Assembly: GCF_963576615.1 (NCBI RefSeq) | Contig: NC_088711.1 | Coordinates: 36,692,121-36,756,120, forward strand | Origin: Watersipora subatra | Lineage: Eukaryota; Bryozoa; Gymnolaemata; Cheilostomatida; Watersiporidae | Length of the DNA stretch: 64,000 nucleotides | Direction: 5' to 3' | Part shown: positions 1 to 64,000 of the stretch, in pieces | Layout: each line of letters opens with the position of its first letter | Numbering within the stretch: the first letter of the stretch is position 1 | Position numbers and translations under genes: made by a program | Notes under the pieces: model-generated | What the model saw: only the letters and a program-made list of their open reading frames with translations | What the model was told of the DNA's origin: nothing | Databases searched by the model: none

Positions 1-950
1 GTACCCTTTATTTTTCCAATAATATGTTACTGTTATTATTTTTTCTAAATAGTTTGGTTAAAAAAATTTTCTAAAAATCTATATAAATATCACAACTTCT
101 TGATATTGCTAGCTATGACGTTTTGAAATGTAAACAAAATTGTGCATTGGTTTTCTATTATTACCGTATTACTATATTAATAATATTGGTTATCTTAATA
201 ATATCAGTGCATTTTGCTTCTAATATTGGCCAATATTGCATTTCTATTGCAGGGGGAAAAATATAAACATATAATCTTTTCCTTTCATTATTGCTGTTTG
301 TTGTATATAATAACACCCACACCCAGTACATTACAGCTACCATTGCAGTTCTCCTATTGCACTGCAGTGCCATTTGACTGCTAATATTGCATTTCTCAAC
401 CATCAGTACCCTTTCTTTTTCCCAATATCACTTTGGTCGTGGGCTGTATGACAGAGAATTTCTAGTATTACTTATATTGACGCAATTTTTGTCTTAAAAT
501 ACCTATTGACTTGTACATGAGATTAATGTATACAGGAATATATACAGTAGCTTGCATATAAATTTGTTTTACTATTATGCATATATGTCTATTACTTTAT
601 TGGCAATAATTATATTTCAAACAGTGCACCAACTGCTGATGTTGAAGTAAAATTGGAGCAAATATCTGTCTCAGCATACCCAGTAATCTCCAACATACAG
701 CATCCAACGTTTCTCAAATGTTGAATTTTTATAAATCAGTAAATAAGTTCTCAGTTTTCCTTCACATATTTTAGTTTTATGGTGCTTCCAGTCAATTCTT
801 TAAAAGATATCTAAAGCTGCCTAATAGGTTATCATGAAGAAGAGAGTGAAAATCCTGCCAAGTAAAATGAAGATGCTGTCCATGATACAATGTAAAAATA
901 TCCCGCATAAATAAGTTATTTTAGTTTGTAGCCTAAGCTTTGTATTCCTT

Positions 951-1064
951 ATTGCCATCTCTACCTGCACACCATATATCTCCTACATTGCCATCTCTAC
1001 CTGCACACCATATATCTCCTACATTGCCATCTCTACCTGCACACCATATATCTCCTACATTGCC
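951..1064. repeat. tandem repeat, 36-bp unit, 3 copies
   Basis: Three practically identical 36-bp units beginning ATTGCCATCTCTACCTGCAC, then a partial fourth. The near identity suggests a recent expansion. Confidence 0.9.
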
Positions 1065-1305
1065 AGGGCTACAGCTCAATGAAATTAAAGTAAAGTGACA
1101 ATAAAAACTTCTCTACTGATCCTTATTTTATTTATTCAGCTCCTTATATAGAATATAGTTGCTTGAATTTAATTTTGTACAGTTTTATATCATGTATGTG
1201 TTTTCATGCTATAGGTGTGTGTTGGTGGTGTGTTACTTGGGGTGTATATGGTTAAGTCTTTCAACTGTGGAAAGAAAGTGAATGAATCAATATATATATA
1301 TATAT

Positions 1306-1530
1306 ATACTAGCTGTGCCACCCGGCGTTGCCCATGTAATAGAAGAGTATTTGGACAGAAAATTGATTTGTATTTAACATATAACAACATTTGCCATTAT
1401 AACATTCAAAGTACATATCATGAGAGAAGTGTTTCGTGTAGTTGAAATAAATTAAGAGAAAAATAAAACAACTGTAAAGGTTTTAAAACTTTGTCAAACA
1501 ACTGTACCTTTCAAGCTGGTAGCCTGGCAT
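1306..1530 (+). repeat. dispersed repeat, GGCGTTGCCC family
   Basis: Begins ACTAGCTGTGCCACCCGGCG and continues through GAAAATTGATTTGTATTTAA. A near match lies at 42528-42750, with weaker ones at 42375-42500 and 63160-63260. The GGCGTTGCCC.GGTAATA core is a common short interspersed repeat of invertebrate genomes; here it also ends longer SINE-like copies in reverse. Confidence 0.65.
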
Positions 1531-1691
1531 ATTGCCAATGGAAAACTCCCTTAAGCTAATTAATAAGGTTTGGCTTCCAATGACGGTAAGCCATGACTTT
1601 GAGTCTGCATTGTTGTCCAGCTCAGCTGTTCTAATAATAGCTATAGCCGGATTTCCAACCGACGGATTTTCAGACGGACTTTGAGAAATAT

Positions 1692-2559
1692 CAGGGGCGT
1701 ATCTAGGAAAAAAGTGTGTGGTGCAAAATTTGTGTAATATATCTAGAGTGGGAGGGGGGCGCGGGGCGACTCCCTTACCTGGCCCCGCGCTAGCGGAACT
1801 TTTTGAAATTTAGGCATCTTAGAATGAAGGAGAGGTGTGTTTGAGCCCAAAAAAGTGTAATCATTTATTTGCAGCAAACAACAAGTTTAGAGGTAAAAAT
1901 TGACATTAGATATGATTAACTAAATTGGTGTTTTATAATGTTCCTTGTACTATGTATATCAAGATTACATGTTAAAAAAAAGTTAGTTAACAAACAGTTA
2001 ACAGAAAGTTAACAAACATTTAGGCAATAAAATAAAATCAAGACAAAATTAATCACAAAACCTCAACAGCCATTTGGTTTGGCTGTGCAGAAATTAACCA
2101 TCATTTCTGCAAACTACCATAAAAAATGTTTCGTAGTATTAGCTACATAACGATGCTATTATAAAACAAACATATTAGGGCATACTTTTTTTAATTGTTG
2201 TTGTGTCGTCGAAAAAAATGATTCAAAGTTCGTTTGTGACCTTTCTTTTGAGACATTTTGCTTTTAAAATTGCTTGTAGTACTTCTTTCGAAAAAGTTGT
2301 GGCTCAATTAGGGATGTTTATTGGGGCTACTCTCATTTGTTTATAAGCTAAACCAATTCAGGTCAATGTTATTAAAACTGGTTCGTTATAACGAGCTCTA
2401 CTAGGCCGTTTTTGTTCATTTCCTCCCAAAGCAAGTTCTCAGTGAAATTAATTGTAATTTACTCAATTCTTGATGGATTTTAAATCTTTTTTTTTTAAAT
2501 TTTTGCCATATTTATGGTGGTGCATTTGCACCATGGGCACTACAATAGATCTGCTCCTG
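1692..2559. mobile_element. hAT-like non-autonomous element, 868 bp
   Basis: Starts CAGGGGCGTATCTAGG and ends ATAGATCTGCTCCTG, an inverted repeat of the CAGGGGC type seen in hAT elements. No transposase frame inside. Flanking bases (agaaatat and aatatata) are only roughly similar, so the 8-bp target duplication is not clear. Confidence 0.55.
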
Positions 2560-2563
2560 AATA

Positions 2564-2590
2564 TATATATATATATATATTATATACTTT
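2564..2590. repeat. TA microsatellite
   Basis: A run of AT dinucleotides directly after the hAT-like element. Confidence 0.8.
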
Positions 2591-2967
2591 ATTTATACCA
2601 GTCAATGCTGTTTAAAGCAAATTAGACCAGGAGACGAAAACAAAAAGAGTAAAGTGAAGTAAATTATGTTTACTGAAAGAAAAAGCTTTTTTGAATGATG
2701 CTGTTCTATACTGTTAATTGGCGAGGTGTTGATGTCTGTATAAGGGGTATTCTGAAAAGTTTATCCGTTCCAACATATGACGGTTTCAAAATACAGGTCA
2801 GCACGGTTATAGCAAACCTCACAACCGACTATTTTAATTAATACATTCTGGAAGACTTCAGTATGCATTCATCTTTCCTCTTATTATCACTTACTTGATG
2901 CTTTTTATAGCTTCATTTTTTTTGAGCTTCTAAAAATTAACATTTATGATAAGAATTGGCATTTCAG

Positions 2968-3114
2968 ACAGGGTGGTTGCTAAGGGATTAAGGGCATTGA
3001 GAATGATGCTGATGTGGATTTGGTCTGTTAGGCCACGGCTCTCTACGAGAACCCTCTACTCCCTGGGTGGTCTCGCTACCCTTCTTATCATTGCTACTCA
3101 AGGCTTTGATACAA
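2968..3114 (+). CDS. isolated exon-like segment, possible membrane protein fragment
   Basis: Between acceptor atttcag and donor gtaagt, 147 nt stay open in one frame with phase 1 at both ends. The segment is clearly richer in G+C than its surroundings. It reads VVAKGLRALRMMLMWIWSVR, then LYSLGGLATLLIIATQGFD, a likely membrane segment. I do not recognise the family. It lies downstream of TRPA gene 1 on the opposite strand and could be an exon of a separate plus-strand gene or a captured fragment. No convincing partner exon was found nearby. Confidence 0.4.
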
Positions 3115-3414
3115 GTAAGTTCAGTTTCAATTTCACTTTTCAGGTTTTCAGAATTTGAAAGATGAAAAAATTGACTGGTCCATTTACAAACAACTAAGAA
3201 AAGTTGTCAAGAACGGTGGAATCTAAGCCTTGCTTGGTTGTAAAGTTACATGTTGCTTCCTATGACACTCATAGACTTTCATGATGTCCTCAAAAGTGCT
3301 TCATTAGCCAACAAGTAGAGCTGATTAAGTCTATGCAGGGTTCCGTAATGCCCATAAAACTTGTTTCTTGTATTTTGATTTTGACTGTTGATTTATTTTC
3401 ATCAACAATAGTAA

Positions 3415-5022
3415 TTAAACTAAAGAAAAAAAGCTGGAAGAGTGATGAAGCCCATAATACGCATTAGCATAGCTAGTCTTGGCCCCCGGCTTGTCGTCAT
3501 CGCGTAATCAAGATCAATTTTTATTAGTAATTAGGTTTTATTCACTTGTTAAAAGATGCAATTTAATTTTTTTTCTTGAAACTGGCCACCTTCTTTATGT
3601 TTTTTATAGTATTAGGAAGTTGGTTCCAAAAAATGACCTGTTGGTAATCCACCCTGCGATAGCCGGCACAGGAAGAAAATTGTGGGAGGTTTAGACAGAA
3701 ATTTGAGAATCGAGATTGATATATTGTGCGAGGGATGTAATTACAATAAAATTTATGATGGGCTAAAAGTATAATGTGGTATGAATATAGTGAACTGATA
3801 GGTAGTATGGACGATGATTTGAAAAGAGGTTTGGTGTGGGTGAGGCGAGGTTTTTTGTGAATGGTTCTTATCATGCGCTTTTGAAGTGTTATTAAATTCA
3901 TCAGATGGGTGGGAGGTGCATTTCCCCATGCCTCTTTGCAATATGAAAGTTTTGAATTAACCATAAAATTGTATAATAAAAGCAGAAGTTTGTGGAGTAA
4001 ATATTCAGATGTGCGTTAGAGTAAGCCTGATAAGGGTCTGAGTTGTTTTAGTAAATATTCGGTGTTTTTTTTCAAGTGAGATTAGAATCAATACCTAAGA
4101 ATTTAGTGTGATCTGTCTGACAAATTGGTTTGTTGAAAATGAAAAAGGGATGAGTGTTAGCTAGATGAAAATTTATTTTGGGGCTTTTTAGTAACATGAA
4201 CATAGTCTTATCAACATTTAAGGTGAGTGTTTTAGAAGTGCACCAGTTTTGAATAGCAAGAAGTTCATTATTTAAACAATCTATGTGCTTGTTGATGTTA
4301 GAGGATTCGAAAAAGAGATTAGTGTCATGTGCATAGAGCAAAGGTGTGAAAAGGTTGGTGACATGTGTTAAATCGTTTATGTAAATTAAGAAAAGAGTTG
4401 GAGCAAGGATGGAACCTTGAGGTACACCCTATGTTGGATCTAGTATGGAAGATAGAGTGTTACCAATAATAGTGTGTTGTTTATGTTCGTTTAGATAGCT
4501 TTTGATCCAGTTAATTCCGGTGATGTCATGATAATCTATTGTGTCAAAGGCTTTACTAAAATCTAAAAAGATGCCAAAAACACATTTGCCATTGTTTAAG
4601 GGTTTTAAAACATTGTTACTCAATTTAATTAGTACATCCTTGGTGCTGCGCTTTCTCCTAAAACCATGTTGCCCATTGTTAAGCAGTAAATTACTCTCAA
4701 GGTATTCCATAATCTGCTTATTTACAGCTTTTTCAATTATTTTACTTAGCACTGGTAGCAAACTAATAGGTCTATAATTAGAACAAATTTTATTTGAGCC
4801 TTTTTTAATCATGGGTTTTACTTTAGCTATTTTCATTTTGCTTGGTATTTGAGAAGTTGTTAAGCTGGAGTTTAAAATGTCAATTATTACAGGAGCAATA
4901 GCTTCTGCCTCATCATTAACTAATTAGGATGGAATGTTGTCAAATCCGGTTGCTTTGGCTGAGTTTTTCAGCAACTTGGTTATATCAATGATGGAGAACC
5001 TACCGATGGAAAACTTATTTTA
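3415..5022 (-). pseudogene. decayed non-LTR retrotransposon, reverse transcriptase part (jockey/CR1-like)
   Basis: Minus-strand reading gives the RT domain in pieces: SLTTSQIPSKMKIAKVKP, YRPISLLPVLSKIIEKAV, HGFRRKRSTKDVLIKL, FLDFSKAFDTIDY, then stop, GVPQGSILAPTLFLIYINDL and LLYAHDTNLFFES, followed by the thumb-like EAWGNAPPTHLMNLITLQKR. It is dead: TAA at ~4925, TAG before GVPQGS, later frame breaks, a small deletion after FDTIDY, and the catalytic YADD is YAHD. The 3' end reaches about 3420. It is a 5'-truncated LINE copy downstream of TRPA gene 1. Confidence 0.88.
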
Positions 5023-5366
5023 CTGATTCACAAACCAAAACAAAAACGACCTGATTTACAAAACTATGTTGTAAGAAATATCAAATTTTGCAACTCTTTT
5101 CATATATTGAGGCAAATATTTCTACAATTTTGCATCGTTTGTCGAAGTATCTGTATGTTGTGATGATTGTAAGTCGAGGTGCTGCTGTATAATATGGATT
5201 TCATAAAATTCAAAATGAAATGCTATCAATGAATTCATTGATGTATCAAATATACCAAGATGGCCATCAAATGGACACCATACTCTGTATGTTATTCTTG
5301 CCACTTCTATCTTCTTTGTGCTTGGTGAAGAATGTCAATATTCAGAATGGCTCTGCGTTGTTGCAG

Positions 5367-5417
5367 GTAACAGAACACTTGAGATATTGGGAAATCTTAT
5401 GGAACATTTTATACGCA
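5367..5417 (+). other. weak exon-like segment
   Basis: A 51-nt stretch between gttgcag and gtaaga on the same strand as 2968-3114. It is open in two frames; in the phase 1 frame it would join that segment and read NRTLEILGNLMEHFIR. The length is short and the evidence is only the two splice signals. Confidence 0.15.
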
Positions 5418-5813
5418 GTAAGAGGTGACAACTCCGGAAGAAGGAAGTAATTGAGCATATACTTGACTAGGAACTGTGTGCAATAATGGTGGCATGTAAT
5501 TTATTATTTGTATATATTTCTCATCAGCTTCCCGATGTATTGACAGTACGGTGTTATCCATACAAATAATATAGTTTTTGATTTATAGACTGATGTATTA
5601 TCTATTAACATTCATGGTGCCAAGCCTGACCAATATCCGCACAGGCATGCACACTGCTTCTTCGTGAGGCCATTTATTGCATGGCATAGCACTTGCATGC
5701 CACTCTATGTTTTAACTGGTGCATACCATTCCATGCCATAGCAGGAACATGCTATTTTAAAGTGAGCACACGCTATTCCATATCCTAACAGATACATGTC
5801 AATCGCTGCCTTG

Positions 5814-5893
5814 TCAAGTGCTTGCCATGGCAAGTGCTTGCCATGGCACGTGCTTGCCATGGCAAGTGCTTGCCATGGCACGTGCATGCTGTT
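5814..5893. repeat. short palindromic tandem repeat
   Basis: Unit GTGCTTGCCATGGCAA/C repeated about four times; each unit contains the palindrome TTGCCATGGCAA, so the array is self-complementary. Looser relatives (GCATGC, CATGCTATTCC) continue on both sides from 5640 to 6010. Confidence 0.8.
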
Positions 5894-6415
5894 CCAACCT
5901 ATAACTCACACCATTCCGTGCCACAGCAGTCGCATTCCATTTCATATCACACTGGATGCATGCTATTCCGTGTCACAGCAAGCACATGCTGTATTTGCCA
6001 TGCGTTGCCAGGGGTGATGACTTGATGATGCCAATGTTGTAGTTTTATCAACAACTTTTCCAACTTTGGATTCAAATTAATAAAGTATTATCTCTCTGAG
6101 ATGAAATTGCAGGATTCCCTTTATAAATATTAGTGTAAACTTACATAACTTTGTTTTATATAAACGAATTTACTATTCCTCATATTCAGAAGGGCCCAAA
6201 TCACTATGTACATGTATATCTAATAATATTTTTCATAGAATTTCATCTGTCAAAAAAATATTTCACATGTTCATGTTGGCCATATTGTCACTGTATATAG
6301 GATAAGTACAGATACAGATATATTGGCTGCTTCAGCTCTGATGCTGTCATAGAAGCCTAACAAATAGATTAGCTGCAATGAAATGGAGATCTTGATTGGT
6401 TGAGGCCTTTTCTCT

Positions 6416-6521
6416 TCAACCAGTGCACTTTCCTCTGTCATCTAGCTCAGCACCCATTTTGTCAGCCATTGACATTAGCAATTCTTTCTGCTGCCGAAGT
6501 AGCTTTTCCATTTCTTTTATC
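6416..6521 (-). CDS. TRPA1-like: TRPA gene 1 exon 23 (coiled coil and stop)
   Basis: Acceptor tttaag, phase 2 in, stop TGA at 6416-6418. Encodes IKEMEKLLRQQKELLMSMAD and a short acidic tail ending CTG. The leucine heptads match the C-terminal coiled coil of TRPA channels. Gene 2 has the matching exon at 51457-51535. Confidence 0.9.
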
Positions 6522-9500
6522 CTTAAAAAGGAATATTTGTAGATTTAAAATTGTACAGTTGCAGTTGTTAGCATTCATTCTGCTGTCTCAGCAAGTTAGG
6601 AACAAAAGATGCTCTTTAAAGATAAACTTACACAGAATTTTAGTAGATTTTATCAGAAAGTGTCAGCATTTTTCTGTCACTTATATTTTTGTTGATGTTT
6701 GAGGTGATCTGATTGATAGGATGTTTTAAGATTAAAATTGACAACACTTGATCCCGGTTAAAATGCTCAGAAGAAAATTATGTGCTGAAATTGGTCGCCA
6801 ACAATGCTATGGTTGATATCGGCTATTGCGTTTAATTTGCAGGGCTATATGTCTTATTATGTCTCGGCAACTACTATAGACGTCATAATCACACTTATGC
6901 TTGATCTGAGCGTTTTAATCGCGATAAAGTTTTGTCGAATTCAATCATGAAGCTCGCAATAAGATCACTTCAAACATCAAAAACATTCTCAAATGATAGA
7001 AAAATTCTGATACCTTTTGATAAAATTTACCAGAATGTTGCATATTCCATTTTGAAGCTACCGCAAATGCTTATGGCGCTGAATATGAGAAAGCAAAACA
7101 GAGGACAGCCATTTTGGCTAGACAATGTCTTCCAATGTTTCTACTTAGCAAAAAAATTTACTTCGACTTGATGGTGAGATTAGGGTTGAAATATCTGACA
7201 TCTCTTGCTAACATTCGATTGGTCAGTTCTGTAAGAAGCATTGACCTTTTAGCTAGGGACTACCTTGACCGATTAGATGAGATGTCGTTATTTAAGACTG
7301 AAGTACGTGATTGATATTCACTACTGGTAGAACTGCCATGATTGTTCTAGTGTGAATTTTAAACAAAATGTTGTGTAAACCACTAAACTGTACTGATTAA
7401 TTGCATGGTCCTCTGCATGAACGCAACAGTCACATTGCTTTCATAAAAAATCTGATGTTTTTTTATGTCAATATAAGCTGAGTTCCATAAATATATACGG
7501 TTGTTGTTTGTGAGCAACAATTGCTTAGAAAGTATTCATAAAACAATGTCTCATTTCAGTTGAATAATTTTTTTATTCGTGTTAGTTGCCTAAGGTTCAT
7601 AATTATAGATGTATGCCAGTTCCACAAATGAAGTTTGGCATTTCCATGACATTATCTACATACAAAGTACATGTAAATAACAATTATCATTTATTTCATT
7701 AATTTTAATGTTTTGTTTTTCAACATGCCTGATTGCATATTGGCCAGTGAAATAGAGTTATGAGCAAATTAAAATGCACTATAGTTTCATTGTTAGAATA
7801 TCAGAATAGTTGCCATGTGTTGGTAAGCTTATAGAAACTGGAACAGAGACAGCGTATTACCAAGTGAAACTACTCACATACTGTGGCTCATTACAAAGTG
7901 AAACTACTCACATACTGTGGCTTATCTCAAAGATAGACTCCCCACATAGCTTATCTCAAAGAGGAATTACTCACATACTATGGCTTATTACAAAGGGAAA
8001 CTACTCACATACCATGGCTTATTACAAAGGGAAACTACTCACATATCTTGGCTTATCTCAAAGATAGACTTGGCTTATCTCAAAGAGAAATCATTCACAT
8101 ACCATGGCTTATTACAAAGGGAAACTACTCACATACCATGGCTTATTACAAAGTGAAACTACTTACATACTGTGGCTTATCTCAAAGATAAACTACCCAC
8201 ATGGCTTATCTCCAAGAGGAATTGCTCACATACCATGGTTTATTACAAAGGGAAACTACTCACATACCATGGCTTTATACAAAGTGAAACTACTCACATA
8301 CTGTGGCTTATCTTAAAGATAAACTACCCACATGGCTTATCTCAAAGAGGAATTACTCACATACCATGACTTATTACAAAGTGAAACTACTCACATACTG
8401 TGGCTTATCTCAAAGATAAACTACCCACATGGCTTATCTCAAAGAGGAATTACTCACATACCATGGCTTATTACCAAGTAAAACTACTGACATACTGCCG
8501 GTCATTACAAAGTGAAACTACTCGCATACAGCGGCTGATTTCAAAGAGAAACTACTCGTATAACGCTGCTTATTTCAAAAAAGAAACTACTCACCGCTCA
8601 TTCGTTTGCTCCAGTCTTTCACTAAGAATCTCTACTGTGTCGATTACTGGATTGAGTTTCCTTTCATATTCCCAGCCACCACTCCTTTGGTAGGTGGCCT
8701 TTCTCGTCGCTAGCGTGAACCCACCGAACATCTAAAACACATCTTGAGCTTATTTGCTGAAAAACATCATTGGGCTAAAGTGCAGTTTAGATTATACTAA
8801 ATGGAAGCGGAGGCTGTGAGTGTTTTAAGAGAATTGTTGTCTGCTCTAATCCTAGCCATCAGTATTGACACCATAGACCTATTAACTATACTTTTCAACG
8901 ATACTTCTCTCTATACGATCAAAGGTCAAGTAGCTAAATCGGTCACGGTGCATCATTTCTTAAAGGCTGACCAAATTCGTGATGGCTCTAATTGACTGTT
9001 TGTTTTAAAGCTTTTAAGAGCTTGTAATCACATTTCCACATATTTCGCACCTACAACACAGCAGAGTAAGACATAGTGAATCTTTTGATACCAAATAATT
9101 GTAATGTGAATTTTGTTGCAAGTCAACCTTTAAGAATACTTAAATGAAACAAAGATTTTTTTTCATGTTACAAGAGTAGGTTTGTGCTGAGTTACATGAT
9201 TTATGTTGCAACCTTGTAATGGGAATTGTAGTGTAATGTGAATTTTGTTGCAAGTCAACCTTTAAGAATACTTAAATGAAACAAAGATTTTTTTTCATGT
9301 TACAAGAGTAGGTTTGTGCTGAGTTACATGATTTATGTTGCAACCTTGTAATGGGAATTGTAGTGTAATGTTAATTTTGTTGCAAGTCAACCTTTAAGAA
9401 TACTTAAATGAAACAAAGATTTTTTTTCATGTTACAAGAGTAGGTTTGTGCTGAGTTACATGATTTATGTTGCAACCTTGTAATGGGGATTGTAGTGTAA

Positions 9501-12500
9501 TGTGAATTTTGTTGCAAGTCAACCTTTAAGAATACTTAAATGAAACAAAGATTTTTTTTCATGTTACAAGAGTAGGTTTGTGCTGAGTTACATGATTTAT
9601 GTTGCAACCTTGTAATGGGAATTGTAGTGTAATGGGAATTTTGTTGCAAGTCAACCTTTAAATATGAAACTTTCATCAGTTTCCAAAAATCCTGGTCTAT
9701 TACGGTGACACTGTTCAAGCCTCCCACACTAACAAGTTTCCAAAGATCCTGGTCTATTACGGTGACACTGTTCAAGCCTCCCACACTAACAAGTTTCCAA
9801 AGATCCTGGTCTATTACGGTGACACTGCTCAAGCCTCCCACACTAACAAGTTTCCAAAGATCTACTCCTGGTCTATTACGGTGACACTGTTCAAGCCTCC
9901 CACACTAACAAGTTTCCAAAGATCTACTCCTGGTCTATTACGGTGACACTGTTCAAGCCTCCCACACTAACAAACACCATAAACTGCAAGTTCTTATCAC
10001 TTACACGCATGTCTGAGCAATTCTGATCTCGTCCGATTAATTTTATTCACAGCAAAGCACAATGGCTGATAAATTCAGTTAAAAATTATCATGTTTTAGC
10101 CAATATGTCGATAATACATGTGTCTCCCCGATTTACTGTAAGGAAAGTTATTATAATAAAATCACAATTAAAAATTTGTGCAAATAAGTAGATCAGCCGG
10201 GAACTTTGATTAGCTCGTGTATCGGTAACCAGAACCTCTTGTTAAAACTGTATTCGACTATAATGAACTGAAGAAGGTATCATTGCAGCGTGCATACTAG
10301 ACACAACTGAACATTCATGGGCTGAACTGCTTACAAACATCCTTAGCACCTTATACATGTACATAGAGGATCTGATACAAGTTCACTAAATTTCCATGAA
10401 GTAATTGCTTTTTTGAAGATTATGGTTTGGAAAAGAAGCAGTATGTCACAAATGGACTGTCAATGCTCGTCAGGTCATTCAAATGAAATTTTTGAAAGAC
10501 GTAATTTCCTCAGTTTTAATAGCTTAAGCTCTATAATGATTATTGGTTGTGCTGTAACCACGAGTACATCAACCAACATTGGGACATATGAATATTCACC
10601 ATGTAGGTTAACACACCATCGCATGATAGGTTAACACACCAGCGCATGATAGGTTAACACACCATCACGTGATAGGTTTACATACTATTACATGATCGGC
10701 TGACATGCCATACCATGATAGGTTACTTAACAAACCATTAAATGATAGGTTAACACACCATCACATGATAGGTTAACAAGCCATTACATGATAGGTTAAC
10801 ATACAATAAGATGATAAGTTAACACCAATACAAAATAGGTTAATACACCATTACATGATAGGTTAGCATACTCTAACATGATAAGTTAACACAACAATAC
10901 GTGATAGGTTAATACACCATTACATGATAGGTTAGCATACTCTAACAAGATAAGTTAACACATCATAGCATGATGTCTTTAGACACTATAACATAATATC
11001 TTCCACAACATGTTACCATATTAAAAGCTAGTGATTGCTAACACAAACATTTAGAAAGAATACATTTATTGCTAGTTAGTCTGAAATACAGAGGATAAGG
11101 TGTACAAGAAGGTGTTAGTATGAATAGCAGAGCAGGAATAGTTTGCTTACAAAAAGCTGCCCATTCTCTCATCTACTAGAAAATGTTCAAGTAATATGTA
11201 TCTTGAGTTTAGAAAAATGTTAACTTTTGGGCCAGCGTATGGTAGTGAGGCAACAACTCTCAAATTTGTTCAAAAAAGTTCTATGATCCAATTTTCTTTG
11301 CTCATGTCATATAATACGACAGCTTGCAAGGTAGACAGCTGCCTGATGATGTTTGAAACATAGAATGTGCTCCCCCCTAGTACTACTGCTGCTCTTAAAC
11401 TCCTAGTTTTCAGGTTTTTTTTATTGAGAATTACATATTTAGGTTTCAACTTATTGCTGGATGTTAACAGATAAATGTGCTGCACGTTCAAATTCTCTTA
11501 CCATAGTATCTTTTCATTAGGAATTAAAGGGTTGAAAATGTTTTTGATAGATTCAACTAACGGACTGTTGGTTGCTACTAATATCACTTGTACTAAAATG
11601 ACTAAATTACATATTTGCTGGAGCAGCATAATTTACAGGTCCTAAAACCCTGAAAAAAAATGATAGAGTTATAAATAAATCAAATTGAGCTTTTTGGTAA
11701 AAATAAAGCAGTTGCATTTTCATGACAATAAAACATTTCAAATATACCAATGCATATTTAACTTTATGAAGTCGAAAAAACACAACTTCTGAAGGTTGAA
11801 TACGTATTAGTTATTTGAAATGCTTTATTCCTTTCTACTTTACGGAAAATAGCCATATCCTTAAAGGTTGACTTGCAACAAAATTCACATTACAGTTATT
11901 TGGTATCAAAAGATTCACCATGTCTTACTCTGTTGTGTTGTAGGTGCAAAATATGTGGAAATGTGATTACAAGCTCTTAAAAGCTACAAAACGCACAGTT
12001 AATTGCAGCCACATGAGACCACCATAGTTTGGATTCTCTTTCAAAACGGCTCAAATGTGACGTAGTTGTAGGAGATGGCTTCTGTTTACACTTTCAAGCA
12101 ACCTCATTCGTCAAAATATTTTCACGAACATGCTTCACGCATTCAATAAAACCATGTCTATTGTTCATACGCATCTATTTTATCGTCATTGTAATGCTGT
12201 CACTTTCAGCACTGATATCCTATAACCTACTGTAAAAATTCGTTTAATTTTTTACACTTAGCTCGAAGCAGTACATATCATTGTCTGATAAGCATGACGA
12301 GCCTGTTGGTCACCTGTGATAATGAAAAATGCTGCAGAAATTAATCACGAAGTATTGGGTCACATGATCAGATTACGACTAGACGATTAAACCAAGCCGA
12401 AACAAAACTGTAAAGTAGCGAGTATCTATATTTGATACGGGGTCTTCGGTAAAACCAGAAATGTTTGCCATAAACTAGTGCTACGAGAAGTTTTATATTG

Positions 12501-15500
12501 AGCCTTTTATTGGCCTTTCAGTTCACGTGAGAACATCACGTGACAAGACAATAACCAACTGTAATGACAACGTCAGTGAAATTAACTGATTCCAATCTAC
12601 GGCGGCTTTTCGTTTTTTAGCTTTTAAGAGCTTGTAATCACATTTTCGCATATTTCGCACTTACAACACAACAGAGTAAGACATGGGTGAATCTTTTGAT
12701 ACCAAATAACTGTAATGTGAATTTTGTTGCAAGTCAACCTTTAAAAATGACAGAGCTCTTTTGACTGTTGTCACTCCATTAAATCTGGTTAAAACTGGTT
12801 AAAACTGGTCATATCTAGTTAAATCTGGTTAAATTTGGTTACATCTTAGTAGCTTAGACTTGTACAAAAAGAATCCAAACTATTTGTAAGATATATCAGC
12901 GATACAAGTATCTCTGACAACAAGATTATTTTATTGCATATTTTGTTCCAACATTATGCTTCAGGCAAATATTTTAATCTGAATTAAGTGAAATAATTAA
13001 ATAAAAAAATATCATGCTTTGAAACTCTTGAGAAGTAGCAGTTATTTTCAGCCAGCCCTCAACAATGGGTTACTACATGTACATGTACTCACCGTACAAT
13101 TTGCTTTGAAATTGAGAACAGGTATTGAATCTTTGAACTGTAAGTAATTAATAGTAGTGAGATTGATTGATTTGAGATTGATTGATTTGAGAGTTCTTAG
13201 TCTAGTTAGGATACATCTGACTAGCAAGCAAGACAGAAATCTCTCTCGGTTTGTAAAATGTTTGAAATATATACCAGTTACCGTAAAACCTCTAATTGAA
13301 CGCCACCTTTATTTGAATGTTACCTTTATTTGATTGTCACTAAAGGAGAAGGATTGAAAAATAGAGTGCCACCCTTTAATTGAATGCCACCTCCATTTGA
13401 CCGCCATGTCGACATTCTTTGATCATTACGAACCAATAATAAAAGGTTATCAGTAGAAAAGTGTCCACATAATTGTGCTAATAACGACTTGGTTACATCA
13501 ATAACAATCAATTCTTTCGTTGTTTCTGTTCGGATCGCAGCCCGTTTTCTTACTCTAAAATCTTTTCTTTAAAACCATAGCAATAATTAGTAACTTCATC
13601 AGGCTAGTAGTAGCTCCTTGTTTAGCGCGGTCTTGATATTTTGACGGATATGAAAAAAAACGATTCACATTTGCGATGGTAGATGATCGACTAGTTTAAG
13701 GCTAAAAGTGGTCTTTAGCACGCATGCAGCTAAAAGTTTATCATTATTTGTGCGAAAAGCAATTCATAAAAGTCTTGCTCGACCCAAAAAATTGTTTGGA
13801 CGCTAATACCGACTAGTTCAACAGTGCAGAAAAAAGAGTTAAGGTCAGAAGACATTGTGGAAGTTAGCAAACAGCCAAAAGAAGATTGAATCGCCCTAAA
13901 CAAAAGCAACAATCAGAACACAACTAGCCAAATGAATGATGTCAATTTTTTTTCTGAATGTCTTACATGGTTTGTTTATGTCACTTGTTCTTGAATATAC
14001 ATGTATATTTGTAGCATTTGTTAGATTATCATTATATAACTTATAAACTTGCAGATTTATAGCATATTATTTGGTAGCATTCTTACAGTTATATAAAGCT
14101 TACTATAGATCGACGCTCATAACTCTACTTCCATTGCACATGAAAAGCCAGTTTTGGCTGCAAACTGTAGAAAATATATCGATGAGTGCAATGAGCTTTT
14201 ATGTAACATTGTTAAATATAGCTATAAATTAAAAATACGCTTTTAAATTTAGAATGAAATAAAAATTAAAAGCTTCACCAATTTGCAAAGCAGGGAAAAG
14301 GCTGTAATATCATTGCATGTTAATTGCAAGCAATAGATATACACTGAGGAAAATACTTCTCGGCTTTCTAATGCATATTTATTTGAAGATCATAGGCTAT
14401 AGCGGGTAAGTTAGCGGATCTCTAGCATCTAAAAAAGTTAAAGGTTGACTTGCAACACAATTCACATTACAGTTATTTGATACCAAAAGATTCACCATGT
14501 CTTACTTTGCTATGTTGTAGATTCAAATTATGTGAAAACGTGATTACAAGCTCTTAAAAGCTCAAAAACGAACAGTTAATCGCAGCCATCACGAAACCGC
14601 CGTAGTTTGGATTCCCTTTCCAAAACGGCTCAAATGTGATATAGTTGAACACGATGCGTTTCTGTTTACCCTTTCATGCAACCTCATTCGTCAAAATATT
14701 TTCCCACAAATATACTTCACGCATTCAATAAAACTATGTCTATTGTCTTTACGCATCTATTTCATTATCATTGTAATGCTGTCACTTTGAGCATATACCT
14801 CAAAACCTAGCCTAAAAATTAGTTTAATTTATTAATCTTAGCTTGAGAGGGTGCATATCACCCTCTGATAAACATGAGGAGCCTGTTGGTCACCTGCGAT
14901 GGTCGAAAGAAGCTGCAGAAATTGTTCACGCCATTTGGCGGAGAAATATAGGTCACATGATGCGATTATGGCTAGATGATTAGACCAAGCTGAAACAAAA
15001 CTGTAAAGTAGCGAGCATCTATATTTGATGAGGGTTTTCCAGTAGAACCCGAAATGTTTGTCACAAAACTAGTGCTACGAAACGTTTTATATTGAGCCTT
15101 TTATTGACCTTTCATTTCACGTAATAATATCACATGTCAAAACCATAACCACGTCGAGTTGAGTATGTCATCAAAATAAAGGGATTCCAACCGACGGCCG
15201 TTTTTTAACTGTTTGTTTTTTAGCTTTTAAAAGCTTTTAATCACATTTCCACATATTTTGAACCTATAACACAGTAGAGTAAGACACGGTAAACCTTTTG
15301 ATACCAAATAACTGTAATGTAAATTTTGTTGCAAGTCAACCTTTAATGTCGCTCCACCCAAAGGAGAGTGCAAAATATAGGCAAGAGTAACGTCGCTTTG
15401 CCGGTAAAAGTAGTAAATCTATCTTCTCATAATTCTCACCAGCTATTTGAAAAATACAGCCCTAGCCTCTATTTGACCGCCACTATAATTGAGTAAGGGT

Positions 15501-18500
15501 TAGAAAATAGAGCGCCATGGCGTTCAAATAAAGGTTTTACAGCAAGTATGTTTACAGTATATACTTTATGTATTTATATTTAGAGTATATATTTACAGCT
15601 ATTTACAGTATGAAACCTCTGATTTCTAAGGAGTAAGAATGTTTAAAGCTTGTAAGATATTTCTCTTTGTAACATAACCTCATCACAAAAAGTGTAGAGT
15701 AGTCTAGTGGTGCCGACTGTTTACAAGAAAAACCTGACAACTGATTTTAGGTCAGAGATCTCCATTATCATTTTTACCTCGTCTTAGTAGTGAAAAGCTC
15801 AATGACAAGATTACACTTACAAACTAATCTAATCATATCTATTTAAATATTTTTTTGTAATGTCGCTTTTGAAATCACTTACAAGTGTCAAAAATTCTCT
15901 ATCATAGTGTTTGTTGAATTGATGACATACATAATAGCTTTTTAGATAGATACGACACTCGACTATCATGTTGAAAGCTACATATTCTACTTACCTTTGC
16001 GAAGATGCCTTTAGGGACTCGGTTTGGATATAAAGTAAGCTCTTGGATGTACCATTTCTTTTGGACGTATTTCAAAGCGTGTCTTTGGTATTCATCAATT
16101 GTCTCCACCTGGTTGTAAGTAAAACCTGCATATTGTTAGCTAAAAACAAACTGAAGAATAAAAAAGAAGTTTAAAACAGGCCCTCTTAATACTCATAATA
16201 GAATGCAACAGAAAAAAAGAAAAGGCATTATATAGCTTGTTAACTAGTATTATTTTTGCTTGTACTATCACTTATTTATTTTAATATTTGTTTTGAAATA
16301 TGAATATTCAAAACAACTTGAAGCTGAGAAATAGCTTCATTGGAAAAAGCTCAGCCTTTTCCTATGAATTGCATTTATATACTGTATATATTTCTCAAAG
16401 TTTGTCTGTGTCTGTTTGTCTAGATAACACTATTAAAATCTTGAAATAAAGAATCCGTATCGCAGAAGATTTGATCACGGACCCTCCCATTTGATCATTA
16501 GTCACATTCAATTGTCAGTCCAATCCCTTACAAACTAAGCCACACAAGCTTGATGGATTTATTAGGCGATATATGTTGTTATATGGGTGAAAATACGCTA
16601 CTGCTGCCCGTTACGACTGGAGGGTGGTAGCGTAATTTTATGCAAGCTCAATCGTGAGAGCAAGTAATTAGCTCTTATTAGTAAGCTTACTCAAATTATT
16701 CATTGGCGATGTGCCAGGCTAATAGCAAGTGGCAGGCAACCACATTACCTCTCATTGTTTATAAGCTGATTTCTAATACCCATGCAACGCCGGTAATTCT
16801 GCTAGTTATCACTATATATAAAACATTCAAATACCGCAAAGTGTAATGTGAACAGAGTCAGCTCAGGTATATTTTAGAAGCTTATTCCCTGTATTACGGA
16901 GTTTTATCAACAGAAAGAATAGTTGTTATCTGGTTAAGTAGTAGTTTTCAAATAGAAATATGTGGAAGGAAGCGGATAAACTAGTCAATAAAATGAACCC
17001 TTCGCTTTATCTTGTGACTGTTAAGAAAATCTGATAGCTTCCTATATCAGGCAGGAGTGTTGTTATGAAGCGACCAATCACTATCATTGACACGGCATAA
17101 CATAACACAGCACGCATGCACGCGCACGCGCACGCGCACGCGCACGCGCACGCACGCACACACACACACGCACATAACCAATAGCTGCTTTCTACACAAT
17201 TCTCGAAACAAGATCTTTAAACTTATCTCAGTCATGTATTCAAACTTTGAAAAGAAAGGTTTTAACATAGTTGTAATCTGTTGTATTATGAAATTTGTTG
17301 GGCTCAGGCTATATTGGCATCTGGGCTCAAAGCAGTTGCTGGTGGTCTTGGCAATTACGGTGAGTGAATACAGCTAGTGGATAAAGCTAGTAGATTAGGT
17401 CGTATTAGGCAGTATTGGGTAGTATATAAGGAAATAGAATGAAAGATAGATTTTTCTTCTCATTCTCTGGTTCAACTCATGTGAGTACCTCTATTTATAC
17501 AACATTATTAACTATAATAATATTATTTCAAGCAAAAGTGTGTATATTATCAACTGGTATGCTTTGTTTGTGGCATCCTAAATTTGGGATAGAACTAGGA
17601 GTTAGAATAATTTGAACAATAAGCAAGTTGTGTGACTTTCCTATAATGCCAATGGCGTAACAACGCAAATGTCAAAATTATCATATGTAACAATGTATAG
17701 TCCATATACATAAATCTGTGTTCATCTTTTGTTAAACCCTGTGTCCAGTTATAGCAATTAACATCTAGTAATGCCATATGCACACGGCACTGGATTTGAT
17801 CTTGGGACCTCCAGATCTAAATGTGGCGAATTTAACCATTAAGCTACACAGACTGCAATAGATTTATTCTTGAGAAACGGTTGAGATACTCACGATTAAA
17901 GCACTTGATTGGGGTTAATAACTAACACTGTTGACCGTTACGCATAACGATTGTTAAGCTGGCCCAAAATGTGAGTATTGTTTTAGTAAAGATTTTAGTA
18001 AAGATCTAACTTTCCAGGTAAGTTACTCAAATTCATTAAATTCCTAAGTATTCTATTACCCGTGCAACGTCAGGCATTTGGCTAGTATAATAATATAATC
18101 ATATTATTGTTATATATTGTACAATTTCCAGTATATATATTATAATCTATATATATAGTATAAAACCTTTTTCTTCTTCGGCTGTATACAATTATGGAAA
18201 TTATTGCTAACAATAGTCTACTTCTTTCTCAGTTCAAAAATATAAGCAGAGAAAAAATACTGACGTTTAGTTTAAAAAAACCTGAATAAGTACAACCTGA
18301 TGGAAGAGCAATTAACTTACGTTTAAAGAGATGAATCTGAGAGTGGCTTTGCTTTTGACCAAGTCAATATCTCCCACAGCTACACCAATCAGCAAATTCA
18401 CCAATGCTATTGGAACAACGACCATAAAGATTGTAATAAGAACGAAATTGTCTCCTCTGAATGGTCCTGTATTGCTAATGACGAACCTATCGACGAATGA

Positions 18501-21500
18501 GAGCTCTCCGAGTGCCATGTTCATCGTGCTCAGAAGTCCTATATACGGCGTTTCAAACTCTTCCTAAAGGAATACATCTCGTTCAAATTGTGGCTTTAAA
18601 AGTTTAAAAACGGTGATGATATAAAGTTGTGTGAGGTCAAAGGTAAGATAATAAATTATTTTATATCAAGTTATATTTTAACAGTAAGCTAAAATAGACT
18701 AACTTGAACTGTGTATAGAGTTGCTATACTGTTGCTCAGACTGGCTGTAGAGAGGTTTGAAGCTTGACTAGTCATAGGTTAATCTATCTACTAACTAACT
18801 AATCAACACTTTGCCAGTCATACTCTTATAGCAATCCAAGTTATACTGTAGAGCAGCGCTAAATAAGAAGAGTTCTTCCTTCCATTATTTTAATTTATTA
18901 TTCCTTCCATTCCATCATTTTAATTTACTATCCTTTAATTTGCTTTTAATTTTATTTTTTTGATTTTTTTATTATTTTTTATTTCTTTCTCATTTGCTTT
19001 GAACTGCATTTGACTAGAGACAATAAAGTTCATATCTAACTATGCATCTAACTGATCGATGGGATGGACTGATTTACCTGCCCGGTTCAACCGTCTTGCT
19101 AATTCGAATAATCTGAAAATTAAGCACGGTTAGCTTGCTGTTTAGCTCATATATATAATTATTATTTGGTTACTCCCTGCTTCCTACCCTGCTATCAGAA
19201 ATTATAAAAGAGACGATAATCACAGAGTAAAATGTTTGTATATAAACTTACAGTTCGGTGCTGGGTGATTGAGAAACACCATGCAAAAGCAGCGAAGAAA
19301 CACAACATGACCAGGAGAGTCTAAAACATGTGGAGAACAAGTTTTCTAAGGAGTTGTGCTATCTTACAGTTTGGCATGAAATTGTTTGTTATTAGTTCAA
19401 CCAATGATATAAACCCCCCCCCCACTTTATAACATTGGTTTATATCATTGGGGTTTATATCATCGGCGCAACTGAGAAGTTCTAAAAAAACAACACAAAA
19501 TTCTGTGAATTCTTAGACAGTGACTATTATATTATGATTATGTTATTCAGATATTTAGATAATGTATTTAATACCTTTATGACGCTGCTAAGAACTTTGT
19601 AGAACATAGTCATATATATTCCAATCACTGGGACTCTACAAGCATAAACCTTACATAGAGAAAGTCCTATGAGTACATACTGTGTTATTCCAAAATTCTC
19701 TTTATTCTTTAGCTTGTATGGAATCACAGTTTTCTAATTAAATAATAATAATAAATAATTATAATAACCGACTTGAAACATTTTAACCCAATGAAAACTG
19801 TTTTAACAGTGTAAAAAAATTCAGCTCAAAAAACACTCTTAAAACGCTCTGCTGCAACTGGTTAAGAGAAGATAACTCTCCATTAGCCACATGATTTGAT
19901 ATTAAGTAATTCCGTTGATGGACAACTTTATTAAAACATTGAATATAAGTGAATAGTTAAAGAAAAGATATCATACCTGATGAGGTAGTGCGTAGCGACG
20001 AGCCATGCTAGAAACATCCCAATCCACGCAGCCCTCCATTGGTAATTCTTAAGAACAAATGTTGTCTCATCAATGGCTAGGATAGCCACAGCTAAGCATG
20101 ATATCATGCTCATGGTTACGTATGTTGCCCCTTTCTTGAAGAATAACAGCCTCTATAGTAAAAGAAGCAACAAAGTTTGAGTGGTTAGAAAACTGACTAA
20201 GTTTACATGCAATTTATTTATTAATACCTAGAGAATACCTAATAGGTGTCTAGAGAATACCTAATAGGTGTGTAGAGAGTACCTAATAGTTGTGTAAAGA
20301 ATACCTAATAGGTGTGTAAAGAATACCTAATAGGAGTGTAAAAATACCTAATAGGAGTGTAGAGAATACTTAATAGGTGCGTAGAGAATACCTAATAGGA
20401 GTGTAGAGAATACCTAATAGGAGTATAGCGAATACCTAATAGGAGTGTAGAGAATACCTAATAGGTGTGTAGAGAGTACCTAGTAGGTGTATAAAAATAC
20501 TTAAAAGGTGTGTAAAGAATACCTAATAGGTGTGTAAAAATAGCTAATAGGTGTGTAAAGAATACCTCATAGGAGTGTAGAGAATACTTAACAGGCGCGT
20601 AGAGAATACCTAATAGGTGTGTAGAGAATACCTAATAGGTGTGTAGAGAGTACCTAATAGATGTGTAGAGAGTACCTAATAGGTGTGTAGAGAGTACCTA
20701 ATAGGTGTGTAAAAATACCTAATAGTTGTGTAAAGAATACCCAATAGTTGCGTAAAGAATACCCATTAGGAACGTAGAGAATACCTAACAGGCGTGTAGA
20801 GAATACCTAATAGGTGCGTAGTGAATACCTAATAGGAGTGTAGAGAATAACTAATAGGTGCATAGCGATTACCTAATAGGGGCGTAGAGAATACCTAATA
20901 GGAGTGTAGGGAATACCTAATAGGGATGTAGAGAATACCTAATAGGTAGGTGCGTAGCGAATACCTAATAGGAGCGCAGAGAATACCTAATAGGAGTGTA
21001 GAGAGTACCTAATAGGTGTTTAGAGAATATCTAATAGGTGTGTAGAGAGTACCTAATAGGTGTGTAGAGAGTACCTAATAGGAGCGTAGCGAATACCTAA
21101 TAGGAGTGTAGAGAATACCTAATAGGAGCGTAGAGAATACCTAATAGGTGCTTAGAGAATACTTAATAGGTGCGTAGTGAATACTTAACAGAGAATTATA
21201 ATAATTCTAACTTAAAAGTTCAGGGTAGGAAGCGAATAAGATCCTATAAAACTTACTAATGTAATGAGATCCACGACCAGCCTCACTGTGGTCCCTGAGA
21301 GGAGCAGGTAAGTTGTAATACGTAATATTTGTAGTAATGCTGCTTGCTGTTCACTTGGCCTTTCAAATCTGTCTAGAGTTCCTTTCTGTGTATAGATTGT
21401 ATATGTATTTGTTAAATACTTGTGTGAGTTCATCTATGAAACAGTCTAATAAACACACTTGTTAGGAATATAAGGGCATACACTTCCTGCATGTGCTGAT

Positions 21501-24500
21501 AGTTATCCCTGTAAATTATTCAACTTGCAAAAAGTCTACCATGGTGTACCGCAATATAGTAATCGGTTTATATTACTTTTTTGCCAATAATTTCATTTAA
21601 AATAGAAATGTTTTTCAAATGATGCCATGCAAAAATCATAAAACAAGAATAAACAAAAGGGCAGCCTTAAGCCAATAATACCAAAAAACCAAAATACTTT
21701 CTCCGCTAAGACTGCAGATATTAGGTGGATATTAGGTTATACCATCAGGTCAGTATAACTGACCTGATGGTATAATTTAAGCAACTAGGTGAAGTCTTCA
21801 GTTGGCATGGTTCACATGCGTTACAGCTTCTTACCAATATTGTTCAAACAATAACAAATGTCTAGAAGGCATCATTTAATTATTCTCACCATCTTAAGCT
21901 CCTCCAATACAGTTGCATTACTCGCTTCTTCATCAGTTATATTCATGGGAAACCCACGATAGTCTTGGTGGTCTGTGATTACGTTTGGCATCTCGTCAAT
22001 GAATACAGAGAGAGTAACCAGGGCTGTTGTATAATAAATGAAGTCAACGACAAACATTCCTCGTCCAAAGGTTAGCCTAAAAGTTCATACAGAAATATTT
22101 AGTGCAAGGCTACAGACTGCATTCACATTGCTTGAAAGAAATACAGGAAATGCTGATCAAACATTGATGTGATTCTATAAATACTCTTTTCATCTGTCTT
22201 ACAGAGTTTAGTTTGTTTTAGTAATAACTACCAAACTCTACCAGATACATTGATCTCTTATTTACTGCACTTGTAGGCTGCTTCATTATTTAAACCTTGT
22301 GAAAACATGAGCTAGGCGACACACTATCATACGATAGGTTTTCCAACGCCATACGATAGGTTTTACACCATCATATGATAGGTTTTACACCATCATACGA
22401 TAGATTTTACACCATCATATGATAGGTTTTACACCATCGTACGATAGGTTTTACACCATCATACGATAGGTTTTACACCATCATACGATAGGTTTTACGC
22501 CATCATACGATAGGTTTTACACCATCATATGATAGGTTTTTTTACACCATCATATGATAGGTTAACACACCCTGACAGCAAATTTTATAAAAGAACAAGT
22601 CTTGTTTGCCTTGCAGATATTTGAGTGGTATGTAAGTACTGTTATGAGATGCAGTGAGCTCACTAATATCAACCGTGACTAGATGTTTGTGGATATTCAA
22701 ATACTATATTCAAATCTATAGTTGACCATCATATAATGAGTTTACACTAAACAACTTGCCTCAAATAGTAATTAGGCAGTAGAAACAGTAGGCAGTAAAA
22801 CTCACTGATAGTACATCAGTAGGTAGTAATAGTCTATTATACAATAGAACGCTGGTAGATAGTAGTACCTTAGGACCCACTAATACTTTAATAGGCAGAG
22901 TAAAGTAATGGCATGCTTCTGTCATGTAGTGACAATGCTTAGTAGTGTTCTCATGTTCTCATGTAGAGAAACCCACCGCCAGGACTTGTTTTTTATAAGC
23001 TACCTTGGATGGTCCTAACACTTATCAAGTGCTTTTCCTGGAACTGTCAGATTAACCCGAAGGGATGCATTTTGCAACACCTCTAGTCTGACAGAGGTCA
23101 TTTCCCTTGCCCAATGGTTGAAAGTCAAAGACATTACCACTAGGCCACCCTGACACCCTAATAGACAGAGTAATACAGATACAACCTACCATTTGTGCCG
23201 CATGTTCATCTGTGTTACTTCATGCATCATCAAATCTTTACATTCATGTTCGACCATATCCTGAAATCAAGATTTGTAATATGACTCATACTGTACATTC
23301 AGATTGCAATTTTATCATTAGTATCAGGTAAAATTGAATTTTAAAATTTTGTTGTTTTTTGTTACAGAACATGAAATTTATGATCAAGATCATACATGTT
23401 TTAGTTAGGACTTAGATACAGTAATGTCCTTTCGGTGCTCTGTTCAGCCATCGATTAAAAAAATAGGTACGATTATCAGGCAATGAAACCTACAGTTGTT
23501 CACCAGAGACAAGCAACTGCACAGCATGTTTTGTATATATTACACAACCAATGGCTAGAACAAACAAAAAAAAAAATTAAGTTACAGCTCTAAAAACATT
23601 GTTTAAATTGGCCAACTTTATATACCGAGTATGATGTCTGCTTCATTAGCTGTAAACAGTGTTTGGTTTGCTAGCAGAGGCTGCGATTATTTTTAAGAGT
23701 TGCACGAAAAATGGCTCTATGATCTTGGCTGGACATGTCTGAGTCTAGTGACAAGGAAAAGTCAATGACTGGAGACATGACCATTTGGGAAGCTATATAA
23801 GATTAGATTTCATTCTTGTCAACATCATTTTCCCTTTTTGGAATTGTATTTCAACCAATTCAAGTGATCCTGACTTCCTATTTAATTGAGAGAGTTAACT
23901 TTAGAGCAGTTTGATAACACAAGTTTTAACCTTCATACGACTTTAGTTGAGCAAAGGCTAAGATATGTAAAAGCCATTCATTGAGTTTCATGACACAATC
24001 AAATTTAAATAAAAAGAAATACATAGTAACCATGATACAATAAAACTGTTCAAGTACTCTGAACATTAGTGCAGCCAATCGGAACAGTTTATGTTCACTA
24101 AAAGTCGCTGCTGCCTGCAATAAAAATTTCCAACAGTGTGGTAAAATAAGGATTACAAGGATCACATTAAGGATTGAATATGCTCTTAGTGACTGTCTTG
24201 AGCTCAAGCTACAGGCATTCACGTTCTCCCAACAGTGACAACCATCTGGAAGTGAGACTCTTCAACTAGCATACCTTCTCTGCCTAAAGTGACACCTTCT
24301 CTGCCTAAAGTGACACCTTCTCTGCCTAAAGTGACACCTTCTCTGCCTACAGTGAGACCTCCTCTGCCTACAGTGACACCTTCTCTGATTACAGTCACGC
24401 TGTCTCTGCCTATAGTCACACCTTCTCTGCCTAAAGTAACACCTTCTTTGCCTATAGTGACACCTTTTCTGCCTACAGTGACACCTTCTCTGCCTATAGT

Positions 24501-27500
24501 GGCACCTTCTCTGCCTATAGTGACACCTTCTTTGCCTAAAGTAAGACCTTCTCTGCCTATAGTGACACCTTCTCTGCCTAAAGTGATACCTTCTCTGCCT
24601 ACAGTGACACCTTCTCTGCCTACAGTGACACCTTCTCTGCCTACAGTGACACCTTCTCTGCCCACAGTGACACCTTCTCTGATTACAGTCACGCTGTCTC
24701 TGCCTATAGTCACACCTTCTCTGCCTACAGTGACTCTTCTCTGCCTAAAGTGACACTTTTTCTACCTACAGTAACACCTTCTCTGCCTGCAGTGACACCT
24801 TCTCTGCCTACAGTGACACCTTCTCTAACTACTGTCATCCCTTCTCAGCCTATAGTCACAGCTTTTTTGCCTACTGTCACACCTATTTGTGCATGAACCT
24901 CTTTGCTGAGGTAGTTCATCTCCATAACAGACAACCTTCAGAATCTAACCAACCCTAGCACCATTTCCTCTTTGTGAGCAGTGACAGTCACTTGCACTTA
25001 AGGCTCTCTCACCACTCTTTACACCTGCAGTGAACTTGTCAAACTTTCATTTCCTCTCTTTCATCCAATTGCCCCAAAAGCTTTCCTACTGGCATTCCCT
25101 TTTTTTAACAGCGATACCTATCTGCAGTTGAACCATTCCATAAGTTCGACAACTAAGGTCAAATTGTTCAACCACAAATAAATTGTTCAAAAAGTAAGAC
25201 ACTATTAGGCCACTCTAACAGGAAACAGATTCAGTTTTTTGTACAAAAGTAAATTGCAACGGTTTGTTTTTCTGATAGCTTACCGCTGCATACCATGCCT
25301 TGCCATTTTTACAGCAATGACTCAATGGACTTGGATCCATGTACTTGAAATTGTAAGTCACTGCAAAGTCCTCTTTTTCAGGATTTCCTTTATGCTGAAT
25401 GCAACGGTCAAGGACTAACTTGGCTATAGAAGGCATGAAAGCTATCAGCCTTGGCAGTGGGTTGTTACCTCCCTCGTCTACACAGTCCATCGCTTCTTGC
25501 CATCTATAAGATGAGATTGTTGGTACAGACATGAAGAGGTTTCTATAAGATGACAATATCAACTACTAGTAGACCATAATATACCATTTGCACTATAACA
25601 GGTTTCTATAAGATGCATGTATGTGTATGTGGAGAGGGTTTGAGTGGCAAATAGTGCCAAACTAGTTATTTTAAAGCTAGCATGAATACATTAAAAATTT
25701 TTTTTTAGAACTCAAAACACCAATGTTCGAAGTTCTCTGTTTGTGATATTCTAAAGTTACAAGCTTTAAAAATTTCCCAAGATTTGCAGAGCCCTAAATG
25801 GTATTATCACTCTTTTCAAAACGCTGTTAATCTGCAAGTTTACATCATCAGCAAGATGAAAATGGCTAAAATACACAAGCTGTGTTTTGTTATTCGCAGA
25901 ATTTTAAGGCGTGTTCAAGCTTGCGAAAGATAGAAATGGCCTTTGCGAATTATGCTCAAAAATACCGCAGAAACTATTTCATATTAAACATCTTCTACAC
26001 TTCAGCGTGCCATGAAACAAGACCACAGTCAGCACTGCCAAGACTTCTGGCGTTGAACTCCTTATCTTTTTTAACAAAGCGCTTGCATTAATCCACAGCA
26101 TGCAAATGTCGATTGAAACACTCACCGCATCATCTGTGCTATGGAAACATAGTGAATGAACTAGTGAGTACAACACCAGCTAAGGCGTTATCCAGACCAG
26201 TTTAACAGGCTTAACTAGCATCCAGTTGCGCTAGAATGACAACAACCTACACGACTGCAAAAAGATTTCATGTTGGGATAAGAGTTTGCCTAATGGAAAT
26301 CTATATTTCCATTATTGGCAGAGATTTTATCGTAATGATGATAATGGCAGGGCAATAGCATTACATGGTTAACCAGAGGTTTCTTATTATAGAAGGCCAG
26401 GTTTTCTAGAAAGCTTTGAATATTAAAAAACATTTAGAGACATCTTAAACAATATTTGGAAGCCATCTGTTCGGATTGGCCAGCAATACTGCGTATGATT
26501 TGCATTTTTTGCCGTGAGCCAGCTCAGATCTGAGGTAGTTAATCACTAATTACTAGAACTTTCTACTTACATCACTAAAACTATGAGGATGCTTCATGCA
26601 AACAAAGCAATGCGATTCAACAGACTGCAAAAGCAAAACTGTTAAAATATCACCAGACATAATAAAGTTCTTGGAAATTTCAAGCTGATTCAATGAAATT
26701 AACTTAAACATACTTGTCACTGGTGATGATGGCAGCTGCTGCCTGGTGTGATCGACATTCAATGGCAACATCTAAGGGAGTCTGATCTTTATGGTTGCGA
26801 CAGATGACACTAGCTGAATACTGCAGTAGTAACTCTACCACTTGGGAATAGTTCCCTCTGCATGCCAAGTGCATAGCTGTTTCCTGTAATAGAAAAACAT
26901 ACTGAACAACATTAACTACAGCAGCTTAGTAGAGTGATACAATAATTTACTCAGTAATATCATACAATAACTAACTCGGTAATATGATACAATAACTAAC
27001 TTAGGAAGATCATACAATAACTAACTTAGGAAGATCATACAATAACTAACTTAGGAAGATCATACAATAACTAACTTAGGAAGATCATACAATAACTAAC
27101 TTAGGAAGATCATACAATAACTAACTCGGTAATATGATACAATAACTAACTTAGGAAAATCATACAATAACTAACTTAGGAAGATAATGCAATAACTAAC
27201 ACAGTAATATGATCCAATAACTTACTTAGGAAGATGATACAATGACTAACTCAGAAAGATGATACAATGACTAACTCAGAAAGATGATGCAATAACTATC
27301 CCAGTAAGATGATACAATAACTACCTCGGTAATATCATACAATAACTAATTCGGTAGTATGATACAATAACTAATTCGGTAGTATGATACAATAACTAAC
27401 TTACGAAGATCATACAATAACTAACTTAGGAAGATAATGCAATAACTAACACAGTAATATGATCCAATAACTTACTTAGGAAGATGATACAATGACTAAC

Positions 27501-30500
27501 TCAGAAAGATGATACAATGACTAACACAGTAAGATGATACAATAACTAACACAGTAAGATGATACAATAACTATCTCAGTAAGGTGATAAAATAACTACC
27601 TCAGTAATATGATACAATAAGTAACTCAGCAAGATGATGCAATAACTAACTCGGAAAGATGATACATTAACTACCCCAGTAAGATGATACAATACCTACC
27701 CCAGTAATATGATACAATGACTAACTCAGAAAGATGATACAATGACTAACTCAGAAAGATGATACAATGACTAACTCAGAAAGATGATACAATGACTAAC
27801 TCAGAAAAATGATACAATGACTAACACAGTAAGATGATACAATAACTAACACAGTAAGATGATACAATAACTACCTCGGTAATATGATACAATAACTAAC
27901 TCATAAAGATGATACATTAACTACCCCAGTAAGATGATACAATACCTACCACGGTAATATCATACAATAACTAATTCGGTAATATGATACAATAACTAAC
28001 TTAGGAAGATCATACAATAACTAACTCAGTAAGATGATGCAATAACTAACTCAGTAAAATGATGCAATAACTAACCCAGTAAAATCATGCATCAACTAAC
28101 ACAATAGGATAGTAAAATCATTACCTCAGTAAGTTGATAAAATAGCTAATTAATAAAAAGGTACAATAACTAGCTAAGTATAAAAATGAAATAATATAAC
28201 ACAATAGGACGATACGATAACTAACTCAGCAGAATCATTCAAAAACTAACACAATAGGATGGTAAAATCACTAACTACATAAAATAATGCAATATGATAA
28301 ACTATTTTTCTCTGATTATCAAATGAAAACAATCCGACACAAAGAGCATAACATCAATTACCATGCCAGTCATCACTTCTATAGGATTCTATCATAAATT
28401 GAATGGTTCATCCGATGAACTGATATTTGGCAGATTCCTCAATATCATCTCCATATTCTAGTTACAATGAGTACCTGATATTTGGTAGACACCTCATCAT
28501 CATTTCTATACTTTAGTTACTGTTAGTACCTAATATTCGAAAAATATCTCACTATCTACATGTATATACATAAATTTCAGTGTTTGTCTGTCGTTTGTGT
28601 GTCCAGTTAAAGCGATAAAGTTATAGAAATGAAAAATCTGCTGCGCACTGAATTTGAACTTGGAACCTCCAGATCTGCAGACAAATGAGTCTATTCACTA
28701 GGCTATATGGCTACATTGCTATACAATGGAATAATTGTAGTCATACTTATTAAAATTTTCCAATCCTTAATGCCAATTGGTTAAAATAGCATGTATCATG
28801 CTTCAGCGAATACGCTTGAAGATCATGATTGCGTGAGAGATCCTGATGCAATTTTTTTCTAACGGTGGCTTACGTATTAGCCACTATAATACTTTATCAA
28901 ACTACAAATCTTTACCATAATAAGGGCTCTTATTATAGTAGAGATTTAGACTAGCCTAAGTTACTCAAATTCATTGGGTAAAGCAACTTAGCCGATCAAA
29001 AATAAATTTTTTATGCAAAAACTTATTTGATCACTCGTACAATGCCGGGCATTCACCGAGTCATCTCTATACTTTAGTTACAGCTGATACCTGATATTTG
29101 GTACACACTTCTGTATCATCAACATGCTCTAGCAATAGGTCTATTATTTCTAGATGACCATTACAGGCAGCGGCTGTCAGTGCAGTGTGACTATACTCAT
29201 CACGGCCTCTTGCTGACACGTCCCCTCCATGCCTACTCATGAAACAGATAAACATTATGGATGAACACAAATATATATGCACATACTTGTGTATAATATA
29301 TATATTTGTATATAATGTATATATATTTGTATATAATATATATATATATTTAGTACAAATTTAGTTCAGATGCAAGAATGTAATAAATAACCAAAGAAGG
29401 AGTACATCATGGTGTGGTTTACTTTAGAAGGGCTTTGACACTAGCGTAGTGGCCATTCAAACAAGCGAGTAGCATTGGAGTACACCCTTCAGCATCATCG
29501 TCATTGATCTCTGATTTGCTGTGGCGAAACAGAGCTGTGATGCATTTTGGGTAGCCATTCCTACAAACATAATTGTTTTACAGAAAATTGTTTTGCTGAT
29601 ATAGTGTACACAGGCTAAAGCTACCCCCTCTTTGTTCTTACACTGATATAGTGTATACAAAATAAAGCTACCCCCTCCTTGCTCTTACACTGATATAGTA
29701 TACACAAGATAACGTTCCCATCAGACAATTCACATTAACATGATGTCATAGGAAATTGTTTATCACTATAGAGATATGGGATGCCTGAGAATTCTGGGTG
29801 TTTTAGCGAGCAAGAGTATGCGGAATAAGGAATACATGTCGGTGTGTTACTATGGCCATAGTTGTCTGCTGATGACTCTTTCATCGTAGCCTTTGTGCCA
29901 GCCTTTTAAGGATGCTGCTATTACTCTGGTTCATTGGCATGCAAACATTGCAAAATAGTTTTGTATGCTTTTCTAAGCATGCACTCAATTTTGAGGGAAG
30001 AAGCATCTGAATGCTGGGTTTGACAGTTGAAGGAGCAAAGTAAAGCCAAAACATTTATAGGAACGATTGCGCCAAAATTTGTAGCCGTAAACGAACAGCA
30101 ATTTTACATCAACTGAAAGTTAACTTATCAATAAAATATTTTTCCAAGTCTGCAAAAATCATTTAGTTTTTGTCTACAAATCTGCATTCACTTTATGCCA
30201 AAGTTCGCCGATTTTTTAATTTTTGCTAACACTTTCTGTAAAAATACATGTTTGTGTAATAGGGATCTTTTTAGTAAACCTAATCATTATAGGCAAACTG
30301 TTGATATCAAACCTCATGTTTGAAAGAATGTATAACATGGAGTGACGGTTGAGTTGTTAATATTACTGGTTGCTTTATGTGATTAACACGATGTGACCAC
30401 AGTCACTAGACTCATGTGTTTGTAGCGATTTCGCCTATTTTTTTCTAAACAGACATGCTGGAGAAGCATCTGTCTTTTGCAAACTAATAATCGGTCCTTC

Positions 30501-33500
30501 CTATCATTGGAGCAAACACCTCTCACCTTCTCTCATGCAATAAGCACTTGAACATTGCAGGATGCAACAAATAGAGGTTATTAAAACTACTGCTGCAGTT
30601 CCACTTATTATTTCACAGCCTTCAGCAAACAATTAACGAGTGAATGAGAAAAGTGAACCATTAACATGATAGTAAGGATACTCACAAAACGAAACAGAGC
30701 ACTGAAATACTTTATTCGTTGCAAGGTCATTCAGAGGTGAAAAATGGCGGCTTATCTAGTTAGCTTTAGTAAAGTGCACAACTTACTTGGCAGCAAGATG
30801 TAGAGGGGTCCTGTCATCCTCATCTCCAGCTGCTGGGGAGGCCCCTAAGTGAAGAAGTTTCAATAAAAAATCTAGTTTTCCCCTCTCAGCGCAGTAGTGT
30901 AGCGCTGTCTTCTCCCCAACGTCCTTAAACGCTATGAGTCTTTCCAATGCATCCTACATGTTAATGACAAATTTAAATGTAAGACAGCTACAAGCAACGG
31001 AACTATGCTTCTGAAAAGGTTTGTATGTTAAATACTGTACGAATGAATAATAACCTTCTTTACTATAATAAAGGCTGAGTTGTTCCGTTTGTCCAAGGAC
31101 AAAGTGGAAAGTTGTCAAAAAAAGACTGCCTCATGTGGGATTTGAACTCATAACTTTCAGCATGGTAGACCAACACTCCAACAACTGCAACGATCAACCC
31201 CTCTTTGATTCTCAGAATAATTGTATGTGTTATACCTGATGCTCTCTCACAGCGCGCTAGACTACCAAGGTACTAGTATATATGACATCAGATCTATTGT
31301 CGACAGCATACATTGATGTATGAATTTAATTCATGTAGGAAGCAAGATCAGTTTGATCTAACAATTACTCGTCGCAAACCATAACTTTCTTGAGTAGATA
31401 AATTGCAGAGAAAGTGGGCTCAGTTTTCGACAAAGCAATTTAATTTTTATTGCATAGCAGTGTCTATACGCAAAAAGTTGTTAATCTTGATGCAGCAGTC
31501 TTCCACCATAAACGAGTATACTATAATCTGCTGCATTTGAAAAATAAATACTACTTGGCTAGTGTAAGCAACCAACTAACCACAGTACGTTACAGTTGTC
31601 ATACAAACTCTCGTACGTTAGAGGTTTTGAATACACCTGGTAGTGAGGGTCATAGAAACACCTACTTAAGTTAGAGTACAGCAGGTAGAGTAAGTCATAG
31701 AAACCCCCACTTACCGTAGGTTTGAGTTTACCAGGTAGTGTCGGTCATAGGTTAGAGTACACCAGGTAGTGTCGGTCATAGAAACCCCCTACTTAGGTTA
31801 GAGTACACCAGGTAGTGTCGGTCATAGAAACACCTACTTAAGTTAGAGTACACCAAGTAGTGTCGGTCATAGAAACCCCTACTTAAGTTAGAGTACACCA
31901 GGAGTGTCGGTCATAGAAACCCCTACTCAAGTTAGAGTACACCAGGTAGTGTAGGTCATAGAAACACCTACTTAGGTTAGAGTAAACCAGGTAGTGTAGG
32001 CCATAAAAACACTTGCTTAAGTTAGAGTACACTAGCTAGTGTCGGTCATAGAAACACCTACTTAAGTTAGAGAACACCAGGTAGTGTCGATCATAGACAC
32101 ACCTACTTAAGTTAGAATACACCAGGTAGTGTAGGTCATAGAAACCCCTACTTAGGTTAGAGTACACCAGGTAGTGTCGGTCTTAGAAACACCTACTTAA
32201 GTTAGAGTACACCAGGTAGTGTCGGTCATAGAAACCCCTACTTAAGTTAGAGTACACCAGGAGTGTAGGTCATAGAAACACCTGCTTAAGTTAGAGTACA
32301 CCAGGTAGTGGAGGCCATGGAAACACCTACTTAAAGGTTGACTTGCAACAAAATTCACATTACCGTTATTTGATATGAAAAGATTCACCATGTCTTACTC
32401 TGTTGTGTTGTAGGTGCAAAATATGTGGAAAGGTGAGTACAAGCTCTTAAAAGCTCAAAAACAAACAGAAAATCGCAGCCACACGAAACCGCTGTAGTTT
32501 GGATTCCCTTTCCAAAACGGCTCAAATGTGATGTAGTTGTGAGAGATGGTTTCTGTCTACACTTTCTTGCAACCTTATTCGTCAAAATATTTTCACAAAT
32601 ATACTTCACGAATTCAATAAAATTATGTCTATTGATCTTACGCGTCTGTTTTATCGTCATCGTAATGCTGTCACTTTTAGGACTGATATCTTATAACTTA
32701 CCGTAAAAAATCGTTAAAACTTTTTAACCTTACCTCGAATGAGTACATATCATTGTCTGATAATCATGACGAGCCTGTTGGTCACTTGTAATAATCGAAA
32801 AGTGCTGCAGAAATTATTTGCGAAGTATTGGGTCACATGATCAGATTACGACTTGATGATTAGATCAAGTCGAAACAAAACTGTAAAGTAGCGAGCATCT
32901 ATATTTGATACGGGGTCTTCGGTAAAACCCGAAGTGTTTGTCATAAACTAGTGTTACGATAAGTTTTATATTAAGCTTTTTATTGGCCTTTCAATTCACG
33001 TGAGAACATACGTGACAAGACAATAACCAAATTTGGTGGCTACGTCATCGAAATAAAGAGATTCCACTCTATGACGGCTTTTCGTTTTTGAGCTTTTAAG
33101 AGCTTGTAATCAAATTTCCACATATTTGGCACCTACAACACAACAGAGTAAGACATGGTGAATCTTTTGATATCAAATAACTGTAATGTGAATTTTGTTG
33201 CAAGTCAACCTTTAAGTTAGAGTACACCAGGTAGTGTCGGTCATAGAAACCCTTACTTAAGTTAGAGTACAGCAGGTAGTGTTGGTCATAGAAACCCCTA
33301 CCTAAGTTAGAGTACAGCAGGTAGTGTCGGCCATAGAAACCCCTACCTAAGTTAGAGTACACTAGGTAGTGTCGGTCATAGAAACCTTTACTTAGATTAG
33401 AGTTCAGCAGCTAGAGTAGGTCGTAGAAACACCTACCTGAGGTAAAAGCTCAACCAATAATTCAAGGCATGAGAGTTGGTTGCTGATGACACTGTGATGC

Positions 33501-36500
33501 AGAATACTTCTACCCAAATCATCTGTCAAATCAACCAGAGCGCCATTACTGATGAGAAATCGTACTATTTCTAACCGCCCTTTTCTCACTGCATAGTGGA
33601 GTGGAGACATATCTTTAACATCTACTGCATTTATGTCTGCTCCCTGTAAACCATAACATGATAACATTACAACTGTCTCAATCTTAAATATGTATAGGCT
33701 ATAAGAATATTGCAACTTAATTTAAATGTATTGGATGGTAAATGAAAGACAATCAATTTTATTAAAGAACTCAGGCTAAAAAAGGTAAATACATTATAAT
33801 ACCTGTTAGTAAGGTATAACTAGCATGTGCACTCTGTAATGATTATAGAAAAACCTTTTAGAGTTACTTAGCTTCATGGCTAAGGTTTGAGCTCCTTTGA
33901 AGAGTTATAATAATGATGAAACACAAGGTTGTCTGAAGGTCGAGTATATAGATGTAAGACAATTTTATCAGTAAATACTAACTTACACAAAGGTGTTTTT
34001 ACAAATAGTTGTTACTTATAGCTGATTACGGCTTATAGAAACCTGTTACTGACAGATAGCCATTGCTTACCGATAGTTGCTATATATACGGATAGCTGTT
34101 TCTGACAGACAGTCATTGCTTACAGATAGTTGCTATATATAGATAGCAGCTACTGACAGATAGTTTTTACTTACATTGAGCATGATGAGCTGAGCAAAGT
34201 CACTCCGTGAGTCGAAGGCAGCTGCCCTACAGTTACAAATGTTCATAAATACTTCATTGCTACGGTTATAGTGCTCAGTCTGATTTCACGGAAACACAAC
34301 TGTGCAGGGAGTCATACAAACAAGACCTTTTATAGTTATGCGCAGTGCTCTTAGCAACTAACCACAAAACTATGTTTTTACCTATGTGATGGCGTGGTCC
34401 TTTTAACTAGAGAACTCAACTCTCTCTTACCAAGATATTTGTTCTGTTTACCTTATGTGATGATATTTTCATCAATCTGTATTTAAACCAACCGTGTAAT
34501 GAGATAGAACCTAAACACCAACCTACTGTATCTATCTAATAAAATGTTAACTTTATGAGAGTGTAATCTTATCTATATTACATCTCTGGCAGTCGAGTGC
34601 CCCGCGAGAGATCGCCATTTTTCATAACTATCTGCAAAATTATTTTCATTTACAGCCAAGTCATGTCAAGTCAATTCGAGTGGCGCTGATAGCAGTCTAC
34701 CTGTTTGCTAGGTCAGCTGTCTGAGTTCGAATCCCGGGTGATGCCACTGTTTTTCCAACACCCACCCGTGGCTTTGACAGACACATCTTTTATTATAGTA
34801 AAGTTTCTGCTATAGCAAAGAATATCATTCAGTATTTAATAGTAAATTATTCTGTCTGTTTGTAATAATGCTTTGCTGTGATTCTAGAACATTCTACAGA
34901 TGTGCATTGTATATGTACCTATGTAAAGGCGTTTGCTTGCTGACTGTAGTACCATGGAGATCTGCTCCATTTTTCACCAAAAGCTCTGCGATTTTAACAA
35001 ATCCAAACATGGCTGCCAGATGCAACGCAGTTGAACTGTCTGTCTGCAACATATACACACACATAGTATATCTTCTATACATAACCACTTCAAATATCAT
35101 TCTCTGACAAGACCAAACAAAGCCATATCAGAATAGTTCAGAAAGTTTGGTGTACTGTGATCTTAGCCAGTTGAGAAGAAAGCTATGATGAGTGAATCCA
35201 AGCAGCTATAACATGTAGGAACCAAGTATTACCGACCTTGACACAGTTCACATCAGCTCCGGCCTCAAGCAGACGTTTCACATGCTCACAGTGATTATTA
35301 ACAACAGCCAGATGTAACGCAGTAGACCCTTCATGGTCTTTCTGGTGGAGATAACTTTTAAAACTGCCATACTTGGATTTTGCTGTAAATATTATATAAT
35401 TGTTATCTAATTCAGAATGTGCTAGCAATATTAAAGTATGCTTGAATTACCAATTCCTATATCAACTTTGGAAATTGGAACTCGAAAATAATTGACGAGG
35501 TTGGAATACACTTCCGTCGATCAAATTAAGAATGTGAGATATATTAGTAATTGTCATGTTCTATCGATATCAAACTTATAATCAGTGGCAAGCAACTGAA
35601 TAAAAAGTTGGTCACACTATGTGACCTGCCAGTGAGGAAATATCTATGACAGAATACATGATTGTTTAATTATTTGAAAATAGCTACTTCCAAAACCTAC
35701 GGAATTATTTCAGAAATGTTTTGAACCTTTCCAGTTATAACGCAAAATTCAAATTTTAGACAAAATTCAAGGCTGAAGAAACTATGTCAATGACTTACAT
35801 GGCTGTTTCAGAATCCAATTTTTTAAATTTCATGACATGCAGCTAAATATTTCATATTTATATTGTAGCCTAAATTGCCCGGAACTATTCTAACAGAATT
35901 AGTCATCACTTTGGTATCATTATAGCTGATTGATAGCAAGGATTATACATACTATTATCCTGTCAGGGCGGTGTATCATAAATAGATAGGCACTTGGGTA
36001 GATAGATTAAAATATAGATAAATAGATCAATAGATCAACAAATAAATAAATATTTTGTTTATTATAATATAAGAGATCATCAGGTGTGGCAATGTGGAAC
36101 AGGGAATAAGTATGTGCATAGGTATTCTATAAACCACGAAGATGGATGACTAGCGCAGAGGGTAGGTTGCAGGGCTGGCAAGTGAAATGTTGTGAGTTTA
36201 AACCTCATTTGGTGATATCTTTTCAGCCTCATTCCATGGCTTTGAACAGAAGGAGACGGCTCTTATTATAGCAAAAATTATCAAGTGATAAAAAAAATGA
36301 TCAATAACTCACTCGCGCTCCTCAAAACTATACAACAACCATTGGGAAAGTTCAATAAGAAAACAAGTTATATCAGCAGCAAGTTTTTCATGTCGTATCA
36401 AACATGTATGTTACTTAACATGCTTCGCTTACTGGGAGTTGTCTTCCTTTTCTTACCTGTATCAATGATCAACTGCAGAATATTTACATTCTTCTCCACA

Positions 36501-39500
36501 GCTGCTAAAATCAGCGCAGTTTGGTGTCCAATATCTTCTTTGCAAACACTCGCGCCAGAGTTTATCTAACAATACAGGAGAGGTTGTTTACCTTCTTGTG
36601 TTATCAATAAAGAGATAGTCTATAAATTGCATTTTACATGTATGTTGAAATACCGTCACGGGTGTTCGTGACAGTCTGATGTTATTCTGGATGTGGAGAG
36701 TAACCTAGATTAGCTTCAGATCTTGTAGCAGAAGATAAAAGAATCAAATAAAAGCCCCTTATAGAACTTCAAAGACAGTAAGCTACTTCTCTACGTCACA
36801 AACATAATCGTAGTACAAAGTTTTGAAGAAATTAAACCAGAGAGAAGTGGAGGACTTCATATTTTTTTGGAGTAATCTATGTTTAGATACCTCTAGCATC
36901 TAGCTACAATGTCTAAAAGATGCAAAAAACATATTTCCAGGTTTGTCATTTTTAGCTTCTTGTAGTAATTTCAACAGTTTGTTATGTCTACAAAGCTTAA
37001 GCTGTAAAGAATTTGAATACCCACACCAAGGTTTCTTCCCCAAACGAAAGGTTCTTTACATATTAGCATAAGTGAGGGAATACTCACACTAAGGTTTCTT
37101 CCCCAAACAAAAAGTTCTTTACATATTATCATAAGTGAGGGAATACTCACACCAAGGTTTCTTCCCCAAATGAAGGGTTCTTTACACATTATCATAAGTG
37201 AAGGAATATTGAATCACTTGACTTAACTAAAACCTCAACAGTTTAACACTCTGAGAAATCAGAACAATAAATTTCTTTACAGGTGTGAGCTTTAAGGTTT
37301 TTTAAACATCTGAATTTGCAATTCTTCTTAGTAATCTACGAGTGCTTACGCCGCCGCGTATGGCTGGCAACAATGAACTAGACTTATTCAAACCATACCA
37401 GCAGTTGGCAAATGTCATACGATCCACTTTTGATAGCAAAATGTAGAGGAGTTGAGTTACTTCTGCTTCTGATATCCACATCACAGTGGGGCTGGCTAAG
37501 TAACACCTGCAGGTAAACAATCTATATTACAGTGGGGCTGACTGAGTAACACCTGCAGGTAAACAATCTATATTACAGTGGGGCTGACTGCGTAACACCT
37601 GCAGGTAGACAATCTATATTACAGTTGGGCTGACTGAGTAACACCTGCAGGTAAACAATCTATATTAGAGTGGGGCTGGCTGAGTAACACCTGCTACTAA
37701 ATATTTTCCAACAAAGCATGTGATTGGCTGCTTCCGCATCACTTAGTGGCTATTTTGCTGACACTAGCAACAGAGCATGTAAAAGATGCCTTCATACTAT
37801 TCTACAAAAGTCCAGAACTTACAAAGCTAGTACTGGGGAGTAAAGAGATTTAGCAAATAGCGAGTAGCAATCAATTATGAGATGTTTATGTGACGCTGAT
37901 TGTATTTGTTAACATACTCAGATGATGGGAAAACCAGTTCTTCATATCAAGATAACAAATAAATGCCATCTGTCAGACTAATGACTAGAGATGATATGTT
38001 ATCAGCTCATTCTAAGCTAGTTACTACTTCCAATTGCCAATTGAAAAATTAGACATATGGCACACTTCCTGTTTAGTTCTTTTAAATCTTTATCAGTATT
38101 GCTGCGTGGCTGTAGAACTAACACATCAGGAGTAATGAAAAAATGTCTGAATTTAACTAAACTCAGTGAGATTAATCTTCAGGTCTGCTTACTAGCCTAG
38201 CAATCACTACTTCCTGTCAAAGATGAACTTACACAATATTTTGGTAGAGTTATCAGAAAATATCGCTATCTTTCTATCATTTCCGGGTGTTTTTGATGTT
38301 TGAGATGATCTGACTGGTAAGATGTTTCAAGAATGAAATTGATAAACTTGATCGTGGTTAGAGCACTCAGAAGAAAAAGACGTGCAAAACGACATCACTA
38401 GCTGATATCGTTGCGATAGTACATATCGCGACGGAATCGGTTATTGCGTTTAAGTTGCAGCGTTACACGTTTCTATTCGATCTCTTTGCAACTATTGGTC
38501 ACTTTCACTCAATCTAAATGTTTTAACTGCAATAAAGGTTTATCGATTTTAATGTTGAAACATCCTGGCAACCAGATCACTTCAAATATCAAAAGCAATC
38601 ATAAATGATATAAAATCACTTTCTGATGAAAATTAACTAACATTCTGTATAAGTTAATCTTTAATAACAAATAATAACGATTATTGCATTAAATAACAAT
38701 TAAATAATAAATAAGGATTAAATGATTTACTAATTTTAATAATGCATAGCAAAAGAAGTAGGACTTTACTACTAGCAAATGAGTCACCTCGAATACAACA
38801 CCAGGGCAGAGCTAAAGCTGAACAACTGTCATTTGAACTGGTAAAAAGATGAAATATCCGCAGTTCTCTATTTAGTCATAGTTTGATAAAATGTTGATTT
38901 GAAACAATTGGAAAATAAATCTCCACCCTTAAGGTTTATACAAACATCGAACAAATAGAACTGTCTTCATAAAATACCGATAATAGTATATATAATTTGT
39001 TTTTTAGGTCAATACGAGGTGCGGACTGCATGGCAATGGATTATTCAAGGAGAGGTTTCATATGAAAATTATGCACACATTAGGAAACGTATCAGATGAG
39101 CTTCCTACAATCAATAGAGAGGCACAGAGGTAGGGCTCTAAAGGGTGAACAAAGTAATTTGGAAAGCTCCTGTACAATGTAAATATGTTTTAATGCTATG
39201 CAAGAATCTGAACAAATTCAAGATGCTACAGATTTTACCATGTGTAACACCACCAACAGACTTGTATACTGTATACCGAACTAGTAACAGTCTTAAAGCG
39301 AGCCCTGTCACTAATGACGCATTGTTAGAGATGATGGCGATATATAAACACCTAAAATATCCGTTTTTTACCTTTTCAAACAGCTGGTTATGAGAGCTTA
39401 ATATAATCCTATTTAATCTGTTTATCATTAAGCTTATAGTCACACATCTACAATTTCACATCCCATTATTTACTTCCATCAACTCTACTAGACCGTCTGA

Positions 39501-42500
39501 CGACTCCATGAGCTCCATGAATCATACATTGTAGTAGAGCTCATGTGTAGTAGATCTCGTTATTTACTTCCATCAACTCCGCTAGACTGTCTGGTCACTC
39601 CATGAGCTTATAGTCATACATTGTAGTAGAGCTTATGTGTAGTAGATCACATTATTTACTTCCATAAACTCTACTAGACCGTCTGACGACTCCATGAGCT
39701 CTATGAGTCATACATTGTAGTAAGGCTCATGTGTAGTAGATCTCGTTATTTACTTCCATCAACTCTACTAGACTGTCCGGTGACTCCATCAGTGCATGAC
39801 ATCAATGTCTTACATTGCGAAGGCTTTGAATCTTGTACACAGACAATGCCCTCAACTCTATAGCTGCGTAGAGCATCTATTCAATACCTGACCAAGCCTA
39901 CCTTTAGGATGTAGATGCTGACTTACTATAACTTAACTTACCAAATTAACTTTGGAAAGAAAATGTAACCATAGCAACGCTGTTTACATTTTAAAAAAAA
40001 GTCTTTTGAATTGAGTTCTAACATGGAAATAATTGTTTGTATCTTTATGGTAAAAGAGCCAAACTAATTTTTTTATATAATTGATTTATAAAGGCTTTTT
40101 TTATAAACTCCTAACTTGCTAATTTATGACTTCAAGATCAGACCATCTTAGAGTAAACAACTCTGTCCATAAAAACGTTTTAACAGCTTTAATACTGAGA
40201 TTTGAACCCTTTATTGTTGTGATTTGCACCCAGTGTATAATTGATGAGACATATTTGCTACCTGTTATTACAGCAGCTCGCTTGCCACCAACTGCCACAG
40301 TCATTTACCAAGAGAATAACTAATTATGAACTTTGTTAAAACTAGATAATATTGTTTTACTTTACAAACAATAAATGTTGCCAAGTTTTAAAATGAAGAA
40401 CTGGTAGCTCTTTATGCCACAAGCTGCCTACAACACGCGTACCTCGATGAGATCTTTATTTGCTTTCCTGGCAGCCATGTGCAGAGCAGATTTACCAGTA
40501 GAGCACATCAAGTCCATCCTGGCTCCGTGACTCAATAATAGTCTAAGTATTTCCTGTCTCCGATGTTTAACAGCGAGATGTACGGCAGCATAACCATTCT
40601 TGCAGTAGCTGTTAATATCTACAAAAAATGATTCTTTCTCTATCAGTACTATCATAATAATAAACAATAATATAATACAGTTCAGCCTTAATTTTAGACG
40701 TTGTTCATTGCGTAGGAACAACGGAGGACTTTTGTCTATTTTTAGAGCTAGAGAATATGATGAGACCTTGTGTAATGTAAGATTAAAGGTAGCCCACGCA
40801 AGTAGGCTTCAAAAATATCAATAAGTGAAACTTTAGATGATAGCGTGTCGATTTTGAGTTTTTTTTATAACCCTTAATAATAAATCTCACGTTGTCATAT
40901 TGCGTGTCTGTTAGCTCATTTAAATGTTATGTCTCCACATTTTTTGCCAATTTTATCCAAACATCACAAGCATGTGTAATATCTCTTCCACCAAGTTGCA
41001 AAAACTTTGGTTTCACAACTCTCCTGGTTCCTGAGAAAAGAGCCTCTTGAACAGCCACCTATTTGATTAAAAATGAAAAAGCATCGCCTCGCTTACTGCT
41101 AGTTGTTACTAAATTTTATAATTACTAATAATTAAAATTTTAATCCTAAACATTATTATCATCGTCAGTATGATATAAGGTTGCTCGGTACAATTGCCAT
41201 GTAATTGCAAAACAAAAAATATTATTATCAATTAATAATATATAGCAATCAGTTAATAGTTAATTGTGGGGGAAGGGGAACCAAAAGAAAAGGGCAATGA
41301 AAAAGGTTGTTAGCCTAAATGTGTCATGCAAAAGGGATGAGAGTAAAAGTTTGTGGGGTTCTTGAGAGACCAAGTCAGAAAGTATTTGTTAACATAATGT
41401 TATGCTTAATGAAAAATTTAGAAAGTAGATCAAAAAGATTAACTCTTAGCTTTCCTATAAATCACTGTTATTTGATTGCTTCTAGCACGCATGATTATCT
41501 TTGCCCTTGACATCTTCACTTGTGTTTAATGCAACTGGCAGATTGGTATGTTAACTTGGGAGTGCCTTATCGAGGCAAATACCAATCCTCAAAACGAAAT
41601 AAACGTCTCAAGTAAAACTCATACCCGTGGGGCAACAATATGTGCAAATGTACTTACATTAAAGGTGAAAACCCTGTTTGTGTTTTCAACAGGTTTTTAA
41701 AATATGTAGGCTTCGAACACTTAAATTAGACCCTACAAGGAGCTGTTGTGCTAGTGTGTCACCAACTTGCTTACAAAACATAGTCATAATGATAAACAAC
41801 ACTTCTTCTGAAGTTTATAAAAGTAAAATGGCTCATGTAAAATGTTCTGAAGATATTTATTTTTGCTCTACAGTTACGGGTTTAAGAGCTGATAATCTGC
41901 TACTCAATTTCAGCTGATATCTGTGACAATGAGTTCGCACTCATTCTAACCGATGTTGCAAGTAATAATAGTGTAATTTCAGATGCCTCAGGCCTTAAAA
42001 ATGCAACAATTATAATACCGTAGTAACAGTCTCGAAAGCTACAAATTATCCTTGTCAAACGATTACGCAATCCATTATATTTTAACAGGATTGACCAGAT
42101 TGCAACTCATATAGCTGATGAAAAATAAGGTCAATGCATGTGTAAGGGCGATAGCAAGCTCGATGGTACGTGAATTAGCAAAACAATCAAAATCTTCCAA
42201 GAAAAAACTTTGTTCGCTTTTTATTCGCACTCACGCTTTGTAAAATAAAATTTTTTAAATTTGAAACTAGTATTTGCAATGCAATTGATTAAATAGAGAT
42301 TTTATCACCTGACAGCTCCACTTCATGTTAGTAGATCCAGGATAAACTATACTGATTATAGACAGAGACTACTGAATGCTCGGCGTTGCCCAGGTAATAA
42401 AAAAGCCTTTGGGCAAAAATTTGATTTGTATTTAACCTATAACAAAATTTGCTATTCAAGAAAAATTCAATTTGTCTACGTACCATATATGTATGAAGCT

Positions 42501-45500
42501 CACACACTCTCCTATATGTCTATACTAGCTGTGCTACCTGGCATTGCCCGGGTAATAAAAAAGTCTTTGCACAGAAAATTGATTTGTATTTAACATATAA
42601 CAAAATTTCCCATTCTAACTTTCAAACTAGTATCATGAGAAAAGTGTTTCGTGTAGTTGAAATAAATTAGGAGAAAAATAAAAACAACTGTAAAGGTTTT
42701 CAAACTTTGTCAAGCAACTATAACTTTCAAACTTCATATCATGAAAAAAAATGTTTTGTGCAGGTCAAATAAATTAAAAAGATAAAAAAACTTTAAAAGG
42801 GTTTTATAGTTTATGAAAATGCTTTTTAACAAAGGGCTTTATGTAGGGCTTTATAAAAAGATCTAAATGTGAAATAATTAGCAAGCAATAGCTAAATTGA
42901 ATTGGTTTTGCTACAATTGAAATAAAAGATGATGCAGTAATTATACAATTAATACGAACTGAGAAAACAAAATAAAAATTTTGAATATGTAGAATTAATA
43001 ATAATAATTCTTACATAGAAGTGTGTGTGTATAAAAAAATGTTACTGTTCCACTAGAAGCTATCAATCAAAACTTTGAATATGACGATACTGGTACCTCT
43101 GGATACTGGTATCTCTTGATATTGGTGCAAATGTAAAAATGAGATATCGTACTGTCTTTGTCTGACCGAACGGAGAGAGAATGTCGAGGTTCTTCTCAAG
43201 GAGATAATATAATTGTCCGCGTGAGAAGAATTGGCCTTGTCCCCAGATATTGTAATCGAACCTTTCGAAAAATGTATTTTTAACAGGGGCATCATAATGC
43301 ATGGGTGCGATGCTAAAATAATTAGAATGGGCATACTGGTATACTGTATATGATAACGTCTTATATCATTACGCATTGTATGGCTCAGTAGTAGAGCGCA
43401 GTAGTAGAGTAGTAGAATTAATCTTGTGGTATCAATCTCTGTGAGTTCAAATCCATCAGAGCGGAGATTATAAATTTCAAGATTTTAATAGCTAACATTG
43501 AACACGCATACACACATATACACATACATACACACAACCAACTTTGAAAAATATATATAGAAAAAAGAGAGATTACAAAGGAAGCTCATCTCATACCTAA
43601 CATCGGGTGTTCAACCAAAAGCTGAACCACCTTCAGGTGCCCATTCTCTGTAGCCTTGTGGAGGGCTGCTTCACCCACCCTATCTAGCAAGTTTACGTTC
43701 ATCTTTTTCTGGGAGAGTAGTAGCTGTACCCGTTCATAGTCTCCCACCTCAGCTGCCTGGAGAATAGAATATCATAATTATTCTTTGCCCCTTTGATATA
43801 TACACTTTTACTATTAATTTCTTACTTTTATTTCATCGTTTGCTAATTTTAATTGTTATAAGAACCGCGTCCATCCAAATCCATGTTTAGAAGCAATAAA
43901 AAAGATTGCTTGTAACGGGATTTATACTGCAACTTTTTGGTTGGCATATCAACACTCTACCAACTACACCAATTCACTGCCTTGTCAAGCTGTGATATAA
44001 TTGCGCTGTTCCTTATTATACTTACTAGTAGGCTGGCAGCCTTTAAGAATCATCACATGTAATAACTATGTGCACAATTATTCTTAGATGTGGCAAAGTG
44101 GTGGGGTGGCAAGATGGTAGTGTGCTTGAATGAAGATCTGAGCATCCGGTTTTGATTCCTACACAGGGCAGTATTTTTCCTAGTCTCTAAGCATGGCTTC
44201 GTACAAACGTATGGACATTGTTGTTATTATAGAAAATACTAGTACGTTGGTACTCCCGTGCACTGTGAAACATCAGCAAGCATAATAAGTATGTACACAA
44301 CTATTCTCAAAATTGGATAAGTGATCGAGTAGCATAGTGATAGCGTGCATGCCATAGCTTTGGTTTCGATTCCAGCCCCGTGCAATTTTTTTGTTCTCAT
44401 AACGCAATTGCTGTGGCTTTGGACGAACAGACACGGCTCTTATTATAGTAAAGACTAATACACTTGACAGTCCCGTGCACCGCGAGAGATCAGTATTGCA
44501 TAATTATCCCATGAAGCGGTAAGGTGGCTAAGTATTGTAGTGGTTAGTGCGCCGGTCTGTAAACCAGAGTGTCTGAGCTCGACTACCGCACGAAGCAATT
44601 TTTTTGTTAACACTGTTACCGTGGCTTCAGATAGACGGATGAACTTGGATCTTATTATAGTAAAGATTACACACGACACAGCAGACTGCTAGGGGAGTTC
44701 TAATAATGTCCAAGTCGATTATGATTCAACTCCTAAATTTTGAATAAAGCTATGGAATTCTAAATGAAGTTCGCAAACAATCATACTTGCTTGAGTTAGA
44801 ACAAGGTGCATAACTAATGATGATAAATGGCTCTCAGCTGAGGTTGAATCATAAAATCTCAGTTTCAACTGTCAGAAGAATGAATCAGCGAACTTTGTTA
44901 TGAGAACTTTAAGGACTGACTTCTTACAAACAGTCTGACACCTCGCCACTGTTACAGATTTAGTATTGCTATTGTATTTAGTATTCAGCATTGCTCATAT
45001 AATATGTATATATACTGATGAACTGTATAGCTTTTTTGTCTACATGACAAAGTGAAGTAATTTACATGCCAAAGAATAGTCTTTTTTATTAGTGTTTTCT
45101 AGTCCTCTGTCTGTGTTTGTGCTAAGTGTGAGTCAAATAGCCAAAATTGATTACTCTTCAGAGTGCAGTACTGACTCATAGTTTTTTAGTTAAGTCTTGC
45201 TAATAAAGCTGGGTGTACATTATTGCAGTACATGGTAAGTTAATATCTCAATGTTTTAAATATCTACAAGGCTTACAACATATCAACTCATTTTTTTATA
45301 AAAAATTTGTAATCATCTATGTTACCAAAAGGTTTTTACAGCTAACATCTTTTACACTATCTGATCTCACCAACTAAATTGAAAAACAAGAAACAATTTT
45401 CAAATAATTTTATTAAAAGAGGTTTTCTGGTCTCGTACTCATCTCTTTTTAGCATTGAGATCATCAAGCATTAGTTCTTTAGTAAACACACTGTTGGTTA

Positions 45501-48319
45501 TGCTTTTGGTGTTCTGAATAGTTCATCTAATTATTTCAGTTACAGCCAAGTGTTAAAAACAGGTTAGATGATAATCAAATCTAGTCAATAGATTCGTATT
45601 GAAAACTGAATTTAGATTCAGTTGGAGGTTTAGAAACGAATACACCAGCGCAATGTCTAGTATATTCTAGAGTTGAGTTGTGTAGCGTGTATAGTATATT
45701 CTAAAGTTGAGATATTTGAGAGTTGAGTTGTGTAGCGTGTATAGAAGGAGTTTAATCATTTTTACTATAATAAGAACCGTGTTTGTCCGTCGGTTTATTC
45801 ACAGGTTGGGAAAAAAGATTACATTGCAAAGGATTTAAACTCACAGTATTGTGCATCACTGGTCAGCGCACTATCACCTGCCCAATCATCAACACCAGAG
45901 ATTTTAGAATTGCTGTGTATATACATGTAGTTATTCATATAATTGCTGTGTATATACATGTAGTTATTCATATAATTGTTGTGTATATACATGTAGTTAT
46001 TCCTGGTGCTTTATTGACACTTGACGATCTCTATGGCACTCCAAACTGCCAGGGTACTAGTATAAAACCTGCATTCAGGGTTGCTAAATGAGTTTGATTC
46101 TGTCAAAAAATCAATTTAAAACTATTGTAATAAAATGACGTCTACGAAGAAACTGGCTTATAAATAATTAAGCGCTATATGCCTGAATTGTAAAATGAGA
46201 CACAACCACAACAACCTGCATTGCAACGTTGTTTGCTTTATATTACATCACAAAAAATTCATTGGTTTTGTAAAATATTTGTAGTGAGTTATCAATTACA
46301 TTAATATTATTCATAGTGCATCAGTAGCATTAAAATATAATGTAACGAATGAATGGATTTCTAAAAATCTTATGAAAACGGGTTAGTACAGAATTATGTT
46401 TTTCTGATCCAACAGCAAACATATTGAAATCATAATAGAACTTGCCATTGAGACCTACAGCTAGACTGGACTAGAAGAGACCACTTGGATGTAGCTATGG
46501 TATTACCAGTTCTGCTTAATTACGCATATATATCTCAAATTTCTTCCCCAATGTGTAAAAGCATTCAAGAGTAGAGAGTAAATGAAGAACATATATTTTA
46601 ATTAGTGCCTAGATATGTCTACTGTTAGCAAATGAGATTTTGCATAAACTATTGTATGCGAAGGAATAAATTGAGCAAAATTTTTATAAGAAATTTCGTC
46701 TCTTGAAAATACACCGAATATGGAAGAGATAAGAGGACCATAGCGTAAAGGAAGAAATATATGGACTTTTCAGCAACCCCGGTTTATGAAGAGACGATCT
46801 CATACAGACCCTGCAAACTATTAGTTTATAAAATGACTTCAAGAGATTGAAAGGTGTTTGTGAGATGAACAGTCTTAGGTTTCTTAGCTGATAAAATAGT
46901 GCAAAACAAAAACATTGTTAAAGGTTGACTTGCAACAAAATTCACATTATAGTTATTTGATATGAAAAGATTCACCATGTCTTACTCTGTTGTGTTGTAG
47001 GTGCCAAATATGTGGAAATGTGATTACAAGCTTTTAAAAGCTCAAAAACGAAAAGCCGCCGTAGATTGGAATCTGTTTATTTCTCTGGCGTAGTCCTTAC
47101 AGTTTGGTTATTGTCTTGTCACATGATGTTCTCACGTGAATCGAAAGACCAATAAAAAGCTCGATATGTAACTTATCGTAGCACTAGTTTATGACAAACA
47201 CTTAGGGTTTTACCGAAGACTCCGTATCAAATATAGATGCTTGCTACTTTACAGTTTTGTTTCGACATGATCTAATCATCAAGTCGTAATCTGATCATGT
47301 GACCCAATACTTCGCAAATAGTTTCTGCAGCAATTTTCGATTATCACAGGTGACCAACAGGCTCGTCATGATTATCAGACAATGATATGTACTCCTTCGA
47401 GGTAAGGTTAAAAAATTAAATGAATTTTTACGGTAAGTTATAAGATATCAGTGCTAAAAGTGACAGCATTACAATAACGATAAAACAGACGCGTAAGAAC
47501 AATAGACATGGTTTTATTAAATGCGTGAAGTATATTTGTGAAAATATTTCGAAAAATTAGGTTGCATGAAAGTGTAAACAGAAACCATCTCCCACAACTA
47601 CATCACATTTGAGCCGTTTTGGAAAGAGAATCCAAACTATGGCGGTCTCGCACGGCTGCAATTAACTGTTCGTTTTTTAGCTTTTAAGAGCTTGTAATCA
47701 CATTTCCATATATTTTGCACCTACAACACAGCGGAGTAAGACATGGTGAATCTTTTGATATCAAATAATTGTAATATGAATTTTGTTGCAAGTCAACCAT
47801 TAAGGAGTGAAATAGATTAAGTTTTTTGCGTAGATGTAGCTGTTACAGGCAGCCAGCGGTTCAAAGAGGAGTCTTATGAACATCACCTGGCATACATTTT
47901 AGGGAATTCTATTGAATAGATACATCTAGAATTACACTAGCTGTTCACTAGACTCACACAGATGACAAGAGAAGGAAGAAAACAGAGCTGCATGGAATTC
48001 TGTAATAAAGTCTAAACCACAAAACGGTCATTGTCGAAACAACCGACTGCAAGAGAGAGGGACTGAATAGATATATTCTGTCATCAGTTAATCGACTTAG
48101 AAGTTCGTTGAAAGGTCACGGTACACTCAGCTTTGATATCACACAACCTCAAAGTACTGGTTAAACAGAAGAAACTAATTAGAGATGGGAACTTACCTCT
48201 TGAAGACTGAGCAAGGCTTTGACTGAATATCCATTAGCTGTCGACATGTCTGTCATTCTTATGTGTGAAATACGCAATGTTTGAGCGCTTTTCTTTCTTG
48301 TATGATTTGATGTGGGCAT
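6416..48319 (-). CDS. TRPA1-like: TRPA-type cation channel, complete gene (gene 1, 23 coding exons)
   Basis: Joined exons from 48319 down to 6416 give an open 1091-residue protein (3276 nt with stop), close to the usual TRPA1 length of about 1100. Order: short N-terminus (1-41), about 15 ankyrin repeats (~45-570) with TALHLA/TPLHLA signatures, a linker with the family motif YNFKY (622-626), S1 (~670-695), S2 (~764-790), S3 (~799-817), S4 (~831-849), S5 (870-892), pore helix with LGEL (910-913), S6 (~931-958), TRP-like segment (974-1011) and coiled coil (~1035-1080). TRPA channels are tetrameric plasma-membrane cation channels gated by irritants or temperature; the actual stimulus here is unknown. 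Every intron is GT-AG and every phase matches. Introns are filled with minisatellites, SINEs and MITEs. A paralogue lies directly upstream in the same orientation. Assignment to TRPA is firm; orthology to TRPA1 rather than another TRPA clade is inferred. Confidence 0.93.
6620..7045. mobile_element. TTAA-flanked foldback MITE, family 2, right end damaged
   Basis: Preceded by TTAA (6616-6619) and starting AGATAAACTTACACAGAA. The two halves are imperfect inverted repeats of each other (ATTTTATCAGAAAG..., TTTTTG.TGATGTTTGA.GTGATCT on both arms). A related copy is at 38221-38660. The right terminus is not intact. Lies just upstream (in + coordinates) of the last exon of gene 1. Confidence 0.6.
7850..8594. 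repeat. 34-bp minisatellite flush with the exon 22 splice donor
   Basis: About 22 units of ~34 bp, consensus GAAACTACTCACATACCATG plus GCTTATTACAAAGG. On the gene strand each unit reads ...TATGTGAGTAGTTTC, which repeats the exon 22 donor GTGAGTAGTTTC. The array starts at the donor at 8594 and fills about a third of the intron. Confidence 0.93.
8595..8731 (-). CDS. TRPA1-like: TRPA gene 1 exon 22 (C-terminal coiled-coil start)
   Basis: Acceptor gttttag, donor gtgagt; phase 0 in, phase 2 out. Encodes FGGFTLATRKATYQRSGGW and VIDTVEILSERLEQTNE. The paralogue exon 52142-52269 has F.LATRKA.Y...GW and DTVKLLQENLE, which confirms the exon despite the 7-kb intron before it. Confidence 0.9.
8980..9138. 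mobile_element. partial TTAA MITE, family 1, right end only
   Basis: Matches the right ~150 bp of the full MITEs (CTTTTAAGAGCTTGTAATCA ... GCAAGTCAACCTTTAA). The left part is missing. Its last bases are the start of the 132-bp tandem array that follows. Confidence 0.8.
9101..9665. repeat. 132-bp tandem array seeded by a MITE end, 4 units
   Basis: Units start at 9101, 9233, 9365, 9497 and 9629, exactly 132 bp apart and almost identical. Each contains the MITE terminus GTTGCAAGTCAACCTTTAA plus about 100 bp of unrelated flank. The array lies in intron 21 of gene 1. Confidence 0.95.
9668..9975. repeat. 57/62-bp minisatellite
   Basis: Five units centred on CCTGGTCTATTACGGTGACA; the first spacings are 57 bp, the last two 62 bp because of a TCTAC insertion. 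Follows directly on the 132-bp array. Confidence 0.93.
10600..10985. repeat. ~22-bp minisatellite
   Basis: About 17 diverged units of the type CACCATTACATGATAGGTTA ACA. The unit resembles that of the array at 22325-22570 (CCATCATACGATAGGTTTTA), so the two may be related. Confidence 0.9.
11865..12740. mobile_element. TTAA MITE, family 1, copy A (876 bp)
   Basis: Bounded by TTAA at 11861-11864 and 12741-12744. Ends AGGTTGACTTGCAACAAAAT and its inverse; inverted arms extend for about 130 bp (through TACAAGCTCTTAAAAGCT). No coding frame of note. TTAA duplication points to the piggyBac superfamily as the mobilising source. Confidence 0.9.
13281..15542. mobile_element. terminal-inverted-repeat element with a nested MITE
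   Basis: Left end CCGTAAAACCTCTAATTGAA and right end, read in reverse, CTGTAAAACCTTTATTTGAA, with further shared sub-terminal blocks (GCCACC..ATTTGA, AAAATAGAG.GCC). Copy B of the TTAA MITE is inserted inside it; without that insert it would be about 1.36 kb. Target duplication not clear. No transposase frame seen. Confidence 0.6.
14442..15342. mobile_element. TTAA MITE, family 1, copy B (901 bp)
   Basis: TTAA at 14438-14441 and 15343-15346 with the same ends as copy A. Its interior is alignable to copies A, C and E along the whole length. It interrupts the element at 13281-15542, so it is the younger insertion. Confidence 0.9.
15995..16108 (-). CDS. TRPA1-like: TRPA gene 1 exon 21 (TRP-like segment)
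   Basis: A 114-nt exon, acceptor aaccag, donor gtaagt, phase 0. Encodes residues 974-1011, including YQRHALKYVQKKWYIQELTL and YPNR. The paralogous exon at 56790-56903 has equal length and keeps QR.A.K...K.WY and YPNR. Confidence 0.92.
16385..16810. mobile_element. SINE-like repeat copy
   Basis: Starts near TTTGTCTGTGTCTGTTTGTC and ends ACCCATGCAACGCCGGTAAT. An antisense tRNA-like part lies near 16470-16550. The same layout is seen at 17690-18095, 28555-29065, 49085-49470 and 52435-52805. Edges are approximate. Confidence 0.55.
17114..17172. repeat. CACG/CA microsatellite
   Basis: A run of CGCACGCGCACG followed by CACACACA; alternating purine-pyrimidine, able to form Z-DNA in principle. Confidence 0.85.
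17690..18095. mobile_element. SINE-like repeat copy
   Basis: Starts near ATAGTCCATATACATAAATC, holds an antisense tRNA-like block (GGATTTGATCTTGGGACCTC) and ends ATTACCCGTGCAACGTCAGG. Approximate edges. Confidence 0.55.
18321..18563 (-). CDS. TRPA1-like: TRPA gene 1 exon 20 (pore helix, filter, S6)
   Basis: A 243-nt exon, acceptor ctttag, donor gtaagt, phase 0, residues 893-973. Pore helix and filter: GLLSTMNMALGELSFVDRF, with Glu912 at the selectivity position (Asp in vertebrate TRPA1). S6: FVLITIFMVVVPIALVNLLI, then GVAVGDI, the strongly conserved end of S6 in TRPA. Gene 2 has the same exon length and 57 of 81 residues the same. Confidence 0.96.
19252..19320 (-). CDS. TRPA1-like: TRPA gene 1 exon 19 (S5)
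   Basis: A 69-nt exon, acceptor ttttag, donor gtaagt, phase 0. Encodes S5: LLVMLCFFAAFAWCFSITQ followed by HRT. Gene 2 has a 69-nt counterpart with 17 of 23 residues the same. Confidence 0.93.
19575..19635 (-). CDS. TRPA1-like: TRPA gene 1 exon 18 (S4-S5 linker)
   Basis: A 61-nt exon between acceptor ttgtag and donor gtatta, phase 2 in, phase 0 out. Encodes VPVIGIYMTMFYKVLSSVIK, the amphipathic linker. Gene 2 has the same 61-nt exon with RIPMLGDYTAMLIKVLKSVL. Confidence 0.92.
19977..20152 (-). CDS. TRPA1-like: TRPA gene 1 exon 17 (S3 and S4)
   Basis: Acceptor actatag, donor gtatga; phase 0 in, phase 2 out. RLLFFKKG links S2 to S3 (VTMSMISCLAVAILAI); S4 is AAWIGMFLAWLVATHYLIR. As usual for TRP channels, S4 lacks the regular arginine ladder of voltage-gated channels. 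Confidence 0.92.
20225..21190. repeat. ~20-bp minisatellite filling intron 16
   Basis: About 46 units of GTGTAGAGAATACCTAATAG with point changes. It occupies nearly all of the intron between the S2 exon and the S3-S4 exon. Read on the gene strand each unit contains AGGTATTC, a donor-like string. Confidence 0.95.
21257..21433 (-). CDS. TRPA1-like: TRPA gene 1 exon 16 (loop end and S2)
   Basis: Acceptor tcatag, donor gtaagt, both phase 0, 59 codons. S2 is ILRITTYLLLSGTTVRLVV. The segment before it is polar (GTLDRFERPSEQQ). The intron after it is almost entirely a ~20-bp minisatellite. Confidence 0.9.
21890..22076 (-). CDS. TRPA1-like: TRPA gene 1 exon 15 (S1 and extracellular S1-S2 loop)
   Basis: Acceptor ttttag, donor gtgaga; phase 2 in, phase 0 out. 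S1 is roughly FVVDFIYYTTALVTLSVFI. The loop after it carries two N-glycosylation sequons, NIT and NAT, consistent with an outside location. Confidence 0.92.
22325..22570. repeat. 22-bp minisatellite in intron 14
   Basis: About 11 units of CCATCATACGATAGGTTTTA CA, highly uniform. Confidence 0.94.
23190..23260 (-). CDS. TRPA1-like: TRPA gene 1 exon 14 (pre-S1 helix)
   Basis: A 71-nt exon: acceptor atttcag, donor gtaggt; phase 0 in, phase 2 out. Encodes DMVEHECKDLMMHEVTQMNM then RHKW, matching the helix that ends in the conserved KW just before S1 of TRPA channels. Confidence 0.9.
24262..24865. repeat. 21-bp minisatellite in intron 13
   Basis: About 28 units of CCTTCTCTGCCTACAGTGACA. Because the unit is a multiple of three and has no stop in several frames, both strands look open for more than 150 codons; the repeat, not a gene, explains this. 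Confidence 0.94.
25284..25503 (-). CDS. TRPA1-like: TRPA gene 1 exon 13 (pre-S1 linker, electrophile-sensor region)
   Basis: Acceptor cttatag, donor gtaagc; phase 2 in, phase 0 out. Residues 572-645 are the allosteric linker between ankyrins and membrane. PLPRLIAFMPSIAKLVLDRC aligns with the TRPA1 block that carries the reactive cysteines, and YNFKY is conserved. By my alignment only Cys606 (human Cys641 position) remains; positions 586 and 629 are Asn and Pro instead of Cys621 and Cys665. A CC pair occurs at 635-636. Confidence 0.93.
26714..26883 (-). CDS. TRPA1-like: TRPA gene 1 exon 12 (last ankyrin repeats)
   Basis: Acceptor attacag, donor gtatgt; phase 0 in, phase 2 out. Residues 516-572 contain ETAMHLACRGNYSQVVELLL and DQTPLDVAIECRSHQ, then AIITSDK, which joins to WQEAMD of exon 13 as in TRPA1 proteins. 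Confidence 0.92.
26935..28295. repeat. ~25-bp minisatellite in intron 11
   Basis: More than 50 units of the type CTAACTCAGTAAGATGATAC AATAA, with blocks of higher-order duplication (for example the unit set at 27000-27240 recurs at 27330-27500). Diverges gradually towards 28295. It begins about 50 bp from the exon 12 acceptor. Confidence 0.94.
28420..28550 (-). repeat. decayed tandem copies of exon 11 3' end plus donor
   Basis: On the minus strand CTACCAAATATCAG followed by GTACTC (donor-like at 28474), TCGAATATTAG followed by GTACTA (at 28529) and a third CCAAATATCAG resemble the real exon 11 end ACCAAATATCAG|GTATCA. Intron sequence after the donor (GTAACTA.A.TAT.GAGATGA) is copied as well. 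A SINE separates them from the real exon. Confidence 0.75.
28555..29065. mobile_element. SINE-like repeat copy
   Basis: Holds an antisense tRNA-like part (GAATTTGAACTTGGAACCTC) and the tail GTACAATGCCGGGCATTC. Lies between exon 11 and the decayed copies of its 3' end, so it inserted after that duplication. Confidence 0.6.
29091..29232 (-). CDS. TRPA1-like: TRPA gene 1 exon 11 (ankyrin repeat)
   Basis: Acceptor gagtag, donor gtatca; phase 2 in, phase 0 out. Residues 468-515 include HTALTAAACNGHLEIIDLLL and end in CTKYQ. Decayed copies of its 3' end plus donor recur in the next intron around 28420-28540. Confidence 0.9.
29280..29355. repeat. TATATTTG/TA-rich microsatellite
   Basis: Runs of TATATATATTTGTATATAAT between exons 10 and 11. 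Confidence 0.85.
29423..29560 (-). CDS. TRPA1-like: TRPA gene 1 exon 10 (ankyrin repeats)
   Basis: Acceptor ttgtag, donor gtaaac, phase 2 on both sides. Encodes NGYPKCITALFRHSKSEIN and then GCTPMLLACLNGHYASVKAL. The alternative frame across this segment lacks ankyrin signatures and does not join the neighbours. Confidence 0.9.
29590..29710. repeat. ~55-bp repeat next to exon 10 acceptor
   Basis: Units of CTGATATAGTGTACACAGGC with CTAAAGCTACCCCCTC, about 2.3 copies. Related sequence occurs in a gene 2 intron at about 60110-60310. Confidence 0.7.
30787..30953 (-). CDS. TRPA1-like: TRPA gene 1 exon 9 (ankyrin repeats)
   Basis: Acceptor catgtag, donor gtaagt; phase 0 in, phase 2 out. Residues 367-422: GEKTALHYCAERGKLDFLLK and DRTPLHLAAK, typical helix 1 signatures of ankyrin repeats. 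Confidence 0.92.
31060..31300 (-). mobile_element. tRNA-derived SINE, antisense
   Basis: Begins TTTACTATAATAAAGGCTGA, the inverse of the SINE tail CTTATTATAGTAAAG. The minus strand holds a B box-like GAGTTCAAATCC in a tRNA-like head. Confidence 0.6.
31640..33436. repeat. 45-bp minisatellite flush with the exon 8 splice donor
   Basis: About 20 units of ACTTAAGTTAGAGTACACCA then GGTAGTGTCGGTCATAGAAA CACCT. On the gene strand units read CTTAG|GTAGG.GTTTCTATG, the first one being the real donor of exon 8, GTAGGTGTTTCTACG. Split by TTAA MITE copy C (32335-33211). Confidence 0.95.
32335..33211. mobile_element. TTAA MITE, family 1, copy C (877 bp)
   Basis: TTAA at 32331-32334 and 33212-33215. It sits in the CTTAAG of a minisatellite unit, so the target TTAA came from the array itself. 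Ends and interior match copy A. Confidence 0.93.
33437..33643 (-). CDS. TRPA1-like: TRPA gene 1 exon 8 (ankyrin repeats)
   Basis: Acceptor tttacag, donor gtaggt, both phase 0. Residues 298-366 carry MSPLHYAVRKGRLEIVRFLI and the diverged repeat GRSILHHSVISNQLSCLELL. The 45-bp minisatellite of the following intron starts directly at the donor. Confidence 0.92.
34018..34174. repeat. 51/53-bp array flush with the exon 7 splice donor
   Basis: On the gene strand three units start GTAAGTAAAAACTATCTGTC (the real donor), GTAAGCAATGACTGTCTGTC and GTAAGCAATGGCTATCTGTC at 34174, 34123 and 34070. Each unit ends ATATATAGCAACTATC. Confidence 0.92.
34175..34226 (-). CDS. TRPA1-like: TRPA gene 1 exon 7 (small ankyrin exon)
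   Basis: A 52-nt exon between acceptor ctgtag and donor gtaagt, phase 2 in, phase 0 out. It encodes AAAFDSRSDFAQLIMLN, finishing the repeat begun in exon 6 (TPLHRAAAF) and leading into GADINAVD of exon 8. It is too short to be seen without the neighbours. A tandem array starts at its donor. Confidence 0.85.
34640..34805 (+). mobile_element. tRNA-derived SINE
   Basis: tRNA-like head with B box GAGTTCGAATCCC, then ATGCCACTG, a CCCGTGGCTTTGACAGACAC body and the tail TTATTATAGTAAAG. One of several copies with the same tail. Confidence 0.65.
34919..35043 (-). CDS. TRPA1-like: TRPA gene 1 exon 6 (ankyrin repeats)
   Basis: Acceptor gttgcag, donor gtacat; phase 0 in, phase 2 out. Residues 239-280 carry STALHLAAMFGFVKIAELLV and the start of the next repeat, QTPLHR, completed across the splice junction. 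Confidence 0.92.
35237..35382 (-). CDS. TRPA1-like: TRPA gene 1 exon 5 (ankyrin repeat)
   Basis: Acceptor atttacag; donor gtcggt is weak but keeps frame (phase 1 in, phase 0 out). Residues 190-238 include the clear repeat GSTALHLAVVNNHCEHVKRL followed by LEAGADVNCVK. Confidence 0.9.
36125..36285 (+). mobile_element. tRNA-derived SINE
   Basis: Degenerate tRNA-like head (GTGAGTTTAAACCTC) followed by GGCTTTGAACAGAAGGAGAC and GGCTCTTATTATAGCAAAAA, the common body and tail of the family. Confidence 0.6.
36457..36565 (-). CDS. TRPA1-like: TRPA gene 1 exon 4 (ankyrin repeat)
   Basis: Acceptor ttgttag, donor gtaaga; phase 0 in, phase 1 out. Residues 154-189 hold a diverged ankyrin repeat (GHQTALILAAVEKNVNILQL). 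Three of the gene's minisatellites lie in the 3.9-kb intron before it. Confidence 0.88.
37010..37205. repeat. ~63-bp tandem repeat, 3 copies
   Basis: Units start GAATACTCACACCAAGGTTT at about 37014, 37078 and 37141; intron 3 of gene 1. Confidence 0.92.
37480..37695. repeat. ~50-bp tandem repeat, 4-5 copies
   Basis: Units of GGGGCTGACTGAGTAACACC TGCAGGTAAACAATCTATAT; on the plus strand each holds CAGGTAAAC, on the gene strand none starts at an exon. Confidence 0.92.
38221..38660. mobile_element. TTAA foldback MITE, family 2 (440 bp)
   Basis: Right end AGAATGTTAG...AATCT is followed by TTAA (38661-38664); the left flank is TCAA, one change from TTAA. Left end AGATGAACTTACACAATATT and right end in reverse AGATTAACTTATACAGAATG match. 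Most of the element is an imperfect palindrome. Confidence 0.75.
39465..39800. repeat. ~120-bp tandem repeat, about 2.8 copies
   Basis: Units contain TTATTTACTTCCATCAACTC, GACTCCATGAGCT and CATACATTGTAGTAGAGCTC; intron 3 of gene 1. Confidence 0.9.
40443..40618 (-). CDS. TRPA1-like: TRPA gene 1 exon 3 (ankyrin repeats)
   Basis: Acceptor tttgtag, donor gtacgc; phase 1 in, phase 0 out. Residues 95-153 carry two repeats with cores GYAAVHLAVKHRRQEIL and GKSALHMAARKANKDLIE. The split codon GAT joins cleanly to exon 2. Confidence 0.92.
40619..43596. other. intron 2 of TRPA gene 1
   Basis: About 3 kb with no coding evidence on either strand. Two copies of the GGCGTTGCCC dispersed repeat lie at 42375-42500 and 42528-42750. 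The rest looks unique. Confidence 0.6.
42375..42770 (+). repeat. two adjacent copies of the GGCGTTGCCC dispersed repeat
   Basis: Copies start CTCGGCGTTGCCCAGGTAAT and CTGGCATTGCCCGGGTAATA; both continue with TTGATTTGTATTTAAC. The second is close to the copy at 1306-1530 over more than 200 bases. Confidence 0.7.
43370..44680. mobile_element. cluster of tRNA-derived SINEs
   Basis: At least four plus-strand copies (about 43375-43490, 44085-44250, 44320-44455, 44505-44670) and one antisense copy (about 43855-44080), on both sides of exon 2. Heads are tRNA-like: GGTTAGTGCGCCGGTCTGTA (A box side), GTGAGTTCAAATCC (B box). Tails read CTTATTATAGTAAAGA. The copies differ strongly in the head, so several source tRNAs or old ages are possible. 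Confidence 0.65.
43597..43756 (-). CDS. TRPA1-like: TRPA gene 1 exon 2 (ankyrin repeats begin)
   Basis: Acceptor ctccag, donor gtatga; phase 0 in, phase 1 out. Encodes residues 42-94 with the first ankyrin repeat (GEAALHKATENGHLKVVQLL). The 4.4-kb intron before it holds a cluster of SINEs and one TTAA MITE. Confidence 0.9.
45760..46080 (-). mobile_element. tRNA-derived SINE, antisense, with a 34-bp tandem repeat
   Basis: Starts TTTTTACTATAATAAGAACC, the inverse of the SINE tail. Inside, ATTGCTGTGTATATACATGT is repeated three times at about 45910-46000. The last part CCAGGGTACTAGTATAAA matches the end of the 31060-31300 copy. Confidence 0.55.
46922..47799. mobile_element. TTAA MITE, family 1, copy D (878 bp)
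   Basis: TTAA at 46918-46921 and 47800-47803; inverted ends as in copy A with one terminal change (CCA for CCT). The interior runs in the opposite direction to copies A, B, C and E. Lies in intron 1, 400 bp from exon 1. Confidence 0.92.
48197..48319 (-). CDS. TRPA1-like: TRPA gene 1 exon 1 (start codon, residues 1-41)
   Basis: Starts MPTSNHTRKK and ends VKALLSLQE before donor gtaagt; phase 0 end. The ATG at 48319 has A at -3, and the frame upstream reaches a stop with no earlier Met. Two further in-frame Mets (residues 22 and 25) could also serve. The short basic Ser/Thr-rich leader precedes the ankyrin repeats. The start is the least certain part of the gene model. Confidence 0.72.
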
Positions 48320-48488
48320 TCTGATACAAGCATCTAACAATCCGTGTTGTGATGAGGCAACGCAGTGCCTTTGAATGATTACGAGACAAGAGCATGATGG
48401 TGCTTTATCACATTGATAAGAGTAAGAATAAGCCTACCTGTTAGCCAATGATAGTGGACTTCCCTTGCCACGCTTGAGCTGGTCTGGC

Positions 48489-48495
48489 TTATATA
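48489..48495 (-). promoter_or_regulatory. candidate TATA box of TRPA gene 1
   Basis: On the minus strand the sequence CATATATAAGCC lies about 170 bases upstream of the ATG at 48319, a suitable place for a core promoter with a short 5' UTR. AT-rich motifs are common here, so this is only suggestive. Confidence 0.3.
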
Positions 48496-49084
48496 TGATT
48501 TATTGCTGTGAATGTCTGTCTAGCTTCTTTACATCTCATCTCATCAATTTTCTAGCGATTATTCATTCAACTCTATCAATTACGTACTTGGGTATAAGTA
48601 AGGTAAACCATGAATCATATAAGTAATAATGTGGAGCTATAAATACTATGAAAACCAACAATGGAGATTCGATCTAACATATTGCATTATATTAAAATCT
48701 TTATTGAAGTTTTCATTAAAGTAATTCAATGAGCGATTAGTTATTTCACTCCATCAATCAGGTATTGAGTATCAGTCAAGGTAAATCGGGAATCGTATAA
48801 CAAGTAATATTTTTAGTCTGATATTCAACAATAACAGTTATTCATCTGAGATACCAGTCAATACTAAAAGAGTCAATAATAGAAACCATGTGTCATCCAG
48901 CACTTTATAATATATATGAACATCTTCAATGAGGTTTTTGTCCAAGTCTATAAAAAGTCTCCACAACTTTTAGAAATAAAAAAGGAAAATATGGAATCAT
49001 CATTCCATGGAAGTGGCTAAAGCTATGTTCATACTAGGCATTAACAAAACAGTTATATAGAACTTATATAGACTATCTGATGAG

Positions 49085-49470
49085 CATTTCTACTATATAT
49101 ATAAATCCAGTGTTTGTTTTGTACACCCTATGTCCAGTTTTAGCGATGAAACCCTAGCAATGAAAAATCCATATACATGTAGCAGAGGATTTGATCTTGG
49201 AATATCCCGTTCACAAGGCAGTGAGCTGACCCGTTAAACTACATGAGATACTATGGTTTCATTGGGTAGATAGTCATTCTCTGGGTTAAAATACTCATAG
49301 CGACTTTGTGTTGCGTGCAATGTCACTAAAGGTTGCTCTCACAGCTCTTATTAATAAGTTTAGTAATATGTATACTAGCTTACTCAAATTAGTCAATGGC
49401 AACTACATTACCTGCCACTGTTTATAAGCTGTTTTTAATACCCGTGCAATGCCGAGCATTCGGATAGTAG
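49085..49470. mobile_element. SINE-like repeat copy
   Basis: Begins ATATAAATCCAGTGTTTGTT, holds an antisense tRNA-like block (GAGGATTTGATCTTGGAATA) and ends ATACCCGTGCAATGCCGAGC. Confidence 0.6.
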
Positions 49471-49598
49471 TTCCATGAAAGACCTCTGGTTACAGAACAT
49501 TGAATATTTTTGGAGCTAAGGACTCAGTCCACTGTATAGAAACAAGCAATATCATGCAATATCTATCTTTTTTTTTCTTTCATGTGCTTTTCATCCAG

Positions 49599-49685
49599 GA
49601 TGCGACTATCAAGTTTTTAGCCAATGAGGTGTTAGATCACGACTATAAGTCTTTGACACGAGTGGTTGATTTAATAAACGGTTAA
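49599..49685 (+). CDS. possible terminal exon of an unknown plus-strand gene
   Basis: After a pyrimidine-rich tract and acceptor atccag the frame reads DATIKFLANEVLDHDYKSLT then RVVDLING and TAA. The composition looks protein-like (helical, charged), but no partner exon or family is recognised. It lies in the spacer between the two TRPA genes. It could be a real last exon, a pseudo-exon or chance. Confidence 0.25.
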   Translation, partial: DATIKFLANEVLDHDYKSLTRVVDLING

Positions 49686-50139
49686 ATAGTCATGAATAGA
49701 AAGGAAGTAAGTAATGGAATACCAAGCCATACTAGTTGATTGGCCATAGCTAACTAGGACATACCATAAACCCGATATATTTGCCTTTACTGGGTGAGCA
49801 GTGGGTTTACAGTGTTTCTAATGATACAGCATCTCCTGACACAGACAATTAGTAGCGTACAAATTTTATTACATATTTCCTATTGCACTACAGATTCAAT
49901 CCTTCATTGTGACCAGCAAGAACTACATTTCAATATCAACTAACAATGTTTAACAATGTTTAACAATGTTAAGCATTGTTAAGTAACGTTAACAATGTTT
50001 CATTATTTGTAAAGCCTAAATAGTAAAGTTCTGTATAAATTCGGCTATGAAAATTGTGAACTACTTAAGATTGTAGTTTTTATCATTTCAATAGGTAATT
50101 AGCATTTCTTGCCGCAACACGAGCTAGATAAACTTGTTG

Positions 50140-50470
50140 TAACTAACACCTCTCTTCTTGTGTCTATCTGTCATGAACACCTGCTTGCCTGTGTCTATCT
50201 ATCATAAACACTTGCTTGCCTGTGTCTACCTGTCATAAACACCTGCACGCCTGTGTCTATCTGTCATGAACACCCTCATGCCTGTGTTTAGCTATCATGA
50301 ACACCTGCATGAGTCAGTCTATTTATTATGAACACATGCATGCCTATGTCTAGCTATTATGAACGTCTGCACTGTCTGTATCTAACTGTCATGAACACCT
50401 GCATGCCTGTGTTTGTTTATTAAGAGTACCTACACTATCTGTGTTTACCTATCATGAACACTTGCAAGCA
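50140..50470. repeat. ~31-bp minisatellite
   Basis: About ten diverged units of CACCTGCATGCCTGTGTCTA TCTGTCATGAA. Confidence 0.9.
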
Positions 50471-51456
50471 GTTGGTCAAATTGTGCACAGCAGAATGTAG
50501 GACCAGAAGAGTGGGTCAACCTAATGAAGAACAGGGAATGGTAGAAAGCCACTTTAGGGAGAAACAGTAAATTTCAAGCATGAAATTCGTAGCTTTATAA
50601 ACTAAAACTATAACAAGATTAAGAATCTATAACGTTGAGCCATGGGATTATTGCAAAGCGCAAAGATATGCTGTTTATGATACCTTTAAAAATTATTGGT
50701 TGTTAGTGACAACTGACAAGAGAGTTGACTCAGCGTAATAACACAAGTTATCAATTGAGATCTTGACCAGATAGTCATTTCATAATTTTGTAGAAACAAT
50801 AATTTTGAAATGTCCAAAAGCCAAAAATTGTTAAATTTTGGAATTACTGTTTCCTGTAGCAACAGAGTTATTTTGAGATACTTTCACGGTCTTTTATGTT
50901 TTTATCTTATAACTGGTTAGTATATTATTGTATGGAGTTATGGAGTTTGTGAAAAAGTATCTTTAAGGTGTCCAAATCTTTTGAAATCTTCAGCACAAGT
51001 CCGCATCTTTGTGAGTAGTCATCGCTGCATTGTTAGAAGTTGTCAGCTCACAATTTAGCAACTAAAAATGGGAGACCAACAAAGACCAAATATTTAAAAA
51101 CAGGTTTAAAACCTAATATGGATCAAAAGATGTGGTGAAGTGCAACCAGAGTGGTTTCTATTTAACTTCAAAATGTTGAATTAAGATAATATTTTTAAAC
51201 TGGCTCGCTATACATGTAAATAGCGCTGTCGTAGAAGTCATGGAATATTACAACTGCGAGTGAACTATGCTGACAGTGTGAACAGTAATAACTTGAGTAA
51301 AATAAAAACAATAATAGTAATATGGAAGTTTAGACAACTTCAACCAGCACAACGAAAAGGCTAGTTTTACTATAACTGTACAAATCAGTTGTACAGTATA
51401 AATCTAAGAAGATCAGGGTACGCCAACATTGTGTCAGACTCTTTTCCTCTGTCATC

Positions 51457-51535
51457 TCATGTCGCTCCAGCCTTACACGCAACAGACATTAGTAACTCAT
51501 TCTGCTGCTTTAATACTGACTCTATATTCTTTATC
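51457..51535 (-). CDS. TRPA1-like: TRPA gene 2 last exon
   Basis: 79 nt, acceptor tctgtag, phase 2 in, stop TGA at 51457-51459. Encodes IKNIESVLKQQNELLMSVAC then KAGAT. It matches gene 1 exon 23 (KQQ.ELLMS) but stops 9 codons earlier; the bases after the stop still resemble the gene 1 coding sequence (GATGACAGAGGAAA in both). Confidence 0.86.
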
Positions 51536-54500
51536 CTACAGAAAAGTAGAGAATGTATAATATCACACCAGAGTAACACATGTAAGAGGGTATAATATTA
51601 CACCAGAGCAACACATGTAAGAATTTATAATATCACACCAGAGGGAAATCAAAAATTGTGTTGAAACTCTACACTTGTGCTGCTGGCTATCTGATTAAAA
51701 ATGAGAGACATCCTGGGTAACACCAGACTTACCGCTAGTATACCAACAAATACATGAATATTAAATAAGAAAAACCTAAATACCTCCATGAAAGCACGGT
51801 ATATGCATAGGCCTATGTCTGTGGTCATAGGCTTTTTCTGCACATCATTCGCAAGTGCCATTTCCATCTTTCGCAAACATGAAATATTTGGTAAAAATTT
51901 GCGAGTAACAAAACTGACTTAATTTGAGGATTTTTACTGTTTCTATTTTGCAGATGATGGCAAACTCGTAGATGAACTGTGTCATGAAAACATAGTGACC
52001 ACCAGTTTACTCTTGAAACAACGTACTAGAGGTCGATATGTCTATGAATTATTCTATAATAATAGTAGATGTATGCCAGGCTAGCTCTATGGATTAGGCC
52101 ATATATACTGCTATGCTAAAGCAATATAATAGGAAACCAACTTTGTGTTTGCCAGTTCTAAGTTTTCCTGGAGCAACTTGACTGTGTCAGTAGCAATGCT
52201 GTCATTATCCCAGCCGCTGCTTTTCTCATAAACAGCCTTCCTTGTTGCCAGCTTGAAACTTGCTGAGATCTGAAATGCACAAGAACTCAACAACATAATA
52301 TATTACATTAGATAAATAATAACGTAATAATAACTACCTAGTACATGGAGCCATGTCACTTTTATAATAAAGGTACACCTCTAGTAATAAAAACTATTTG
52401 ATAAAAATTTGGATCGATTTTTTTCTCACTCACAATAATAATAATAATTAATATAAATCTCAGTGTCCTTCGTCTGTCCGGTTATAGCGATATAGTTTTA
52501 AAAACAAAAAGTCCACTTCGTGGAGGATTTGAACTCAAAACCTTTAGGTCTGTAAACTAACAAGCTAATCTACTACATTGTCATCACCTTACTATGGCAT
52601 AATAGGACACATACTTATGCAGAGCTTGCGAACATACTAGCACGCTTTAAGTTCATGATTGCGTTATAGATTATTACGCGTAGTGTAACAAGCTAGTTTC
52701 AGATGTATGGCACAGCTCTTATTATAGTAAGTTACTAGGTTTGCTAGTTAAGTTACTCAAACTCATTGGGTAATTATTTTATTACTAGTACAATGCCAGA
52801 CATTCAGTAGTCCTAAGCTTAGGAGTTGTGTTCACCATGAGGTGTTTTAGAAAACTCTTTGTACAAAATTCTCTCAAATAGTTTGCAGAATGTGAGAGAT
52901 GACTTCTAGTACCCACTTCAATTAGGAATTGAAGTGGGTACTGGAAGGTTCTAGAACAGGGGTGACCAAATACTTTTGCTGGAGGGCAAACAGGTAACCA
53001 AGCCTTATTAGGAGGGCCAGGCATGAATACAGCTGTATATATGTAAATGTATGTGTATTTTAAGTAATGTGTAAGTAAACATATATACATGAACATAAAC
53101 ATGAAAGTAACAAGGTGTAACATAATAACATATGTAGGTTTATTCTCAACAAAATCTACTGCGCAGAAGAAGTATCTGTAATGTTAATGAGACACATGAA
53201 AGTGAGTTTGCTTTGCAGCTATTGCTGCAATATCTGGTTTATCTTTGGTTACTGCTACAGCTAAGAGCTGTTGAGTATGTTCCTCTGTCAGTACACTCCG
53301 ATACCTACTTTTTTATAAATGTCAGCTTTGAAAACATTGATTCACACAAGTAGGTTGTACCAAAGAAAGTAAGTAAGTGCACTGCCATATTGCATAGCAT
53401 AGGATACTTCTCCTGGACAGCAGGTTGCATTCAGAACCCTACAATAGTTTGCTCAGCAAATTGAGCTTTAGCCCGTATATCTGCCTTTAAATCACACAGC
53501 TCTAATTCTGCCACACCTCTCTGAACATGAGGAAAGTTATCAACTTGGGCTTTCCAAAGCTGATGTGCCTGAAATGGGCACACAACCAGCTCAATAATCC
53601 CATTGATACTATCAAAGGCAGCAAAGTGACGCTCCATCTCTGAAGAAACATCAATGAGAAAAGCGCGTGCTGCTGTAAGGTCCACGACATCATCACGACC
53701 ATTCACAAATTCTCTGATGATTGGAAAGTGGTTCGTATCACTGTTTATGTCCTCGTAAAAGCAGTGGAGTTTGTCTTTAAAAGATGTTACAGCCTGCCAG
53801 AGTTCTACCACATTACGACCTTCACCCTGCAATTTCAAATTTAGGTCATTCAGATGAGCCAAAATGTCTGTCAGAAAAGCCATGTCTCTCAGTGAATGCT
53901 CCGATCTGAGAATCTCTAAAAATCGTTCTGCTTCATCTCCTCCAATCTCACTAAGAAACTGCTCAATATGCTGTCTTACAGTCCATACTCTTTGCAAAGC
54001 TCTTACCCTTACTCAGCCATCTGCAAATATACATTAAAATACATTGTATATTAAAAATAATTGACAATATTCACAACTTTGCTGTGCTTTTTTACCTCAT
54101 CATAATGTAATGAAAATAAGTATGTCAAATATAATTCGAAAATAGCAGTATGGTACTAACCTGACGTTGTGTACTAACAATTCATCATACTGAGAATTAG
54201 ACGCCTGCAGAAATTTTCTAAGCTGGCGGTGTCGTAGAGATGATTTTGATTTGAGAAAGTTTATCAGTTTCATTATGTCCAGCATAAGACTTCTATATTC
54301 ATCTTTCAGTTGTGCACAGAGAATGCTTTCGTGTATGATACAATGAAATGCAATCATCTGAGGATTGTTTTCTTTCAGGCGATTAATAAAACCAGAATAT
54401 ACACCCACCATAGCTGGGGCGCCATCTGTTGCTACAGAAATTATCTTATGCATTGACACTTTATGGGAGTCCATGTAAGCCTTGAATGCCTGATATATAT

Positions 54501-57500
54501 TTTCTCCAGTCGTACGTTCTGTCAGTGGAATAACTGCTGCAAGGTCCTCACTAAACTTGTTGTTGAGACAATACCGAACAAACACACTCAGCTGAGCAGC
54601 ATCATTTATGTCAGTACTCTCATCTTCTGCAACTGAAAATGATTCACACCTGTTCAAGTTATATATGACACCTTCAGTCACATGATTGGCAATAGCTTCT
54701 ATCCGTCGGGCACACATATTCCTAGATAGCGGTACTGACTGAACAGCTTGCTGAATATCTAGCTTTTCGGGGTAGAGCGCTTGAACGGCTGAAACCATGC
54801 ATTCTTTGAACAATTCACTGTGGCTGTATGAAGCCATTGCCTTGGCAATTTTATAACAAACTTCATAACCAGCAGTAGCTGCTCTTTGTTGCAAGCTTGT
54901 AGCTCCCCTCATCATAGCCATCTGTCCATTAGCCTGCCTTGTTAATCTATCAAGCTGTTCCTGCCTCCTAGCTGTCCCTGGAGGAAATCTTCCGTCATAG
55001 TCAGGATGGTTTTGAGTGTAATGCCTTTTGATATTTGCTACCTTGTTTATAGCGACTGAATTATTGCATATCAAACATATAGGTTTCCCTTTTACTTTGG
55101 ATTAAAATGTCGGTTTTTTCTGTCTACCAATCTCTGAGCCATCATTGCTAACGAATTATTTTTTTAAGTCATTAGTCATACAATTAAACAATTTATGCTG
55201 AGAAATCTCCAACACTGACGCAAAACTAAACTCTAGTATTGTCGATAATGCTAGTCAGGTGACTTCAGATAACTACCGTACCTTTTGGACTATTAGCCAC
55301 TACTTTTTTGCGATATTGTGAGCCATGCGGCTGATTTAGAGGCTGCGGCTATTCTGCAGTTTTTTCTTTCACCACTAGGGCGCATTAACCGGTTTCTGTC
55401 GTTAATGCGCATCTAGCGGTGAAATATAAAACGAAACTTTGCCTACTGTGGTACTGTTCCGTTAGGCACAGGGTTAAAAGCGTCAGTTAATACGAATTAG
55501 TGCCTAACGGCGCTGTTCTGTTTTAACGAGCAAAGTTGCTGCCGTGTTAAAAGCCCCGTCATGAGTTCTGCGGTATAGGTATACAAAAGGCTATGTATTG
55601 TTTTATTACCGTTTTTTAAAATAAAGCAGATGCGGCCAATATAGAGTTGCGGTAATAGTCTGAAAAGTACGGTAATAATTACTACTGATACCATAATACA
55701 TTGCCAAACAAACTCTTTAAAAGTTTTAAAACATTAAAAAAAATAACAACAGCTGTGGGGCCTGAGAAAAACAGCTGGAGGGCCGGATCAGGTCCGCGGG
55801 CCTCCATTTGGGCACCTGGGTTCTAGAAGTACCTTGTAGTACCCAACCACTTCTTAAGTAACCTTAAGAAGTTATTCATTTTCTTGAATAAAAATGTGTT
55901 TCCATTACCACGAATTCCTGCATATAAGTAAAAAGCCTAAAATAAACTCATAACCTACGCATTAAACAGCAAATTTCATAGTTTTGACGCTTCTCTAATA
56001 TTTCTAGAAATTTTCACAGTTAAAAAATTCTATAGAATTTCTATTCATGCAAAGAATAGCAACCCACGGACTATTGTAGTACAAGCCTGTCACTCCATGA
56101 CCTAGATATTACAAAGTATGTCATTTATCCGTTGTCCCATATCTATATGGAATCATTCCAAATCATTAAACAAATATAATTTAATATTCAAATTCATTTT
56201 ATATATTTAATGCAATAATCTCTGCGTTTTTATGATTCGGATGGGTTTGAAGTTGCCCCCTCCTGATGAAGTTTCACCCTACCGTTTTAACAATTCGGAG
56301 TTACTTAATAATTCATCTCAAGATTCGTGATGTACTCCTCAAAACTAAATTTGGCAAAGTAGACTCGCTTTCGTGTCACAATCACTTTTCAGTTTATGCG
56401 TAAGTCAACTAGTTGCAGCCAAAACCAATTATTTTACCATCCTCGTATGAACATCCTATCCTTGGCTTGTAAATATCAATGTAAAGGCAAAAATTCAAGC
56501 AAAAACAGTCGTGAGTGACAATGGCACGTTTTCATAGCAGAGATCCGTTTGGTTTCGTGCAGATTTTTTTTACTTCCACTGGAGAGAGTTTAGCTGAGTA
56601 TCATCAATTCGGATCCATCAGCTGTGAGCAGTTTCTATGATGTTAAAGCACGCCTACACATTTCACACCAGATTTGGGAAACAGCGTGTAGTCAATTGCG
56701 TTTGGATTTTACCGATGGTTTTACAGTATGGTTCAAAGCGTGGAAACGGAGTAAATATTTTGAGCCTGTTACTGTTTTGTTACCCTTACTCTTGCAATTA
56801 GGTTCGTTTGCTTCCTGTTGGGATAAATTGTTATTCCATCAGCATACCATCTCTTGAGCATGAATTTCATGGCCTGTCTCTGGCACATGTCCATCATATC
56901 TATCTGAAACGGACAGTCATAATTCCTGAACGTGTAACCTATGGGGACATCAAGCATATTTTCAACTCTTAACAGATTTTCATGTCGAGACTATAAATGT
57001 TCACAGGCTTTCTATACATCAATAAACAATGACTTTGTGTAGCTCTATGAAAAAGTCGTGTCAATCAGAAAGATATGGAGAACAGATATTCAGTTGACTG
57101 TGAGACATTGTGTGAATATCTGAGGCTTTTTTGTGATTAGCCGGTAATGCAGGGGCTGGCTTTCATGGAAAGTCAAGGGCTTTTTGAAAAGCTGTATTTT
57201 TACAAAAATGCCAGCTTAAAGATGTGATTGCGTCAAAAAAATCGATCAAATGAAATTAAGGCCAACAAAAGTTTAAAACATCCGTTACAATTGGATGTCA
57301 TTTTTGTCTTTATAGACTAACCCTATCCAGAGATATAAGCGTTTGAATGAGGTCATCTTTTAATACACTCAGATTCGAGCGAGTGCTTCATTTATGACGT
57401 ATGCAGGGATACATGTGAAAAGAGTCCACGAGCGATTAATATGAGATCTCTTCTTTAGCCAATCATCAGCACGAAATTTTTATATAGGTCATAATAAATA

Positions 57501-60500
57501 TTATCACTAGTAAAACACGTTGTCTGTGATCTCAAAATTAAGGATTTTACTCACTTACTAGATCCTACATAAACATTTACTGAATTAATTGATATCGTTA
57601 ATTTACTGAATAACTGGATCGGCACGTTTTATTGACGAACAACAGAATTGTAACCATGCTTCCAGTTCTTGCAAATGTGACTAAAGAGTTTTTTGAGCAT
57701 CAGGTAGTTAAAGTTTGAGGCAGACAGCTTATGGTTAGAGCTGACAGGCATCAGCAGCGTTATGCTGCAGAGGAAGATAGGAGAATGGAGGTAAATTTAT
57801 CTTTAACTTTGAGTCTCCTATATATAATTATACTGTTGTGTTTACATTCAGGTTATATTTTTCTGTTCGAAACTATGATGTAACTTCCTGTGCACACCGA
57901 ATGATCCCGATGCACAGTGAGTTTTTGCTACAAAATAAACGATGTTGATTGTTAAATTGACGGTTTCTTAAATAATTTATAGAATCTAGCAATATAATGG
58001 CTTAGATTGATGAGCGTGTGTTAAATATACTGAAGGTAATACTTTTGGTATTCAGGAATACTTTTACTAATTAATAAAATTATAACATTTTGCTATCACC
58101 AATCATAGTCTCATAACCTTTTTTCATTTTACCTAGCTATAATGTTTGCTTCAAATTGTCTTTGGCAGTTTTAGCTAGTAAATTAGATTCATGATTAGAA
58201 TTTATGTTCACTTCTCGCTTGTAGAAAGTGAGTAAAATCGATTGATCAATGCTCATCTTTAACTCTCAGAAACAAAGCTTCGATTTGTTGGCTTGGCATA
58301 CTTATGCTTTTGTTAAACATTTATTCATTTTGAAAATTACATTCGTAATCTATCTATCTCACAAATTGAAAGCATTCAGTAGATACGCGGTAGAATGACA
58401 TATCTATAAATGACAGCTATTTATGATATTTGTTTTATTGATTACAGGATTTTTATGTGACGGCACCAGTGGAGCAGTTGCCTCAGTCTGGAAACTGCCA
58501 TAAATGGGAAAGAGAAACACGAATCTGTGCTGCACAAACCATGTTTTGTTTGAGTTTGTGGCAGTAAATTAATTTGTCCTATTATATGAGCTGAGACTAT
58601 ATGAATGATTACGATTTGGATGGATGTTTTTAATACAAACTTCATGTTGAGATGAAAATTTTTGCTTTGTAAAAATTATATAATAAAACAATATTGTTGA
58701 AGATGATGCAAACCATGATTTGCAGAACATATTAAATACATCATAGCCCCATTGCCAAATGTACTGAAATCTTGTCTGATAGATGAATCTATGAAGTTTA
58801 ATCAGAGCTGTATTGACAGGTACTTTTGCATAGCTCGACCTGATTCTAACGGACCAAATATTAGAAGCTCAAAATTTTTTATGCTCCACGTTACTAAGTG
58901 AAAATGGGTGAGTCCCCAAACCACCAACCAGGTGCAAAAATGGCTTTATTAACCCTTTGCCAGAATTGGCGGGTTATTGATTTCATAGAAATTGGCGTTT
59001 TGCGTTCATTATTTTGGTCAACTCATAAAACCATTTGTTTCGTACTTGAATCAACTAATAAAAAGTGACCAGTAATTTTCTTTCTACAAAATGATACTAA
59101 TAATGACTAGATAATGTTGACTATACATGACTTTTTTAGGAATGCAGTTGGTTTCGCCATATAGTCGAACATGTTCTTTTTAAAGATACGGCTTGCTTAT
59201 TTTATCTAGTAACTAGTTTCCGGTGTGTATAGCAACTGAGAACTTTGCTGATACAAAGGCCGTGATTAAATACAATGAACCGTAAACTGGCAGAATCGTA
59301 GTTGGTACTCAAATTTTTACACAGCATTTAGAGGAAACTAATATGACAAATTTTTGATTTCCCTTATTTGAGGCGTTTCAGACATTTATAATAATGTATA
59401 TGGAGCTAGATTTAAAATTTTATCCTAGCAATCATGAGCAAATACAAAATAAAATATATGCCAATAGAGTCATGTAGGACTAGAGTTTTATCGCAATAGC
59501 CGATGTGAATACGAGAGATGGCCAGAGATAGAGACAGGTTGTTTCACTGTATACATAATTTGGGGTAAGTCTTGGCACATCTCTTTTTTCTGAGCGTTTT
59601 TGCCGCAATCAATTTTGGTCGATTTTAATCTTCAAATATCTTGACATTGAGATTGCCTAAAACAACAAACAACATCTCAACTGATAGACAAAAATCAATA
59701 CTTTCTTGTAAAATTAACTAAAATTTGATGCAATCACATCTTTAAAGCCAGGAAAAGTTGGAGAAACTATACAACAGGTCTCGCTATATAAGCTAGCACC
59801 AACCATATGGTCAGGGAGAGAAGCCTGAGGGAGAAGAGCAACTGAGCTGATATACTGAATTTCAGCGCTATTACTGACAGGAAATCTGTGTGTGGTGGTC
59901 GGACTTGAGAGTTTGTTGTATAGCAGCGAGGCTTTTTATTTGGCTTGCCTACAGGTTGGCAGTAGGGATGGCAGTATATTAGCGGCAGCATTCTGCTGTC
60001 ACTAATATGCTGCGGAATATATTAAATAATGTAGTGTTTACAGGAGGAGGCCACCTAGCCATTCTTCTTGCTTGAAGAAAATATATAGGCCACCTACCAG
60101 ACCTCCTGGCTCCCATGTTGACATAGTGTATACAAGCTGAGGGTGCCTAACCCCTCCTTACCTTGCCCCCCCCTTCCGGTAGGCACAGGTGTAGTGTACT
60201 AGTGTACATAGTGTACACAGGCTAAAGCTACCATCAGTCTTCCTGGCTCTTATGATGATATACATGTAGTGTATATAGACTGAGGGTACCAACCCTCTAC
60301 TTTCCTTGTCCTTACGCTATTATAGACTTCTAACACAGACATAAATTTCTAGAAATGTTGCTATCTGTGTGCCTCATTGAAAAAATAAATATTAAGATTT
60401 AGATGCAAGATAACATAACGTAAGATAAGATTTCATTTCGGTGAAAACAAGTATTACTTTAAATCAACAGTATTTAAAGGTTGACTTGCAACAAAATTTA

Positions 60501-63126
60501 CAATACAGTTATTTGGTATCAAAAGATTCACCATATCTTACTCTGCTGTGTTGTAGGTGCAAAATATGTGGAAATGTGATTACAAGCTCTTAAAAGCTAA
60601 AAAACGAACAGTTAATCGCCGCCATCACAAAACCGCCGTAGGTTAGAACCTCTTTCCAAAACAACTCAAATGGGATGTAGATGAACAAGATGGCTTCTGT
60701 TTACACTTTCATGCAACCTCATTCGTCAAAATATTTTCGCAAATATACTTCACGCATTCAATAAAACCATGTCTATTGTTTTTATGCATCTATTTTATCG
60801 TCATTGTAATGCTGTCACTTTTAGCACTGATATTTTATAACTTACCGTGAAAATTCGTTTAATTTTTTAACCTTAGCTCGAAGGAGCACATATCATTGTC
60901 TGATAAACATGACGAGCCTGTTGGTCACCTGTGATAATCGAAAAATACTGCAGAAATTATTCGCGCTGTTTGGCAGGAAGTATGGGTCACATGATCAGAT
61001 TACAATTAGACGATTAGACCAAGCCGAAACAAAACTGTAAAGTAGCGAGCATCTATATTTAAAACAGGGTCTTCGATAAAACCCGAGGTGTTTGTCATAA
61101 ACTAGTGCTACGAGAAGTTTTATATTGAGCCTTTTATTGGTCTTTAATTCTACATGAAAACATCACGTGTCAAAACAGTAACCAAATGGATTAACTACGT
61201 CAGAAAAACAAACTGATTCCGATCTACGGCGGTTTCGTGATGGCGGCGATTAACTGTTCGTTTTTGAGCTTTTATTAGCTTGCAATCACATTTCCACATA
61301 TTTTGCACCTACAACACAACAGAGCAAGACATGGTGAATCTTTTGATACCAAATAACTGTAACGTGAATTTTGTTGCAAGTCAACCTTTAAGCTACACTG
61401 ATTATAGCTACAACACTCCAATGTAAGGCCTCCAAAACCTGATGGACTCTTGGCCTGTCAATACTGTTACAAGTCTGGAGCTAGCCAGAGCTGTACATTT
61501 ATGTATTGGCAAGAGTTGAGTGAAGCCCCCTCTCCCCATACACCATGCGAGTCGACTTACCCTCCTGGCTATTAACAACATGGCCGATTTAGACTTGACC
61601 GAAGCGATGTCCCCAACAGCAATGCCAATCATCAGGTTCATCAGCGCTATTGGCACGATGACCATAAACAGCCCAATCAGTACAAGATTATCAATGTAGA
61701 ATGGTCCCGTGTTGCCAATGACGAATCTATCGACAAATGAGAGCTCTCCTAGCGCCATGTTCATCGTGCTCAGAAGTCCCAAGTACGGAGAAGTAAACTC
61801 TGGCTATAACACAATAAATTGGTAAGCTGATCACCTTGTAAACGCTTGCTGGTTGTAATCTAGCTGGCTGTTAACAAACATGATATTTTATGGACTGCAA
61901 CGTCTTATTTAGATCAACAAGAGATACTTGAAAACGTGTTGACTCGAATAATACATATTTATCACATCAGAATAATTGCTAGAGTTTTCATCTCTTTTGA
62001 AAACTTATTATATACGACTTTGAAAAATGATAAGTACTTCCTAAATGAGGTGATAGTCATGTTTGTAACAGAATAATGATCAATTGAAAGTCCAGTTACT
62101 GTGGAGTTGAGTGAGATGCTATTCTGCTGATCTTTTGATTAACAGTATCAAAGGATATTATTTTCTGCTATGCAGTATGCTATTTATGTAAGACTATAGA
62201 ATATCATGCAGGCTTGAATGAGTGAGTCTAAAATGTATACAACTCGCAACATTACAAGAGATTTCTTGATGGATATGTACAAGTGGAAGTACATGTACTA
62301 CTACTAACACAGTACTCCTGCTAGTACTCTTACTAGCACTTATACTAGCAATCATACTAACACTTGTACTTCTACTTGTACTAGTACTTGTAATAATACT
62401 AGTAAATGTACTATTACATGTACTCGCAATTGTAGAAGTAATGGCAGTCTAACTATCATTTGTTCTTGCACAAGTTCTAGCGCATGTGTTACAGTAAACT
62501 TGTACTAGTACTAGTACTGGTACAGTAATACTATAACAATTAACAATACAAGCCTGTGGAGTCTGAGTGTAGGCATACTTACAGCTCGATGTTGAGTAAC
62601 AGAAAAACACCAAGCAAATGCTGTTAAGAACAGTATCATAACCAACAGTGTCTGAAACAAAACATGTTAGCATTTGTAAAGCAACTTATTTTCTAAATAA
62701 ATTTATTTTTTATTCTAAAACATTAAAATAATTCACAAATATCTTCATTCACTTCGCATTAGTCTATCTTCGACTATTCAGCCAATTAAAATGAGCAATT
62801 CATAAATGTGTTTTGGTTGGATTACGCTTTATATCAGCTAGTCACATTTCTACATAAATAAAATATAAATACTAGTACATACTATAATACTAGTAATTTA
62901 AATAACAAGTGAGCCAAACACTACTTAGAAGTAATAGAGATGGCATTTCAAGGTAAGCGAATAAAAGTGCAGAGTTACTAAAGGAGAAAACAAGCTATTC
63001 AATATTCAAGGTAACTATTGAGGGGAAACTCATTTTAGTCTGAGTTTCTATTAAAGAATTCATACCTGCAGGACACTCTTAAGAACTTTGATGAGCATGG
63101 CTGTGTAGTCTCCTAGCATTGGAATC
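51457..63126 (-). CDS. TRPA1-like: TRPA-type cation channel, 3' part (gene 2, partial)
   Basis: Six exons read in one frame for 231 residues: S4-S5 linker, S5, pore and S6, TRP-like segment and C-terminal coiled coil. The N-terminal ankyrins and S1-S4 lie beyond base 64000. Exon order, four exon lengths (61, 69, 243, 114 nt) and all phases equal those of gene 1, so this is a tandem paralogue. Identity is about 70% in the pore/S6 exon and far lower in the TRP-like exon, so the duplication is old. No stop or frameshift is seen. The last coiled-coil exon is shorter than in gene 1. The second-last donor (gttggt) is weak. Introns hold a hAT transposon, a 2.5-kb TTAA element and an 0.9-kb TTAA MITE. 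Confidence 0.9.
51555..51645. repeat. ~37-bp tandem repeat, 2.5 copies
   Basis: Units of TATAATATCACACCAGAG plus AACACATGTAAGA, 20 bp from the acceptor of the last gene 2 exon. Confidence 0.85.
52142..52269 (-). CDS. TRPA1-like: TRPA gene 2 exon, coiled-coil start
   Basis: 128 nt, acceptor atttcag, phase 0 in, phase 2 out. Encodes FKLATRKAVYEKSSGW and DTVKLLQENLELANTK. The donor reads gttggt, a poor match, but frame and the gene 1 counterpart support it. If it fails to splice, the frame runs 9 more codons to a stop, giving a channel without the last heptads. Confidence 0.82.
52435..52805. mobile_element. SINE-like repeat copy
   Basis: Holds the clearest antisense tRNA-like head of the window: on the minus strand a TAGATTAGCTTGTTAG A box side and GAGTTCAAATCC B box. 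Ends TAGTACAATGCCAGACATTC. Confidence 0.65.
53184..55140 (-). pseudogene. hAT transposase pseudogene (GTF2IRD2/SCAND3-like group)
   Basis: Starts with a BED-type zinc finger (CLICNN ... HYTQNH), then the transposase core: ESFSVAEDESTDINDAAQLS, SVATDGAPAMVGVYSGFI, IAFHCIIHESILCAQLK, NVRWLSKGK, VWTVRQHIEQFL, DMAFLTDILAHLNDLNLKLQ, and the C-terminal dimerisation block EKYPMLCNMAVHLLTFFGTT, YLCESMFSKL, RYRSVLTEEHTQQLL. Broken by a stop before the zinc finger, a one-base insertion after NVRWLSKGK, TGA in place of the Trp of the GFW motif and a frameshift after FIKK. A 140-nt GT-AG interval (54021-54160) splits the frame exactly at NVR/WLS and looks like an intron. Confidence 0.88.
55274..55674. 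mobile_element. inverted-repeat element nested in the hAT transposon (~400 bp)
   Basis: Ends TACCGTACCTTTTGGACTAT and, in reverse, TACCGTACTTTTCAGACTAT. Inside is a second palindrome around GCGCATTAAC ... GTTAATGCGC. No coding frame. Confidence 0.65.
56790..56903 (-). CDS. TRPA1-like: TRPA gene 2 exon, TRP-like segment
   Basis: 114 nt, acceptor gtttcag, donor gtaagg, phase 0. Encodes CQRQAMKFMLKRWYADGITI and YPNR, aligned without gaps to gene 1 exon 21. The long intron before it carries a 2.5-kb TTAA element. Confidence 0.88.
57220..59741. mobile_element. TTAA-flanked 2.5-kb element, non-coding
   Basis: TTAA at 57216-57219 and 59742-59745. Ends AGATGTGATTGCGTCAAA and, in reverse, AGATGTGATTGCATCAAA. 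The right sub-terminal part resembles the family 2 MITEs (AGATTAAAAT.GAC ... GCTCAG). No transposase frame was seen, so it is non-autonomous or gutted. Lies in the gene 2 intron after the pore exon. Confidence 0.7.
60090..60330. repeat. diverged repeat of the GTGTACACAGGCTAAAGC type
   Basis: Two to three loose units (ATAGTGTATACAAGCTGAGG, GTGTACACAGGCTAAAGCTA, GTGTATATAGACTGAGGGTA) related to the repeat at 29590-29710 in gene 1. Confidence 0.6.
60478..61387. mobile_element. TTAA MITE, family 1, copy E (910 bp)
   Basis: TTAA at 60474-60477 and 61388-61391, same ends and interior orientation as copy A. Ends 173 bp from the pore exon of gene 2. Confidence 0.92.
61561..61803 (-). CDS. TRPA1-like: TRPA gene 2 exon, pore helix and S6
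   Basis: 243 nt, acceptor gttatag, donor gtaagt, phase 0. GLLSTMNMALGELSFVDRF is identical to gene 1; S6 is LVLIGLFMVIVPIALMNLMI followed by GIAVGDI. The filter also has Glu. The pore-helix part is unusually similar to gene 1 at the nucleotide level. Confidence 0.95.
62295..62530. repeat. ACTAGTACTTGTA-type simple repeat
   Basis: Short degenerate units of ACTAGTACTTGT and ACTAGCACTTAT across about 230 bp, next to the S5 exon of gene 2. Confidence 0.8.
62583..62651 (-). CDS. TRPA1-like: TRPA gene 2 exon, S5
   Basis: 69 nt, acceptor tttcag, donor gtaagt, phase 0. Encodes TLLVMILFLTAFAWCFSVTQ then HRA. Amino acids match gene 1 exon 19 well, while synonymous positions are largely different. Confidence 0.9.
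63066..63126 (-). CDS. TRPA1-like: TRPA gene 2 exon, S4-S5 linker
   Basis: 61 nt, acceptor tggcag, donor gtatga, phase 2 in, phase 0 out. Encodes IPMLGDYTAMLIKVLKSVLQ, matching gene 1 exon 18. The S3-S4 exon that should precede it is not in the last 870 bases. Confidence 0.87.
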
Positions 63127-63479
63127 CTGCCATGTACAAAATACGGAGTTATAATAATTTGTGTACTAGTTGAATGCAGGCATTGCACGAGTAATAAAAA
63201 ATTTTTTTGTACAGAAAGTTGATGTTTAATCATATCGTATACAATATTCACTATTCCAACTTTTAAATAAAGCTGTTTGTTTATTTCTATGCGTGCTGTA
63301 AGTTTAATTAAGTTTATTCTATATATACTTATATTTATAGCATTTTGGGAAGTCTGTGGACATATTTTTCTTCTAGTAAAATTTTTCAGTTTAGGAAATT
63401 GTTCAACCAACTGAGTGAAGCGTGAAGCCTGGGGATTTCAACCAATCGCTATTGAAGATTGGCAGATGTAGTAAGTATG

Positions 63480-63640
63480 TGTACAATCATTCCATAGTAT
63501 GGCAAGTTGGCCGTATGTTGTAGCGGTTAGTACGCCGGTCTGAAAAACCGGGATTTCCAAGTTCAAACAGTGCGAAGCAGATTTTTCATTCCTATATTTT
63601 AATTGCTATGACTGGACACACAAATGACAGACAAACAAAA
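63480..63640 (+). mobile_element. tRNA-derived SINE
   Basis: tRNA-like head GTAGCGGTTAGTACGCCGGT with AAGTTCAAACAGTGCG, close to the copy at 44505-44670 (GTTAGTGCGCCGGTCTG). Confidence 0.6.
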
Positions 63641-63647
63641 ACTGAGA

Positions 63648-63676
63648 TTTATATATATATATATATATATATATCT
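63648..63676. repeat. TA microsatellite
   Basis: Run of TA dinucleotides at the end of the SINE. Confidence 0.85.
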
Positions 63677-64000
63677 ATAGATTATATTATGGTACCATCG
63701 CACTTGTGTGCCATTATGCCAGTTTTTCCCCAACAAACAAGAATTCTTACCAATATTGTGTGCCATTATAACTTTAAGGTGGCATTCATATCACACAGAC
63801 ACAAGCTCCCACTATCAAACTTTGCTGGTAGGTTTGCTTTTTCTGACTTACAATAAGACACAAGTCACCTGCTTCCACTGTCAACAAGAGACAAGGATTG
63901 TCTGTTGTTGACACTACATACAGCCAATGAAATTAAAGATATTCATAATCATATGGAGTTTCTTTGTCAATTTAAGAATAAGTTATTGTTTGAAACATGT

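Follow-up and report, generated by a model that had tools for sequence, protein, structure and literature searches.

How does a minisatellite come to start at a splice donor, and does the donor itself play any part in its birth? The question is raised by a tandem array in an intron of the bryozoan Watersipora subatra, the units of which are in register with the 5′ splice site and carry copies of it into the intron. Here, we examine this array and the other repeats of its host gene in a window of 64,000 nt, the whole stretch of DNA analysed. With a probability of roughly 0.8, the array is a minisatellite of the kind called "mirages" in amphioxus, in which ordinary tandem growth has carried the donor along passively; the reading draws on the anatomy of the array, the strength of its donors, the stop codons inside it and the repeats found at other borders of the same gene.

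The host locus

Two TRPA1-like channel genes lie head to tail on the minus strand of the window, at 6416-48319 and 51457-63126. The proteins that identify them, P0001 and P0002, were found by way of a partly spliced translation of minus-strand exons. P0001, an NCBI TRPA1-like protein of Watersipora with 1111 residues, matches the minus strand exactly, letter for letter, in 24 coding exons from 48319 to 6419, and its spliced mapping gives a whole coding span, start codon to stop, of 6416..48319, with an AG acceptor and a GT donor in all 23 introns. P0002, a second NCBI TRPA1-like protein of W. subatra, is the upstream neighbour; its last six exons are inside the window (63126-51457), and it is 35 to 92% identical, by piece, to the exons of the first gene. 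The host is classed as a TRPA1-like channel by its combination of ankyrin repeats and an ion-channel domain, P0001 being listed with PF00520. A partial query of the host protein matched solely ankyrin-type families in Pfam (seven of them), and in the PDB it matched TRPA1 chains at E about 1e-62, ranked under NOMPC and ankyrins. Scans of the 64,000-nt window for Rfam families and tRNAs returned no matches.

Remains of mobile elements accompany the genes. An intron of the upstream gene holds long open frames on the minus strand (53434-55101) with a Spin-doc zinc finger (Pfam), which by eye resemble the remnant of a hAT-like transposon. A reverse transcriptase fragment (RVT_1, Pfam) is found at 4432-4923, also on the minus strand, and more such open pieces can be seen by eye at 3566-4428.

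The array under study lies in the intron that follows coding exon 9 (33437..33643, minus strand), an exon of ankyrin repeats that ends ...CTTTTACCTCAG in the exact spliced mapping of P0001. The acceptor used after this intron is that of coding exon 10 (30787..30953, minus strand). Because the exact protein (...LLVELLPQ|DALERL...) fixes both the end of exon 9 and the start of exon 10 at 30953, the donor CCTCAG|GTAGGT at 33436 is correct at the level of annotation; on the minus strand at this position, the exon end CCTCAG is followed by GTAGGTGTTTCTACGACC. The preliminary description of this DNA had placed the start of the array at the donor of exon 8. The donor was correctly seen, but the exon that it closes is coding exon 9 in the mapping of P0001.

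Anatomy of the intron 9 array

The array is built of direct repeats in tandem, with a unit length in the size range of minisatellites: 20 units, each of about 45 bp, keep register with the donor, the first of them adjoining exon 9, and there is a partial unit near 31745. Counted in this register, units 1 to 5 form an exon-side block (33212..33436, minus strand) and units 6 to 20 a far block (31640..32334, minus strand), in which the last one or two units are degenerate. The authentic donor GTAGGT (33431..33436, minus strand) provides the first bases of unit 1. At the start of the unit, GT is in register in 17 of 20 cases and GC stands in its place in two, and one start is off by one base. It had been thought that each unit border reads AG|GT; in fact, of 19 internal borders, two (33346, 33301) have AG before the GT, and most read AA|GT.

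The two blocks are separated by a transposon-like element of the MITE type, 877 bp long with 134-bp terminal inverted repeats (32335..33211, no strand assigned), recognised from its sequence and from relatives in the window. It stands at a unit border, flanked by a TTAA target duplication at 32331-32334 and 33212-33215. The repeat units thus fill about 0.92 kb and not the 1.8 kb first reported. Near full-length relatives of the element, 81-91% identical, are present at 11865-12740, 14442-15342, 46922-47798 and 60478-61387, and make up a family of transposon-like elements of about 880 bases with 134-base inverted ends, the TTAA duplication being seen for the intron 9 copy. Elsewhere, at 9100-9661, a 132-base tandem array has the last 30 bases of the approximately 880-base element inside every unit, and is apparently a minisatellite born from a transposon end.

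The tables of variants and identities cover 17 of the 20 units and exclude three that fall one base out of register. On average, unit 1 is 0.79 identical to the 16 others in the tables and the last unit 0.73; the remaining units range from 0.83 to 0.91, except for the unit at 32016 (0.80). A T at position 22 is found in just two units, the first (33436) and the next-to-last (31710), both of which also have C30 and T19. Old units kept at both ends and a more uniform middle are the common picture of a minisatellite.

Whether the unit extends into the exon can be judged from the similarity of the border to the 19 copies, which is 0.89 over the first five intron bases, 0.51-0.57 over the last ten exon bases and 0.04-0.12 over the preceding fifteen. 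Exon 9 ranks first among 28 exon ends for its likeness to the flanks of the units, if narrowly (9 versus 8, and 7 versus 6 under a second scheme), and the edge of the array is placed 8 bases inside exon 9 by an ungapped measurement versus exactly at the GT by TRF. On these weak indications, a short piece of exon 9 may belong to the unit.

Two further observations were made by eye. A CTAAC stands shortly 5′ of TTAA|GT, and the unit was considered as a mini-intron or a lariat-derived copy. Units of 22-23 bases that look alike (ACCTATCATG and ACCTATCGTATG, minus strand) make up one array in each of two introns (10600-10974 and 22321-22563), as if the two arrays were related.

Repeats at other splice borders

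The 28 donors and 28 acceptors of the mapped introns (23 in the gene and five in its paralogue) were each compared with the rest of their own intron, using as query 15 exon bases and 30 intron bases. At a score of at least 28, four donors are repeated, those of introns 8, 9, 12 and 23 (scores of 28, 45, 54 and 34, respectively), as are two acceptors, one before exon 4 (80) and one in the last intron of the paralogue (28). Strong self-matches were flagged in introns 9, 12 and 23 and at the acceptor of intron 3. The intron 8 donor and the last acceptor of the paralogue are weaker; both score 28, against 22 and 23 for the best of 60 controls, and they count solely at the threshold of 28.

Each of the arrays concerned in the first gene was delimited on the minus strand by self-comparison, combined with TRF and the spliced mapping at introns 8 and 23 and at exon 4. 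Intron 23 begins GTGAGTAGTTT, and this sequence is repeated with variation across 740 bases (7855..8594), in units of about 33-34 bp, many of which start like the exon 23 donor. The intron 8 array (34034..34175) consists of 2.7 units of 51-53 bp, starting GTAAGT or GTAAGC at the exon 8 donor (34174). At intron 12, 55-bp units (28420..28537) hold copies of the exon 12 end and its donor (ACCAAATATCAG|GTA); the better copy is alike in 24 of 30 bases to the exon end itself, mapped at 29091..29120. The copies are now about 550 bases from the exon 12 end, behind an inserted dispersed repeat. At exon 4, a 46-bp array of 4.6 copies (37483..37694) includes the acceptor and the first 24 bases of the exon. 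Copying of the splice site, as in mirages, is therefore clear at exons 4 and 12, which are true boundary duplications because exon sequence itself is copied, and at exons 8, 9 and 23 it is the donor that is copied.

The dispersed repeat between exon 12 and the copies of its end (28545-29060) is SINE-like by eye, and similar pieces with 72-87% identity are found at 63435-63669 and elsewhere. In the paralogue, no donor repeat is present in the corresponding last intron (52141-51536), so that the array of intron 23 either postdates the split of the two genes or has been lost from that intron.

Origin of the arrays

From this anatomy we infer the following order of events. A tandem duplication, arising by replication slippage or unequal exchange, would have copied a segment of roughly 45 bases from the start of intron 9, to which about 8 bases from the end of exon 9 may have belonged, and the GTAGGT donor would have been carried along because it was inside the founding segment. 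Further slippage and exchange would have brought the array to about 20 copies and evened out its middle, and a mobile element with a TTAA target would later have landed between two units and divided the array in two. Comparable repeats arose at other borders of the gene, namely at the donors of exons 8, 12 and 23 and at the acceptor of exon 4. Passive growth of this kind is supported by units that are in register with the donor and by the step in similarity at the donor. It is the ordinary growth of a minisatellite, and differs from the directed growth outward from the 5′ splice site that was originally proposed; the latter is unsupported, given old units at both ends, no excess of repeated donors and rare AG|GT borders.

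A related reading takes the gene to be so rich in minisatellites that some arrays simply abut donors and the donor-like starts of their units are coincidental. Tandem repeats do cover 17.95% of 49,545 intron bases, compared with 1.2% of 4,026 exon bases and 0.08% of one shuffled copy of the window, and repeated donors are not in excess, four of 28 being found where random intron 45-mers predict 5.6 (P(4 or more) 0.89). Repetition is no commoner at donors than at random positions in the introns because arrays fill 18% of the intron DNA, and the earlier expectation that arrays would be found at donors more often than at random fails in this small sample from one locus. Acceptors, with two repeated versus 5.6 of 28 expected (P(2 or fewer) 0.027), are somewhat under-represented among the repeated borders. 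As the random control was one 45-mer per intron and the donor and acceptor queries contain 15 exon bases, both tests are slightly stricter than their control. The motif AGGT, moreover, occurs equally on both strands of the consensus units of 27 arrays (8 sense and 8 antisense), the 28th (the 132-bp array at 9100-9661) being omitted since its consensus is incomplete in the TRF output. Set against these points are the copies of exon sequence at exons 12 and 4, and the mean identity of 79% between the donor-containing unit of intron 9 and 16 other units, which makes it one of the copies. We regard pure coincidence of neighbourhood as unlikely, although it overlaps with passive growth and the weights given to the two are not exclusive.

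AG|GT borders were also tried as a mark of a splicing origin and rejected, being found at 2 of 19 borders with AGGT equal on the two strands of the 27 consensus units. In a raw comparison in which base composition is not controlled, AGGT reaches 9.4 per kb on each strand of the array consensus units (n=27), about three times its density in intron sequence outside the arrays (3.1 and 3.3 per kb).

The other reading to be weighed is that the 5′ splice site is a preferred start for tandem duplication, so that arrays begin exactly at the GT; possible causes are microhomology provided by the donor motif, breakage linked to transcription, or copying from an intron RNA. Evidence for it comes from the edges of the arrays as called by TRF (rows with a period of 10 or more inside mapped introns, with overlaps merged and the split intron 9 array taken as one). 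The upstream edge is at most one base from a donor in three of 28 intron arrays (8594, 33436 and 34175), where 0.129 is expected (Poisson P 0.0003), and no edge of the 28 is within one base of an acceptor; for 602 cryptic donor-like sites, one edge of 28 falls as near to any of them, with 1.02 expected. The three edges exceed what plain passive growth predicts (0.13), though they are not reproduced when the arrays are measured without gaps: among the 16 arrays that reach at least 100 bp, no edge then lies within two bases of a donor, and the edges for introns 8 and 23 fall 33 and 39 bases inside the intron. Similarity also steps up at the donor, from 0.12 to 0.92 in intron 23 (13 copies) and from 0.30 to 1.00 in intron 8 (two copies), but these copies were aligned on GT by hand, which favours a step there. 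Donors are, in addition, repeated no more often than random intron positions, the arrays of exons 4 and 12 straddle the border, and the edge test was picked post hoc at one locus. With TRF for them and the ungapped re-measurement against them, exact starts at donors are a suggestive lead rather than a result, and seeding by the donor is an improbable account of the intron 9 array. Its wider form, in which the minisatellites of bryozoans are preferentially born at splice donors, with duplication starting exactly at the exon-intron junction and half-donor arrays lying downstream of exons, is quite improbable; if it were true, such arrays would be a reservoir for new splice variants.

Donor strength and splicing

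The authentic donor, at a matrix score of 11.4, is the top of the 20 units, and every copy is weaker, the best reaching 7.4. Fourteen of 19 copies (15 of 20 with the authentic donor) nevertheless reach the 10th percentile set by the window's 28 donors, so that the initial figure of about 20 potential donors was somewhat high. The density of donor-like sites per kb is 18 and 23 in the two blocks of intron 9, 45 in the array of intron 23 and 35 in that of intron 8, versus 11.5 in the rest of the intron sequence. When exon 9 is read on into the array, the frame gives VGVSTTYSSC and then a stop at the 11th codon, and a stop is present in 12 of 12 translated units of intron 9.

Most likely, the exon-side donor is still the one spliced and the inner donors are unused, because the exonic half of the signal (CAG) is absent from all the other copies and reading on meets the early stop; the NCBI protein model likewise predicts use of the first donor. 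That the copies are retained to serve as alternative or decoy donors regulating intron 9 splicing, or as recursive splice points, is most improbable despite the many copies of usable strength and the density of donor-like sites, given that AG|GT is so rare at the borders, that use of an inner donor brings a stop, that the array is broken by a mobile element and that the units vary at the donor, two of 20 having GC. A recursive (ratchet) splice site has its acceptor and donor fused as AG|GT, and this class was rejected for the array on its 2 of 19 internal borders.

Comparison with known systems

In the open-licence literature searched, no report of splice-site minisatellites in bryozoans was found. 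The genome note for W. subatra (PMC12902671) describes a chromosome-level assembly from PacBio HiFi and Hi-C, with RNA-seq and a second haplotype deposited, and the words "intron" and "tandem" do not occur in the available part of its text. A paper on Flustra (PMC13326412) discusses repeat content, and the word "minisatellite" is absent from the part available.

Internal tandem repeats are known to have altered human paralogues, with minisatellite units of about 30 bp, some at an exon-intron boundary (PMC2812944, as far as its available sections go). Those repeats changed exons or formed introns, whereas the NCBI protein of Watersipora shows no such change. In the model of Rogers, introns are gained by tandem duplication of segments containing AGGT, as in the potato RdRp gene (available sections of PMC4974935). 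The likeness is that a tandem duplication across an exon-intron border adds splice signals; the difference is that no new intron has appeared in Watersipora, where the array is inside a working intron 9 and brings stops when read into. Intron gain of the Rogers type was accordingly set aside as a class for this array, which lies within intron 9 and has AG|GT at 2 of 19 borders.

The closest parallel is with amphioxus, and the precedent given in the preliminary description, minisatellites at intron boundaries there, is a real one, the mirages (PMC3087553, PMC3902484; both for the sections available). These are known from Adh3, the globins BflGb6 and BflGb9, PGBD5 and troponin C, with repeats at donors and acceptors of several genes and AG/GT in many, but not all, units; splicing is reported as normal and the length of the repeats as unstable. 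The Watersipora TRPA1-like gene similarly has minisatellite-like tandem repeats at both types of border, with units of about 33 to 55 bp, compared with 10-72 bp in amphioxus Adh3, 60 and 108 bp in PGBD5 and 150-160 bp in the globins. It differs, going by the same sections, in belonging to another phylum, in having repeats at five borders of one gene, in three arrays that carry little or no exon sequence, and in an intron 9 array of 20 units that is split by a mobile element.

The intron 9 array and its sister arrays are thus most likely splice-copying repeats of the amphioxus mirage kind, now seen in a bryozoan. They also provide a useful null: where 18% of the intron DNA consists of arrays, a gene is expected to have several repeated donors with no special mechanism at work. 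W. subatra is a convenient place to test the effects of tandem repeats on donors, on intron length and possibly on intron gain. If such arrays are common in bryozoans, mirages would be an outcome of minisatellite-rich introns generally, and not a peculiarity of cephalochordates.
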